A DNA stretch of 34,080 nucleotides, taken from positions 1 through 34,080 of IMG/VR virus record IMGVR_UViG_3300035034_001911; one strand, written 5' to 3'. The translations under genes were made by a program, and so were the position numbers. The notes under the pieces were generated by a model. The model ran no database searches. It was not told the origin of the DNA and worked only from the letters and a program-made list of their open reading frames with translations. Below, piece after piece: positions 1-34,080 of the stretch. This stretch comes from a virus. Positions within the stretch are counted from its first letter, which is position 1. The number at the start of each line of letters is the position of its first letter.

Positions 1-2
1 AG

Positions 3-407
3 GGTAGATTTATTGAAGTAGAAGTAAAGGTATCGAAGTCAGACCTAATGGCCGACTTCAAAAAATATAAGCACGAATATTACCTACACCAATATAAAAC
101 AGGTGAACCCTTAAAAGATTCACGTAGCTGGAAATGGTATAACAATTATGTACCTAAGCAATTTTTCTTTGCGGTGCCTGAAGAGATGTTAGAGTACACA
201 TTAAATGCGGTTGAAGATTTGCCCTACGGAGTTATATGCTACAGACATAGTAATATCTCAAGTTGTAGAAGAGTCAGAATTGAGAAACGTGCAAAAAAAC
301 TTCATGACAAACCTGTACCTACTAATGTGATAGACGATGTACTTTTAAGGATGTCTAGTGAACTTTGTAACTTCCATATAGATAGGGCAAACAAACAATG
401 GACATGA
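3..407 (+). CDS. PD-(D/E)XK nuclease-like protein, 5' end outside window
   Basis: The frame is open from the left edge, so this is the C-terminal 134 residues of a longer protein. An internal ATG at 48 exists but would discard conserved sequence. The first visible residues contain IEVEVKVSKSDL, matching the beta-strand E-x-K motif of PD-(D/E)XK-fold proteins (including MmcB-like repair proteins). It is followed by a KxxKHxYY segment, a strand with FFFAVPEEM and a basic KRAKKLHDKP stretch, also usual in that group. The catalytic Asp would lie upstream and cannot be seen. The last 10 nt overlap the terminase gene, so the two are probably co-translated. A role in DNA processing next to the packaging motor is an inference. 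Family assignment is moderate; activity is unproven. Confidence 0.6.
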   Translation, partial: GRFIEVEVKVSKSDLMADFKKYKHEYYLHQYKTGEPLKDSRSWKWYNNYVPKQFFFAVPEEMLEYTLNAVEDLPYGVICYRHSNISSCRRVRIEKRAKKLHDKPVPTNVIDDVLLRMSSELCNFHIDRANKQWT

Positions 408-1936
408 TACTACCAGAAAATGATGATTTAAAACCTGAGTGGGCTAAAAGAAGTTTGCTAGATTTTATAACATATACAAAACCAGACTATGAAGTTAACT
501 GGCACCATGAATATATATGTAAAAAGTTAGATGAATTTTTAGACCCTAACTCAAAAGTTGAAAGGTTAATCATAGAAGCCCCCCCGCGTTCTGGAAAATC
601 TGAGATAGTTTCAAGAAGATTTCCTGCATACGCATTAGGTAAAAATCCAAAACATGAAATCGTACTAGCTTCATACGCATCACCCTTAGCACAAAGAATG
701 AACAGAGATGTTCAGAGAATAATGGATGATGAGTTATATCATAATGTTTTTCCAAACACACAACTCAACTCTGCCAATGTAGCAAAAAGTTCTAGAGGTA
801 ATTGGATTAGAACTTCTGACTTATTTGAAGTTTGTGGCCACGGTGGTTCGTTTAGGAGTACAGGGGTAAACGGTAGTTTAACTGGTCAAGGTTTAACAAT
901 AGGTATAATTGATGACCCTATAAAAGATTGGAAGGAAGCGACAAGTAAAACTATAAAAGATGGTGTATGGGAATGGTATCAATCAGTTTTCTATACAAGG
1001 CTTAACCCTAAGTTCGGTAAAATAATTGTAATGAATACTAGGTGGGCCGAAGATGACTTAACAGGTAGACTACTAGCCCTAGCAGAAAAAGATGGTGAAG
1101 CTGACCAATGGGAAGTTTTAAGATTTCCGATGATTCAAGAAAAGACTAGGTACACACATCCTGCAGACCCTAGGGAAATAGGTGACTTACTTTGGCCTGA
1201 AAGGTTTAATGCTAAAAAAGTTACAAGTTTTAAAAAGACTATGGGTAGTAGAATTTTTGGAGCTATGTATCAACAAAGACCCGCACCCGATGAAGGTGGG
1301 TTAGTCCATAGGGATTGGTGGCAGTACTATACTAAGGCACCTAGCTTAGAAGATTTTGACTACATAAGTATGTCGTGGGACTTTTCTTTTAAAGGTACCC
1401 AAAATGCAGATTATGTTGTTGGGCAAGTTTGGGGTAGAAAGGGTGCCAAGTATTATCTACTAGATCAAGTACGTGACCAAATGAATTTCTCGTCTACCGT
1501 GATGGCCGTAAAAGCCCTAGCTAGAAAATGGAATACCTACAGAGAAATCGTTGTAGAGGAAAAAGCTAACGGTGCTGCAATTATTGATACACTTAAATCT
1601 GAAATAAGAGGTATCATACCTTATAGTCCTAGAGAGTCTAAGGAAGCTAGGGCTTCCAGTATCTCACCTTTAATTGAGGCAGGAAATATTTTCTTACCTG
1701 ACCCCGACATAGCACCTTGGATAATGGACTACGTAGAAGAATGGGCCGTATTTCCAAACGGTGCTAATGATGACCAAATTGATAGTACGTCCCAAATGCT
1801 TATACGTTTTCAAAAGTCAAAAACTTTTCTTGAGGTACTTAGTTATGAGGAAGAAGCCTTTATTGCTCCCGAAGAAGAAAAGGGCATTTTGGATATGTTT
1901 TGGGGCAACAAGTCACGAGGTGGTCTAGACTTTTAA
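398..1936 (+). CDS. Terminase large subunit (ATPase-nuclease packaging motor)
   Basis: 512 residues, full length for a large terminase. The ATPase domain has Walker A APPRSGKS (residues 61-68), a hydrophobic Walker B strand ending IIDD (166-173) and the coupling motif NTRW (213-216). The C-terminal RNase H-like nuclease domain shows its acidic residues in order: D328 in SMSWDFSF, E387/E388 in VVEEKANG and D458/D459/D462 in ANDDQID. The enzyme pumps DNA through the portal into the prohead and cuts the concatemer. The start overlaps the upstream gene by 10 nt. No small terminase subunit is visible here; it may lie upstream. The sequence resembles the Terminase_6 type seen in many large myoviruses. 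Confidence 0.95.
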   Translation: MDMILPENDDLKPEWAKRSLLDFITYTKPDYEVNWHHEYICKKLDEFLDPNSKVERLIIEAPPRSGKSEIVSRRFPAYALGKNPKHEIVLASYASPLAQRMNRDVQRIMDDELYHNVFPNTQLNSANVAKSSRGNWIRTSDLFEVCGHGGSFRSTGVNGSLTGQGLTIGIIDDPIKDWKEATSKTIKDGVWEWYQSVFYTRLNPKFGKIIVMNTRWAEDDLTGRLLALAEKDGEADQWEVLRFPMIQEKTRYTHPADPREIGDLLWPERFNAKKVTSFKKTMGSRIFGAMYQQRPAPDEGGLVHRDWWQYYTKAPSLEDFDYISMSWDFSFKGTQNADYVVGQVWGRKGAKYYLLDQVRDQMNFSSTVMAVKALARKWNTYREIVVEEKANGAAIIDTLKSEIRGIIPYSPRESKEARASSISPLIEAGNIFLPDPDIAPWIMDYVEEWAVFPNGANDDQIDSTSQMLIRFQKSKTFLEVLSYEEEAFIAPEEEKGILDMFWGNKSRGGLDF

Positions 1937-1944
1937 TATTACGA

Positions 1945-1973
1945 TTTACAATATGAAATAATAACAGCATAAT
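1945..1973 (+). promoter_or_regulatory. Sigma70-like promoter of the Rrf2 gene
   Basis: TTTACA (1945-1950), a 17-nt spacer and CATAAT (1968-1973), each one mismatch from consensus. Transcription would begin near 1980, just before the AAGGAG ribosome site (about 1983-1988) and the ATG at 1997. Seen by eye only. Confidence 0.55.
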
Positions 1974-1996
1974 TTGATACATTAAGGAGTACATAT

Positions 1997-2371
1997 ATGT
2001 TTACCAAAGATACTGAGTACGCAGTGATAGTGGTAGGACAACTTAAAGGACAAACCAAAAAAGAACCAATATCGTTACAAACGATAGTTAAGAAGCACAA
2101 TCTTAAACAGGGTTTTGCAGAACAGGTGTGTAGAAGACTACGCAATGGTGGTTTCATACGCTCAATAAAAGGGCCAGGGGGCGGGTATTATATAACGCAG
2201 CTAGGCTATGATGCTTCACTATGGGAAATCATGTGGGCCGTTGAGACTAGACTAGTTAAAAAAGTAGAAAAACTTCTTCCTCAATCCAAAGATTTATTCT
2301 TTAATTGTGAAAGGAAATTAAAAGAGGTGTATATTAAAGGTTACACATTAGAAAGTGATAGTGTAGCTTAA
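1997..2371 (+). CDS. Rrf2-family winged-helix transcriptional regulator
   Basis: 124 residues, slightly shorter than typical Rrf2/IscR proteins (130-160). The N-terminal winged helix is clear: DTEYAV at the start, PISLQTIVKK (24-33), a recognition-helix region with AEQVCRRLRNGGFIRS (41-56), and the family's wing signature KGPGGGYY (58-65), followed by SLWEIMWAVE (74-83). Rrf2 proteins bind DNA as dimers, often through an Fe-S cluster held by three Cys. Only C45 and C104 are present and there is no Cys triad, so classical cluster sensing looks lost. An AAGGAG site and a sigma70-like promoter precede it. It lies between terminase and the tagged array, an unusual place for such a regulator. It could regulate phage late genes or host Rrf2 targets; neither is shown. 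Confidence 0.88.
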   Translation: MFTKDTEYAVIVVGQLKGQTKKEPISLQTIVKKHNLKQGFAEQVCRRLRNGGFIRSIKGPGGGYYITQLGYDASLWEIMWAVETRLVKKVEKLLPQSKDLFFNCERKLKEVYIKGYTLESDSVA

Positions 2372-2461
2372 TAGTCACCTATACACTAAATGCAAAACTT
2401 AACAAATAAAAATAGTTAGTTTAAGCTAGTTATTGATAAAAAAATTTATAGGAGAACTACA

Positions 2462-2701
2462 ATGGGAAAAATTAGAGACTTACTAGACCAATCAGAAAAT
2501 CAAAGAATGGAATTTTACAAAGTTGGTGATAAAGTTCACCAAGTAAACCGTATCCCAGAAGACGGTGGTAATGGTGGTAAGCATCGTAGAGTAATTCACA
2601 ATGCCGATGGTTCTAAAGAAGCTGAAGATTTTATCAGTGCTGAAGAATATGCAAAGCTATCTAAAGGCGAACGTGTAGACGCTAATACCGTAGGTAAATA
2701 A
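2462..2701 (+). CDS. Small capsid-targeted (tagged) protein, unknown function
   Basis: 79 residues, first gene of the tagged array, after a 90-nt gap and an AGGAG site at about 2451. It opens MGKIRDLLDQSE, the shared N-terminal motif. No clean L/I-x-E cleavage site follows at the usual position; RME at 15-17 is a weaker candidate. The body is hydrophilic with a compact, possibly beta-rich middle (KVGDKVHQVNRI) and a Gly/Asn-rich GGNGGKHRR stretch. No known domain is recognised. The next tagged gene follows after 2 nt. Packaging in the prohead is inferred from the tag only. Confidence 0.8.
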   Translation: MGKIRDLLDQSENQRMEFYKVGDKVHQVNRIPEDGGNGGKHRRVIHNADGSKEAEDFISAEEYAKLSKGERVDANTVGK

Positions 2702-2703
2702 TT

Positions 2704-3174
2704 ATGGGAAAATTTTCAGAGTTACTAAAACATATTCAAGAAGATAATGGTAAGACTTCTGAAGACAATGACCATTATCATACCTACGAAGTTAATGACG
2801 AAGGTAATGGTAAGACTATCAAAACTATAGGTGATGTAAACGAACATGTTCACACTATTGAAGAGTTTGATATTCAAATGTCTAAAGATCACGACCATGA
2901 TATTCCAAAGAAAAAACCTAAAGTAAATGAAGAAGAAAATTTCTCCATGAAGATTGTTAAGAACAATGCTATAGGTAAATCAGGACTAGACCTTGCATTT
3001 GCAAGTGCTAAGAAAATGAAGGGTGTCAGTGTACCCGATGATTCAATAGCTATTACACCAAATACCAAACTTAAGGGTGTTTCTAAAATAGAAGACCTCA
3101 AGTTAGGTATGAAAGTTAGTGGTAAATTTAGACAAACCAGTAGAGGTAAAGAAGCTACTGAACTAGAGGTATAG
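2704..3174 (+). CDS. Tagged His-rich internal protein
   Basis: 156 residues. It opens MGKFSELLKHIQE, with an I-x-E site at residues 11-13 where a gp21-like protease could cut. Residues 22-66 carry three evenly spaced H-x-H pairs (H24/H26, H48/H50, H63/H65), two of them in a DHYHTYEV...EHVHTIEEF pattern that resembles short HxH modules in other phage virion proteins and suggests metal binding. The C-terminal part (about 80-156) is a different, basic, probably folded domain ending KGKEATELEV. Spacing is 2 nt from the gene before and 1 nt to the gene after, so it is part of one operon. Confidence 0.82.
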   Translation: MGKFSELLKHIQEDNGKTSEDNDHYHTYEVNDEGNGKTIKTIGDVNEHVHTIEEFDIQMSKDHDHDIPKKKPKVNEEENFSMKIVKNNAIGKSGLDLAFASAKKMKGVSVPDDSIAITPNTKLKGVSKIEDLKLGMKVSGKFRQTSRGKEATELEV

Positions 3175-3175
3175 C

Positions 3176-3379
3176 ATGGGAAAAATAAAAGATTTATTAG
3201 AAGCTGAAATGTCATCTAAAGGTAATCCTAAATTACATAAAAAAGTTATGGATAAACTTAAAAAGCAGAAGGGTAACAGCGATGCTGATTATCACATGGA
3301 TTTAATTAAAGGTATGAACCCTAAGAAATTATCACAGTCGGATGTTGATACCCTTAAAGCATTTGATGATATGTACTAA
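3176..3379 (+). CDS. Small tagged basic protein
   Basis: 67 residues. It begins MGKIKDLLEAE, a close match to the array tag with an L-L-E site at 7-9. The remainder is Lys-rich and probably helical (KLHKKVMDKLKKQKG), with a C-terminal LSQSDVDTLKAFDDMY helix. No known domain is seen. One nucleotide separates it from the preceding stop. After cleavage it would release a basic peptide of about 58 residues, similar in scale to T4 internal peptides; this is inference. Confidence 0.78.
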   Translation: MGKIKDLLEAEMSSKGNPKLHKKVMDKLKKQKGNSDADYHMDLIKGMNPKKLSQSDVDTLKAFDDMY

Positions 3380-3409
3380 GGCTTCAGTGTATCTCAGGTA
3401 GATGCTACT

Positions 3410-3607
3410 ATGGGTAAATACATCGTTATGTTAGAGAAGGTTCTAAAGACCGCTAATAAATATAGAAACGGTAGTAAGTATAGTAGAAGACTTGAAAGTG
3501 ACTACGCAGGAAACGAGGATAAATTAAAAGAGATTGCTAGTGAAATGATGGATGCTACTAATATGGTCGAAGAGTCATTTAAAAAAATTCAAAGTAAAAT
3601 TGGATAA
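3410..3607 (+). CDS. Small tagged-like protein, unknown function
   Basis: 65 residues, starting MGKYIVMLEKVLK. The tag is divergent but keeps M-G-K-aromatic and hydrophobic residues before E9 (M-L-E). The rest looks alpha-helical and charged (YSRRLESDYAGNEDKLKE), without a recognised domain. The ribosome site is weak (AGGTAG about 10 nt upstream), unlike its neighbours. It lies in the same short-gene run, 30 nt after the previous gene and 20 nt before the next. Confidence 0.7.
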   Translation: MGKYIVMLEKVLKTANKYRNGSKYSRRLESDYAGNEDKLKEIASEMMDATNMVEESFKKIQSKIG

Positions 3608-3627
3608 AACAATATTGGAGAAACGAC

Positions 3628-3936
3628 ATGGGAAAAATTAGCGAACTATTAGGTAATAAGAAAACTAAAACAGACGAAGCGGTTAACATAGATAACATTA
3701 TCAAAGAACTTATTGATACAGGTTTTTCAAAAGATAATGAATCTCAAATGAAGGCGGTTCAACTATTAAAAGGTTTGGCTACTTCAGATGACCCAAAATC
3801 AAATGCTTTTATGAAAAAGTTAGATGCTTTTACTTCTGGACTTAAAGCAAATGAAGAAGATGATGATGAAGACGAAGATGATAGTGATGATGATAGTGAT
3901 GATGATAGTGATGATGAAGATGAAGATGATAAATAG
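3628..3936 (+). CDS. Tagged acidic prohead core protein, gp67-like in character
   Basis: 102 residues. It begins MGKISELLGNKK (I-S-E at 4-6), then a helical middle (about 20-72), then an almost purely Asp/Glu/Ser tail (about 76-101) written as a tandem DDSD repeat. This composition resembles T4 gp67, a small prohead core protein with a long acidic C-terminus, though no sequence homology can be claimed from repeats. The encoding DNA contains three near-identical 12-bp units (about 3883-3918), prone to slippage. It has a good ribosome site (GGAG at 3617-3620). A role in scaffold-core assembly or counter-ion handling in the head is inference. Confidence 0.8.
   Translation: MGKISELLGNKKTKTDEAVNIDNIIKELIDTGFSKDNESQMKAVQLLKGLATSDDPKSNAFMKKLDAFTSGLKANEEDDDEDEDDSDDDSDDDSDDEDEDDK
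3883..3918 (+). repeat. Three 12-bp tandem units encoding the acidic DDSD repeat
   Basis: The unit AGTGATGATGAT occurs at 3883, 3895 and, with one final mismatch, 3907. It lies within the acidic tail of the core protein and preserves frame, so copy number can change without disrupting the protein. Confidence 0.85.
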
Positions 3937-3939
3937 TCA

Positions 3940-4191
3940 ATGACTAAAAAAGCTGAACGTAAAAGAAACGCGGTTAAAAAGGCTAAGGAGGAAGTAAAAT
4001 CTTCTAGTCTTAATCGTCCTAGTTACGCAAAGATGTTTTTAGAGTGGCGAGAAAATAGACCCTCTAAATTACTCAAAGAATTAAAAGAAATGGGATATTT
4101 AAAGAATGAAACTAATAGAGATGTACGAAAGGACAAGTCTAGGGAATGTGAAAGGGATGTTTCCAAAGGGAAAAAGAAAACCCCTTCCTAG
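3940..4191 (+). CDS. Small highly basic protein, unknown function
   Basis: 83 residues, about one third Lys/Arg, beginning MTKKAERKRNAVKKAKEE. It lacks the array tag. It starts 4 nt after the stop of the acidic core protein, and the pair may form an acidic-basic partner set (inference). Its last 86 nt overlap the next gene in another frame, and that part of the protein (RDVRKDKSRECERDV...) is low complexity and may be an overprinted tail. No recognised domain; DNA or scaffold binding would fit its charge. Confidence 0.62.
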   Translation: MTKKAERKRNAVKKAKEEVKSSSLNRPSYAKMFLEWRENRPSKLLKELKEMGYLKNETNRDVRKDKSRECERDVSKGKKKTPS

Positions 4192-4600
4192 CACTCAAGA
4201 CATGGACAACCTAAAAGTTTCTACTATGAATCTTACCTCGACAACTCGTGTACTAGCTCAACTACTCTCAAAACTAAATAAAACAAACCCGAGCAAAGAC
4301 CTAACTCAGGCAGTAATTAATACTAGCAGAACTTCAGACGCGGCTAGGGCTTTACTAAAGAAACTAGACACATATAAACACTTTGACTCAATACCTGTAA
4401 AAGATTTTAAAACAAAACTAGAGGGTATGTTTAGAGATGTATTCTCATTCTTAGATGGTGCAGAAAATTACATTACAAAAGCAGATGTATCAAAATCAGG
4501 TCAAGAAAAAAGGATGCTATTTCTAGCAAAACAGGAAGCTAAAGATATTTTAAACGGGGCTAGAATGATTAATGATAGAATCAAAAGGTCAGGACTATAA
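4106..4600 (+). CDS. Putative internal/core protein, helical
   Basis: 164 residues from ATG 4106. The first residues MKLIEMYERTS form a divergent tag-like helix with L-I-E (3-5) and M-Y-E (6-8); the protein at 11276 has a similar M-Y-E. Later starts at 4157 and 4202 are possible because 4106 has only a weak ribosome site and overlaps the previous gene by 86 nt. The body is predicted mostly helical (LTSTTRVLAQLLSKLNK, ARALLKKLDTYKHF, MFRDVFSFLDGAENY). No known family is recognised. Its stop overlaps the next tagged start (TAATG), implying coupling. Confidence 0.72.
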   Translation: MKLIEMYERTSLGNVKGMFPKGKRKPLPSTQDMDNLKVSTMNLTSTTRVLAQLLSKLNKTNPSKDLTQAVINTSRTSDAARALLKKLDTYKHFDSIPVKDFKTKLEGMFRDVFSFLDGAENYITKADVSKSGQEKRMLFLAKQEAKDILNGARMINDRIKRSGL

Positions 4601-5067
4601 TGGGTAAATTTAGAAAACTATTAGATGAAGCTGAAGTAATACTAAAAGGTAAAAACAAAGTTACTAGGGGGGTACCCACAGATAGTAGGGGTAAACCTTT
4701 ATCTATATCAATGCAAAGAATTATGAAGGCTACTAAAGAACTAGAAAAAGCTGACGGTTTTAAACTTAAGACATCTTTAGCAGATGTGGTTATGAAATTA
4801 AAAAAATTCCAAGATGAGGTTAAAAAACTACCTAAAGGTAATAATGGTTATAGTAGTATCCGAACTAAAACTAAAAATAATTTTGAAAAAGCCATTACCT
4901 CTTTGAGTAACATGGTGGTCAATATAAAAAAGAAGGGTCTAAAAGCCGTTGAATCAAATAATAAGGAATTAGAGTTATGGGAAAGTTTAGAGATATCTTG
5001 TCAGACTATAGAGAACTGGTTGAAAAAACAATTACCTTCAAAGGAAGAAAAAAGTTTGGACAAGTAG
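4600..5067 (+). CDS. Tagged internal protein with best T4-like targeting sequence
   Basis: 155 residues starting MGKFRKLLDEAEV. Aligned without gaps to the T4 internal-protein tag MKTYQEFIAE|A it shares M1, an aromatic at 4, hydrophobics at 7-8, E10 and A11, so the cut would fall after E10. The rest is Lys-rich and helical (KKFQDEVKKLPKG, NFEKAITSLSNMVVNIKKKG), like a basic internal protein. ATG overlaps the previous stop, with AGGA 6 nt before it. Its last 91 nt overlap the P-loop gene in another frame, so the C-terminal 30 residues are overprinted. Function is unknown. Confidence 0.8.
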   Translation: MGKFRKLLDEAEVILKGKNKVTRGVPTDSRGKPLSISMQRIMKATKELEKADGFKLKTSLADVVMKLKKFQDEVKKLPKGNNGYSSIRTKTKNNFEKAITSLSNMVVNIKKKGLKAVESNNKELELWESLEISCQTIENWLKKQLPSKEEKSLDK

Positions 5068-5843
5068 TTATAGCTGCGGGTGGTGCAGGTAGTGGCAAGG
5101 GTTTTGCCCTTAGTCAGTTTGTGGGGCTACCAAACGCTAAGACTTTTGATGTAGATGCTTTAAAGTCTAAACTTATAAAATTGGCTGCACTTAAAGGTGA
5201 TAAAGAAATAGCGGGACTTGATTTAAGAAATCCAAAAGATGTTGCTAGACTACACATGATAGTAAAAGAAAAAGGTATAGCAGATAAAGAGGTAAACTCA
5301 TTTCTAGGTTCTGCTAACAAAGACAAACTACCTAATATAATTTTTGATAAAACAGCTAAGTCTAGAGAAGATATAACTAAGACAGTAGATCAAGTAATGG
5401 CCTATGGTTACAAACCTGAAGATATACACCTTGTGTGGGTTTTAACTAACTACAAAGTAGCCTTCAAAAGAAATATCACAAGAAGTAGAGTAGTACCTAG
5501 AGATATATTTTTACAGACACATAAAGGTGCAGCAAGCACTATGAATAAGATTATAAAGGGTGATGTACCATCTAATGTTGATGGTGAAATATATGTTATT
5601 TTGAATAATACAGAAGAGACTAAACCTGTAGTAGATAAGGAAGGTAACATAGTACTTAATACTAAAGGCCAACCAACACCTAAAAATTTCACATTTATAA
5701 AACTTAAGTCAGTTGGTAAACCTATTATTTCAGATAAAGAGGCACTAGAACAGGTAACCGATTGGGTAAACAAAAATGCTCCTAAGTCAGCACTTAAAGA
5801 AAATTACACGGTAGAAATCGGGATAGGTTCATGGGAAGAATAA
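4977..5843 (+). CDS. Tagged P-loop kinase-like protein (zeta-toxin/AAA_33-like)
   Basis: 288 residues. The tag MGKFRDILSDYRELVE (L-V-E at 14-16) is followed by a Rossmann-like strand and Walker A GGAGSGKG (35-42). Other kinase-like marks are FDVDALKSKL (58-66), a Walker-B-like strand NIIFDKT (120-126, D124), the strand HLVWVL, and an Arg cluster KRNITRSRVVPRD (164-176) with H182. This arrangement resembles P-loop small-molecule or polynucleotide kinases of the zeta-toxin/AAA_33 group; the substrate cannot be told. It starts inside the preceding gene with AAGGA about 9 nt upstream. The tag suggests it is packaged and possibly injected to modify a host target early in infection; this is inference. 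A DNA-end or nucleotide kinase acting in the capsid is an alternative. Confidence 0.82.
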   Translation: MGKFRDILSDYRELVEKTITFKGRKKFGQVVIAAGGAGSGKGFALSQFVGLPNAKTFDVDALKSKLIKLAALKGDKEIAGLDLRNPKDVARLHMIVKEKGIADKEVNSFLGSANKDKLPNIIFDKTAKSREDITKTVDQVMAYGYKPEDIHLVWVLTNYKVAFKRNITRSRVVPRDIFLQTHKGAASTMNKIIKGDVPSNVDGEIYVILNNTEETKPVVDKEGNIVLNTKGQPTPKNFTFIKLKSVGKPIISDKEALEQVTDWVNKNAPKSALKENYTVEIGIGSWEE

Positions 5844-6292
5844 GTAGCTTATTAGAAACTATATTTATTCCCAAAGGTAACCTAGGTATACCAAGAAGGA
5901 ATATGCCGCAGGTAGAAGACCAAGACCAAAAAGACTTTTTTTCTTTTATGAAATCAAATGATATAAGCGTTACTAAGAAAAAAGTTAAAGCCAATAAGAT
6001 CAAACCTATTCAAAAAGAAATACGGTCAGATGTAGTGAAGGGCCTGGCTAAGAACGACCCTGAAAAATTAAAAAAGTCACTAATTATATCTAAAGATAAT
6101 TTCCTACTTGATGGTCACCATAGATGGCTAGCACTTCTAAACCAAGACCAAGAGATAACTTTAGATGTTATTGTTCTTGGTACAGGCATGAAGAAACTTT
6201 TAGATGTTGCAAGGAAATATCCTAAGATAGTTTTTAAGGATACAGATAATAAAGTATTTAAAAGTATAGACCCTAAGCTAAAATCTAATTAG
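5831..6292 (+). CDS. Tagged ParB/sulfiredoxin-like domain protein
   Basis: 153 residues. It begins MGRISSLLETIF (L-L-E at 7-9). Residues about 48-118 form a ParB/Srx-type domain: KKKVKANKIKPIQKEI (50-64), then a strand ISKDNFLLDGHHRWLA (86-101) with the family signature DGHHRW (94-99), then LDVIVLG. Such domains bind nucleotides or act as nucleases in some members. Single-domain ParB-like proteins occur in phage virion gene clusters. It overlaps the kinase-like gene by 13 nt and converges with the minus-strand gene at 6285. Tag and place make it a candidate packaged and injected protein. Whether it cuts DNA or hydrolyses NTP is unknown. Confidence 0.85.
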   Translation: MGRISSLLETIFIPKGNLGIPRRNMPQVEDQDQKDFFSFMKSNDISVTKKKVKANKIKPIQKEIRSDVVKGLAKNDPEKLKKSLIISKDNFLLDGHHRWLALLNQDQEITLDVIVLGTGMKKLLDVARKYPKIVFKDTDNKVFKSIDPKLKSN

Positions 6293-6431
6293 GTAACTTA
6301 CTACCCTTTTCTTTAACTTTTTCAAAGTCAGGCTTACGACCTTCTTCGTGAGCATTCATCCATTCATTATACTCTTCTTCAGACATGGACTCACCTTCAT
6401 AGGCTTGGGGCTTTTCTTTTTCGTTACACAT
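6285..6431 (-). CDS. Small acidic minus-strand protein, unknown function
   Basis: 48 residues, the only gene I support on the minus strand. It starts at 6431 with a strong AAGGAG site 6-7 nt upstream and has a good sigma70-like promoter further up. The protein begins MCNEKEKPQAYEGES and contains MSEEEYNEWMNAHEEGRKPDF; it is hydrophilic and rich in Glu and Lys, without membrane segment or known domain. Its stop overlaps the last 8 nt of the ParB-like gene in convergent orientation. Separate orientation and promoter suggest expression at another time, perhaps early. Support comes from signals and codon-like composition; no homologue is claimed. Confidence 0.72.
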   Translation of the reverse strand: MCNEKEKPQAYEGESMSEEEYNEWMNAHEEGRKPDFEKVKEKGSKLPN

Positions 6432-6455
6432 AACGACTCCTTTTTGCTGATTATT

Positions 6456-6483
6456 TTGCACTAGGCTAAAATAAACGTATATC
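6456..6483 (+). promoter_or_regulatory. Possible forward promoter for the secreted-protein gene
   Basis: TTGCAC (6456-6461), a 16-nt spacer and TATATC (6478-6483). Weaker than its divergent partner, with which it shares the 101-nt gap 6432-6532. Confidence 0.35.
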
Positions 6484-6485
6484 TA

Positions 6486-6514
6486 ATTATAACACAATTA
6501 GTCAATTAAATCAA
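6486..6514 (-). promoter_or_regulatory. Strong sigma70-like promoter for the minus-strand gene
   Basis: On the minus strand TTGATT (6514-6509), a 17-nt spacer and a perfect TATAAT (6491-6486). Transcription would start near 6479, leaving a leader of about 48 nt before the ATG at 6431. This is the best host-type promoter in the window. Confidence 0.7.
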
Positions 6515-6532
6515 TCAACTATAGGAATTATA

Positions 6533-6811
6533 ATGCACTACAATGTATTGTTATTATTACTCTTCTCTCTCAACGCTTGGGCACAACCTTATTACACACC
6601 TATGTTTCCGCCACCCTTTATGTATATGCCACAACCTTCTGAACCTATCCCAGATGAGGACTATGAAAAAGACAGGGGTATATACCACTCGCGTTATGAT
6701 AATGAATACACTGCATTACCTGAGACACACCAACCTGATTCATATACCATAGACGTAGAACCCATCAATCCTTATAGGGATACAGAAATTATCATCATGA
6801 ATTACGACTAA
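6533..6811 (+). CDS. Small secreted Pro/Tyr-rich protein with signal peptide
   Basis: 92 residues. The N-terminus MHYNVLLLLLFSLNAWA is a short hydrophobic signal peptide with an A-W-A signal peptidase I site before Q18; there is no lipobox Cys. The mature part is rich in Pro and Tyr (YYTPMFPPPFMYMPQ) and then acidic, with no known domain. Ribosome site AGGAA at 6523-6527. It would act in the periplasm or outer envelope of a Gram-negative host. Such products in phages sometimes affect lysis or superinfection, but nothing here shows which. A second frame (6543-6752) is a shadow without a ribosome site. Confidence 0.75.
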   Translation: MHYNVLLLLLFSLNAWAQPYYTPMFPPPFMYMPQPSEPIPDEDYEKDRGIYHSRYDNEYTALPETHQPDSYTIDVEPINPYRDTEIIIMNYD

Positions 6812-6815
6812 ATCT

Positions 6816-6844
6816 TTGACATAAAATTTTAATTAGTGTCTAAT
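6816..6844 (+). promoter_or_regulatory. Sigma70-like promoter of the zinc-ribbon/RRM pair
   Basis: A perfect TTGACA (6816-6821), a 17-nt spacer and TCTAAT (6839-6844, one mismatch). Start would be near 6851, just before AAGGAG and the ATG at 6868. Confidence 0.65.
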
Positions 6845-6867
6845 TTTACTACACTATAAGGAGAAGC

Positions 6868-7083
6868 ATGGCTTGTGCATATTGCGACCATAAAGGTTAT
6901 ATAAATATTAGTATGTTAAAAGATAACACTACCAAGCAACTAGTTAGACCATGCCCGCAGTGTAATGATACAAAGGCTTATTACAGACACATAAAAGAAA
7001 AATACGGCCAAAGTACAGAAAAAGATAAAAAAATACAAGGTCAAGAAGGTGAGGTAATCTCACTAGCAGATAGGAGAAAATAG
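6868..7083 (+). CDS. Small zinc-ribbon protein (DnaJ-type CxxC pairs)
   Basis: 71 residues. Two CxxC pairs, C3/C6 and C29/C32, in contexts CAYCDHKGY and PCPQCNDTK resemble half of the DnaJ cysteine-rich zinc module (CxxCxGxG). The rest is basic, ending SLADRRK. A strong AAGGAG site precedes it. It is followed after 2 nt by the RRM gene, so both come from one transcript and could act together on RNA or protein folding; that link is inference. No catalytic motif is present. Confidence 0.78.
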   Translation: MACAYCDHKGYINISMLKDNTTKQLVRPCPQCNDTKAYYRHIKEKYGQSTEKDKKIQGQEGEVISLADRRK

Positions 7084-7085
7084 AA

Positions 7086-7373
7086 ATGGAAAAAAAGATT
7101 TACGTAAAGAACTTAAGTTTTGCAACTACTGAAGATGAATTAAAAAATGAATGTAGTCAGTACGGAAGTGTGCTTGATGTACGGATAATCAAAACAACCG
7201 ATGAGAATACTGGACAAAGAAGAAGTAGAGGTTTCGGGTTTGTAACTTTTGAGAATACCAGTGAAGCTGAATCAGCTATTCGTAATTTACATAATGCGAC
7301 ACTACATGATAGAACACTTCATGTTGAAGAAGCTATTGATAAAAGGAACCTAAGTAGGCCTTTAAATTCATAA
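7086..7373 (+). CDS. Single-domain RRM RNA-binding protein
   Basis: 95 residues forming one RNA-recognition motif. RNP2 is IYVKNL (5-10) and RNP1 is RGFGFVTF (48-55), including the aromatic residues that stack on RNA bases; the helix TEDELKNECSQYG (15-27) and closing strand TLHVEEA (77-83) complete the fold. Proteins of this shape are common in eukaryotes and in some bacteria (cyanobacteria, Bdellovibrio-like and others) as cold- or stress-related RNA-binding proteins, and rare in phages. It sits 2 nt after the zinc-ribbon gene. Acquisition from a bacterial host and a role in phage or host mRNA stability are inferences. Domain identity is certain by sight. Confidence 0.93.
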   Translation: MEKKIYVKNLSFATTEDELKNECSQYGSVLDVRIIKTTDENTGQRRSRGFGFVTFENTSEAESAIRNLHNATLHDRTLHVEEAIDKRNLSRPLNS

Positions 7374-7377
7374 GATT

Positions 7378-7406
7378 TTGTCAAATAAAAGAATAAGACA
7401 TACTAT
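7378..7406 (+). promoter_or_regulatory. Sigma70-like promoter upstream of the portal gene
   Basis: TTGTCA (7378-7383), a 17-nt spacer and TACTAT (7401-7406). Transcription would start near 7413, about 40 nt before the GTG of the portal gene. Confidence 0.5.
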
Positions 7407-7453
7407 AAAAGGCGAATATCGTTTTTAATAATATCTAAAGAGTAGGGCAAAAC

Positions 7454-9130
7454 GTGCGAGTAAATCATATAAAAATTAACCCTAAGTTAAAGTGGGCTAC
7501 GACAAACATACAAGTACCTACCAGTAATCGAGGTGGGGGTGTAGACTTAGACCCTAATATGCCTAGTCCTTCTGAATTAGCGGAAGCTATAAAAAATAGA
7601 ACCTTTGAAGATACCTTTGAACTAGATGACCATAATGTAGCTGCAGCTTATTCGGAGTTGTATACTAATGTTAGTCAAAGTCGTATGGGTATTATTAGAC
7701 AGGTTGAGAGAATGTCACAGTACTACCTAGTAGATACTATTGTTTCTCAGTTTATAGAAGATGCCTTAACACCTGAGATATCTACGAATGATATTCTATC
7801 TGTTAGTTATGAAGAAGAAAATGAAGAAAATTCACTTGTGCAAAAAGAGATTGAGGCATTGGATAAACAACTAGACTTTGACCAATTAGCTTTAGATATT
7901 GCACCTGACTTAGTTAGAAATGGTGAGTACACTTTAAAGAATGATTTTGGAAAAGAGGGTAGTAAAAAAGGTATTAAACATATTAGGGATATTGTCGAAC
8001 AAGGTAACATAGTAGCTATTACACAAGATGGTAAAATTAAGGGTTACTTAGAGATGAACGATAGGGCTAATAAGCTAATCGTGTACCCACCTAAACATTT
8101 TACAAAATTCGTATTAGCAGGTGACAGGGTTAGAGTTAATCTTAAAAAACATGTACCCGAAGAATACTTAAAAACAGAAGAAGCAAAAAAACTTATGGCC
8201 ATGCTTCCACGTTATGTACGTGTTGGTAAGTCAATGATATTTCCTGTATTACCAAAAATAAAAGAATTGGAACTATTAGAAAAATTGGTACCTGCTACAA
8301 AACTTGCTAAATTATCAGGTGGGTCTATTGTAGGAATGCAAGTACCAGAAGCATTTGATATTGGTGATGCACTAAAAGCTACTAAGAGAGTAGAAGGTTT
8401 AGTAAATAATAAAATAGCTATTGACGATAGTATTGGTGAAGTAACAGTACAAGCTATTATGTCTTCTGCAGGTAGAGTAAAAGTTATTCCTGTATTTGGG
8501 GACAAAGGTAACTTATCAAAATTAGATTATAAATCAGATGAACCAGATGACCTATTAGGTTCCGTACAAGAAACAAGACAAGTTATATGTGACTCTATTG
8601 GGATACCCTATGAACTATTATTCCGTTCAGACTCAGGAAGTAAATCTGAGACAATAAAGAGATATGCAAAATACTTAAGAAGACTTAAAAATATTCAAAG
8701 GGCTATCACAAAGGGTATCACACAAATAGTTTATAACCACCTAGTAAACAAGGGTATAGACTTTGAACCTGATAAAGTAAAAGTTGAATTTAGAAATAAA
8801 TTAGTTGAAATTGATAACCTAGATAAACTTGAACACATGGATGTAACAGTTTCACTATTAGGAAATCTTAAAACTTTTGTTGAAGACCTTTTAGCAGAAG
8901 AATCACCTGTAAGAAAACACATAAACATCGAAGCATACAAAGATTACCTTAAATCCCAGTTAGAAACTATAGGCCTAGGTGATTTAATACAGGAAGAAGA
9001 AAACGAATTTGGCAATGATAACGATGATGATACAGATGATTTTATCTCACGTTCAGATAGTGGTGAACCTGTAGAAGACCCAGACGATAACCCTTTGGAT
9101 ACAGAAGAACCTGAAGATGGTGAACAGTAG
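7454..9130 (+). CDS. Portal protein, T4 gp20-like
   Basis: 558 residues, close to T4 gp20 (524). It forms the dodecameric ring at the capsid vertex through which DNA passes and on which the prohead core starts. The order (before protease, scaffold and capsid) and features of the T4-like portal family support the call: an N-terminal region with SRMGIIRQVERMSQYYLVDTI, VYPPKHFTKFVLAG, and a C-terminal PYELLFRSDSGSKSETIKRYAKYLRRL segment with a long helix. The last 50 residues are very acidic (NDDDTDDF...EDPDDNPLDTEEPEDGEQ). It starts with GTG after an AGTAGGG site. The stop TAG shares its G with the GTG of the next gene. Confidence 0.88.
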   Translation: MRVNHIKINPKLKWATTNIQVPTSNRGGGVDLDPNMPSPSELAEAIKNRTFEDTFELDDHNVAAAYSELYTNVSQSRMGIIRQVERMSQYYLVDTIVSQFIEDALTPEISTNDILSVSYEEENEENSLVQKEIEALDKQLDFDQLALDIAPDLVRNGEYTLKNDFGKEGSKKGIKHIRDIVEQGNIVAITQDGKIKGYLEMNDRANKLIVYPPKHFTKFVLAGDRVRVNLKKHVPEEYLKTEEAKKLMAMLPRYVRVGKSMIFPVLPKIKELELLEKLVPATKLAKLSGGSIVGMQVPEAFDIGDALKATKRVEGLVNNKIAIDDSIGEVTVQAIMSSAGRVKVIPVFGDKGNLSKLDYKSDEPDDLLGSVQETRQVICDSIGIPYELLFRSDSGSKSETIKRYAKYLRRLKNIQRAITKGITQIVYNHLVNKGIDFEPDKVKVEFRNKLVEIDNLDKLEHMDVTVSLLGNLKTFVEDLLAEESPVRKHINIEAYKDYLKSQLETIGLGDLIQEEENEFGNDNDDDTDDFISRSDSGEPVEDPDDNPLDTEEPEDGEQ

Positions 9131-10482
9131 TGAGTGACACTTTTAAACCCACAAGTGCTGTATCTAAGGAAGCTCAAAAAGCTGTGGACTTTAAAAAAGA
9201 ACATGGTGATGAAGTAGACGCAGGTACACAGGTAGGTTGGATACGTGCAAATGATCTAGCAAAGAGTAGGGAAGTATCCATTGATATTATCAAAAAGATG
9301 GTATCCTTTTTTGCTAGGCATGACGGTAACCAAAAGATTTCACCCGAACATAAAAACGAACCTTGGAAGGACAAAGGTTATGTGTCTTGGTTATTGTGGG
9401 GTGGTGATGCAGGTAGGGATTGGGCAAAAAATATTTTGAAGGAATATGAAAAAAATAACAAGGATGAATCAATGAATGAAGAAAAAACACTATGTGAAAA
9501 GGTGCTTGAAGGTTTAGATGAAGCAAAATCTGAACGCAATTTAGTTCAATATAATTCTAACTCAAATACTTATAGCCCAACGATTAAGACCAAAGGCCAA
9601 CTTGAGGCGGGTGTATATGAGATCAAACAAAGTATGCAAGGTTTGTTCTTTGAAAAGCGTGATATAGCTTCAGATGGTTTACTAAAATTTGAAGATAAAA
9701 GAAACGCTAGCATACTTGACGAAGTAGATAAGTTCAGAAAAATGAAGGAAGACTTTGAGAATATTGGTATGAACCATAAAAGAGGGATGCTTTTATATGG
9801 TAAGCCAGGCACAGGTAAGTCGTGTTTAATTAAACTCATGTCAGAGAGTGCAGTAGATGAAGGTGACGTAGTATTTATTGTGAATGAACCCCACCTACTT
9901 AAAGAGGGCTTAAAAAAATTCAAAGAAGTTGAACCTGATAGAATCGCAATTGTTATCATGGAAGAAATTGATGAAGTACTAAGATACGCCCAACGTGCTA
10001 TTTCAGAAATCTTAGACGGTCAAGACCAAGTTAACAATGTACTTTTCGTAGGTACTACAAACCATATTGAAAGAATACATCCTAAATTTTTAAGAGAAGG
10101 AAGATTTGATTCTAAGATTGAAATAGGTACACCACCTAAGTCAGGACGTATAGCATTCCTAAAAGGTAAATTAGGTATCAATGAAGCTGATTCAATCGTA
10201 GAGGAAATTGCAGATAAAACAGACGGTTTTACCTTTGCACAATTAAGAGAATATCTTATTTCTGTATATTGTTATAAGCGTGACCCTGATAAAGTTATTG
10301 AGCGTATCCAACGTGGTACAGGTATGGACGAATGTCTAGACAAGACCAATGAACAAATAGCTGAATCAGTATTTTACTATTACTATGCACAGGATAAAAC
10401 GCGTGAAGACTCACAAGGTTCTAATAGAATCGCAGCTAGCAGAAATCAAGACTATTTAAAAAATCTTTTAAAGGGACTTTAA
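9130..10482 (+). CDS. AAA+ ATPase with phage head-associated N-terminal domain
   Basis: 450 residues, GTG start fused to the portal stop. Residues about 10-107 form a small domain with GWIRANDLAKSREVS and GYVSWLLWGGDAGRDWA, a pattern that recurs in phage head-maturation proteins. Residues about 160-400 are an AAA+ module of the FtsH/Cdc48/Vps4 kind: Walker A GKPGTGKS (224-231), Walker B IAIVIMEEID (272-281), sensor 1 VGTTN (307-311) and LREGRFD with likely arginine fingers (R322, R325). Walker B has Glu where Asp is usual (MEE for xDE). M115 (nt 9472) follows AAGGA and could start a shorter ATPase-only form; that segment also holds V-L-E and L-D-E sites. It may remodel prohead or portal complexes, or be packaged. 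Domain identity is firm, role is not. Confidence 0.85.
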   Translation: MSDTFKPTSAVSKEAQKAVDFKKEHGDEVDAGTQVGWIRANDLAKSREVSIDIIKKMVSFFARHDGNQKISPEHKNEPWKDKGYVSWLLWGGDAGRDWAKNILKEYEKNNKDESMNEEKTLCEKVLEGLDEAKSERNLVQYNSNSNTYSPTIKTKGQLEAGVYEIKQSMQGLFFEKRDIASDGLLKFEDKRNASILDEVDKFRKMKEDFENIGMNHKRGMLLYGKPGTGKSCLIKLMSESAVDEGDVVFIVNEPHLLKEGLKKFKEVEPDRIAIVIMEEIDEVLRYAQRAISEILDGQDQVNNVLFVGTTNHIERIHPKFLREGRFDSKIEIGTPPKSGRIAFLKGKLGINEADSIVEEIADKTDGFTFAQLREYLISVYCYKRDPDKVIERIQRGTGMDECLDKTNEQIAESVFYYYYAQDKTREDSQGSNRIAASRNQDYLKNLLKGL

Positions 10483-10484
10483 TA

Positions 10485-11276
10485 ATGGGCAAGTTTAAAG
10501 ATTTACTAGAACAGATAAATCAAATGGCACCTGAAGCAATAGCTAAGGCTTTTAAAGATAGGATAGAACTATTTGATTTTGATGGTATCACAGTGGAAGA
10601 TGTAGATATTGATGCTGAAGGTGGTATCACAGTAACTTTTGTAGACTCGGAAGGTGATGAACTATCTATACTCTTCGCATACGAAAATGATGAAGGTGTA
10701 ACAGCTACTATCCTAGATGGTGAAGATGACGAGGACTTTATTGTTATTGACTTAGACCCTTTAGACCCACCTACAATTGTACAAGGTTTCATGGGTATTA
10801 AATACCCTAAACTGGACAACCTAAACTGGATGAATAAGTCAGCACTTGCTTCTATATTTGTTTCAGGTGATATGGGTAATGATGATGACCCCGATTTAGA
10901 TGGTCACTTAACTCAAAAAGATATTGAAAAAAGGCAAATGCCAAAACAGTTCGGATACTTTAAAGCCGTTGAAGAGTTAGATGGTGATGTTTTAGTTGAA
11001 GAAGGGGAAGACCTAGAAATCAATGAACGTAAGGTAACTGTAGTTCGTGGTGGTAAAAAAGTACGTATACCTGTAGTTAGAAAAATACGTAGGAAAAGAT
11101 TAACGGCTACCCAAAAGTCAGGTATCAGAAAAGCGGTACGTAAAAGAAAACAGAAGGCAGGGGCTATCTCACGTAAGAGAAAAAAGTCTTTAGCACTTAG
11201 AAAAAGGTCAGGCCTTAAAAAGGGTAAGTTCACTAAATTCCAAAAAACTCAAGGTACATCGAATAGGAAAAGATAA
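10485..11276 (+). CDS. Tagged core protein with histone-like basic C-terminus
   Basis: 263 residues. It starts MGKFKDLLEQINQ with an L-L-E site at 7-9. Residues 30-150 are acidic and probably beta-rich (DFDGITVEDVDIDAEGG). Residues about 183-263 are extremely basic (KIRRKRLTATQ, RKAVRKRKQKAG, SRKRKKSLALRKR), like a histone tail. Further possible protease sites such as L-V-E at 170-172 could free the basic part during maturation. It starts 2 nt after the ATPase gene and overlaps the next start by 1 nt. Prohead core component that becomes DNA-condensing internal protein is my reading; similar basic proteins occur in other phage head clusters. Confidence 0.85.
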   Translation: MGKFKDLLEQINQMAPEAIAKAFKDRIELFDFDGITVEDVDIDAEGGITVTFVDSEGDELSILFAYENDEGVTATILDGEDDEDFIVIDLDPLDPPTIVQGFMGIKYPKLDNLNWMNKSALASIFVSGDMGNDDDPDLDGHLTQKDIEKRQMPKQFGYFKAVEELDGDVLVEEGEDLEINERKVTVVRGGKKVRIPVVRKIRRKRLTATQKSGIRKAVRKRKQKAGAISRKRKKSLALRKRSGLKKGKFTKFQKTQGTSNRKR

Positions 11277-11557
11277 TGGCTAGAAAATTTAAAAAACTAA
11301 TGCTTATGTATGAAGCAAAAGAAATTGTCACAGTACTGGTAGATAAAAATAAGTATCAGCTACTTGGTGATGGTGGTATATCCAAATTAATGTCAAAAGA
11401 AGAAATGTCAAAACTCCTAGATAGTATAGAAATAAGTTCGCTAGATACAAAAAGTAATGCTACAAAAGACATACTAAAAGAGGTTGATACTACCAGAGAT
11501 AACCAAGTTGATCTAGAAGTTGATAGTAAATTTATAAAGAAATTAGGATTGAGGTAA
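11276..11557 (+). CDS. Small tagged prohead core-like protein
   Basis: 93 residues starting MARKFKKLMLMYEAKE. The tag is a variant with M-Y-E at 11-13 then Ala, resembling the start of the 4106 gene (E-M-Y-E). The remainder is charged and helical (SKLMSKEEMSKLLDSIEIS), with acidic and basic residues mixed. No known domain. Its position between portal and protease is that of the small core genes 67 and 68 in T4, so a core role is likely by synteny only. ATG overlaps the previous stop (TAATG). Confidence 0.72.
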   Translation: MARKFKKLMLMYEAKEIVTVLVDKNKYQLLGDGGISKLMSKEEMSKLLDSIEISSLDTKSNATKDILKEVDTTRDNQVDLEVDSKFIKKLGLR

Positions 11558-11558
11558 T

Positions 11559-11915
11559 ATGTTACCTAGAAGCTATGTTAAAGATATTAATAAAAAAGTT
11601 AATAGTAGAAAAGAAACTACTAATGAAGAACTTACAAGCAAACAGAAAAATATAAAAAAAGAGATAGCTAGGTTTACCACATCCCTAGGGGTAAAAGTAC
11701 TTAGGTCAAGTGGTGAACAATTAATAAAGTTACAAGCGGCTATAGGGTTATTGAACCAAGCACAAATGATTGCAGAAGTATCTGAGAATGAAGCTAAGAA
11801 ATTGTTTGCAATAGCACGAAGTCTTAAATCAGTAAATGAGGTCAAGGATGAAAAGAGAAGAAGAAGGGATCAAGGAAGGCTTAACGAAAATAGAAAAAAA
11901 GGTACTGATAGGTGA
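11559..11915 (+). CDS. Small helical protein of the head cluster, unknown function
   Basis: 118 residues, MLPRSYVKDINKKVNSRKE at the start, with GAGG 4 nt before the ATG. It is predicted fully helical and basic: KQKNIKKEIARFTTSLGVKVL, IKLQAAIGLLNQAQMIAEVSENEAKKLFAIARSL, then an Arg/Lys-rich end (DEKRRRRDQGRLNENRKK). The final 68 nt overlap the membrane-protein gene, so this basic end may be overprinted. No recognised family. By position it may be a prohead core component similar in placement to T4 gp68. Confidence 0.68.
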   Translation: MLPRSYVKDINKKVNSRKETTNEELTSKQKNIKKEIARFTTSLGVKVLRSSGEQLIKLQAAIGLLNQAQMIAEVSENEAKKLFAIARSLKSVNEVKDEKRRRRDQGRLNENRKKGTDR

Positions 11916-12150
11916 GAGTACCTTCTTATCTTTTGGTTTTGTTGTAACTATCATACTAGCCGTTGTATACACTGTTAATATTGATGGTAAGGCTAGTGCC
12001 AACGCAAGGGCTAATGCCACTATTATCCAGAAGCAAGATAGGTTCGGACAACAATACCTGAAACAAATGGAAATATTAAATGATGAATTAAAGACCTTAA
12101 ATACCAGACTAGGTAGGATAGAAGGTAAATTAGATTCTATAAAGAGATAA
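11848..12150 (+). CDS. Single-pass membrane protein with coiled coil
   Basis: 100 residues from ATG 11848, chosen because GAGG lies 6 nt upstream; ATG 11836 (104 residues) has no ribosome site. A charged N-terminus (MKREEEGIKEGLTKIEKK) is followed by one membrane segment (about 26-45, FLSFGFVVTIILAVVYTVNI) and a coiled-coil-like C-terminus (EILNDELKTLNTRLGRIEGKL). Prohead assembly of T4-like phages starts at the membrane, so this could anchor the initiator; an inner-membrane spanin or holin-like role is also possible by topology. Neither is shown. It overlaps the previous gene by 68 nt in another frame. Confidence 0.7.
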   Translation: MKREEEGIKEGLTKIEKKVLIGESTFLSFGFVVTIILAVVYTVNIDGKASANARANATIIQKQDRFGQQYLKQMEILNDELKTLNTRLGRIEGKLDSIKR

Positions 12151-12158
12151 CGGAGATA

Positions 12159-12899
12159 GTGTTGAAGTTTCAATCAGATAATGATGCAAAATTGTTTTTA
12201 ATCGAAATAGGTCAAGTCGCTAAGATTGATGGTGTAACTAAAGATTTAAAACCTACTGAAGAGATGATTGGTTTACTGAAGAAAACAAGGGGTAATCTTA
12301 CGCGTGGTTTAAAGTCGTTTAGAAGATCACAGGCTAGTAAGGGTGCATGGAGAAAATACTCTACAGAAATAATGCGTGGTATAAAATCTTTTCATCGAAG
12401 CACTGAAGGTAAAAGGTTCCATAGAAATATGTCTCGTTTCTTATTAAGAAAAGATTTTACAGGATACTTAACAGGTCAACCACTATCTTCCAGAAATGAA
12501 TCTGTTATGGACTTTTGGGAAAAAGCAGATTTTATAAAGTCCATATCATCGGCTAAAACGCATTTGTTTATCGAACTTGAATATTATCACCCAATGTATG
12601 AACAAATGGGCTTAGAAGACCTTGTACTTAACCACATACATGAACTAAATGATATCGAACAGAAGATACTTCACGACAAAGATATATCAGAGTCAGACTA
12701 CAACCTAATAGGTCTATTGTGTGAAACTAATGCGGTGGTTAAAAACCTAGCAGAACAATCAAGTAAAGAAATAGAGGAAGTTCACTCAATAAGAAACAAA
12801 ATAAAAGACACCCTTATTAGTAAAGGACATAGTGAAGATGACACAAACTTCTTTTCATTAGTCACAAGTAACTTAAAAAAAGCATTAAAATTAGATTGA
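12159..12899 (+). CDS. Hypothetical head-cluster protein
   Basis: 246 residues if the GTG at 12159 is used; TTG at 12162 gives better spacing (6 nt) to the GGAG at 12152 and may be the real start. No ATG is available nearby. Residues 40-110 are very basic with repeated FRRS/FHRS elements (LKSFRRSQASKG, IKSFHRSTEGKRFHRNMSRF), followed by an acidic, helical half (FIELEYYHPMYEQMGLEDL, ELNDIEQKIL). No recognised domain. It lies just before the protease gene and ends the operon that begins at the portal. DNA or scaffold binding by the basic half is a guess. Confidence 0.72.
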   Translation: MLKFQSDNDAKLFLIEIGQVAKIDGVTKDLKPTEEMIGLLKKTRGNLTRGLKSFRRSQASKGAWRKYSTEIMRGIKSFHRSTEGKRFHRNMSRFLLRKDFTGYLTGQPLSSRNESVMDFWEKADFIKSISSAKTHLFIELEYYHPMYEQMGLEDLVLNHIHELNDIEQKILHDKDISESDYNLIGLLCETNAVVKNLAEQSSKEIEEVHSIRNKIKDTLISKGHSEDDTNFFSLVTSNLKKALKLD

Positions 12900-12913
12900 G
12901 TATATTATTAAAT

Positions 12914-12942
12914 TTGACGTTTTATTAAAATAGATGTGAAAT
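12914..12942 (+). promoter_or_regulatory. Possible promoter of the protease-scaffold gene
   Basis: TTGACG (12914-12919), a 17-nt spacer and TGAAAT (12937-12942) in the 76-nt gap before the protease gene. Good -35, weak -10. Confidence 0.38.
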
Positions 12943-12975
12943 TATAGAACATACTAAATTTAGAAGGTATTAACT

Positions 12976-14367
12976 ATGCAATTTAAACAAGATATTTTTG
13001 AACCTGACCTACACTTTACACTGGAAGAAGCTAGTGGTGAAGAACAAGGCCAGTCAATCTTAGCGAAAGTTAGAGGTTGTTTCTTTGTACCAGATGGTAT
13101 CTCAAGAAATAAAAGATTCTATCCTAAGAGTCTTTGGGAAAAAGCACTTAATAAAAAAGACATAAAAGAAAAGTTAGCTTCTAAAAGAATGTTCGGTACT
13201 ATCGGACATGACCAAGTAATAAATGACAATGCAATATTAGAAGGTAAAATTTCACATATAGTAACCAATTTAAGTATAGACAGTAATGGACAAGGAATTG
13301 GAGAAGCACTCATTCTCGATACTCCCGCAGGTCGCGGTCTAAACACACTTCTTAAAGCGGGTAGTAAACTATTTGTTTCAAGTAGGGCACTAGGTAAATT
13401 CAAGGGTGAAAAAAACGGATTACCTGTAGTAGATGAAAATTCATATCAGCTACAGACATTTGATTTTGTAATTGACCCTGGCTTCCTAGAGGCACACCCA
13501 AACATTAAGGAGGCTTTAGAACCAGAACTTGCATCGGATTTTGACGAAAAACAAATAACAAACCATAATAATACAAACATAGGAGATGGTGAGATGAATG
13601 ATAAAGAACTCGCACAGCACATTATTGATGAAAACACAAAAGTAAAGAATGATTTAACTACTGCAGTTGAAGAAAACAGTACTCTTAAAGATGAATTAGC
13701 AGTTGTTAAAAATGACAATGAAAATCTTCAAGAACAAGTAACTGAATTTGATACTGTAAAAGAAGAACTTGAAGGTTATAAATCTTTAGGTACTGTAGAA
13801 GAAATCAAAGAAGCTACTGAAGCTAAAGAAAAAGCTGAAAAAGAATTAGCTGAATTTAAAGCTATCGATACAGATGTAGAAAACTTATCTGCACAAGATG
13901 TTATTGAAGCAATTGATAAAGCTCATGAGAGATTATCAGAATATAAAAAAGTTGGAAGTCCTGAAGGGATTACAGATACTCTAGAAAAACTAGGTGAATT
14001 TAAGGACGCAGTTCTTGAGTACGGAAACTTAGAAGAACTAGAAGAAATCTATAACTTTTCTGCAGAACTTATTTCTAAAGAAAAAGAAGCTAAGAAAAAC
14101 GAGGCAATCGTAGAACTAGCTGAAGAACTTGGTGTATCAAAAGAAAAAATCACTAGAGTATATGACAAGCTATCTGTAGAAGAAATCAAAGAAGCATTCG
14201 GTGGTCTTAAAGAAGATTCAGAGAAGCAAGACATCAAAGAAACTTTTTCAAAAGATAAAGTTGATCTAGATGAAAATAATGGTGAAGACGAAGATGAAAC
14301 ATTTGAGTTTGAATCAGACAAACCGTTAACTGAAAGGTTAATGCAAGGTTTTAATAAGAGAAAATAA
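12976..14367 (+). CDS. Prohead protease-scaffold fusion (gp21/gp22-like)
   Basis: 463 residues. The N-terminal half (1 to about 185) is a T4 gp21-type prohead serine protease: RNKRFYPKSLWEKAL (44-58), catalytic His in TIGHDQ (H78), catalytic Ser in KLFVSSRALG (S135/S136) and FDFVIDPGF (162-170). T4 gp21 has its His and Ser at similar places (85 and 140). The C-terminal half (about 207-463) is a Lys/Glu-rich coiled coil (LKDELAVVKNDNENLQEQV) with an acidic end, typical of the internal scaffold gp22. The protease cuts core proteins after L/I-x-E and then itself. Upstream AGAAGG serves the ATG. A nested start at M207 may yield scaffold alone. Confidence 0.93.
   Translation: MQFKQDIFEPDLHFTLEEASGEEQGQSILAKVRGCFFVPDGISRNKRFYPKSLWEKALNKKDIKEKLASKRMFGTIGHDQVINDNAILEGKISHIVTNLSIDSNGQGIGEALILDTPAGRGLNTLLKAGSKLFVSSRALGKFKGEKNGLPVVDENSYQLQTFDFVIDPGFLEAHPNIKEALEPELASDFDEKQITNHNNTNIGDGEMNDKELAQHIIDENTKVKNDLTTAVEENSTLKDELAVVKNDNENLQEQVTEFDTVKEELEGYKSLGTVEEIKEATEAKEKAEKELAEFKAIDTDVENLSAQDVIEAIDKAHERLSEYKKVGSPEGITDTLEKLGEFKDAVLEYGNLEELEEIYNFSAELISKEKEAKKNEAIVELAEELGVSKEKITRVYDKLSVEEIKEAFGGLKEDSEKQDIKETFSKDKVDLDENNGEDEDETFEFESDKPLTERLMQGFNKRK
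13594..14367 (+). CDS. Nested in-frame scaffold protein (internal start)
   Basis: ATG 13594 is codon 207 of the protease-scaffold gene, in frame, and preceded by a textbook AGGAG (13581-13585) with 8 nt spacing. It lies exactly at the border between protease and coiled-coil halves. Translation from it gives a 257-residue scaffold (MNDKELAQHIIDENTK...) without protease. This is the arrangement of lambda C/Nu3 and related phages, giving much scaffold and little protease from one message. Evidence is ribosome site plus domain border; the product itself has not been observed. Confidence 0.75.
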   Translation: MNDKELAQHIIDENTKVKNDLTTAVEENSTLKDELAVVKNDNENLQEQVTEFDTVKEELEGYKSLGTVEEIKEATEAKEKAEKELAEFKAIDTDVENLSAQDVIEAIDKAHERLSEYKKVGSPEGITDTLEKLGEFKDAVLEYGNLEELEEIYNFSAELISKEKEAKKNEAIVELAEELGVSKEKITRVYDKLSVEEIKEAFGGLKEDSEKQDIKETFSKDKVDLDENNGEDEDETFEFESDKPLTERLMQGFNKRK

Positions 14368-14450
14368 TTATAGATTAGGATTCAATCTGCACTTCAGGGA
14401 AGAGTTTTATTTGTAGTAAAAAAACAATTAACAACAAATAGAGGTATACA

Positions 14451-15875
14451 ATGGATTTTACACAAAATTACCTAGAGGCTAAGAATAGTCAACTAGTAGA
14501 GTGGATGAAAAAAAACCACAAAGATCAAATTAAAGCACTAGAGAACTCACCTCTAGCTGAAACTCGTTCAATTACGGAAAATGATATTGCTAACCTAGCT
14601 ATTCAGTACCGTAACTTTGAGCTTTACAAAAGCATGGCAGAAAACAATGGTTCACTAGGTAACCTAGGACAACTACCAAAAGTTGCATTATCAGTTGTTA
14701 CAGCAACTATGGGTGCATCGATTTTACCAATGATTTCTTCGGTTCAACCAATTGAAGAACAAAGAGGTATCATCTACTTTAGACAAATTGTTTCAAGAAA
14801 TACTAGAGGAAGTCAAACTGCAGGTGATGTAGTTGTTGACCCTAGAACAGGTAGCGTAACACCTTCAGGATATGCTTCTAACGAACTACTTGCTGAAGAA
14901 GCGGTTGCAGCTACAGTTGATGCTCAACTTCAGTATACGTTTACATTAGCAAATGCTCCTATCCTTCCACAGTTCTTAAAAATCACTACTGATATTGCAG
15001 CTTCTCAAATTGCTGTAGATCAAGGTGCAATTAGTGCTGATAAGAATATTGGTATTCTTTATGGTAACGGAATTAGCGGTCAAGTAGACTACACTACAGG
15101 TGAAGTAACTATTGATTTTTCAGCTAACCCTGGCGTTGGTCAAAAAGTATTTGCTTCTTACCAACAAGACCTTGAGCGTGGTGAAGACTTACAAGCTATC
15201 TCTTCATTCATGGACTCAAAAGATATCCAAGCTAAAGTATATGCACTTAAGCAATCACAAGGTATGTTACAGTCGTTTACTCTTCAAAAAAGATTCGGTC
15301 AATCAATGCAAGAGCAACTTGCTTCTGACCTAGTTATGGAAGTAAACAGAGAAGTTGGTGGTGACGCTGTAAGACAACTTGATGCAAATGCTCAAGGTGT
15401 AACTACTTTCTCAAGAACAGCACAATCAGGTGTTTCTTTTGCAGAACACAAGTTAGAGTACAAAGATAAATTATACGAAGCTGAAAACGTAATGCTTTCA
15501 AATGCAGGTAGGGGTGCAATCAGTACTCTAGTTGTTGGTAGAAAACATGCTGCTTTCCTAAGAGGATTGCCTGGCTTTGAACTTCTTAATGATGGTAACA
15601 CTCTAGGTTCTCACTTATTTGGTAGACTAGATGGTATCACTATTATTAGAGTACCTGAGACTGCACTACTTGGTGAAGATAGAGGTATCGGACTTTATAA
15701 GGGTCAAAATCCTTATGAGGCAGCGGTAGTTTATTCTCCATTCATGCCAATGGCAGTTACAGACATGCTTCCAGAAGGGAAAAACCCTCTAGCAGGAATG
15801 CGTGGTGCTGCACAGATGAGTGGTGTAGATGTTGTTGTACCTCAGTACGCAACTAACATTAACTTAACTGCATAA
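14451..15875 (+). CDS. Major capsid protein, T4 gp23-like
   Basis: 474 residues, similar to gp23-type capsid proteins (about 470-520). Typical elements are MGASILPMISSVQPIEEQRGI (near 87-107), a central E-loop-rich region, and a C-terminal domain with ISTLVVGRKHAAFL and PYEAAVVYSPFMPM. The N-terminal region carries likely protease sites: L-A-E|T at 35-37 and I-T-E|N at 41-43, so a propeptide of about 37-43 residues is probably removed on maturation, shorter than the 65 of T4. Codon use is richer in favoured codons than its neighbours, as expected for the most abundant protein. GAGG lies before the ATG, and a strong terminator follows. Confidence 0.93.
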   Translation: MDFTQNYLEAKNSQLVEWMKKNHKDQIKALENSPLAETRSITENDIANLAIQYRNFELYKSMAENNGSLGNLGQLPKVALSVVTATMGASILPMISSVQPIEEQRGIIYFRQIVSRNTRGSQTAGDVVVDPRTGSVTPSGYASNELLAEEAVAATVDAQLQYTFTLANAPILPQFLKITTDIAASQIAVDQGAISADKNIGILYGNGISGQVDYTTGEVTIDFSANPGVGQKVFASYQQDLERGEDLQAISSFMDSKDIQAKVYALKQSQGMLQSFTLQKRFGQSMQEQLASDLVMEVNREVGGDAVRQLDANAQGVTTFSRTAQSGVSFAEHKLEYKDKLYEAENVMLSNAGRGAISTLVVGRKHAAFLRGLPGFELLNDGNTLGSHLFGRLDGITIIRVPETALLGEDRGIGLYKGQNPYEAAVVYSPFMPMAVTDMLPEGKNPLAGMRGAAQMSGVDVVVPQYATNINLTA

Positions 15876-15902
15876 TAAGTAGTAACAAAGAGTTAAATAG
15901 TG

Positions 15903-15928
15903 GGGGAGGCATAGTCCTCCCCTTTTTT
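15903..15928 (+). terminator. Rho-independent terminator after the major capsid gene
   Basis: A 7-bp GC stem GGGGAGG/CCTCCCC (15903-15909 with 15916-15922), a 6-nt loop CATAGT and a run of six T (15923-15928). It lies 28 nt after the capsid stop and would limit read-through from the highly expressed capsid gene into the neck genes. Confidence 0.9.
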
Positions 15929-15955
15929 GAATAAAATAAAATCGGAGAATAGAAA

Positions 15956-16441
15956 ATGAAAAGTTACAGAATCTTTAGTAAGTACGAGCATGTACTTGTA
16001 ATCAAAAGCAATGATCGAAAAAAAGAAATCAAACTAGCAAAGGGTGAAGAACATATTTTTACCAGTGCGGGTGAGTACCAGATGTACCAAAAACCTATCA
16101 CTATTTATATCTCTTCAAATAAACTTGGACTAGAGATGATTGATGAAGAAAAAGATATCAAGATTACACCTAATAGTTTCCAAGACACTACACCTACCAT
16201 CAATGAACCAGAAGATGAGTCTACAGGTGAAGATAGTGATAAAGATGAGTCTACAGGTGAAGATAGTGATAAAGATGATTCTCATGATGAATCTAAAGAC
16301 GAGTTAAAACAAAAAAAGATTGAGTGTAATGAATTAATTCAAGAATATAAAAAAACACCCAAAAAAGATAAAGAAAAAAGAAGTGAGCTAAAGGACAAAA
16401 TTGAAGCGGTTAAACAAGAAATAACTGCACTAGAGGGATAA
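15956..16441 (+). CDS. Acidic-repeat protein downstream of capsid, unknown function
   Basis: 161 residues. The first 70 residues look like a small beta-rich domain (YRIFSKYEHVLVIKSND, EYQMYQKPITIYISSNK). Residues 87-117 are an Asp/Glu/Ser linker with two identical decapeptides DESTGEDSDK (87-96, 97-106). The end (118-161) is a Lys/Glu helical coiled coil. It is the first gene after the capsid terminator, with CGGAGA 8 nt or so before the ATG. A capsid decoration or head-completion role would fit the location, but no family is recognised. Confidence 0.72.
   Translation: MKSYRIFSKYEHVLVIKSNDRKKEIKLAKGEEHIFTSAGEYQMYQKPITIYISSNKLGLEMIDEEKDIKITPNSFQDTTPTINEPEDESTGEDSDKDESTGEDSDKDDSHDESKDELKQKKIECNELIQEYKKTPKKDKEKRSELKDKIEAVKQEITALEG
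16214..16273 (+). repeat. Perfect 30-bp tandem duplication
   Basis: Two identical 30-bp copies (16214-16243 and 16244-16273) encode DESTGEDSDK twice, followed by a degenerate start of a third. The exact nucleotide identity points to a recent slippage duplication. Confidence 0.95.
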
Positions 16442-17215
16442 ATGTATTTAAGTGAAATTTTTGATGCCATTGTAATTCGTTCAGGTCAGTTCATTTTATC
16501 AAATGATGACATAGAACTAAATCAGAACAGGTTCCTAACCTTAGTAAGACTAGCACTAGGTAAGTACAGTGGTTATAGACCACATGATGTAACTTTTCCT
16601 TTGGAGATGCAATCAAACAGAAAATTCACTTTTGATAAAACATTTCAACCTAAATATTCTGATATTGAATTAGGTGTACCGCTTGGAATTTCCAGTGTTA
16701 CGCCTACTGCAGTAGCGGGTAGTCCCGCATTTAATTTACAATTTTCAAATACATTTGGGTTTACAGGATATGGTGGTAGGCCAGCGTCTATGAATCATAC
16801 TTCTGTAGACCCTAATTTTGGTTTGCCTGGCCAAAGACAAGTAGGCAGTGAGCAAATGGAGAAGTCAAATTTTCCTTGGATATACCAACACAAGACATTG
16901 TATATACCCTACAGTGCAGATGTTGAAGTAATCGCATTCTTTAATCACCCAATAATAAACATAGAAGCTGATAGTTCTAACGCAGAAAAATGGGAATTAC
17001 CTACTATTGAATATAACGAAGATACGCTATTTGATTTACTTCAGGGTATGTTTTTAAAAGCGATAGGTAACTCACGTAAAGCCTTCACACTAAATGACTT
17101 ACCTTTAACTATGGACGGTGCAGAAATAGCTTCAGAAGGTCAGTCATTAGAAGAGGCAGCAATGGCCGAACTCAAAAACGACAAGGCTAAATTCTATCTC
17201 GCTTATGGAGACTAA
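16442..17215 (+). CDS. Putative neck/head-completion protein
   Basis: 257 residues, its ATG directly after the previous stop. It lies between capsid and sheath, where T4-like phages carry neck genes (13, 14, 15). N-terminal helices with LSNDDIELNQNRFLTLVRLALGKYS are followed by a beta-rich, Gly/Pro-rich region (NTFGFTGYGGRPASMN), strands such as HKTLYIPYSADVEVIAFF and C-terminal helices FDLLQGMFLKAIGNSRKAF. This layout suits a gp13-like adaptor, but I rely on synteny more than on motifs. It overlaps nothing, and the next ATG follows its stop immediately. Confidence 0.6.
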   Translation: MYLSEIFDAIVIRSGQFILSNDDIELNQNRFLTLVRLALGKYSGYRPHDVTFPLEMQSNRKFTFDKTFQPKYSDIELGVPLGISSVTPTAVAGSPAFNLQFSNTFGFTGYGGRPASMNHTSVDPNFGLPGQRQVGSEQMEKSNFPWIYQHKTLYIPYSADVEVIAFFNHPIINIEADSSNAEKWELPTIEYNEDTLFDLLQGMFLKAIGNSRKAFTLNDLPLTMDGAEIASEGQSLEEAAMAELKNDKAKFYLAYGD

Positions 17216-17983
17216 ATGGCTACGCTTAAACAAATAACTAAAGGTATAGGAAAGTATAGAGGCGGCTTGATAAATAAATCAGGTAAGAAGTTTAAAGTCT
17301 CAGACTTCCAAGAAATAGCTAACTTAGGTCAAAAGACTTTAACCTTTACAGCTATGATTGATTCAGAAAATAAAGCCAAAGCAGATCAAAATGCTTCTAA
17401 GTTTGAGAAGGCACAAAAATTAAAAATCAAACAACTAAAAGATTCTTTAAAAGCTAAGGGTACCCCCGCATCAAAGAAAAAAGAAATACAACTTCAAATA
17501 CAAAGAAGACAAAAAAATATTAGGGTTAACAAGGGTACTAAAGATGGTGCGGGTAATCCTGCAAAAGAATATAAGGTATCAGTAGTATTTGCTAAAATGG
17601 ATTTTCAAGATGAAAAATCAACATCACATACTCAGTCAACTAAGGCGGTAGGTAAACAGGGTTTAGTATTTTATAGACCACCTAGGCCAACTACCGAAGT
17701 AAGACTACGATGTACATGCCCCGATTTTAGACATGCTTTCTCACATCAACTAGCAGACGCAGGTGGTTTAGCTGTAGGTAAGCCCACGGGATACTTCAGA
17801 GTTACGCCCGCTATTAAAGGCCCACTTGATGCACCTAAAACTTTTGAGCGTCCTAATAGACCTAAAAACCCTAACGAGTTTGGTCGTGATTTTGTTAACC
17901 CAAAAGATGAAATAGGTTTTTGTAAACATGTTTTTAGGATGCTTCAGATAGTAAAACAAGAAGGTAAGTTTAAGGAAAAATAA
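17216..17983 (+). CDS. SWIM-like zinc-finger protein of the neck cluster
   Basis: 255 residues. The first 110 are very basic, with a Lys-rich coiled region (KAQKLKIKQLKDSLKAKG). A beta-rich part follows (YKVSVVFAKMDF). The C-terminal part has CTCPDFRHAF (C166, C168) and GFCKHVF (C236, H238), a C-x-C...C-x-H set as in SWIM zinc fingers, although the gap of 67 residues is longer than usual. Similar CxCPDF...CKH proteins occur in the virion clusters of many large myoviruses. DNA contact in the neck or head completion is possible. The last base of its stop begins the next gene (TAATG). Confidence 0.72.
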   Translation: MATLKQITKGIGKYRGGLINKSGKKFKVSDFQEIANLGQKTLTFTAMIDSENKAKADQNASKFEKAQKLKIKQLKDSLKAKGTPASKKKEIQLQIQRRQKNIRVNKGTKDGAGNPAKEYKVSVVFAKMDFQDEKSTSHTQSTKAVGKQGLVFYRPPRPTTEVRLRCTCPDFRHAFSHQLADAGGLAVGKPTGYFRVTPAIKGPLDAPKTFERPNRPKNPNEFGRDFVNPKDEIGFCKHVFRMLQIVKQEGKFKEK

Positions 17984-18387
17984 TGAGTTTTTATAAAAAG
18001 GTAGAGGAAGCATTACAACAAAGACAGTTTGCCTATCTTAGGCAATTAGAATTTTACTATGGTCAAGATGTAAATTTATATGAAATGAAAAATGATGAAT
18101 ACCAAAGAGTCTACGGTAGGTCTTCAGGTGCATTGTCGGGTAACTATAGTACTGTATGTGCAATTATAGTTAACAATGATGTTATACCCATAGGCCCTAA
18201 TTCTGCAGGTTCATTTACTACAGGGGCACTCTATACTTCTAACTCGGATGAAGTTGAAATAGGTCAACTAGTAGAAATAAATTCAGGTGATAACAGAAGT
18301 AGACGTTTTCAGATAACTAAAAAAGAATCATACGGAGTGACTACAGATGTCTTCCATAGATACGAAATACAATCGGTGGGTGATTAA
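17983..18387 (+). CDS. Hypothetical neck-region protein
   Basis: 134 residues, MSFYKKVEEALQQRQF at the start. A short N-terminal helix is followed by a beta-strand-rich body (VCAIIVNNDVIPIG, ALYTSNSDEVEIGQLVEINSG, FQITKKESYG), consistent with a small beta-barrel head-tail connector or stopper fold. No family is recognised with confidence. Both ends overlap neighbours by one base (TAATG), showing tight coupling with the SWIM-like gene and the next gene. Confidence 0.62.
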   Translation: MSFYKKVEEALQQRQFAYLRQLEFYYGQDVNLYEMKNDEYQRVYGRSSGALSGNYSTVCAIIVNNDVIPIGPNSAGSFTTGALYTSNSDEVEIGQLVEINSGDNRSRRFQITKKESYGVTTDVFHRYEIQSVGD

Positions 18388-19088
18388 TGGCAAATAATAA
18401 CGATACTGATTCAATGTTAAATGTAGTAACACTTACGGGACTAGTATTAAATGAATTTTTAAATCAATTAGAAACTTGGTCACCCCACTTGGCGTTTGTT
18501 TATGACGAAGCACTCACCTATGAAACAGCACTAGAAAAATATCGTGCTGATAAAAATATATCTGACAATGTTGATACAGTAATGCCTATCTTTGCTTTTA
18601 AAAGAACAGTACTAACACCCGATGTAGAAAATTCAGTAGGTAGGAAGGCAGGAAATTCAGCTATTAAATGTAAACTCCCAGATGGGTCTATCGAGAAGTT
18701 TAAGGCTATCATGGCCACGTTTAGTATTGAGTTTCTATATATCACTAGGGACTTACAAGACCTTGAGAGATTCGAGATATCCTACTTATTAGAACGCAGT
18801 GTTTCAAATATAAAAAAACTAGATGTGTTTATCCCTAAACTAGACACTACACTTGATTATAATTTGAGATATGGTGATCTTGACGAAAAGGTAATCAATA
18901 CAGACAATAACTATTATAAAGCACTATCAGGTGTATTCACTGTTCACGGTTTATTCATGGCTTTTGACGGGGTAGGTAAACAGATAGAACAAGTCAATGT
19001 AACAACAAATGAAACAGGTGATATAAATACCTGTACCCCTGAAGTAGAGTTAGATACGATAACTATAGTACCTAAAATTATAGACTGA
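18387..19088 (+). CDS. Putative tail terminator/neck protein
   Basis: 233 residues. It lies two genes before the sheath, the place of gp15-like tail-completion genes. The sequence has mixed helix and strand elements (ALTYETALEKYRADKNI, MPIFAFKRTVLTPD, IEFLYITRDLQDLERFEISYLLERS, LDYNLRYGDL) and ends with a beta-rich stretch. I see no decisive motif, so gp15-like is from synteny. Expression is coupled to the previous gene by TAATG. Confidence 0.58.
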   Translation: MANNNDTDSMLNVVTLTGLVLNEFLNQLETWSPHLAFVYDEALTYETALEKYRADKNISDNVDTVMPIFAFKRTVLTPDVENSVGRKAGNSAIKCKLPDGSIEKFKAIMATFSIEFLYITRDLQDLERFEISYLLERSVSNIKKLDVFIPKLDTTLDYNLRYGDLDEKVINTDNNYYKALSGVFTVHGLFMAFDGVGKQIEQVNVTTNETGDINTCTPEVELDTITIVPKIID

Positions 19089-19105
19089 GATTAAGGAGAA
19101 TCGAA

Positions 19106-19477
19106 ATGGCAAAGAAATCAAACAGTGCAAAAGAGACTAGAGTAGCTACAGGACTTATGGATAGGAATGGTAAACCCATTACGGAAACTTTTGATAATGA
19201 CCCTGTTACTATGAAGTCTCAGGTAAATAAAAAATCAGAATTATTAAAAAGTCTTAAAAAAGATAAACTTGACGAAGATACTACACATCCTGCTTGGGTT
19301 GTTTCGAGACTACCGCAGGCTTGCCCTGTATCATATTGTGGTGAAACTATCATGATACCTGCAAGATGCCCTAAAGGTAAACTCTTTGTAAAAAACTCAA
19401 GAATGTTAGGAAAATTACCAAAAGGAGTACAGACGGTAGCTGCACCTGAAAAGGGTCAGAAAAAGCGTAAAAAATAA
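19106..19477 (+). CDS. Small basic Cys-containing virion-region protein
   Basis: 123 residues with a clear AAGGAG site. The N-terminal half is Lys-rich and disordered. The C-terminal half is compact: HPAWVVSRLPQACPVSYCGETIMIPARCPKGKLFV, with C residues that could form a small metal site (three Cys plus His). It ends with a Lys-rich tail (KGQKKRKK). No known domain. It directly precedes the sheath gene; a minor virion or tail-completion component is possible. Confidence 0.65.
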   Translation: MAKKSNSAKETRVATGLMDRNGKPITETFDNDPVTMKSQVNKKSELLKSLKKDKLDEDTTHPAWVVSRLPQACPVSYCGETIMIPARCPKGKLFVKNSRMLGKLPKGVQTVAAPEKGQKKRKK

Positions 19478-19531
19478 TTTAGTAATAAGATGTAATAAAT
19501 GGAAGTCAATTAATTTCAATGGAGGAATAAG

Positions 19532-21904
19532 ATGAGCGGAAGTGCTGCAGTTAATGTATCAACATTAGACTTGTCAACTAGGGTACCTTCTTTCCCTGGC
19601 GTTTTTGGTGGTATTGTTATACCTGCTAAAAAAGGGCCACTGAATCAGGCAGTTTTAGTGACAAACGAATCACAATTTTTAAGAGTATTCACACCTAACG
19701 GAAGGGTAGGTGTAGGTTTTGACCTAGCATACTATTCTGCAATAGCTTACTTAAGTAAGTCTGATAAGTTATGGGTCGTACGTGTTGCAAATGATGCTTA
19801 CTTTGCGGGGGCTTCTTTTAAGACGGTTACCTCGACTACAAGCAATCAAGCACTACCTAGTGACCAACAACTTGATGACCCTACTGCTTATCTATTTGAT
19901 AGTAACCCAGATGTACCAGACGCTTTTGAGTCAGTACGGTTTGACACTATTGCAGATGTAGTAACGCCTGCTATTGCTGAAATAACTTCAATTACTACGG
20001 TAGCTGATACAGCGGGTTCTTTGGACGGTCTATTCTTCACTCTATACGATAGTGTAGGTTCAGTTGCATTTTGGTATGACATAGATAACTCAGGTACGGT
20101 AGCCCCTGCGGGTGCTTTAGCTGCAGATAGAAACATAGAAATCTCTACAGTAAATTCAAATGATGATGAGTTCAATGTAGCTACTAAAACACAAGCAATC
20201 GTAGATGCTGATACAGAATTTGGTGCAAGTGTTGCTTCAAATGTAATTACAGTTACAAACGCGGTTGGTGGTGTAGTAGATAATGCACTCGCTAATGATT
20301 CAACATTTACTGTAAGTACTTCGACTGAAGGTGTAGATGCTATTAGTGCTTTAAACCAAAAGTTTATTGTAGCTTATGATAGTGCAGGTTCAGTAGGTAT
20401 TTGGTTTGACGTAAATAACTCAGGTGCAAGTGCCCCTGCAGGTGTAGGAGCTTTAGACCGAGCAATAGCCGTTACTACAATAGTATCAGGTGATAGTGCT
20501 AGTGTTATCGCAACTAAGTTAGCTGCAGCGATTGGTGCCGACTCAGAATTTTCTGCAAGTGCATCAACTAACGAGTTAATAGTTACAAATATTTCTTCAG
20601 GTGAACGTACAGATGCAAACGTAGGTGACTCAGGTTTTGGTTTAGAAATTCTAATTCAAGGTTCTGACCTCGTAGATAATGTAGACGAGATATTTTTAAT
20701 TCACGCAGCAAACGAAGGTATTTGGGGTAATGATATCTCAATTAAAATCGTAAACTTTAGTGAAGATGAAGAAAATATTTTAGACAACGAAACTTTTAGA
20801 ATCGAAGTTTACAAAGGTACTAACTTAGCTACACCTGTAGAAGAGTTTCAAGTATCACGTAAACAAGGTAAGCTAGATGGTTTTGGAAGAAATCTTTATA
20901 TTGAAGAAGTACTTCAGTCTTCTGAATTTATCAACGCGATTGATAACACTACAGTAGATGATAGTATTATACCTAAGTCTCAAGCTACTCCAATTGCCAT
21001 GAATGGTGGTGATGATGGTGCAGCGGTAACTGACTCTGAAATGCAACTAGGTGCAGACGCACTTGCTAATCCAGACAATGTACTTGTAACAGTTATCATG
21101 GACGGTGGTAGAACTTCTGTACCTTACCAAAGATACATCGATGGTATAGCTCAAAACAGAAAAGACTGTGTTGCAGTTTTATCCGTACCTTTTGCAAAAG
21201 AGGCGAGTGCTAGTTACCTAACGGACATCGTGGACTATAGAAGAACAGAACTAAATCTTAACAGTTCTTTTTCTGCACTATACACACCACATGTTTCTAT
21301 CTTCGATAAATTTAATGCTAGAAATATTTATGTAAGTCCAGACGGGCATGCAGCGGGTGCAATTTCTGAAACAGCTTCAAACTTTGAAATTTGGTTCCCA
21401 CCTGCAGGTCTTCGTAGAGGTCTTATTAATGTACTTGATGTACGTAGAAGATTTACTAAGGGTGAGAGAGATGCACTTTACAATGCAGGTATCAATCCAA
21501 TTAGATTCGCTCCCGGCCAAGGTATTGCAATTTGGGGTCAAAAGACTTTATCAAGCAGACCTTCTGCACTAGATAGACTGAATGTTAGATTACTTTTAAT
21601 CTCTATTCAACCTGCTATTGCTCAAGCACTCGAAGACTTTTTGTTTGAACTTAATGACAACGCTACAAGGTCTATTGCTAGAAGTAGAGTAGAGTCATTC
21701 ATGGATAACATCAAAGGTAGAAGAGGTGTTACGGACTTCCTAGTTAAAGCTGACAGTGATAATAACAGTGCTGAAGATATCGATAATAGTAGAATGAATT
21801 TAGACTTGTATATCAAGCCAACACCTTCATTAGAATTTATTAACTTCAGAACTATTATCACAAGTACAGGTGATAGCTTCGAGAGTGTAGCTGAAAATAT
21901 ATAA
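19532..21904 (+). CDS. Tail sheath protein (gp18-like) with tandem inserted domains
   Basis: 790 residues, longer than T4 gp18 (659). The N-terminus RVPSFPGVFGGIVIPAKKGP and C-terminal regions (LNVRLLLISIQPAIAQALEDFLFELND; DLYIKPTPSLEFINFRTII) are typical of contractile sheath proteins; the C-terminal part makes the conserved inner mesh. Residues about 150-380 hold two copies of a domain (pattern YDSxGSVxxWxDxxNSG...PAG...EFxAS...VTN). Such outer insertions are usual in sheaths and project from the tail surface. GGAGG lies before the ATG. A hairpin follows the stop. Confidence 0.92.
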   Translation: MSGSAAVNVSTLDLSTRVPSFPGVFGGIVIPAKKGPLNQAVLVTNESQFLRVFTPNGRVGVGFDLAYYSAIAYLSKSDKLWVVRVANDAYFAGASFKTVTSTTSNQALPSDQQLDDPTAYLFDSNPDVPDAFESVRFDTIADVVTPAIAEITSITTVADTAGSLDGLFFTLYDSVGSVAFWYDIDNSGTVAPAGALAADRNIEISTVNSNDDEFNVATKTQAIVDADTEFGASVASNVITVTNAVGGVVDNALANDSTFTVSTSTEGVDAISALNQKFIVAYDSAGSVGIWFDVNNSGASAPAGVGALDRAIAVTTIVSGDSASVIATKLAAAIGADSEFSASASTNELIVTNISSGERTDANVGDSGFGLEILIQGSDLVDNVDEIFLIHAANEGIWGNDISIKIVNFSEDEENILDNETFRIEVYKGTNLATPVEEFQVSRKQGKLDGFGRNLYIEEVLQSSEFINAIDNTTVDDSIIPKSQATPIAMNGGDDGAAVTDSEMQLGADALANPDNVLVTVIMDGGRTSVPYQRYIDGIAQNRKDCVAVLSVPFAKEASASYLTDIVDYRRTELNLNSSFSALYTPHVSIFDKFNARNIYVSPDGHAAGAISETASNFEIWFPPAGLRRGLINVLDVRRRFTKGERDALYNAGINPIRFAPGQGIAIWGQKTLSSRPSALDRLNVRLLLISIQPAIAQALEDFLFELNDNATRSIARSRVESFMDNIKGRRGVTDFLVKADSDNNSAEDIDNSRMNLDLYIKPTPSLEFINFRTIITSTGDSFESVAENI
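19979..20668 (+). repeat. Two divergent tandem domain copies within the sheath gene
   Basis: Copy 1 (about 19979-20340, residues 150-269) and copy 2 (about 20341-20668, residues 270-379) share LYDSVGSVAFWYDIDNSG / AYDSAGSVGIWFDVNNSG, a PAGxxxxDR/DRx turn, EFGAS/EFSAS and a VTN strand. Protein identity is partial, so the duplication is old. Boundaries are approximate. Confidence 0.8.
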
Positions 21905-21916
21905 TTAATTAAGTTG

Positions 21917-21938
21917 GGGTAGTGCTTATGTACTACCC
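21917..21938 (+). promoter_or_regulatory. Hairpin between sheath and tube genes, no T-run
   Basis: GGGTAGTGC, loop TTAT, GTACTACCC: nine pairs including one G-T wobble. It is followed by TAATC rather than a T-run, so it is more likely an mRNA-stabilising or processing hairpin that sets tube versus sheath levels than a full terminator. Confidence 0.65.
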
Positions 21939-21956
21939 TAATCATGGAGGAATAAA

Positions 21957-22475
21957 ATGGTTGATATTACAGAAGTTAGAGGTGTTGGTGATTTTGCTAC
22001 GCTATACAGGTGGAATTTAGTATTCGTAAGTTTTCCTGTAGTAGGTATTGCAGGTCAACCTTTATCAGAAGAACTTAACATAAGATGTGAAAGTACAACT
22101 TTACCAAAAATGTCAAATGAAAAAATGGAAATCAATATGAGAAATCATAAGATTTTCCAACATGGTAAAGGTACATATACAAATAGTTTTGATCTTACTT
22201 TTATTGAAACAGTGGACAACAAAGTTCATAACTTTCTTAAAGGTTGGAGAGAACTTCACCACCAAACAAGAACAGGTACTTCGGTTCCTAAGTCTGACCT
22301 AGAGGCGTTGATTCAAATACAAAGATTGGATAATTCCGACAATGGTATTTATCAGTATACTCTTCATGGTTGTTTCTTAGAAGACTATGACCTAGGTTCT
22401 TTAGGTACTGACTCAGATGTTATGAGGCCAGCACTAACTCTTAGTTATGACTTCTTTGATGATGGTGAATTATAA
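21957..22475 (+). CDS. Tail tube protein, gp19-like
   Basis: 172 residues, close to T4 gp19 (163). It forms stacked hexameric rings of the inner tube. The N-terminus with FATLYRWNLVFVSFP, the segment STTLPKMSNEKMEINMRNHKIFQHG, the strand SFDLTFIETVDNKVHNFLKGWRE and the closing LTLSYDFFDDGEL are characteristic of the T4 gp19 family. GGAGG precedes the ATG. It directly follows the sheath as in T4. Confidence 0.92.
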   Translation: MVDITEVRGVGDFATLYRWNLVFVSFPVVGIAGQPLSEELNIRCESTTLPKMSNEKMEINMRNHKIFQHGKGTYTNSFDLTFIETVDNKVHNFLKGWRELHHQTRTGTSVPKSDLEALIQIQRLDNSDNGIYQYTLHGCFLEDYDLGSLGTDSDVMRPALTLSYDFFDDGEL

Positions 22476-22487
22476 TAGGTGGTATAA

Positions 22488-23201
22488 ATGGCTTTTAGCC
22501 TAAACGCAGATAAATTTCTTGAGTCATCTCTAGGTTTAGATGAGTTTGGTATAGGCCAATTAAGGTCAGTTGAGTGGTCAAGAAAGTATCTTTGGTCATT
22601 CAACTTCCTAGCACTAGATATTAATATTAAAGGGCTACAAGTACCTCCCAATCCCTTTGATAAGTTCTTCCCTTGCGTAGATGTAGATGAAACGCAGCAA
22701 GTACTCGAAACACTTAATGGTGAAGCCTACGGTACCTCATTTAGATTACCTCAACGAGGTGCAGTATCAACTCTTCGTATAACTTTTATGGACGACCAAA
22801 AGAATACGTTATACAATTTTTTTAGAAAATGGATTGGTGAAGACATACTTAATGGCGGGCGTTATATTAGCCCACTTGAAGAATCTGTAAAAGCCGTTGA
22901 ATTGAGAAAAGTAAAACTTGCTAGCCTGAGTGATATAGCTTCAGAAGTAGGTTTAACTAAACAAAGTAAACAAAGTGATAACTCAATTTCTGATTCTAAC
23001 AGGTATTGGGTATTTCCTGAAGGTGACATAACTTATAACGGTGGTAGTACTTCAGATACAAATATTTATTCAGTGAACCTAACAATTGCGGGTACAGTGA
23101 ATAATGAAAGTGCAGACGGTGGGTTAAGTGATACCCTACAGAATATAGCGAAATCCCTTGGTGCTTCAGCACTACTTGGAGGGGCGGGAAGATTATTTTA
23201 A
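22488..23201 (+). CDS. Second tube-like protein (tube initiator or gp54-like)
   Basis: 237 residues. It has a gp19-like layout: N-terminal WSRKYLWSFNFLALD, a loop region with FRLPQRGAVSTLRITFMDDQKNTLYNFFRKWIGED, which is the gp19-type strand-helix, and a later strand SVNLTIAGTVN. It is longer by about 65 residues than the main tube protein, with a low-complexity C-terminus. Paralogous tube-fold proteins cap or start the tube in contractile tails (T4 gp48, gp54), so that role is likely. It begins 12 nt after the main tube gene with a weak AGGTGG site. Confidence 0.75.
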   Translation: MAFSLNADKFLESSLGLDEFGIGQLRSVEWSRKYLWSFNFLALDINIKGLQVPPNPFDKFFPCVDVDETQQVLETLNGEAYGTSFRLPQRGAVSTLRITFMDDQKNTLYNFFRKWIGEDILNGGRYISPLEESVKAVELRKVKLASLSDIASEVGLTKQSKQSDNSISDSNRYWVFPEGDITYNGGSTSDTNIYSVNLTIAGTVNNESADGGLSDTLQNIAKSLGASALLGGAGRLF

Positions 23202-23235
23202 AGTAATACGTTAATTATAGAATAGAGGTAGAGAA

Positions 23236-24117
23236 ATGACTAAGAAGAGACAGGGTAAGTTTACCCCAAAGACTAGCACAAAGAAAAATGATTTTAATAA
23301 GCCCGATGATTTAAAAGAGGGTAAGAAAACATTTTTACCCCTCATGAATATTTCATTAGATAAGTTACCTTCAGAAGGCAAACCATACAAAAAATCTGCA
23401 GTCATTAGGTATAGACCTTTTTCTTGGGGTGAAGTAAAAGAAATATCTCAATCTAAGATGAGTCAAAAAGATCAATTTTACCATATCATGAAAGGTGTGG
23501 AAGTTGAGGGTATGGAAAAAAATGATATGACACTTGGAGATGCTATGTATTTAGCTATCTACAGAAAATTTTCCACAGTAGGTAATTCAAAAATATCCGT
23601 ACAGTATACTTGTAAAGGTTGTAAGACAAAATCTAAAGGTATTATTTCATTACAAGAAATAGATGCAGATACTATGAAGGCACCAAAATTACCTATGAAA
23701 ATTGAGATAGGTGGTAAAGAATTGTCATTCTCACCTATGCGAATATCTGACTACTTTGATATACAAGACAGGATAAAAGATAATACTAACCTAGATACTG
23801 ACTTCGCACTCATAGCTTCTATGTGTACAAACTTAGAATTTGAGGAAGTTTACGATACCATATATAATGTAAGTACTCAGGACGAAATGGAAGATATCAA
23901 ACTAATTGACCACTACCTGAATCATGGTCTGAAAAAAGTTAAAAACAAGTGTAAAAATGTTCTTGATAAAAAAGAGGACGAAGAAGGTAACGTGGAAGAA
24001 ATACTTTGTGGACACGTTACTGATATTGAGCTTGATGGAGGTCAGGCTCTCCTACTACCGTTTCGTGAAGATGAAGAACGTCCTCGAAACAGAGTTCGTT
24101 TTGGCGATGAAACTTAA
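23236..24117 (+). CDS. gp26-like baseplate hub assembly protein with Zn ribbon
   Basis: 293 residues. A basic N-terminus is followed by a domain with VIRYRPFSWGEVKEISQSK (56-74). A zinc-ribbon motif is formed by C126/C129 (CKGC) and probably C239 and C258 (CGH), as in the gp26-like family of T4-type phages. Location between tube and tape measure is that of tail assembly chaperones in many phages. It probably helps assemble tape measure or hub and need not be in the virion. GAGG lies before the ATG. Its last 11 nt overlap a small gene in the +1 frame. Confidence 0.72.
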   Translation: MTKKRQGKFTPKTSTKKNDFNKPDDLKEGKKTFLPLMNISLDKLPSEGKPYKKSAVIRYRPFSWGEVKEISQSKMSQKDQFYHIMKGVEVEGMEKNDMTLGDAMYLAIYRKFSTVGNSKISVQYTCKGCKTKSKGIISLQEIDADTMKAPKLPMKIEIGGKELSFSPMRISDYFDIQDRIKDNTNLDTDFALIASMCTNLEFEEVYDTIYNVSTQDEMEDIKLIDHYLNHGLKKVKNKCKNVLDKKEDEEGNVEEILCGHVTDIELDGGQALLLPFREDEERPRNRVRFGDET

Positions 24118-24232
24118 TGTAGATACTTGGACTCTAAATTATAAAGACTTTAGTGAAGTAAAATACTTAAGCAATAGATATAGTAAGTACGTAGCTGAAC
24201 TAGAACAAAAAAGACAATTAGCAGGAAAATAG
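24107..24232 (+). CDS. Small ORF overlapping gp26-like gene (chaperone partner?)
   Basis: 41 residues from ATG 24107 (MKLNVDTWTLNYKDFSEVKYLSNRYSK...), or 53 from ATG 24071. Past the upstream stop the peptide remains protein-like, with W, aromatic and helical residues, and fills the gap up to the next gene. Neither start has a good ribosome site. Expression may come from coupling to the upstream stop, or from a +1/-2 frameshift giving an extended gp26-like protein, as for chaperone pairs before tape measure genes in other phages. The upstream part (23957-24070) is a shadow of the gp26-like gene. Confidence 0.6.
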   Translation: MKLNVDTWTLNYKDFSEVKYLSNRYSKYVAELEQKRQLAGK

Positions 24233-24234
24233 AT

Positions 24235-24462
24235 ATGGGAAGAATAAGTAAATTATTGGAAGCTAAAGTCGTTATGACAATAAAGCCCACTAAGCATAAC
24301 GTAACCACACTCAAGAAACGTGGTATCTTTTCAGATGACTCTCGGTACTTCTTTGACATGTATGACAAGGTACTTAGCGGTAAAGAATATGAAAAAGAAA
24401 TAAAAGATAAATGGGATAATGCTATTGCAGATGAGTTCTCAAAAGCAGGATTAAAATTTTAG
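24235..24462 (+). CDS. Tagged small protein encoded before the tape measure
   Basis: 75 residues starting MGRISKLLEAKV, nearly identical in its first nine residues to the ParB-like gene (MGRISSLLE), with an L-L-E site at 7-9 then Ala. The body (TTLKKRGIFSDDSRYFFDMYDKVLSGKEYEKEIKDKWDNAI) is helical and charged, without known domain. It lies 3 nt after the small ORF, inside the tail module and 18 kb from the main tagged array. It may be a displaced internal protein, or the tag could have another meaning here. Confidence 0.8.
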   Translation: MGRISKLLEAKVVMTIKPTKHNVTTLKKRGIFSDDSRYFFDMYDKVLSGKEYEKEIKDKWDNAIADEFSKAGLKF

Positions 24463-24471
24463 GAATAACTA

Positions 24472-26385
24472 ATGGCCGAAGAAACAGAAGCACAAGGTAA
24501 AGGGTTTGGTGATGCGGGTTCATTCGCTACTAAACTTGTAGATGGTTTTCAAAAAACCTTTGGATTACAAAATTCTGTAAATGCAGATGCACGTAAAGCA
24601 GTTGCAAAACTAGGTACACAAGTAAAGTTCACACAAGATTTAATCAATAAGAATAGGAAAAAACTTGAGAAGATAGCTGAAACAGACTCAGAAGTAGCAG
24701 GCTTCTTAAGCTCATTTGATGATACAAATTTTAAAAAGCTAGAAGAGTTAAGACAAGCTGTACTTGATGGTTCTAAGATATCTGAAAAAGATGGTAAATT
24801 TCTAGCTAACTCTTTTGAGCAACTACAGACTACCTTCGGTCAACTAGGTGTAGCGGGTTTAGAACAAGACCTTGGTACAGTCATGAAACAATTACAGGAA
24901 ACTATAAACAGCGATGAATTAGATAGGGAAACTCAAAGAGAGTTCTTAAATGATTTTATTGGTGTGGTAGGTGCTTCAGATGAATTGTCAGAAGATCAAT
25001 TAGCTATACTCGAATTACTTAAAGACGAACAATCTAAGGGCTTTAATTTTGATTCAGAACAACTAGAAACATTAAATGATATATTTCAATTTTTTGAAGA
25101 ATCTAAAATAGGTGATATAAAATCTCAAGGTACCTTAGATGATATGAGTAGAAAATTTTCTTCCTTCTTAGTAAGTCAAGATGAAATTAAAACAGCACTT
25201 GAAGAACAGCAATTTGACGGTAAAGAATTAGCCGATATGTTAAAGGAAGGTTTGGACTCAGAAATTGGTACAGGTATAACAGATTTACTTTTAGGTGCAT
25301 TAGGTTTGCCCGGCCTCGCAGGGGCACTTTCTGGTTTAGGTAGTTTTGCTGCAAAAGCTAAGAACCTTATCACAGGTGGGTTCTCGAAAATATTTGGTAA
25401 GTCGGGAATACTATCTAAGATATTTGGTAAAGGTGGTTTCATAGGTAAAGCCGTAGGTAAGTTTGCAAAGATATTTAAAAGCATAACAGGTGTATTTAGT
25501 AGTGTATCAAAAGTAGCAGGGCCAGTACTTAAAGCGGGTAAGTTTTTAAAATTTATTCCTATAGTGGGTACAATTATCGCAGCTATTTCAGGTATCTTTG
25601 ATGCTGTATCAGGGTTCTTTAATGCAGACGAAATTTCTGGGAAGTCTAAAGAAATGCTTACACTTGGAGATAAGATACAGGCTTCAGTAGCCTCTTTTAT
25701 ATCAGGCTTAACATTTGGTTTTGTAAAAGCTGAAGACGTATATCAGGCAATTGAAAAAGGTATAGCCTTTCTATTTGGTGAAGACGGTATGTTCTCATCA
25801 CTAGAAAAGTTTTTTCAAGGTCTAATCCAATTAAGCCCCGTAGGACTTATAACAAGTTTAATAAGTAAGCTAACGGGTGGTTCAGGTGAACTATTTGGTG
25901 AGGAAGGTATCTTCACAGGAATTATAGATGCTATCAAAGATGTTTTTTCTAGTATTGGTGATTTCATCATGGATGGTATTACATCACTCATCGATAAGGT
26001 TAAGAACCTAAGTATCAATGATTTTATACCTGATAGTGTTTCAAGTTTTTTTGGTGGTGATGACAAAGCCGTTGAAGAGGTTGATAAAAAAGACGAACCA
26101 AGTTTTCTAAGTAATATGTTCTCAAGTGGTGACGATAGTGTTTCACCCCCACCTACTAATCAAGCAATACAGCGTTCTGAATCTGCAGACGTAGGTTCTA
26201 CTGCAAGTATGGCAATGGGTAGAGAAGAAGCAATGAGGGCTAGGGAAAGCCAGGCCAAAGCCCAACCTCAAATTATAAATGTCGGTGGTGGTAGTGGTGA
26301 ACAAAAAGCCGTTAAGACACCTCAAAGAAGAACACAAGTAGATGATTTACAATTGTCTGCTATAAGCGTGGGGTTATTAGACTAA
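24472..26385 (+). CDS. Tail tape measure protein
   Basis: 637 residues, similar to T4 gp29 (590), suggesting a tail of the order of 100 nm if the usual 1.5 angstrom per residue holds. The N-terminal 260 residues are helical and charged. Hydrophobic Gly/Ala-rich stretches follow (about 271-290 LLGALGLPGLAGALSGLG; about 359-384 FLKFIPIVGTIIAAISGIF), typical of tape measures that contact the host membrane. The end is disordered and Ser/Asp-rich, then Gln-rich. Position between the hub-assembly gene and baseplate cap matches. Its stop shares bases with the next ATG (TAATG). Confidence 0.85.
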   Translation: MAEETEAQGKGFGDAGSFATKLVDGFQKTFGLQNSVNADARKAVAKLGTQVKFTQDLINKNRKKLEKIAETDSEVAGFLSSFDDTNFKKLEELRQAVLDGSKISEKDGKFLANSFEQLQTTFGQLGVAGLEQDLGTVMKQLQETINSDELDRETQREFLNDFIGVVGASDELSEDQLAILELLKDEQSKGFNFDSEQLETLNDIFQFFEESKIGDIKSQGTLDDMSRKFSSFLVSQDEIKTALEEQQFDGKELADMLKEGLDSEIGTGITDLLLGALGLPGLAGALSGLGSFAAKAKNLITGGFSKIFGKSGILSKIFGKGGFIGKAVGKFAKIFKSITGVFSSVSKVAGPVLKAGKFLKFIPIVGTIIAAISGIFDAVSGFFNADEISGKSKEMLTLGDKIQASVASFISGLTFGFVKAEDVYQAIEKGIAFLFGEDGMFSSLEKFFQGLIQLSPVGLITSLISKLTGGSGELFGEEGIFTGIIDAIKDVFSSIGDFIMDGITSLIDKVKNLSINDFIPDSVSSFFGGDDKAVEEVDKKDEPSFLSNMFSSGDDSVSPPPTNQAIQRSESADVGSTASMAMGREEAMRARESQAKAQPQIINVGGGSGEQKAVKTPQRRTQVDDLQLSAISVGLLD

Positions 26386-27116
26386 TGCCAAAAAGTAATA
26401 TACAAACAAATTTATTATCACCTAATCCTGATTTTACGCAAGGTCATGTTTTTATCTCACTACCTAGAGGGGCACAAACCAGTGACCTATCTGCAGGCGG
26501 TGGTAGACAAATAAAGGCATTACTACAAGGTGAGTTTACTATAGGTGGTTCTAATCAGTTTAACACTCCATTAGCTAGTGCTGCACTAGAATCATTATCC
26601 GAAAAATTAAATGTTTTAAAAGGTACCGTAACGGGGTTAGCAAACCTAGCGGGTACTTCTGTTAATTTGGGTTCTCAGGTAAGACTAGGTAACCTAAATC
26701 AAACAGCTAACTTTTGGACGGGTAGTGAGAGGCCAACATTTAATATCGATTTATTATTTGTTGCACTGAGAAGGGGTGATGATGTACGTACACAAGTGGA
26801 ACCCCTATATCAAACAGTATTTGCAAGTGGTAGTAATATTCTAAGTGTTGACGCACCATTAGGATATTCTACTGACCCATCGGGTAAAAATGCTACAGGT
26901 ACATTTGCGATTCAGTTAGGTAGTTGGTTTAGAGCAACTAGGCAAGTTATGACAAGCGTTTCTTTTACTTACTCACAGGAAATGATACCACTAGACGGTA
27001 CGGTTAATGGTACTGAACCAACAAAGTTTGCACCTTTATTCGCTAGGGGTAGCATATCTTTTCAACCTTACAGAGATATAACTTATAAAGAATTTCAAGG
27101 ATACTTTTTAAAATGA
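26385..27116 (+). CDS. Baseplate tube cap protein, gp48/gp54-like
   Basis: 243 residues. It sits between tape measure and gp53, where T4 has the tube-cap genes 48 and 54. Visible elements are GHVFISLPRGAQ near the start, a Gly-rich helix region, NQTANFWTGSERPTFNIDLLFVALR (about 105-130), typical of gp48-like proteins (W-x-G-S-x-x-P-x-F), and a C-terminal strand pair ending FQPYRDITYKEFQGYF. It would join the baseplate hub to the first tube ring. It overlaps the following start by 4 nt. Confidence 0.75.
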   Translation: MPKSNIQTNLLSPNPDFTQGHVFISLPRGAQTSDLSAGGGRQIKALLQGEFTIGGSNQFNTPLASAALESLSEKLNVLKGTVTGLANLAGTSVNLGSQVRLGNLNQTANFWTGSERPTFNIDLLFVALRRGDDVRTQVEPLYQTVFASGSNILSVDAPLGYSTDPSGKNATGTFAIQLGSWFRATRQVMTSVSFTYSQEMIPLDGTVNGTEPTKFAPLFARGSISFQPYRDITYKEFQGYFLK

Positions 27117-27475
27117 GCAATGATAAACTATTTTTTATTAATTTAGATTTTGAAAGCCGTGATAGATATGATCTAGCAAAGTTTCTTGAGTTCACTGATA
27201 ACTATGACCCGCTTACAAGTACGTTTGTGTTAGACTTAAAAAATTTAAGAAAACAAGCTGACTATATTGTAAAAAAAGAAGAAGGTAGACCTGACCTAGT
27301 ATCCTACAATTATTATGGTACCACGGATTATTGGTACATAATTTTATTATATAACAATCTAGATGATGTTGATGATATTAAAATTGGTAATAGATTATCC
27401 CTACCCTCTTTATCAGAACTAGAGGATTTATTTTTCTCTTTAAAACTCAGACAGTCTGCTAGTCAGGGGTCATAA
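27113..27475 (+). CDS. Baseplate wedge protein gp53-like (LysM-like)
   Basis: 120 residues. The C-terminal 65 residues match the gp53/LysM-like pattern: GRPDLVSYNYYGTTDYWYIILLYN (59-82), then DDIKIGNRLSLPSLSELE. In T4 gp53 clamps neighbouring wedges together. The N-terminal part FLEFTDNYDPLTSTF fits the family. Its first 4 nt overlap the cap gene and its last base begins the next gene, so translation is coupled. Confidence 0.85.
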   Translation: MSNDKLFFINLDFESRDRYDLAKFLEFTDNYDPLTSTFVLDLKNLRKQADYIVKKEEGRPDLVSYNYYGTTDYWYIILLYNNLDDVDDIKIGNRLSLPSLSELEDLFFSLKLRQSASQGS

Positions 27476-28602
27476 TGATTGGAATATCTAATCAATTTTT
27501 ATACAACTTTAAGCTAGGTGATAGGAACGATTTTATAGTCGAAGAAAATCTTATAGAGTTTACCCTCATAGAAGAAGCGGGAAATGTTCTACCCACTTGG
27601 CAAATAGGCTTTACTACGGGTGCCGATGATGTAATCAGTTCATTGAATGAAACAAATATATTTGAAGTATCCTTTGGGAAAAATTTAGATAATTTAATAT
27701 CTGCACCTTTATCGATTCAGTCAGTTGACATTTTTAGACAGGGTAATGATAAGAGGTTAGTAAATCTTAATGGTGTTTATTCAGCATTGGGCTATCTTGG
27801 TGATAGTAAGATGTCATCGAACCCTAATACTTCTGCAGTATCAGTAATCAAACGAGTAGCGTCTAACTACTTTAACTATTCAAAAGATTCAATCTCTACT
27901 AGTACAGATACCCAAACTTGGATACAACCATCTATCAGTGATAGAAAATTTGTCAACGAGCTATGGCTACATACTGACCTAGGAAATGGTGTACCTGCTA
28001 TTGGTATTTCTAGTGCGGGTGACTTTATTGTTAAAGATATTAGACAAGAAGGTGGTAAACCCTATAAATGGAAATTTACTGTTAACCCCAAACAAGATAA
28101 TGACATTGTATATGATGGTGATTATATTTTTCAAGATAGAACATCATTTATAAATACATGGACGGGGTACGGTAGGCAAAAATTTGTATACGATTTAGAA
28201 AGTGGTGATGAAGATGAACTATGTTTAAAGCCTGAACCACTTACAGCTTTAACTAATAAGATAGCTAGAAATGAGGCAGTTACAAAAAGATTTACTAAAG
28301 TGGGTATGTCTTCTAGTAATGTACATGAGAATTATTGGTCTTCAGCTATGCAGAATACTTCTAACCTAGCCCAATTGTCTGCTACAAAAATTATATTAAG
28401 TTTTCCTAATAGGTTCGTAGATATAAAAGTATTAGACCAAGTAATGTTTGCAGACGATGATACAACTAACAGAAGTATTTCTGCAGGTTTTAATTCTGGT
28501 ATATACTTTATAACAAAAGTAGCTAGGACATTAAGCAATAGACAACTTGGCACAGTAGTAGAATTATGTAGAGATAGTATGAACGATATCAAAACGGTTT
28601 AA
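27475..28602 (+). CDS. Baseplate hub protein, gp27-like
   Basis: 375 residues, near T4 gp27 (391). It lies between gp53 and the spike. It shows an N-terminal NQFLYNFKLGDRNDFIVEEN strand pair, a middle FEVSFGKNLDNLISAPLSIQSVDIF, a region SAVSVIKRVASNYF typical of the gp27/VgrG hub helix, and a C-terminal beta region with GVYxI/GIYFITKVARTLSNRQLGTVVEL. The trimeric hub adapts sixfold tube to threefold spike. The family call rests on synteny and general pattern. Confidence 0.78.
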   Translation: MIGISNQFLYNFKLGDRNDFIVEENLIEFTLIEEAGNVLPTWQIGFTTGADDVISSLNETNIFEVSFGKNLDNLISAPLSIQSVDIFRQGNDKRLVNLNGVYSALGYLGDSKMSSNPNTSAVSVIKRVASNYFNYSKDSISTSTDTQTWIQPSISDRKFVNELWLHTDLGNGVPAIGISSAGDFIVKDIRQEGGKPYKWKFTVNPKQDNDIVYDGDYIFQDRTSFINTWTGYGRQKFVYDLESGDEDELCLKPEPLTALTNKIARNEAVTKRFTKVGMSSSNVHENYWSSAMQNTSNLAQLSATKIILSFPNRFVDIKVLDQVMFADDDTTNRSISAGFNSGIYFITKVARTLSNRQLGTVVELCRDSMNDIKTV

Positions 28603-28604
28603 TT

Positions 28605-29378
28605 ATGTTTTTAAAACTGAGTGAAAATTTAGAAAAAACACTACCTTTAAAAAGAGTTTATCAAGGTACTGTAGTTGATAATGAAGACCCTGAAAAACTA
28701 GGTAGGGTTAAGTGTACTGTTTCGGGAATATTTGCAGGTGACTTAGCTGACCTACCTTGGATATCACCTAGAAGAAACGGCAATAATAATGAATATGATG
28801 TGCCAGAACTAGATACTAAACTGGAAATAAGATTTCCCACAGAAGATATTTACTCACCTTTTTATTATGGACGTTGGGAAGATGCAACTAATCACCCGAC
28901 TGAGTTTGATGCTGACTATCCCAATAGTTATGGCTTTGTAGACAGTACAGGTACAAAGGTAGTTATAAATAAAACGCAAAAAACATTTGATTTTGAACAT
29001 ACTTCAGGTATCAAAATATCTATGGATGCAGACGGTAATTTAACTATGGATATTCCAAAGGATATTACTGAGACAATAACAGGTGATAGAAATATCGAAG
29101 CTGATAATGTTAATATCGAAGCAAGCTCAAATGCTGAAATAGTCGCAGGTGGTGACGCTACATTTGAAGGAAGCGGTAGCGGTACGTTTAAAGGTACGGG
29201 CGGTACTAACTTAGGTGATAGTTCAAGTGCTACAAACGTAGATGGTTCAGTGGTTAACTTAGCAGGTGGTGGTGCCCCAATTGCAAGGTTAGGTGATACT
29301 GCAGTTGGTGTAGGGGTATATGGTGTACCTGTTACGAGTACAATTGTCAGTGGTTCAGGTAAGGTGACTTCAGCATGA
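28605..29378 (+). CDS. Baseplate central spike protein, gp5/VgrG-like, no lysozyme domain
   Basis: 257 residues. The N-terminal OB-fold is clear: YQGTVVDNEDPEKLGRVKC (18-36), then DLPWISPRR. Following that come TGTxV-type strands and DFEHTSGIKISMDADGN, then a repetitive beta-helix (NVNIEASSNAEIVAGGDATFEG). The C-terminus PIARLGDTAVGVGVYGVP resembles a PAAR tip. T4 gp5 has a lysozyme domain between OB-fold and helix; here it is absent and the tip is apparently built in. It overlaps the next gene by 4 nt. Confidence 0.87.
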   Translation: MFLKLSENLEKTLPLKRVYQGTVVDNEDPEKLGRVKCTVSGIFAGDLADLPWISPRRNGNNNEYDVPELDTKLEIRFPTEDIYSPFYYGRWEDATNHPTEFDADYPNSYGFVDSTGTKVVINKTQKTFDFEHTSGIKISMDADGNLTMDIPKDITETITGDRNIEADNVNIEASSNAEIVAGGDATFEGSGSGTFKGTGGTNLGDSSSATNVDGSVVNLAGGGAPIARLGDTAVGVGVYGVPVTSTIVSGSGKVTSA

Positions 29379-30910
29379 CTCTATTATTTTCAAACGATGA
29401 TTTAGCAAAGACCTCTTTAGAATATGTTCAATATCCAGAACTAAGGGTAGTTGCAGTTCAGGGCCTAGCTTTAACTCAATTAACAGTTGATGATATATTA
29501 GTTCAAGATGTAGCAAATAAACCTTATACAGATTTTTATAGAAACTTAGCAGACTTGTATTCTAATGAGAGAAATTTTTTAAATCAAAACAGTCTGACTT
29601 CATTACCTAGTGAGGCTTCATTAGATACAGGTGCAAGAAGAGATGAAAAATATTATCCTGTATTACCTCCTAATACTTGGGTAAACTTACCACCACTAAT
29701 TCAAGCAGAAAATAATGGTAATCCTAGACCTGCTTACAATGGTACGACTGAGTTTGGTTCAATAACTTCTATACTTACACAAATTAATGGTATCAAAAAT
29801 GGTATATCAGGAAGTGGTAGTTCTGAAGTTGAAACAACCTATATAGTTGGTGACCCTTTAATACGTGTTGACGATGTAACAAGTTTCACAGTTGGTAATT
29901 TTATATTTGCTATAAACGGTAGTGATGCTTTATTTGCTGAAATAACAGGTATAAACCAAGATGCGGGAATATGTACAGGCGGTACAGGAATAGATGCAGG
30001 TACATGTGCAGGTGATGGTGGTGTGTGGACTCAACCAGTATCAGGTGAACTAATACTTGATGTACTTCAGGCACCTACAGGTAATATACCTACAAGTGTA
30101 GATGTTGAATCTAGTATTGCGGGCTTTTCTAACAATGAGAGAGAAGAGTCAGTTGGATTAACAGCGGGTAGACAAGCACAACTAGATGTATTTAAGGGAC
30201 TTGTAGATAATTCTATTCAAGCATACGAAAATTTTCTAACAGGACAATATTTACCATTACTAAATTCAAATGATGATTTAAAAAATAAATCCGACATTGA
30301 GAATAATATAACAGACATAAATGCGACAATTACAGTTATCAATAATTGGCAGGCAGCACCTAATACTAATCCTTCAGGTAGTGGTACAGAATCACGTTTT
30401 GGTGATGTAGAATTTTTAGTTTTAGAAACAGAACTAGATGCTAGGGAAACTTACATTAATCAAAGAGTTATCGAAGTGAATACTGCTTTAGGTAGTGCTA
30501 CACAAGATGGTTCAGGCAACTTTGGTGGGTCAGGGGTATTTTTTGATTTTGCTGATTGGGAAAATAAACGTATTAATACTGCTACAGGTACCTTAGCAAA
30601 GTACTATGGTTCTCTCATAGCCTTAGATGTTGCCCAACAAAACATCGATAACCTTGACTCAACACATGCTGAACAGACCGTCTATTTTGCAATACAGGCA
30701 CTTACCTTCAATGGTGATGGTACAAACATTATCTTTGTTACGGATACTCTAGGCTTTGAGATATCGGACTCCGTAAAGGTTTTTGCAGAAGGTCAAACGG
30801 TCATAGATGCAAATATTACTAGTAAAACAGCTACTTCTATAACATTAGATAGTATAGTCGGTGTAGATTACTCAGTGAGTAATATTGCTAGAATATTAAA
30901 GCAAAATTAG
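29375..30910 (+). CDS. Large baseplate-region protein, unknown family
   Basis: 511 residues, between spike and gp25. The N-terminal 110 residues contain YRNLADLYSNERNFLNQ and NTWVNLPPLIQ. A beta-rich segment about 150-250 has a Cys-Gly motif (GICTGGTG...AGTCAGDGGVW). A helical part (about 260-400) follows, then a C-terminal small beta domain repeating the same D-x-x-SFTVGN / TLGFEISDSV type strands. This suggests a structural protein of the baseplate periphery or a fibre connector. I do not recognise a family; catalytic motifs are not visible. Confidence 0.68.
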   Translation: MTLLFSNDDLAKTSLEYVQYPELRVVAVQGLALTQLTVDDILVQDVANKPYTDFYRNLADLYSNERNFLNQNSLTSLPSEASLDTGARRDEKYYPVLPPNTWVNLPPLIQAENNGNPRPAYNGTTEFGSITSILTQINGIKNGISGSGSSEVETTYIVGDPLIRVDDVTSFTVGNFIFAINGSDALFAEITGINQDAGICTGGTGIDAGTCAGDGGVWTQPVSGELILDVLQAPTGNIPTSVDVESSIAGFSNNEREESVGLTAGRQAQLDVFKGLVDNSIQAYENFLTGQYLPLLNSNDDLKNKSDIENNITDINATITVINNWQAAPNTNPSGSGTESRFGDVEFLVLETELDARETYINQRVIEVNTALGSATQDGSGNFGGSGVFFDFADWENKRINTATGTLAKYYGSLIALDVAQQNIDNLDSTHAEQTVYFAIQALTFNGDGTNIIFVTDTLGFEISDSVKVFAEGQTVIDANITSKTATSITLDSIVGVDYSVSNIARILKQN

Positions 30911-31028
30911 ACTATAAAATTTTAGTTCGCTATACTGTAGGGACTCTCATATAGAACTAAGTAGTTCTCTCAAAGAATCAGTTAATTTATTTTGTCAATT
31001 GCTTATTGAATCAGTAGGATATTACTAT
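30911..31028. other. 118-nt non-coding gap with small hairpin
   Basis: The only gap in the baseplate module. It holds a 6-bp hairpin AGAACT-AAGT-AGTTCT (about 30954-30969) without a T-run. No convincing promoter: a TTGTCA-17-TAGGAT match would place the start on top of the gp25 ribosome site. Confidence 0.5.
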
Positions 31029-31409
31029 ATGGCTTTTTACTTTGATTTAAACATGATTACACCAAAAGATCGAGGTCAACTTTTCGATGTTGAATCTATC
31101 TCTCAGGGCATAACAATGCTTTTGAATACAAAGCCAGGGGATTTTCCCTTTAGACCTGAATTTGGTGTAAGTTTAGAAGAGTCACTTTTTGAATTTGCAG
31201 ACACGAATACTGCACTAGATATTTATAGAATTGTGACCGATGCTATTATACGTTTTGAACCACGCGTAGAAGTTGATAATGCGAGGTCAGTAGTTAATGC
31301 TGACCCTGATAGTAATACATTTAATATAGAATTGTATTTTACGGTACCCGATTTATCTGTAGATACTTTTGAGTTTACAGGTAATTTAGGCCTTGGAGAA
31401 GATATATGA
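31029..31409 (+). CDS. Baseplate wedge protein gp25-like
   Basis: 126 residues from ATG 31029, with AGGA 9 nt upstream; an upstream TTG at 30999 is open but lacks a ribosome site and adds ten non-conserved residues. The family pattern is plain: ITPKDRGQLFDVESISQGITMLL, then KPGDFPFRPEFGVSLEESLFE (gp25 LN-G-x-x-PF-PxFG type), then RFEPRVEV. gp25 nucleates sheath polymerisation on the baseplate and is universal in contractile systems. It overlaps the gp6-like start by 4 nt. Confidence 0.92.
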   Translation: MAFYFDLNMITPKDRGQLFDVESISQGITMLLNTKPGDFPFRPEFGVSLEESLFEFADTNTALDIYRIVTDAIIRFEPRVEVDNARSVVNADPDSNTFNIELYFTVPDLSVDTFEFTGNLGLGEDI

Positions 31410-33337
31410 GTTTTGTTGTTGACCCTACAAGTTTATCAGAGAGTGCAATATTTGATGATTTAGTTAATTTTGTAAACAGTAGGCCCGATGCAGACAGTTG
31501 GCAAACATTTTTTGAAAGTGGTGTAGGTGTATCAGTTCTAAAACTAATGTCAGGTTTGAGTGCTTATTACACTTATAATAATATAGTAGGTAGAAGGGAA
31601 GCATATATACAATATGCGATTAATCGATCTTCTATTATTGGTGGGGCACAACAACTTGGTTATTCTTCTTTTAGGGGTAGTAATCCAATAGTTACTTTGA
31701 CCATTACACCAAACTTTACAGGTACAATAGAAAAATTTTCAGTTGTAGGAAATGTGAAGTCTCAAGAATTAGTAGCGTTGGAAACAAAAGTTGTTAACTT
31801 AAATGAAACAACAACTATCCAATGCGTTGTAGGAGATTTAAAAAGTGATACTGTTACGGCTAGTGGTACTTTACCTGCTTTGTTCAGATTTTCGGGAAGC
31901 GGTCTTGTTTCTGATAATTTACGCGTATTGGTGGGCGGCACTGAAGTCGAAATATCCGAGTCAGTCATTGACATACAAAATTTTAAATATATTGTACAAA
32001 CAAATGCAGTCGGTTCGGTTGATGTGTTTTCTGATAACAGTCTTAACCTACCTGTTCGTTACGACACTAATACGGTAATTACATTAGAGTGGGTTGAATT
32101 AAAACAAGCTGATTTTGAAGACGCTGATTTTACTTTTAACTTTGGGAATATAAATCTAATAAGTGCTGATACAGTATTTAGAGATAAAGAAGATAAGGAG
32201 TTAATTCGCATTAATTCTAGACTTCAAAATGAAGTACAAAAAGTTATACGTGCTAGAGAAGATCAACCAAAACAATTTAGACAATTAGATACCAGAATAG
32301 TAGACACTACTGCAGAAGATGTTTCCGCAGCGGTTATGCGAATATATTATTTGCTAGGTAGTAACTTTCTACTTACCCCACTTGAAAAAAATAATTTAGT
32401 AGAAGAGTTTAATCAATTTAGACCGCACGGTTTACAACCACCTCTTATAGGTGACCCCGTTAGAAGAAAACTTATTATTTCTGTAAGGGCTACACTAGAA
32501 AATACAAGTGGTGACCCCGATGCTGATATTAAAGAAATTACACAAGCATTAAGTGGAGGCTTAAATACTACTATTAACTTAGATGATTTAGAGCGTGACA
32601 TAGAAGCATTACCAAATATAAAAATTGCAAGACCTAGTATCTCAGGTGAGACATGGGTTAACGATAAGCAGTATGAAGTAGGTGAGTTCGTAAAAGACTT
32701 TCCTGATAATGGAAGAATATATTCTGTTTTTGAAATATTATATTTTTCAGGTGGTACTGAACCAACATGGCCTGTGGTTCAGGCAAATGAATTGGTGACT
32801 GACAATGATTTAATTTTTAAGTCAATACCTAAAGATGATACTGCGGGAATACTGACATGGGCTTCGGATACAATCTATAGGTTAGGTGACCAAGTTAAGC
32901 CTAGCGTAGCAAATGGTTTTATTTATCAAGTAGTAGAAACTTTAAATACTAGTGATTCAGTAGAACCTACGTGGCCAATACTAGCAGGTCAAAATCCTAC
33001 ACAAGCCCAAGGCCAATTTATTTTTGATGGTGATATCCTTTGGATAAGCAGACCCCAATCAGGTTCACCTACTGTATGGAGTTCTGATAGTATCTATAGG
33101 AAGGGTGAAACAGTTATCGCTACTGACCAAGTTGTTAGTGATACTACGGGTGTAATGTTTCAAGCCTTTGCTTACCTAGGTACGAGTGGGGGTGGTTCAC
33201 CAATATTTCCTACGGCTTTAAACCAAACAGTACAAGACAATAACATATTATGGATTTCACAAGACCCACTTCAAGAAGAATTTAGTTCTGGTATAGACGG
33301 GTACTTTGTAATAACCGAAGATATAACTTTAAATTAG
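31406..33337 (+). CDS. Baseplate wedge protein gp6/J-like with C-terminal triple repeat
   Basis: 643 residues. The N-terminal 410 residues are a gp6/baseplate-J-type wedge protein: GVGVSVLKLMSGLSAYYTYNN (33-53), INRSSIIGGAQQLGYSSFRG (72-91), AVMRIYYLLGSNFLLTPLEKNNLVEEFN. Residues about 417-628 hold three repeats of about 65-70 residues (pattern W-x-x-D-x-x-Y-x-x-G-x-x-V ... Y-x-x-x-x-x-x-x-G ... P-T-W-P ... D-x-x-x-W-x-S), a module usually seen in phage fibres and carbohydrate-binding proteins. The fusion could give each wedge a surface-binding arm. gp25 overlap and order support the wedge call. Confidence 0.85.
   Translation: MSFVVDPTSLSESAIFDDLVNFVNSRPDADSWQTFFESGVGVSVLKLMSGLSAYYTYNNIVGRREAYIQYAINRSSIIGGAQQLGYSSFRGSNPIVTLTITPNFTGTIEKFSVVGNVKSQELVALETKVVNLNETTTIQCVVGDLKSDTVTASGTLPALFRFSGSGLVSDNLRVLVGGTEVEISESVIDIQNFKYIVQTNAVGSVDVFSDNSLNLPVRYDTNTVITLEWVELKQADFEDADFTFNFGNINLISADTVFRDKEDKELIRINSRLQNEVQKVIRAREDQPKQFRQLDTRIVDTTAEDVSAAVMRIYYLLGSNFLLTPLEKNNLVEEFNQFRPHGLQPPLIGDPVRRKLIISVRATLENTSGDPDADIKEITQALSGGLNTTINLDDLERDIEALPNIKIARPSISGETWVNDKQYEVGEFVKDFPDNGRIYSVFEILYFSGGTEPTWPVVQANELVTDNDLIFKSIPKDDTAGILTWASDTIYRLGDQVKPSVANGFIYQVVETLNTSDSVEPTWPILAGQNPTQAQGQFIFDGDILWISRPQSGSPTVWSSDSIYRKGETVIATDQVVSDTTGVMFQAFAYLGTSGGGSPIFPTALNQTVQDNNILWISQDPLQEEFSSGIDGYFVITEDITLN
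32655..33290 (+). repeat. Three protein repeats at the end of the gp6-like gene
   Basis: Copies begin near 32655 (WVNDKQYEVGEFV), 32859 (WASDTIYRLGDQV) and 33077 (WSSDSIYRKGETV) and each contains a TWP or IFP turn. Divergent at DNA level, so ancient. Boundaries approximate. Confidence 0.82.
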
Positions 33338-33343
33338 GTATAA

Positions 33344-33961
33344 ATGAGCGATAGCAACCAACCAAAATTTAATGAAGTAGAGCAATTTATACCTGAGAAC
33401 CTACAGGAATATGATCTATGGCCTAAGATTCAAGAAATGATGAAGTACATCCTCGATAATGGTGTACAGGAAATGGATGACTTCAGAAAAAAATATACTG
33501 GCCCCGATGAAGTTTCGGAAGATGTAGTAAAAGAAATTTTAATTGAACAAGGTTTTAGCTACATCGTTGACATAATGGATACGATAACTAACTTCGAGTT
33601 TAATACTTTAATAACTTATGTATCACTAATTTCACAATTAAAAGGAAACAGAAAAGGGCTAGAATTAGTCCTTAAATTATTAGGTTTTGAATCAGTCATT
33701 AGAGAATGGTGGGAAGACCCCGATGACTTAGGTGAACCTTGGACTTATGATTTAACAGTATTGGCTAGTGCATCAAATGTACCTGACATTTTTACCACAC
33801 TGCAAAAGGTAGAAGTGTTCAGTAGGAATTATGTATTCGCACAAATAAGTAATATTGATATTCAGTTCGTATTAGAGAATTTTGCAGAAGTTGCAGCAAT
33901 TATGGGTGGTTACGTTAAGCCTGTATATTTTGGAAGGATTATTCAAAGAGTTAATCCTTGA
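33344..33961 (+). CDS. Tail protein I-like baseplate component
   Basis: 205 residues, immediately after gp6/J-like gene, the place of P2 gpI-type proteins. It is helical at first (FIPENLQEYDLWPKIQEMMKYIL), then shows LISQLKGNRKGLELVLKLLGFESVIREWWED, a close match to the gpI-family core (KGT-x-x-x-LE-x-VL-x-L-G-x-...-EWWE). It ends with a beta segment. The protein connects wedge to fibres. TAAATG spacing and a weak AGGTATAA precede the start. Confidence 0.83.
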   Translation: MSDSNQPKFNEVEQFIPENLQEYDLWPKIQEMMKYILDNGVQEMDDFRKKYTGPDEVSEDVVKEILIEQGFSYIVDIMDTITNFEFNTLITYVSLISQLKGNRKGLELVLKLLGFESVIREWWEDPDDLGEPWTYDLTVLASASNVPDIFTTLQKVEVFSRNYVFAQISNIDIQFVLENFAEVAAIMGGYVKPVYFGRIIQRVNP

Positions 33962-34012
33962 TAAGAAATTTTTTATTGTATATGATTTTATTACACAATT
34001 AAGGAAAATAAT

Positions 34013-34080
34013 ATGGCAGTTTTAGGACTTTTTACGACCACAGGAATTAGCAAAACAATAGACGCTGCTCAAAATGAAGG
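34013..34080 (+). CDS. Start of a probable tail fibre/collar gene, cut by window end
   Basis: Only 22 codons visible: MAVLGLFTTTGISKTIDAAQ... with AAGGAAA about 6-8 nt before ATG. After gpI-like genes, phages usually encode tail fibres, and TTTGISKTIDAAQN fits the N-terminal attachment segment of such proteins. Too short for a firm call. Confidence 0.55.
   Translation, partial: MAVLGLFTTTGISKTIDAAQNE

What the first reader, a model, noticed from the sequence alone, without database searches (positions are those of the whole stretch)
2462..6292. Array of unrelated proteins sharing a T4-like capsid-targeting N-terminus
At least seven consecutive genes, plus 10485, 11276 (variant) and 24235, begin M-G-K/R-[F/I/Y]-x-x-L-L-x-E or a close variant, while the rest of each protein differs. 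The clearest case, MGKFRKLLDE|A (4600), aligns without gaps to the T4 internal-protein tag MKTYQEFIAE|A, which directs cargo into the prohead core and is cut by gp21. A gp21-type protease is encoded at 12976. Inference: this is a cargo-loading system delivering ten or more different proteins into the capsid and perhaps into the host.
Basis: partly seen in the sequence, partly recalled or inferred. Interest (0 to 1): 0.9.

Follow-up and report, generated by a model that had tools for sequence, protein, structure and literature searches.

The report
Phage cargo tags for capsid loading
This phage puts the same short address label on at least ten otherwise unrelated proteins, most likely so that they are packed inside its head and carried into the next bacterium, and very different phages of the same head type use their own versions of the label.

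Summary
Ten genes (eight of the ten ORFs in 2462-6292, plus 10485 and 24235) encode unrelated proteins that begin M-G-[KR]-[FIY]-x-x-[LIM]-L; 1 of 3242 genes in the related genomes does. The likeness is in amino acids, not DNA: it stops after codon 9, is absent upstream, and codon choice inside it is random.

The T4 reading is strongly supported by comparison. The phage has T4-type head genes (portal, S77 prohead protease, Gp23 capsid). About a dozen divergent relatives carry their own version of the tag on roughly 4-19 mostly unrelated proteins, with hydrophobic residues at 4, 7 and usually 8 in most of them. Positions 4 and 7 drive capsid targeting in T4. A hydrophobic-x-Glu site usually follows. 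Orthologous cargoes carry the tag type of their own genome. In Yersinia phage YerA41, 4 of 5 tagged proteins are labelled structural. Tagged cargo here includes a zeta-toxin-like kinase, whose T4-like RB43 homolog has a T4-type tag, and a ParB-like protein.

Not shown: presence in this phage's virions, cleavage, injection. Only 4600 has T4's exact site spacing. Verdict: a T4 internal-protein system in a distant lineage; new variant of a known kind.

The parts
2462..2701 (+). tagged cargo 1, 79 aa, MGKIRDLLDQSEN; no family match
2704..3174 (+). tagged cargo 2, 156 aa, MGKFSELLKHIQE|D; His/Asp-rich; no family match
3176..3379 (+). tagged cargo 3, 67 aa, MGKIKDLLE|A
3410..3607 (+). tagged cargo 4, 65 aa, MGKYIVMLE|K (most divergent tag)
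3628..3936 (+). tagged cargo 5, 102 aa, MGKISELLG; homolog with another tag in G011 (MNKANEILSLVKE|A, 59% over 74 aa)
4106..4600 (+). ORF inside the array without the strict tag (MKLIEMYERTS, resembles the MKLI-type tag of other lineages); overlaps ORF 3940-4191
4600..5067 (+). tagged cargo 6, 155 aa, MGKFRKLLDE|A; same length and site spacing as T4 MKTYQEFIAE|A
4977..5843 (+). tagged cargo 7, 288 aa, zeta-toxin-like kinase (PF06414), phrog_5268; MGKFRDILSDYRELVE|K; homolog in RB43 begins MKSFKDFVSLDE|A
5831..6292 (+). tagged cargo 8, 153 aa, MGRISSLLE|T; ParB-like fold inferred from the LDGHHRW motif; tblastn relatives include a DarB-like antirestriction protein
10485..11276 (+). tagged conserved head-cluster protein, 263 aa, MGKFKDLLE|Q; related proteins in other lineages carry their own tags; basic C-terminus (phrog_1053); putative prohead-core component
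11276..11557 (+). possible shifted variant tag, 93 aa, MARKFKKLMLMYE|A
   Evidence: read by eye
24235..24462 (+). tagged cargo 10, 75 aa, MGRISKLLE|A, lying among tail genes
12976..14367 (+). prohead protease (Peptidase_S77, T4 gp21 family) with a long coiled-coil-like, possibly scaffold, C-terminal part; LEE|ASGE before the protease domain
14451..15875 (+). major capsid protein, Gp23 family (PF07068)
14640..14642 (+). codon for capsid Glu64 (MAE|NNGS), invariant in alignment A1; predicted maturation site, at nearly the residue number of the T4 gp23 site (65-residue propeptide)
7454..9130 (+). portal protein, T4 gp20 type (PF07230)
398..1936 (+). terminase large subunit; tagged genes also flank it in YerA41 and G003

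Best explanation
The shared N-terminus is a capsid-targeting sequence of the T4 kind. The first 9-13 residues form a short amphipathic helix with hydrophobic residues at 4, 7 and 8 (and 11 in most relatives). It docks each cargo on the prohead core, whose scaffold is probably the long C-terminal part of the protease protein or a neighbouring core protein. The S77 protease then cuts most cargoes after a hydrophobic-x-Glu site just behind the tag, releasing them into the head, from which they are injected with the DNA to act early against the host. Shown here: the tag, its peptide-level conservation, the T4-type protease, capsid and portal, and matching lineage-specific tags in relatives. Inferred: docking partner, cleavage in this phage, virion location, injection.
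For: Head type: S77, Gp23, Portal_T4. Tag on 10 unrelated proteins, conserved as peptide, not DNA. Relatives have their own tags: G003 19, G011 16, G016 10, G008 8, Rhizobium phage TM30 9, YerA41 4-5 and others, at a threshold set to pass at most 2 of 767 control genes. Positions outside the search profile also match: residue 11 hydrophobic 0.82 vs 0.38 in untagged genes, Glu at 12/13 0.28/0.27 vs 0.07, hydrophobic-x-Glu in 0.81 vs 0.28 (residue shuffles of the same tails 0.495 +/- 0.042). Hydrophobic moment 0.497 vs 0.308 untagged and 0.317 shuffled. Hydrophobic 4 and 7 are the T4 CTS targeting positions (PMC9026906). Homologous cargo, different tag: zeta-like kinase vs RB43, 3628 vs G011, 10485 and the zinc-ribbon cargo across lineages; in most of ten pairs the tag is closer to its own genome's tags than to the ortholog's. 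YerA41: 4 of 5 tagged proteins labelled structural vs 36 of 208 others, Fisher 0.005; its paper reports LC-MS/MS of particles. Genomes whose capsid site ends C-E hold the C-E tags: 11 of 969 genes vs 0 of 1345, Fisher 7e-5 (2 of 1630 and 6e-4 if RB43 is added).
Against: No virion or N-terminal data exist for this phage. Only 4600 has the exact T4 site at residues 8-10; 2462 and 3628 lack a good site within 20 residues. No tag cluster was found in Thermus phiLo, E. coli EP_H11 or Vibrio Va2, which have this head type. The scaffold was not identified by homology. The helix in the one model is low confidence at residues 1-11. YerA41 'structural protein' labels may not all come from mass spectrometry, and the tagged genes lie beside head genes.
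Confidence: 0.87

Rival explanations
1. The tag is a docking peptide, but for another partner: the portal, tail, membrane or an intracellular phage compartment. The proteins then need not be inside the head.
For: An amphipathic helix fits many partners. One tagged gene (24235) lies among tail genes. The scaffold partner is not identified.
Against: Presence with the S77/Gp23 head type across lineages; match to the T4 CTS positions and site; tagged YerA41 proteins labelled structural; homologous kinase in T4-like RB43 with a T4-type tag.
Confidence: 0.08
2. The shared start is a translation or expression signal: the first codons are selected for mRNA structure, ribosome access or stability, not for protein targeting.
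For: It begins at the start codon; Lys/Arg at codon 3 is common in well-expressed genes (general knowledge).
Against: Codon choice inside the tag is as random as genome usage and upstream DNA is not shared. The conserved features are hydrophobic spacing and a downstream Glu. The abundant structural genes of the window lack the tag.
Confidence: 0.03
3. The array is a recent duplication family or a copied gene start, and the tag has no function of its own.
For: Most tagged genes are adjacent; a few tagged genes within one relative are paralogs.
Against: No paralogy among the window cargoes beyond residue 9; the similarity is only at the amino-acid level; the same architecture with different letters recurs in many lineages.
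Confidence: 0.02

Closest known systems
Phage T4 internal proteins IPI, IPII, IPIII and Alt with their capsid targeting sequence (CTS), cleaved by gp21
   Same: Short N-terminal tag shared by otherwise unrelated proteins (PMC3012670, PMC9026906, PMC12373910); hydrophobic positions 4 and 7; L/I-x-E site; gp21-family protease and Gp23 capsid; same length and site in 4600 (MGKFRKLLDE|A vs T4 MKTYQEFIAE|A, read from the T4 genome).
   Different: Different letters (MGK[FI]xxLL against MKTYQEFIAE); site usually not at residue 10; eight tagged genes in one block next to the terminase; T4 has three IPs plus Alt; protease carries a long, possibly scaffold, tail.
Phage P1 DarB N-terminal packaging signal (PMC9024508)
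   Same: An N-terminal stretch directs a protein to be injected into the capsid; the first 30 residues carry a reporter in.
   Different: No shared consensus among P1 Dar proteins was found; P1 is not known to have a separate T4-type core.
PhiKZ / SPN3US inner head proteins with propeptides cut by a gp21-like protease (PMC10052503, PMC5694885)
   Same: gp21-like protease cuts head proteins after a short x-x-E motif.
   Different: Propeptides are mostly over 100 residues; no short shared tag.
Polyvalent proteins of phages and conjugative elements (PMC5512222)
   Same: DdrB-like ParB and zeta-toxin-like kinase domains predicted to be delivered with the DNA, as in cargoes 5831 and 4977.
   Different: There the domains are often fused in giant proteins; here they are separate small proteins, each with a tag.

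Membership tests
T4-type CTS / internal-protein system | Short N-terminal peptide shared by proteins unrelated elsewhere | tested here: met
T4-type CTS / internal-protein system | Hydrophobic residues at positions 4 and 7, the T4 targeting determinants | tested here: met
   10 of 10 window tags; T4 determinants from PMC9026906
T4-type CTS / internal-protein system | L/I-x-E cleavage site ending the tag (T4 residues 8-10) | tested here: inconclusive
   Exact spacing only in 4600; hydrophobic-x-Glu within residue 20 in 8 of 10; enriched over shuffles across lineages
T4-type CTS / internal-protein system | gp21-family (S77) prohead protease in the same genome | tested here: met
   PF03420, E 2.5e-12, above cut-off
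T4-type CTS / internal-protein system | Gp23-type capsid with an N-terminal maturation site | tested here: met
   PF07068; conserved x-x-E at residue 64 across relatives. The site is predicted, not observed.
T4-type CTS / internal-protein system | gp22-like core scaffold that the tags bind | tested here: inconclusive
   No gp22 match; long C-terminal part on the protease protein; 10485 family is a candidate core protein
T4-type CTS / internal-protein system | Proteins are inside mature heads and injected | not testable with these tools
   Indirect only: YerA41 tagged proteins labelled structural
P1 DarB-type packaging signal | Same packaging signal family as DarB residues 1-30 | not tested
   No DarB sequence was compared; PMC9024508 reports no Dar consensus

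The most novel reading that the evidence does not exclude
Capsid cargo loading by an N-terminal address peptide is a general trait of the Gp23/S77 phage supergroup. Each lineage uses its own private tag, co-evolved with its scaffold and protease site, and genes gained from elsewhere become capsid cargo by acquiring the local tag. The cargoes form a preloaded counter-defence arsenal. This would include the anti-CBASS enzyme Acb1, which carries lineage-type tags in Cobetia phage Carin-5 and possibly RB43, Vibrio phage 150E35-1 and even T4 itself (MMEFKDFSTG).
Probability: 0.5. Interest if true: 0.8.

Novelty: new variant of a known kind. Interest (0 to 1): 0.62.

Why it matters
T4 internal proteins are the best-studied case of a phage addressing many unrelated proteins to its capsid by a short tag. 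If the same rule, with different letters, holds across the wider supergroup, injected proteins can be read straight from sequence: find each genome's repeated N-terminus and list its bearers. That would nominate many small unknown proteins as candidate early counter-defence factors and give sets of tags that might be orthogonal for loading proteins into phage heads. It also makes testable whether known anti-defence proteins such as Acb1 are pre-packed rather than made after infection.

Tried and rejected
Near-identical DNA in known phages: none. Close relatives in IMG/VR by the AAA protein, kinase or capsid alone: none; the capsid alignment found 21. Cultured relatives Va2 and EP_H11 and phiLo gave no tag cluster; Vibrio 150E35-1 gave none de novo, but a looser scan found four N-termini ending in C-E. 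Considered and rejected: recent duplication, a DNA element, a translation signal, chance. A general regular expression for all lineages was a poor detector because tag length varies. Structure model of 10485 had mean pLDDT 57 and residues 1-11 below 50, so the N-terminal helix is only weakly supported. Lists for RB43, Molly, G005 and Carin-5 contain likely false members (e.g. a long enzyme in RB43, low scores in Molly); L047:3896 is a capsid fragment. No paper on lineage-specific tags outside T4-like phages was found in three searches of the open library; subscription papers are not held.
Full report
WHAT THE WINDOW IS. The window is a 34,080-base virus record holding a myovirus head and tail cluster: terminase 398, portal 7454 (Portal_T4), protease 12976 (Peptidase_S77, E 2.5e-12), capsid 14451 (Gp23, E 2.3e-10), sheath, tube and baseplate genes (sheath and tube read from sequence and relatives). 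No known phage is close in DNA. By capsid protein its nearest named relatives are Rhizobium phages such as TM30 (40%), then Acinetobacter, Vibrio, E. coli, Thermus, Cobetia, Yersinia and Maribacter phages.

THE OBSERVATION. Ten ORFs begin MG[KR][FIY]xx[LIM]L: 2462, 2704, 3176, 3410, 3628, 4600, 4977, 5831, 10485 and 24235. In the stretch 2462-6292 they are eight of ten ORFs; the exceptions are the overlapping 3940 and 4106. A near-identical pattern occurs in 0 of 441 control N-termini and 1 of 3242 genes outside the window. De novo clustering recovers the ten against a shuffled maximum degree of 5. Nucleotide identity is 0.63 in codons 2-9 and falls to 0.31-0.35 on both sides; identical residues use the same codon as often as random draws from the genome's usage (0.49 vs 0.45). 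This excludes a copied DNA element or a recent duplication and points to selection on the peptide.

RELATIVES HAVE THE SAME THING IN OTHER LETTERS. The capsid alignment brought in 21 uncultured contigs. Clustering N-termini genome by genome, with no prior pattern, gave: G003 MS[KR]AKxLL, G011 MS[KR]A[RK]xIL, G008 MSRASxIL, G016 MSLAGNIIRI, G010 M[SN][KR]AKxLLxxCE, G009/G004/G006/G005 M[KRAN]LIxEL, Rhizobium phage TM30 MS[RK]AxxLL; Maribacter Molly MxTxxIKS[LM]IES, YerA41 MSRISxLNxKFEA, Acinetobacter Ab1 M[ST]TRIGKILEINES, RB43 MKSFxEF (cluster strength in YerA41, RB43 and Ab1 is only at or slightly above the shuffled maximum, so there the case rests on the length of the shared motif and on position). 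Profiles set to pass at most 2 of 767 control genes give 3-19 members per genome; most members are unrelated to each other.

THE TAG LOOKS LIKE A T4 CTS IN DETAIL. T4 IPII and IPIII begin MKTYQEFIAEA and IPI MKTFKEFTST (read from the T4 genome). In T4, the first ten residues are required, residues 4 and 7 matter most for targeting and 8 and 10 for processing, and gp21 cuts after L/I-x-E (PMC9026906). In the window tags, positions 4, 7 and 8 are hydrophobic in 10 of 10; in most lineages 4 and 7 are hydrophobic in nearly all, Molly and Ab1 being shifted. Residues 10-16 were not used in the profiles and so are an independent check: residue 11 is hydrophobic in 82% (38% in untagged genes), Glu at 12 or 13 in 28% and 27% (7%), and a hydrophobic-x-Glu lies in residues 7-20 of 81% (28% untagged; 49.5 +/- 4.2% after shuffling). 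The helical hydrophobic moment is 0.497 against 0.308 in untagged and 0.317 in shuffled tags.

THE CUTTING SITE. Capsid Glu64 (SMAE|NNGS) is invariant in alignment A1 and sits at almost the residue number of T4 gp23 processing (65-residue propeptide). Relatives have FCE, LCE, VNE, LME, ILE there (G009, G004 and G005 have MVK|E, i.e. V-K-E shifted by one). Genomes whose capsid site ends C-E hold the C-E tags: 11 of 969 genes, against 0 of 1345 elsewhere (Fisher 7e-5), or 2 of 1630 if RB43 is counted (6e-4). Vibrio 150E35-1 and G010 are the clearest cases. In the window 4600 has exactly the T4 arrangement (LDE|A at residues 8-10), others have LLE|A, LLE|T, LVE|K or IQE|D, and 2462 and 3628 have no good site. 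Cleavage is therefore likely for most but not shown.

TAG FOLLOWS GENOME, BODY FOLLOWS ANCESTRY. The kinase 4977 is 39-42% identical to proteins of T4-like RB43 and Phynn; there the starts are MKSFKDFVSLDE|A and MKSFLKLAEEQKQLDE|A, here MGKFRDILSDYRELVE|K, and the bodies align from just after the Glu. Cargo 3628 matches G011 (MNKANEILSLVKE|A, 59% over 74 aa). The 10485 family occurs with MSKANKII, MSRADELV and MKLIKELN. A zinc-ribbon cargo occurs in at least five genomes with their own tags. In most of ten such pairs the tag scores closer to its own genome's other tags than to its ortholog's tag.

INDEPENDENT VIRION EVIDENCE. YerA41 has the same head type (S77). Five of its genes, lying on both sides of its terminase, begin MSRISxLNxKFEA or a close variant (205c, 206c, 208c, 209c, 210c). 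Four of the five are labelled 'structural protein' in GenBank, against 36 of 208 other CDS (Fisher 0.005). The YerA41 paper reports LC-MS/MS of purified particles with 63 phage proteins (PMC7354516). The peptide table could not be read, so the link from label to mass spectrum is inferred.

CARGO. In the window: a zeta-toxin-like kinase (PF06414, E 7.5e-5), and a protein with a ParB-like DGHHR motif whose tblastn relatives include a DarB-like antirestriction protein. Both domain types are predicted to be delivered with the DNA in polyvalent proteins (PMC5512222). Among relatives' tagged proteins: Acb1 (anti-CBASS), AAA ATPases, a leucine-rich repeat protein, an RNA-ligase-family match (phrog_755; 57B/Acb1 homologs are often annotated 'RNA ligase', so it may be the same Acb1 protein); most match nothing. 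[quoted passage not shown]

VERDICT. The principle (unrelated proteins sharing only a CTS) is known from T4, and a wider role for CTS in T4-like phages has been proposed. What is new is the extent: private versions of the tag across a wide supergroup, with cargo exchange between tag types. Hence 'new variant of a known kind'.

Noticed in passing
L130:11953-12411 (T4 57B), L116:1457-2080 (RB43), L094:16128-16613 (Carin-5), L066:5598-6071 (Vibrio 150E35-1), L091:40557-41054 (YerA41_084): The anti-CBASS enzyme Acb1 or its relatives begin with stretches like the tags of their own phages (T4 MMEFKDFSTG beside ipI; RB43 MKSFLEVAKP; Carin-5 MSKADELNKQLETG; Vibrio MYSASKILDICE; YerA41 MTSRIDIVNKLFA, labelled structural protein). 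Acb1 may be capsid cargo.
   Followed up: partly
window 7086-7373: A single RNA-recognition-motif protein (PF00076, E 1.2e-20) inside the head gene cluster, unusual for a phage.
   Followed up: no
window 1997-2371: An Rrf2-family transcription regulator (PF02082, E 1.2e-15) directly before the tag array.
   Followed up: no
window 9130-10482: AAA ATPase with an N-terminal domain matching phrog_2859, the same large family that matches the ParB-like cargo 5831; untagged here, but AAA relatives in G003 and G014 are tagged.
   Followed up: partly
L033:3584-6430 (G003): A 948-aa tagged protein joins regions similar to the window's AAA protein and to 10485; residues 110-410 resemble a stretch in that genome's terminase, probably a shared intein (one tagged protein matches Hint and homing-endonuclease models).
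   Followed up: no
L042:5076-5651 and L037:3720-4295: A conserved head-region protein (SWIM-type zinc finger in Vibrio annotation) is tagged in two lineages but untagged in most others, as if recruited as cargo.
   Followed up: no

Follow-up and report, generated by a model that had tools for sequence, protein, structure and literature searches.

An AAA+ ATPase fused to a phage head-protein domain in the head operon of a T4-like virus: a candidate capsid-targeted internal head protein

The window, meaning the whole stretch analysed, is a 34,080-base IMG/VR virus contig carrying a module of T4-like head and tail genes (Table 1). An AAA+ ATPase gene had been predicted to lie in the head operon. 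This was confirmed, with portal, S77 protease, MCP and TerL all present by profile. The last base of the portal stop codon is also the first base of the GTG start of the ATPase gene (TAGTG). The original prediction also regarded the two genes as translationally coupled; the overlap makes such coupling possible, and the claim stands to that extent and not as an established fact. Several other genes of the module were noted. Judged from the sequence reading, a small RRM-type RNA-binding protein, which is unusual for a phage, is encoded at 7086-7373, and a protein with the look of an Rrf2-type regulator at 1997-2371, directly 3' of TerL. A small membrane protein (maximal hydropathy 2.27) is encoded near the ATPase gene at 11836-12150. 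Inside the protease gene, an in-frame ATG with a Shine-Dalgarno sequence opens an acidic coiled-coil, scaffold-like segment (13594-14367), which is probably a nested scaffold protein. Lambda C/Nu3 is a known case of a scaffold nested in a protease gene.

Table 1. Features of the head module and of the ATPase gene (window coordinates).
Feature	Coordinates	Strand	Remarks
TerL (terminase large subunit)	398..1936	+	profile match
Cluster with leader MGK[FI]xxLL	2462..6292	+	starts 2462, 2704, 3176, 3410, 3628, 4600, 4977, 5831
gp20-type portal	7454..9130	+	Pfam E 5.3e-7; directly upstream of AAA gene
N-domain-AAA+ fusion gene, 450 aa	9130..10482	+	GTG start
All-helical N-domain, residues 1-112	9130..9465	+	pLDDT 94.6; no Pfam model
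Shine-Dalgarno-like AAGGA	9460..9464	+	7 bases upstream of ATG 9472
Linker, residues 113-137, low confidence	9466..9540	+	pLDDT 52-57; leader position of relatives
Possible internal start Met115, in-frame ATG	9472..9474	+	would yield a 336-aa AAA protein
Second candidate site in linker, L121-C-E123	9490..9498	+	
Candidate prohead-protease site L129-D130-E131/A	9514..9522	+	motif from PMC9026906
Beta-rich subdomain before AAA core	9541..9669	+	AF2 model
Walker A GKPGTGKS, residues 224-231	9799..9822	+	alignment of relatives
Walker B IVIMEEID, residues 274-281	9949..9972	+	alignment of relatives
R322 and R325, arginine-finger positions	10093..10104	+	invariant in 85 relatives
Gene after AAA gene, leader MGKFKDLLEQ	10485..11276	+	phrog_1053
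S77 prohead protease, scaffold-like C-terminal part	12976..14367	+	Pfam E 2.5e-12
gp23-type MCP	14451..15875	+	Pfam E 2.3e-10

The AlphaFold (AF2) model of the ATPase gene product has a mean pLDDT of 87.4 and is divided into three parts. The AAA+ module covers roughly residues 138-400, and helices follow the AAA core at the C-terminus. The Pfam profile search matched AAA (PF00004) at residues 220-333 with an E-value of 4.6e-16. Judged from the alignment, all of the AAA catalytic motifs of the window protein are intact. Position 278 of the Walker B motif is glutamate in 85/85 relatives and position 279 is aspartate in 82/85, while E279 of the window protein is the canonical catalytic glutamate and thus the more canonical residue. 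Therefore, the motif is not degenerate, and the earlier concern that MEEID might slow hydrolysis is unfounded. The proposed FtsH/Vps4 affinity did not hold either. Bcs1 and YjoB rank first in the Foldseek search, with Bcs1 6u1y among the top matches. The VIA-align Z scores are 19.5 for YjoB (237 residues, 24% identity) and 18.3 for Bcs1, only slightly above other AAA proteins at 16-17. Among single-ring proteins of solved structure, YjoB also gives the best sequence match (7.3e-40). On the predicted model, the AAA module has a YjoB/Bcs1-like fold. An HExxH motif was searched for in the 450-aa protein and is absent, and no transmembrane segment was found in it (maximal 19-residue hydropathy 1.05). 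Therefore, the window protein can be classed neither as Bcs1 proper nor as FtsH.

The N-domain is not covered by any model in the Pfam search; DUF5872 and DUF5824, considered as known Pfam domains for it, match other stretches of the same proteins. The fold search in the PDB gave a best E-value of 1.9 and no fold match. On the other hand, the domain occurs stand-alone or fused in many phages, and the predicted fusion to a phage head domain was borne out by its recurrence in portals and head proteases. It was found in the HGTV-1 prohead protease, in the C-terminal part of the HATV-3 portal and in a Roseobacter phage protein encoded between portal and MCP. Among 43 multidomain relatives, at least 11 are portal fusions (8 match Phage_portal and the others further portal models) and about 6 are fusions to head-maturation proteases (XkdF or S78). 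Some of the 43 match major head proteins, and GNAT, ferritin-like and other enzyme domains occur in single cases. The N-domain shares 46% identity with an XkdF-domain phage protein (BFVD; rmsd 1.1 Å) and 49.5% with SCTP-2 gp459. Its invariant residues are G36, R39, F61, R63, H64, W87 and W90-GGD. The assignment of the N-domain as a head-protein domain is supported by these sequence comparisons. phrog_2859 covers both the N-domain and a ParB-like protein at 5831-6292, which bears the shared leader of the window described below. The nearest stand-alone N-domain proteins open with T4-like leaders, for example MKYIKLFEEFVSEA and MKRIKLFEEFLNES.

In a tree of 71 AAA domains, the window clade consists of 10 rows with support 99/95: the window, L023-L027, L029-L031 and phiXF1. 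T4-like head genes lie within 10 kb of the AAA gene in the window, L023, L024, L025, L027/28, L030 and L031, about 11 kb away in phiXF1 and about 20 kb away in L029; the fragment of L026 has no head genes. The second scan added six further clade members (L185, L187-L191). Linkage within 10 kb was found in L188 and L189 and weakly in L191. In L187, the AAA gene is part of a tail module, about 30 kb from the capsid gene; in L185, it is a long way from the capsid gene; and the fragment of L190 has no head genes. Since most of the window clade lies in or near T4-like head genes, the gene is not a stray insertion in that clade. No such link to head genes was seen in the distant clade (about 30% identity). 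The other 59 tree rows showed no head link with the models used, except for one tail-sheath match, one tail-tube match and a protease match in L077/L079. PF17289 gave no match in six contigs, and a cousin-seeded TerL model matched two of them, L027 and L030. Therefore, PF17289 misses these terminases. IMG/VR gave no matches when it was scanned with P0001 or the MCP as a single sequence, and alignment queries did succeed. In 84,980 bacterial and archaeal genomes, clade-A matches reach only 33-36% over long stretches and 39% over a short one. Two relatives have unusual genes. The capsid gene of L023 (13457-16433) is broken into three pieces, and an ORF lies between them at 14070-14768, which suggests an intron or homing element. 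In phiXF1 (L010), phiXF1_14 (8245-12261) encodes a protein of 1338 aa in which the AAA domain is preceded by about 1000 residues that look like repeats of small domains, and it may be a cleaved polyprotein. The literature search on the phiXF1 virion found no paper.

The AAA proteins of the window clade begin with short leaders. In several relatives, many other proteins of the phage carry the same leader, which has L/I-x-E at its end. For instance, L025 has 12 proteins with an M[SNT][KR]A-type leader including the AAA protein, whose leader is MSRAQKICEGLNQ; the same phage also has MSKAQKLLDIAEG, MNKAQKLLNVLDEE and nine more. In a permutation test, the AAA leader was closest to the N-termini of its own genome in L023, L025, L026 and L030, and also in L027/28, each other excepted. 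The test was not significant for L029, L031, L024, phiXF1 and the window, and L024 and L031 gave no leader signal in it. Third-position identity at identical residues is 0.52-0.61 and upstream identity is 0.30-0.33. The leader peptide is thus kept while the codons and the upstream DNA diverge, which indicates conservation at the peptide level and rules out a DNA-level repeat. T4 gp21 cleaves after L/I-x-E, and T4 capsid-targeting sequences have about 10 residues; in the IPIII leader, positions 4 and 7 serve targeting and 8 and 10 processing (PMC9026906). The inner head proteins of giant phages have propeptides of more than 100 aa that are thought to be CTS-like (PMC5694885).

The window has its own leader set, MGK[FI]xxLL, on ten proteins. 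Its leader MGKFRKLLDE/A fits the T4 capsid-targeting rule. A Zeta-toxin/kinase-like protein with an MGKF leader (4977-5843; Pfam 7.5e-5, phrog_5268 6.8e-56) is a candidate for head cargo. A leader-type protein, MGRISKLLEAK, is encoded between tail genes outside the head cluster (24235-24462). [LI]xE occurs within residues 5-22 in 27/41 leader proteins against a background of 0.12, an enrichment that is inflated because the list was partly hand-picked by eye. At the starts of the AAA proteins, it was found in 10/11 of the window clade and in 30/64 of the distant clade (p 0.008). It could be argued that the ATPase gene is carried in the late operon without being related to it and that the leader is no capsid signal, because the distant relatives are not near head genes and the function of the leader is drawn from analogy. 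However, linkage to head genes recurs across independent contigs and again in the second scan, and the N-domain fusion and the L-x-E pattern also speak against it. This is the most improbable of the explanations considered.

The window protein has no leader at its own N-terminus, and the position that the leader takes in the relatives lies behind its N-domain. Among the loci examined, the window gene is the only one in which the N-domain and an AAA module are joined. Only 2/109 internal in-frame ATGs, ATG 9472 and one other, have a Shine-Dalgarno sequence in front of them; that other one is the likely start of the nested scaffold inside the protease gene. Translation could restart at ATG 9472, and the resulting protein would be close in length to the AAA proteins of several relatives (301-332 aa). 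The Met115 peptide was compared with the MGKF leader of the window, and its own genome ranked 3/14, which is not significant. The linker holds two candidate protease sites, and L-x-E is a weak motif that occurs 13 times in the 450-aa protein.

In related phages, the same ATPase carries a tag resembling the one on T4 head cargo. Therefore, it is probably built into the new virus head. The explanation that we favour, with somewhat better than even confidence, is that the ATPase is an accessory, capsid-targeted internal head protein. The front part (the N-domain in the window and a short capsid-targeting-type leader in most relatives) would bring a YjoB/Bcs1-like ring into the prohead core. The S77 prohead protease would free or trim the ATPase at an L-x-E site of the linker. 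The ATPase would stay in the head after cleavage, would then possibly be ejected with the DNA and might act early in infection to remodel a protein of the host or of the phage. Operon position, clade linkage, the leaders shared in several relatives, protease motifs, N-domain fusions and AAA motifs were all taken from sequence, and from them we infer prohead entry, cleavage, ejection and a substrate. The ring might instead act outside the head as an assembly chaperone or translocase, which would load or fold head proteins at a membrane-bound portal or prohead without being packaged. This is rather unlikely but has several points on its side: the YjoB/Bcs1-type fold, the one-base overlap with the portal gene that makes coupling possible, and the small membrane proteins encoded near the window gene and shortly 3' of the AAA gene in L031 (11572-11988). 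The same role is proposed for jumbo-phage Bcs1-like AAA proteins (PMC7824862). However, it leaves unexplained why the ATPase bears the same leader as many small proteins, and the membrane anchor of Bcs1 is missing from the window protein.

Eight genomes of phages whose portal and capsid are the most similar to those of the window were searched, and no full match to the AAA protein was found; two have the N-domain only, one of these with weak AAA matches. Therefore, the AAA gene is accessory, and heads of this kind do not generally need the ATPase. Such absence from the closest cousin heads is expected of accessory cargo. It also bears on the prohead remodelling motor, which the original prediction put forward and which would act on capsid, scaffold or portal during maturation. 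The operon place and the fusion of the N-domain to portals and head proteases agree with a motor. However, related T4-like heads mature without the ATPase, T4 expansion needs cleavage only (PMC9026906), and the leaders point to a targeted internal head protein. A motor is therefore regarded as improbable as the leading mechanism.

If the internal head protein reading is true, an AAA+ machine in the head would extend what phages deliver or use inside the capsid by an ATP-driven remodeller. Alt is the enzyme cargo known from T4 heads. The head-assembly role proposed for phage Bcs1-like ATPases becomes directly testable in clade members such as phiXF1. Besides, the N-domain, which is widespread and lacks a Pfam model, seems to mark head-targeted proteins and could reveal further cargo. 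A broader proposal, that T4-like phages package and inject an AAA+ ATPase as an internal head protein, with the N-domain as a general module for docking enzymes into proheads, is conceivable but is put forward only tentatively.

The window protein resembles several known systems in part. YjoB, an AAA ATPase of Bacillus subtilis (PDB 7w42/7w46), is similar in AAA sequence and fold. However, it is a cellular protein without the head-associated N-domain or a capsid leader. The mitochondrial AAA translocase Bcs1 is tied with YjoB in fold likeness, whereas the window protein lacks a transmembrane segment and has the extra N-domain. Bcs1-like AAA proteins of jumbo phages have been proposed for head assembly, and the available part of that paper makes no mention of a head-operon position or shared leaders (Iyer et al. 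2021, PMC7824862). The phrog_2859/N-domain proteins, such as the HGTV-1 prohead protease, the HATV-3 portal and SCTP-2 gp459, have the same N-domain without the AAA module. T4 IPI-III and Alt, which are internal head proteins with a capsid-targeting sequence, are similar in the L/I-x-E site, the S77 protease of the genome and the diverse mature parts, and their short shared N-terminal leader has a counterpart in several relatives of the window protein. In contrast, the T4 internal head proteins are not AAA+, and the window protein has a folded N-domain in the place of the leader.
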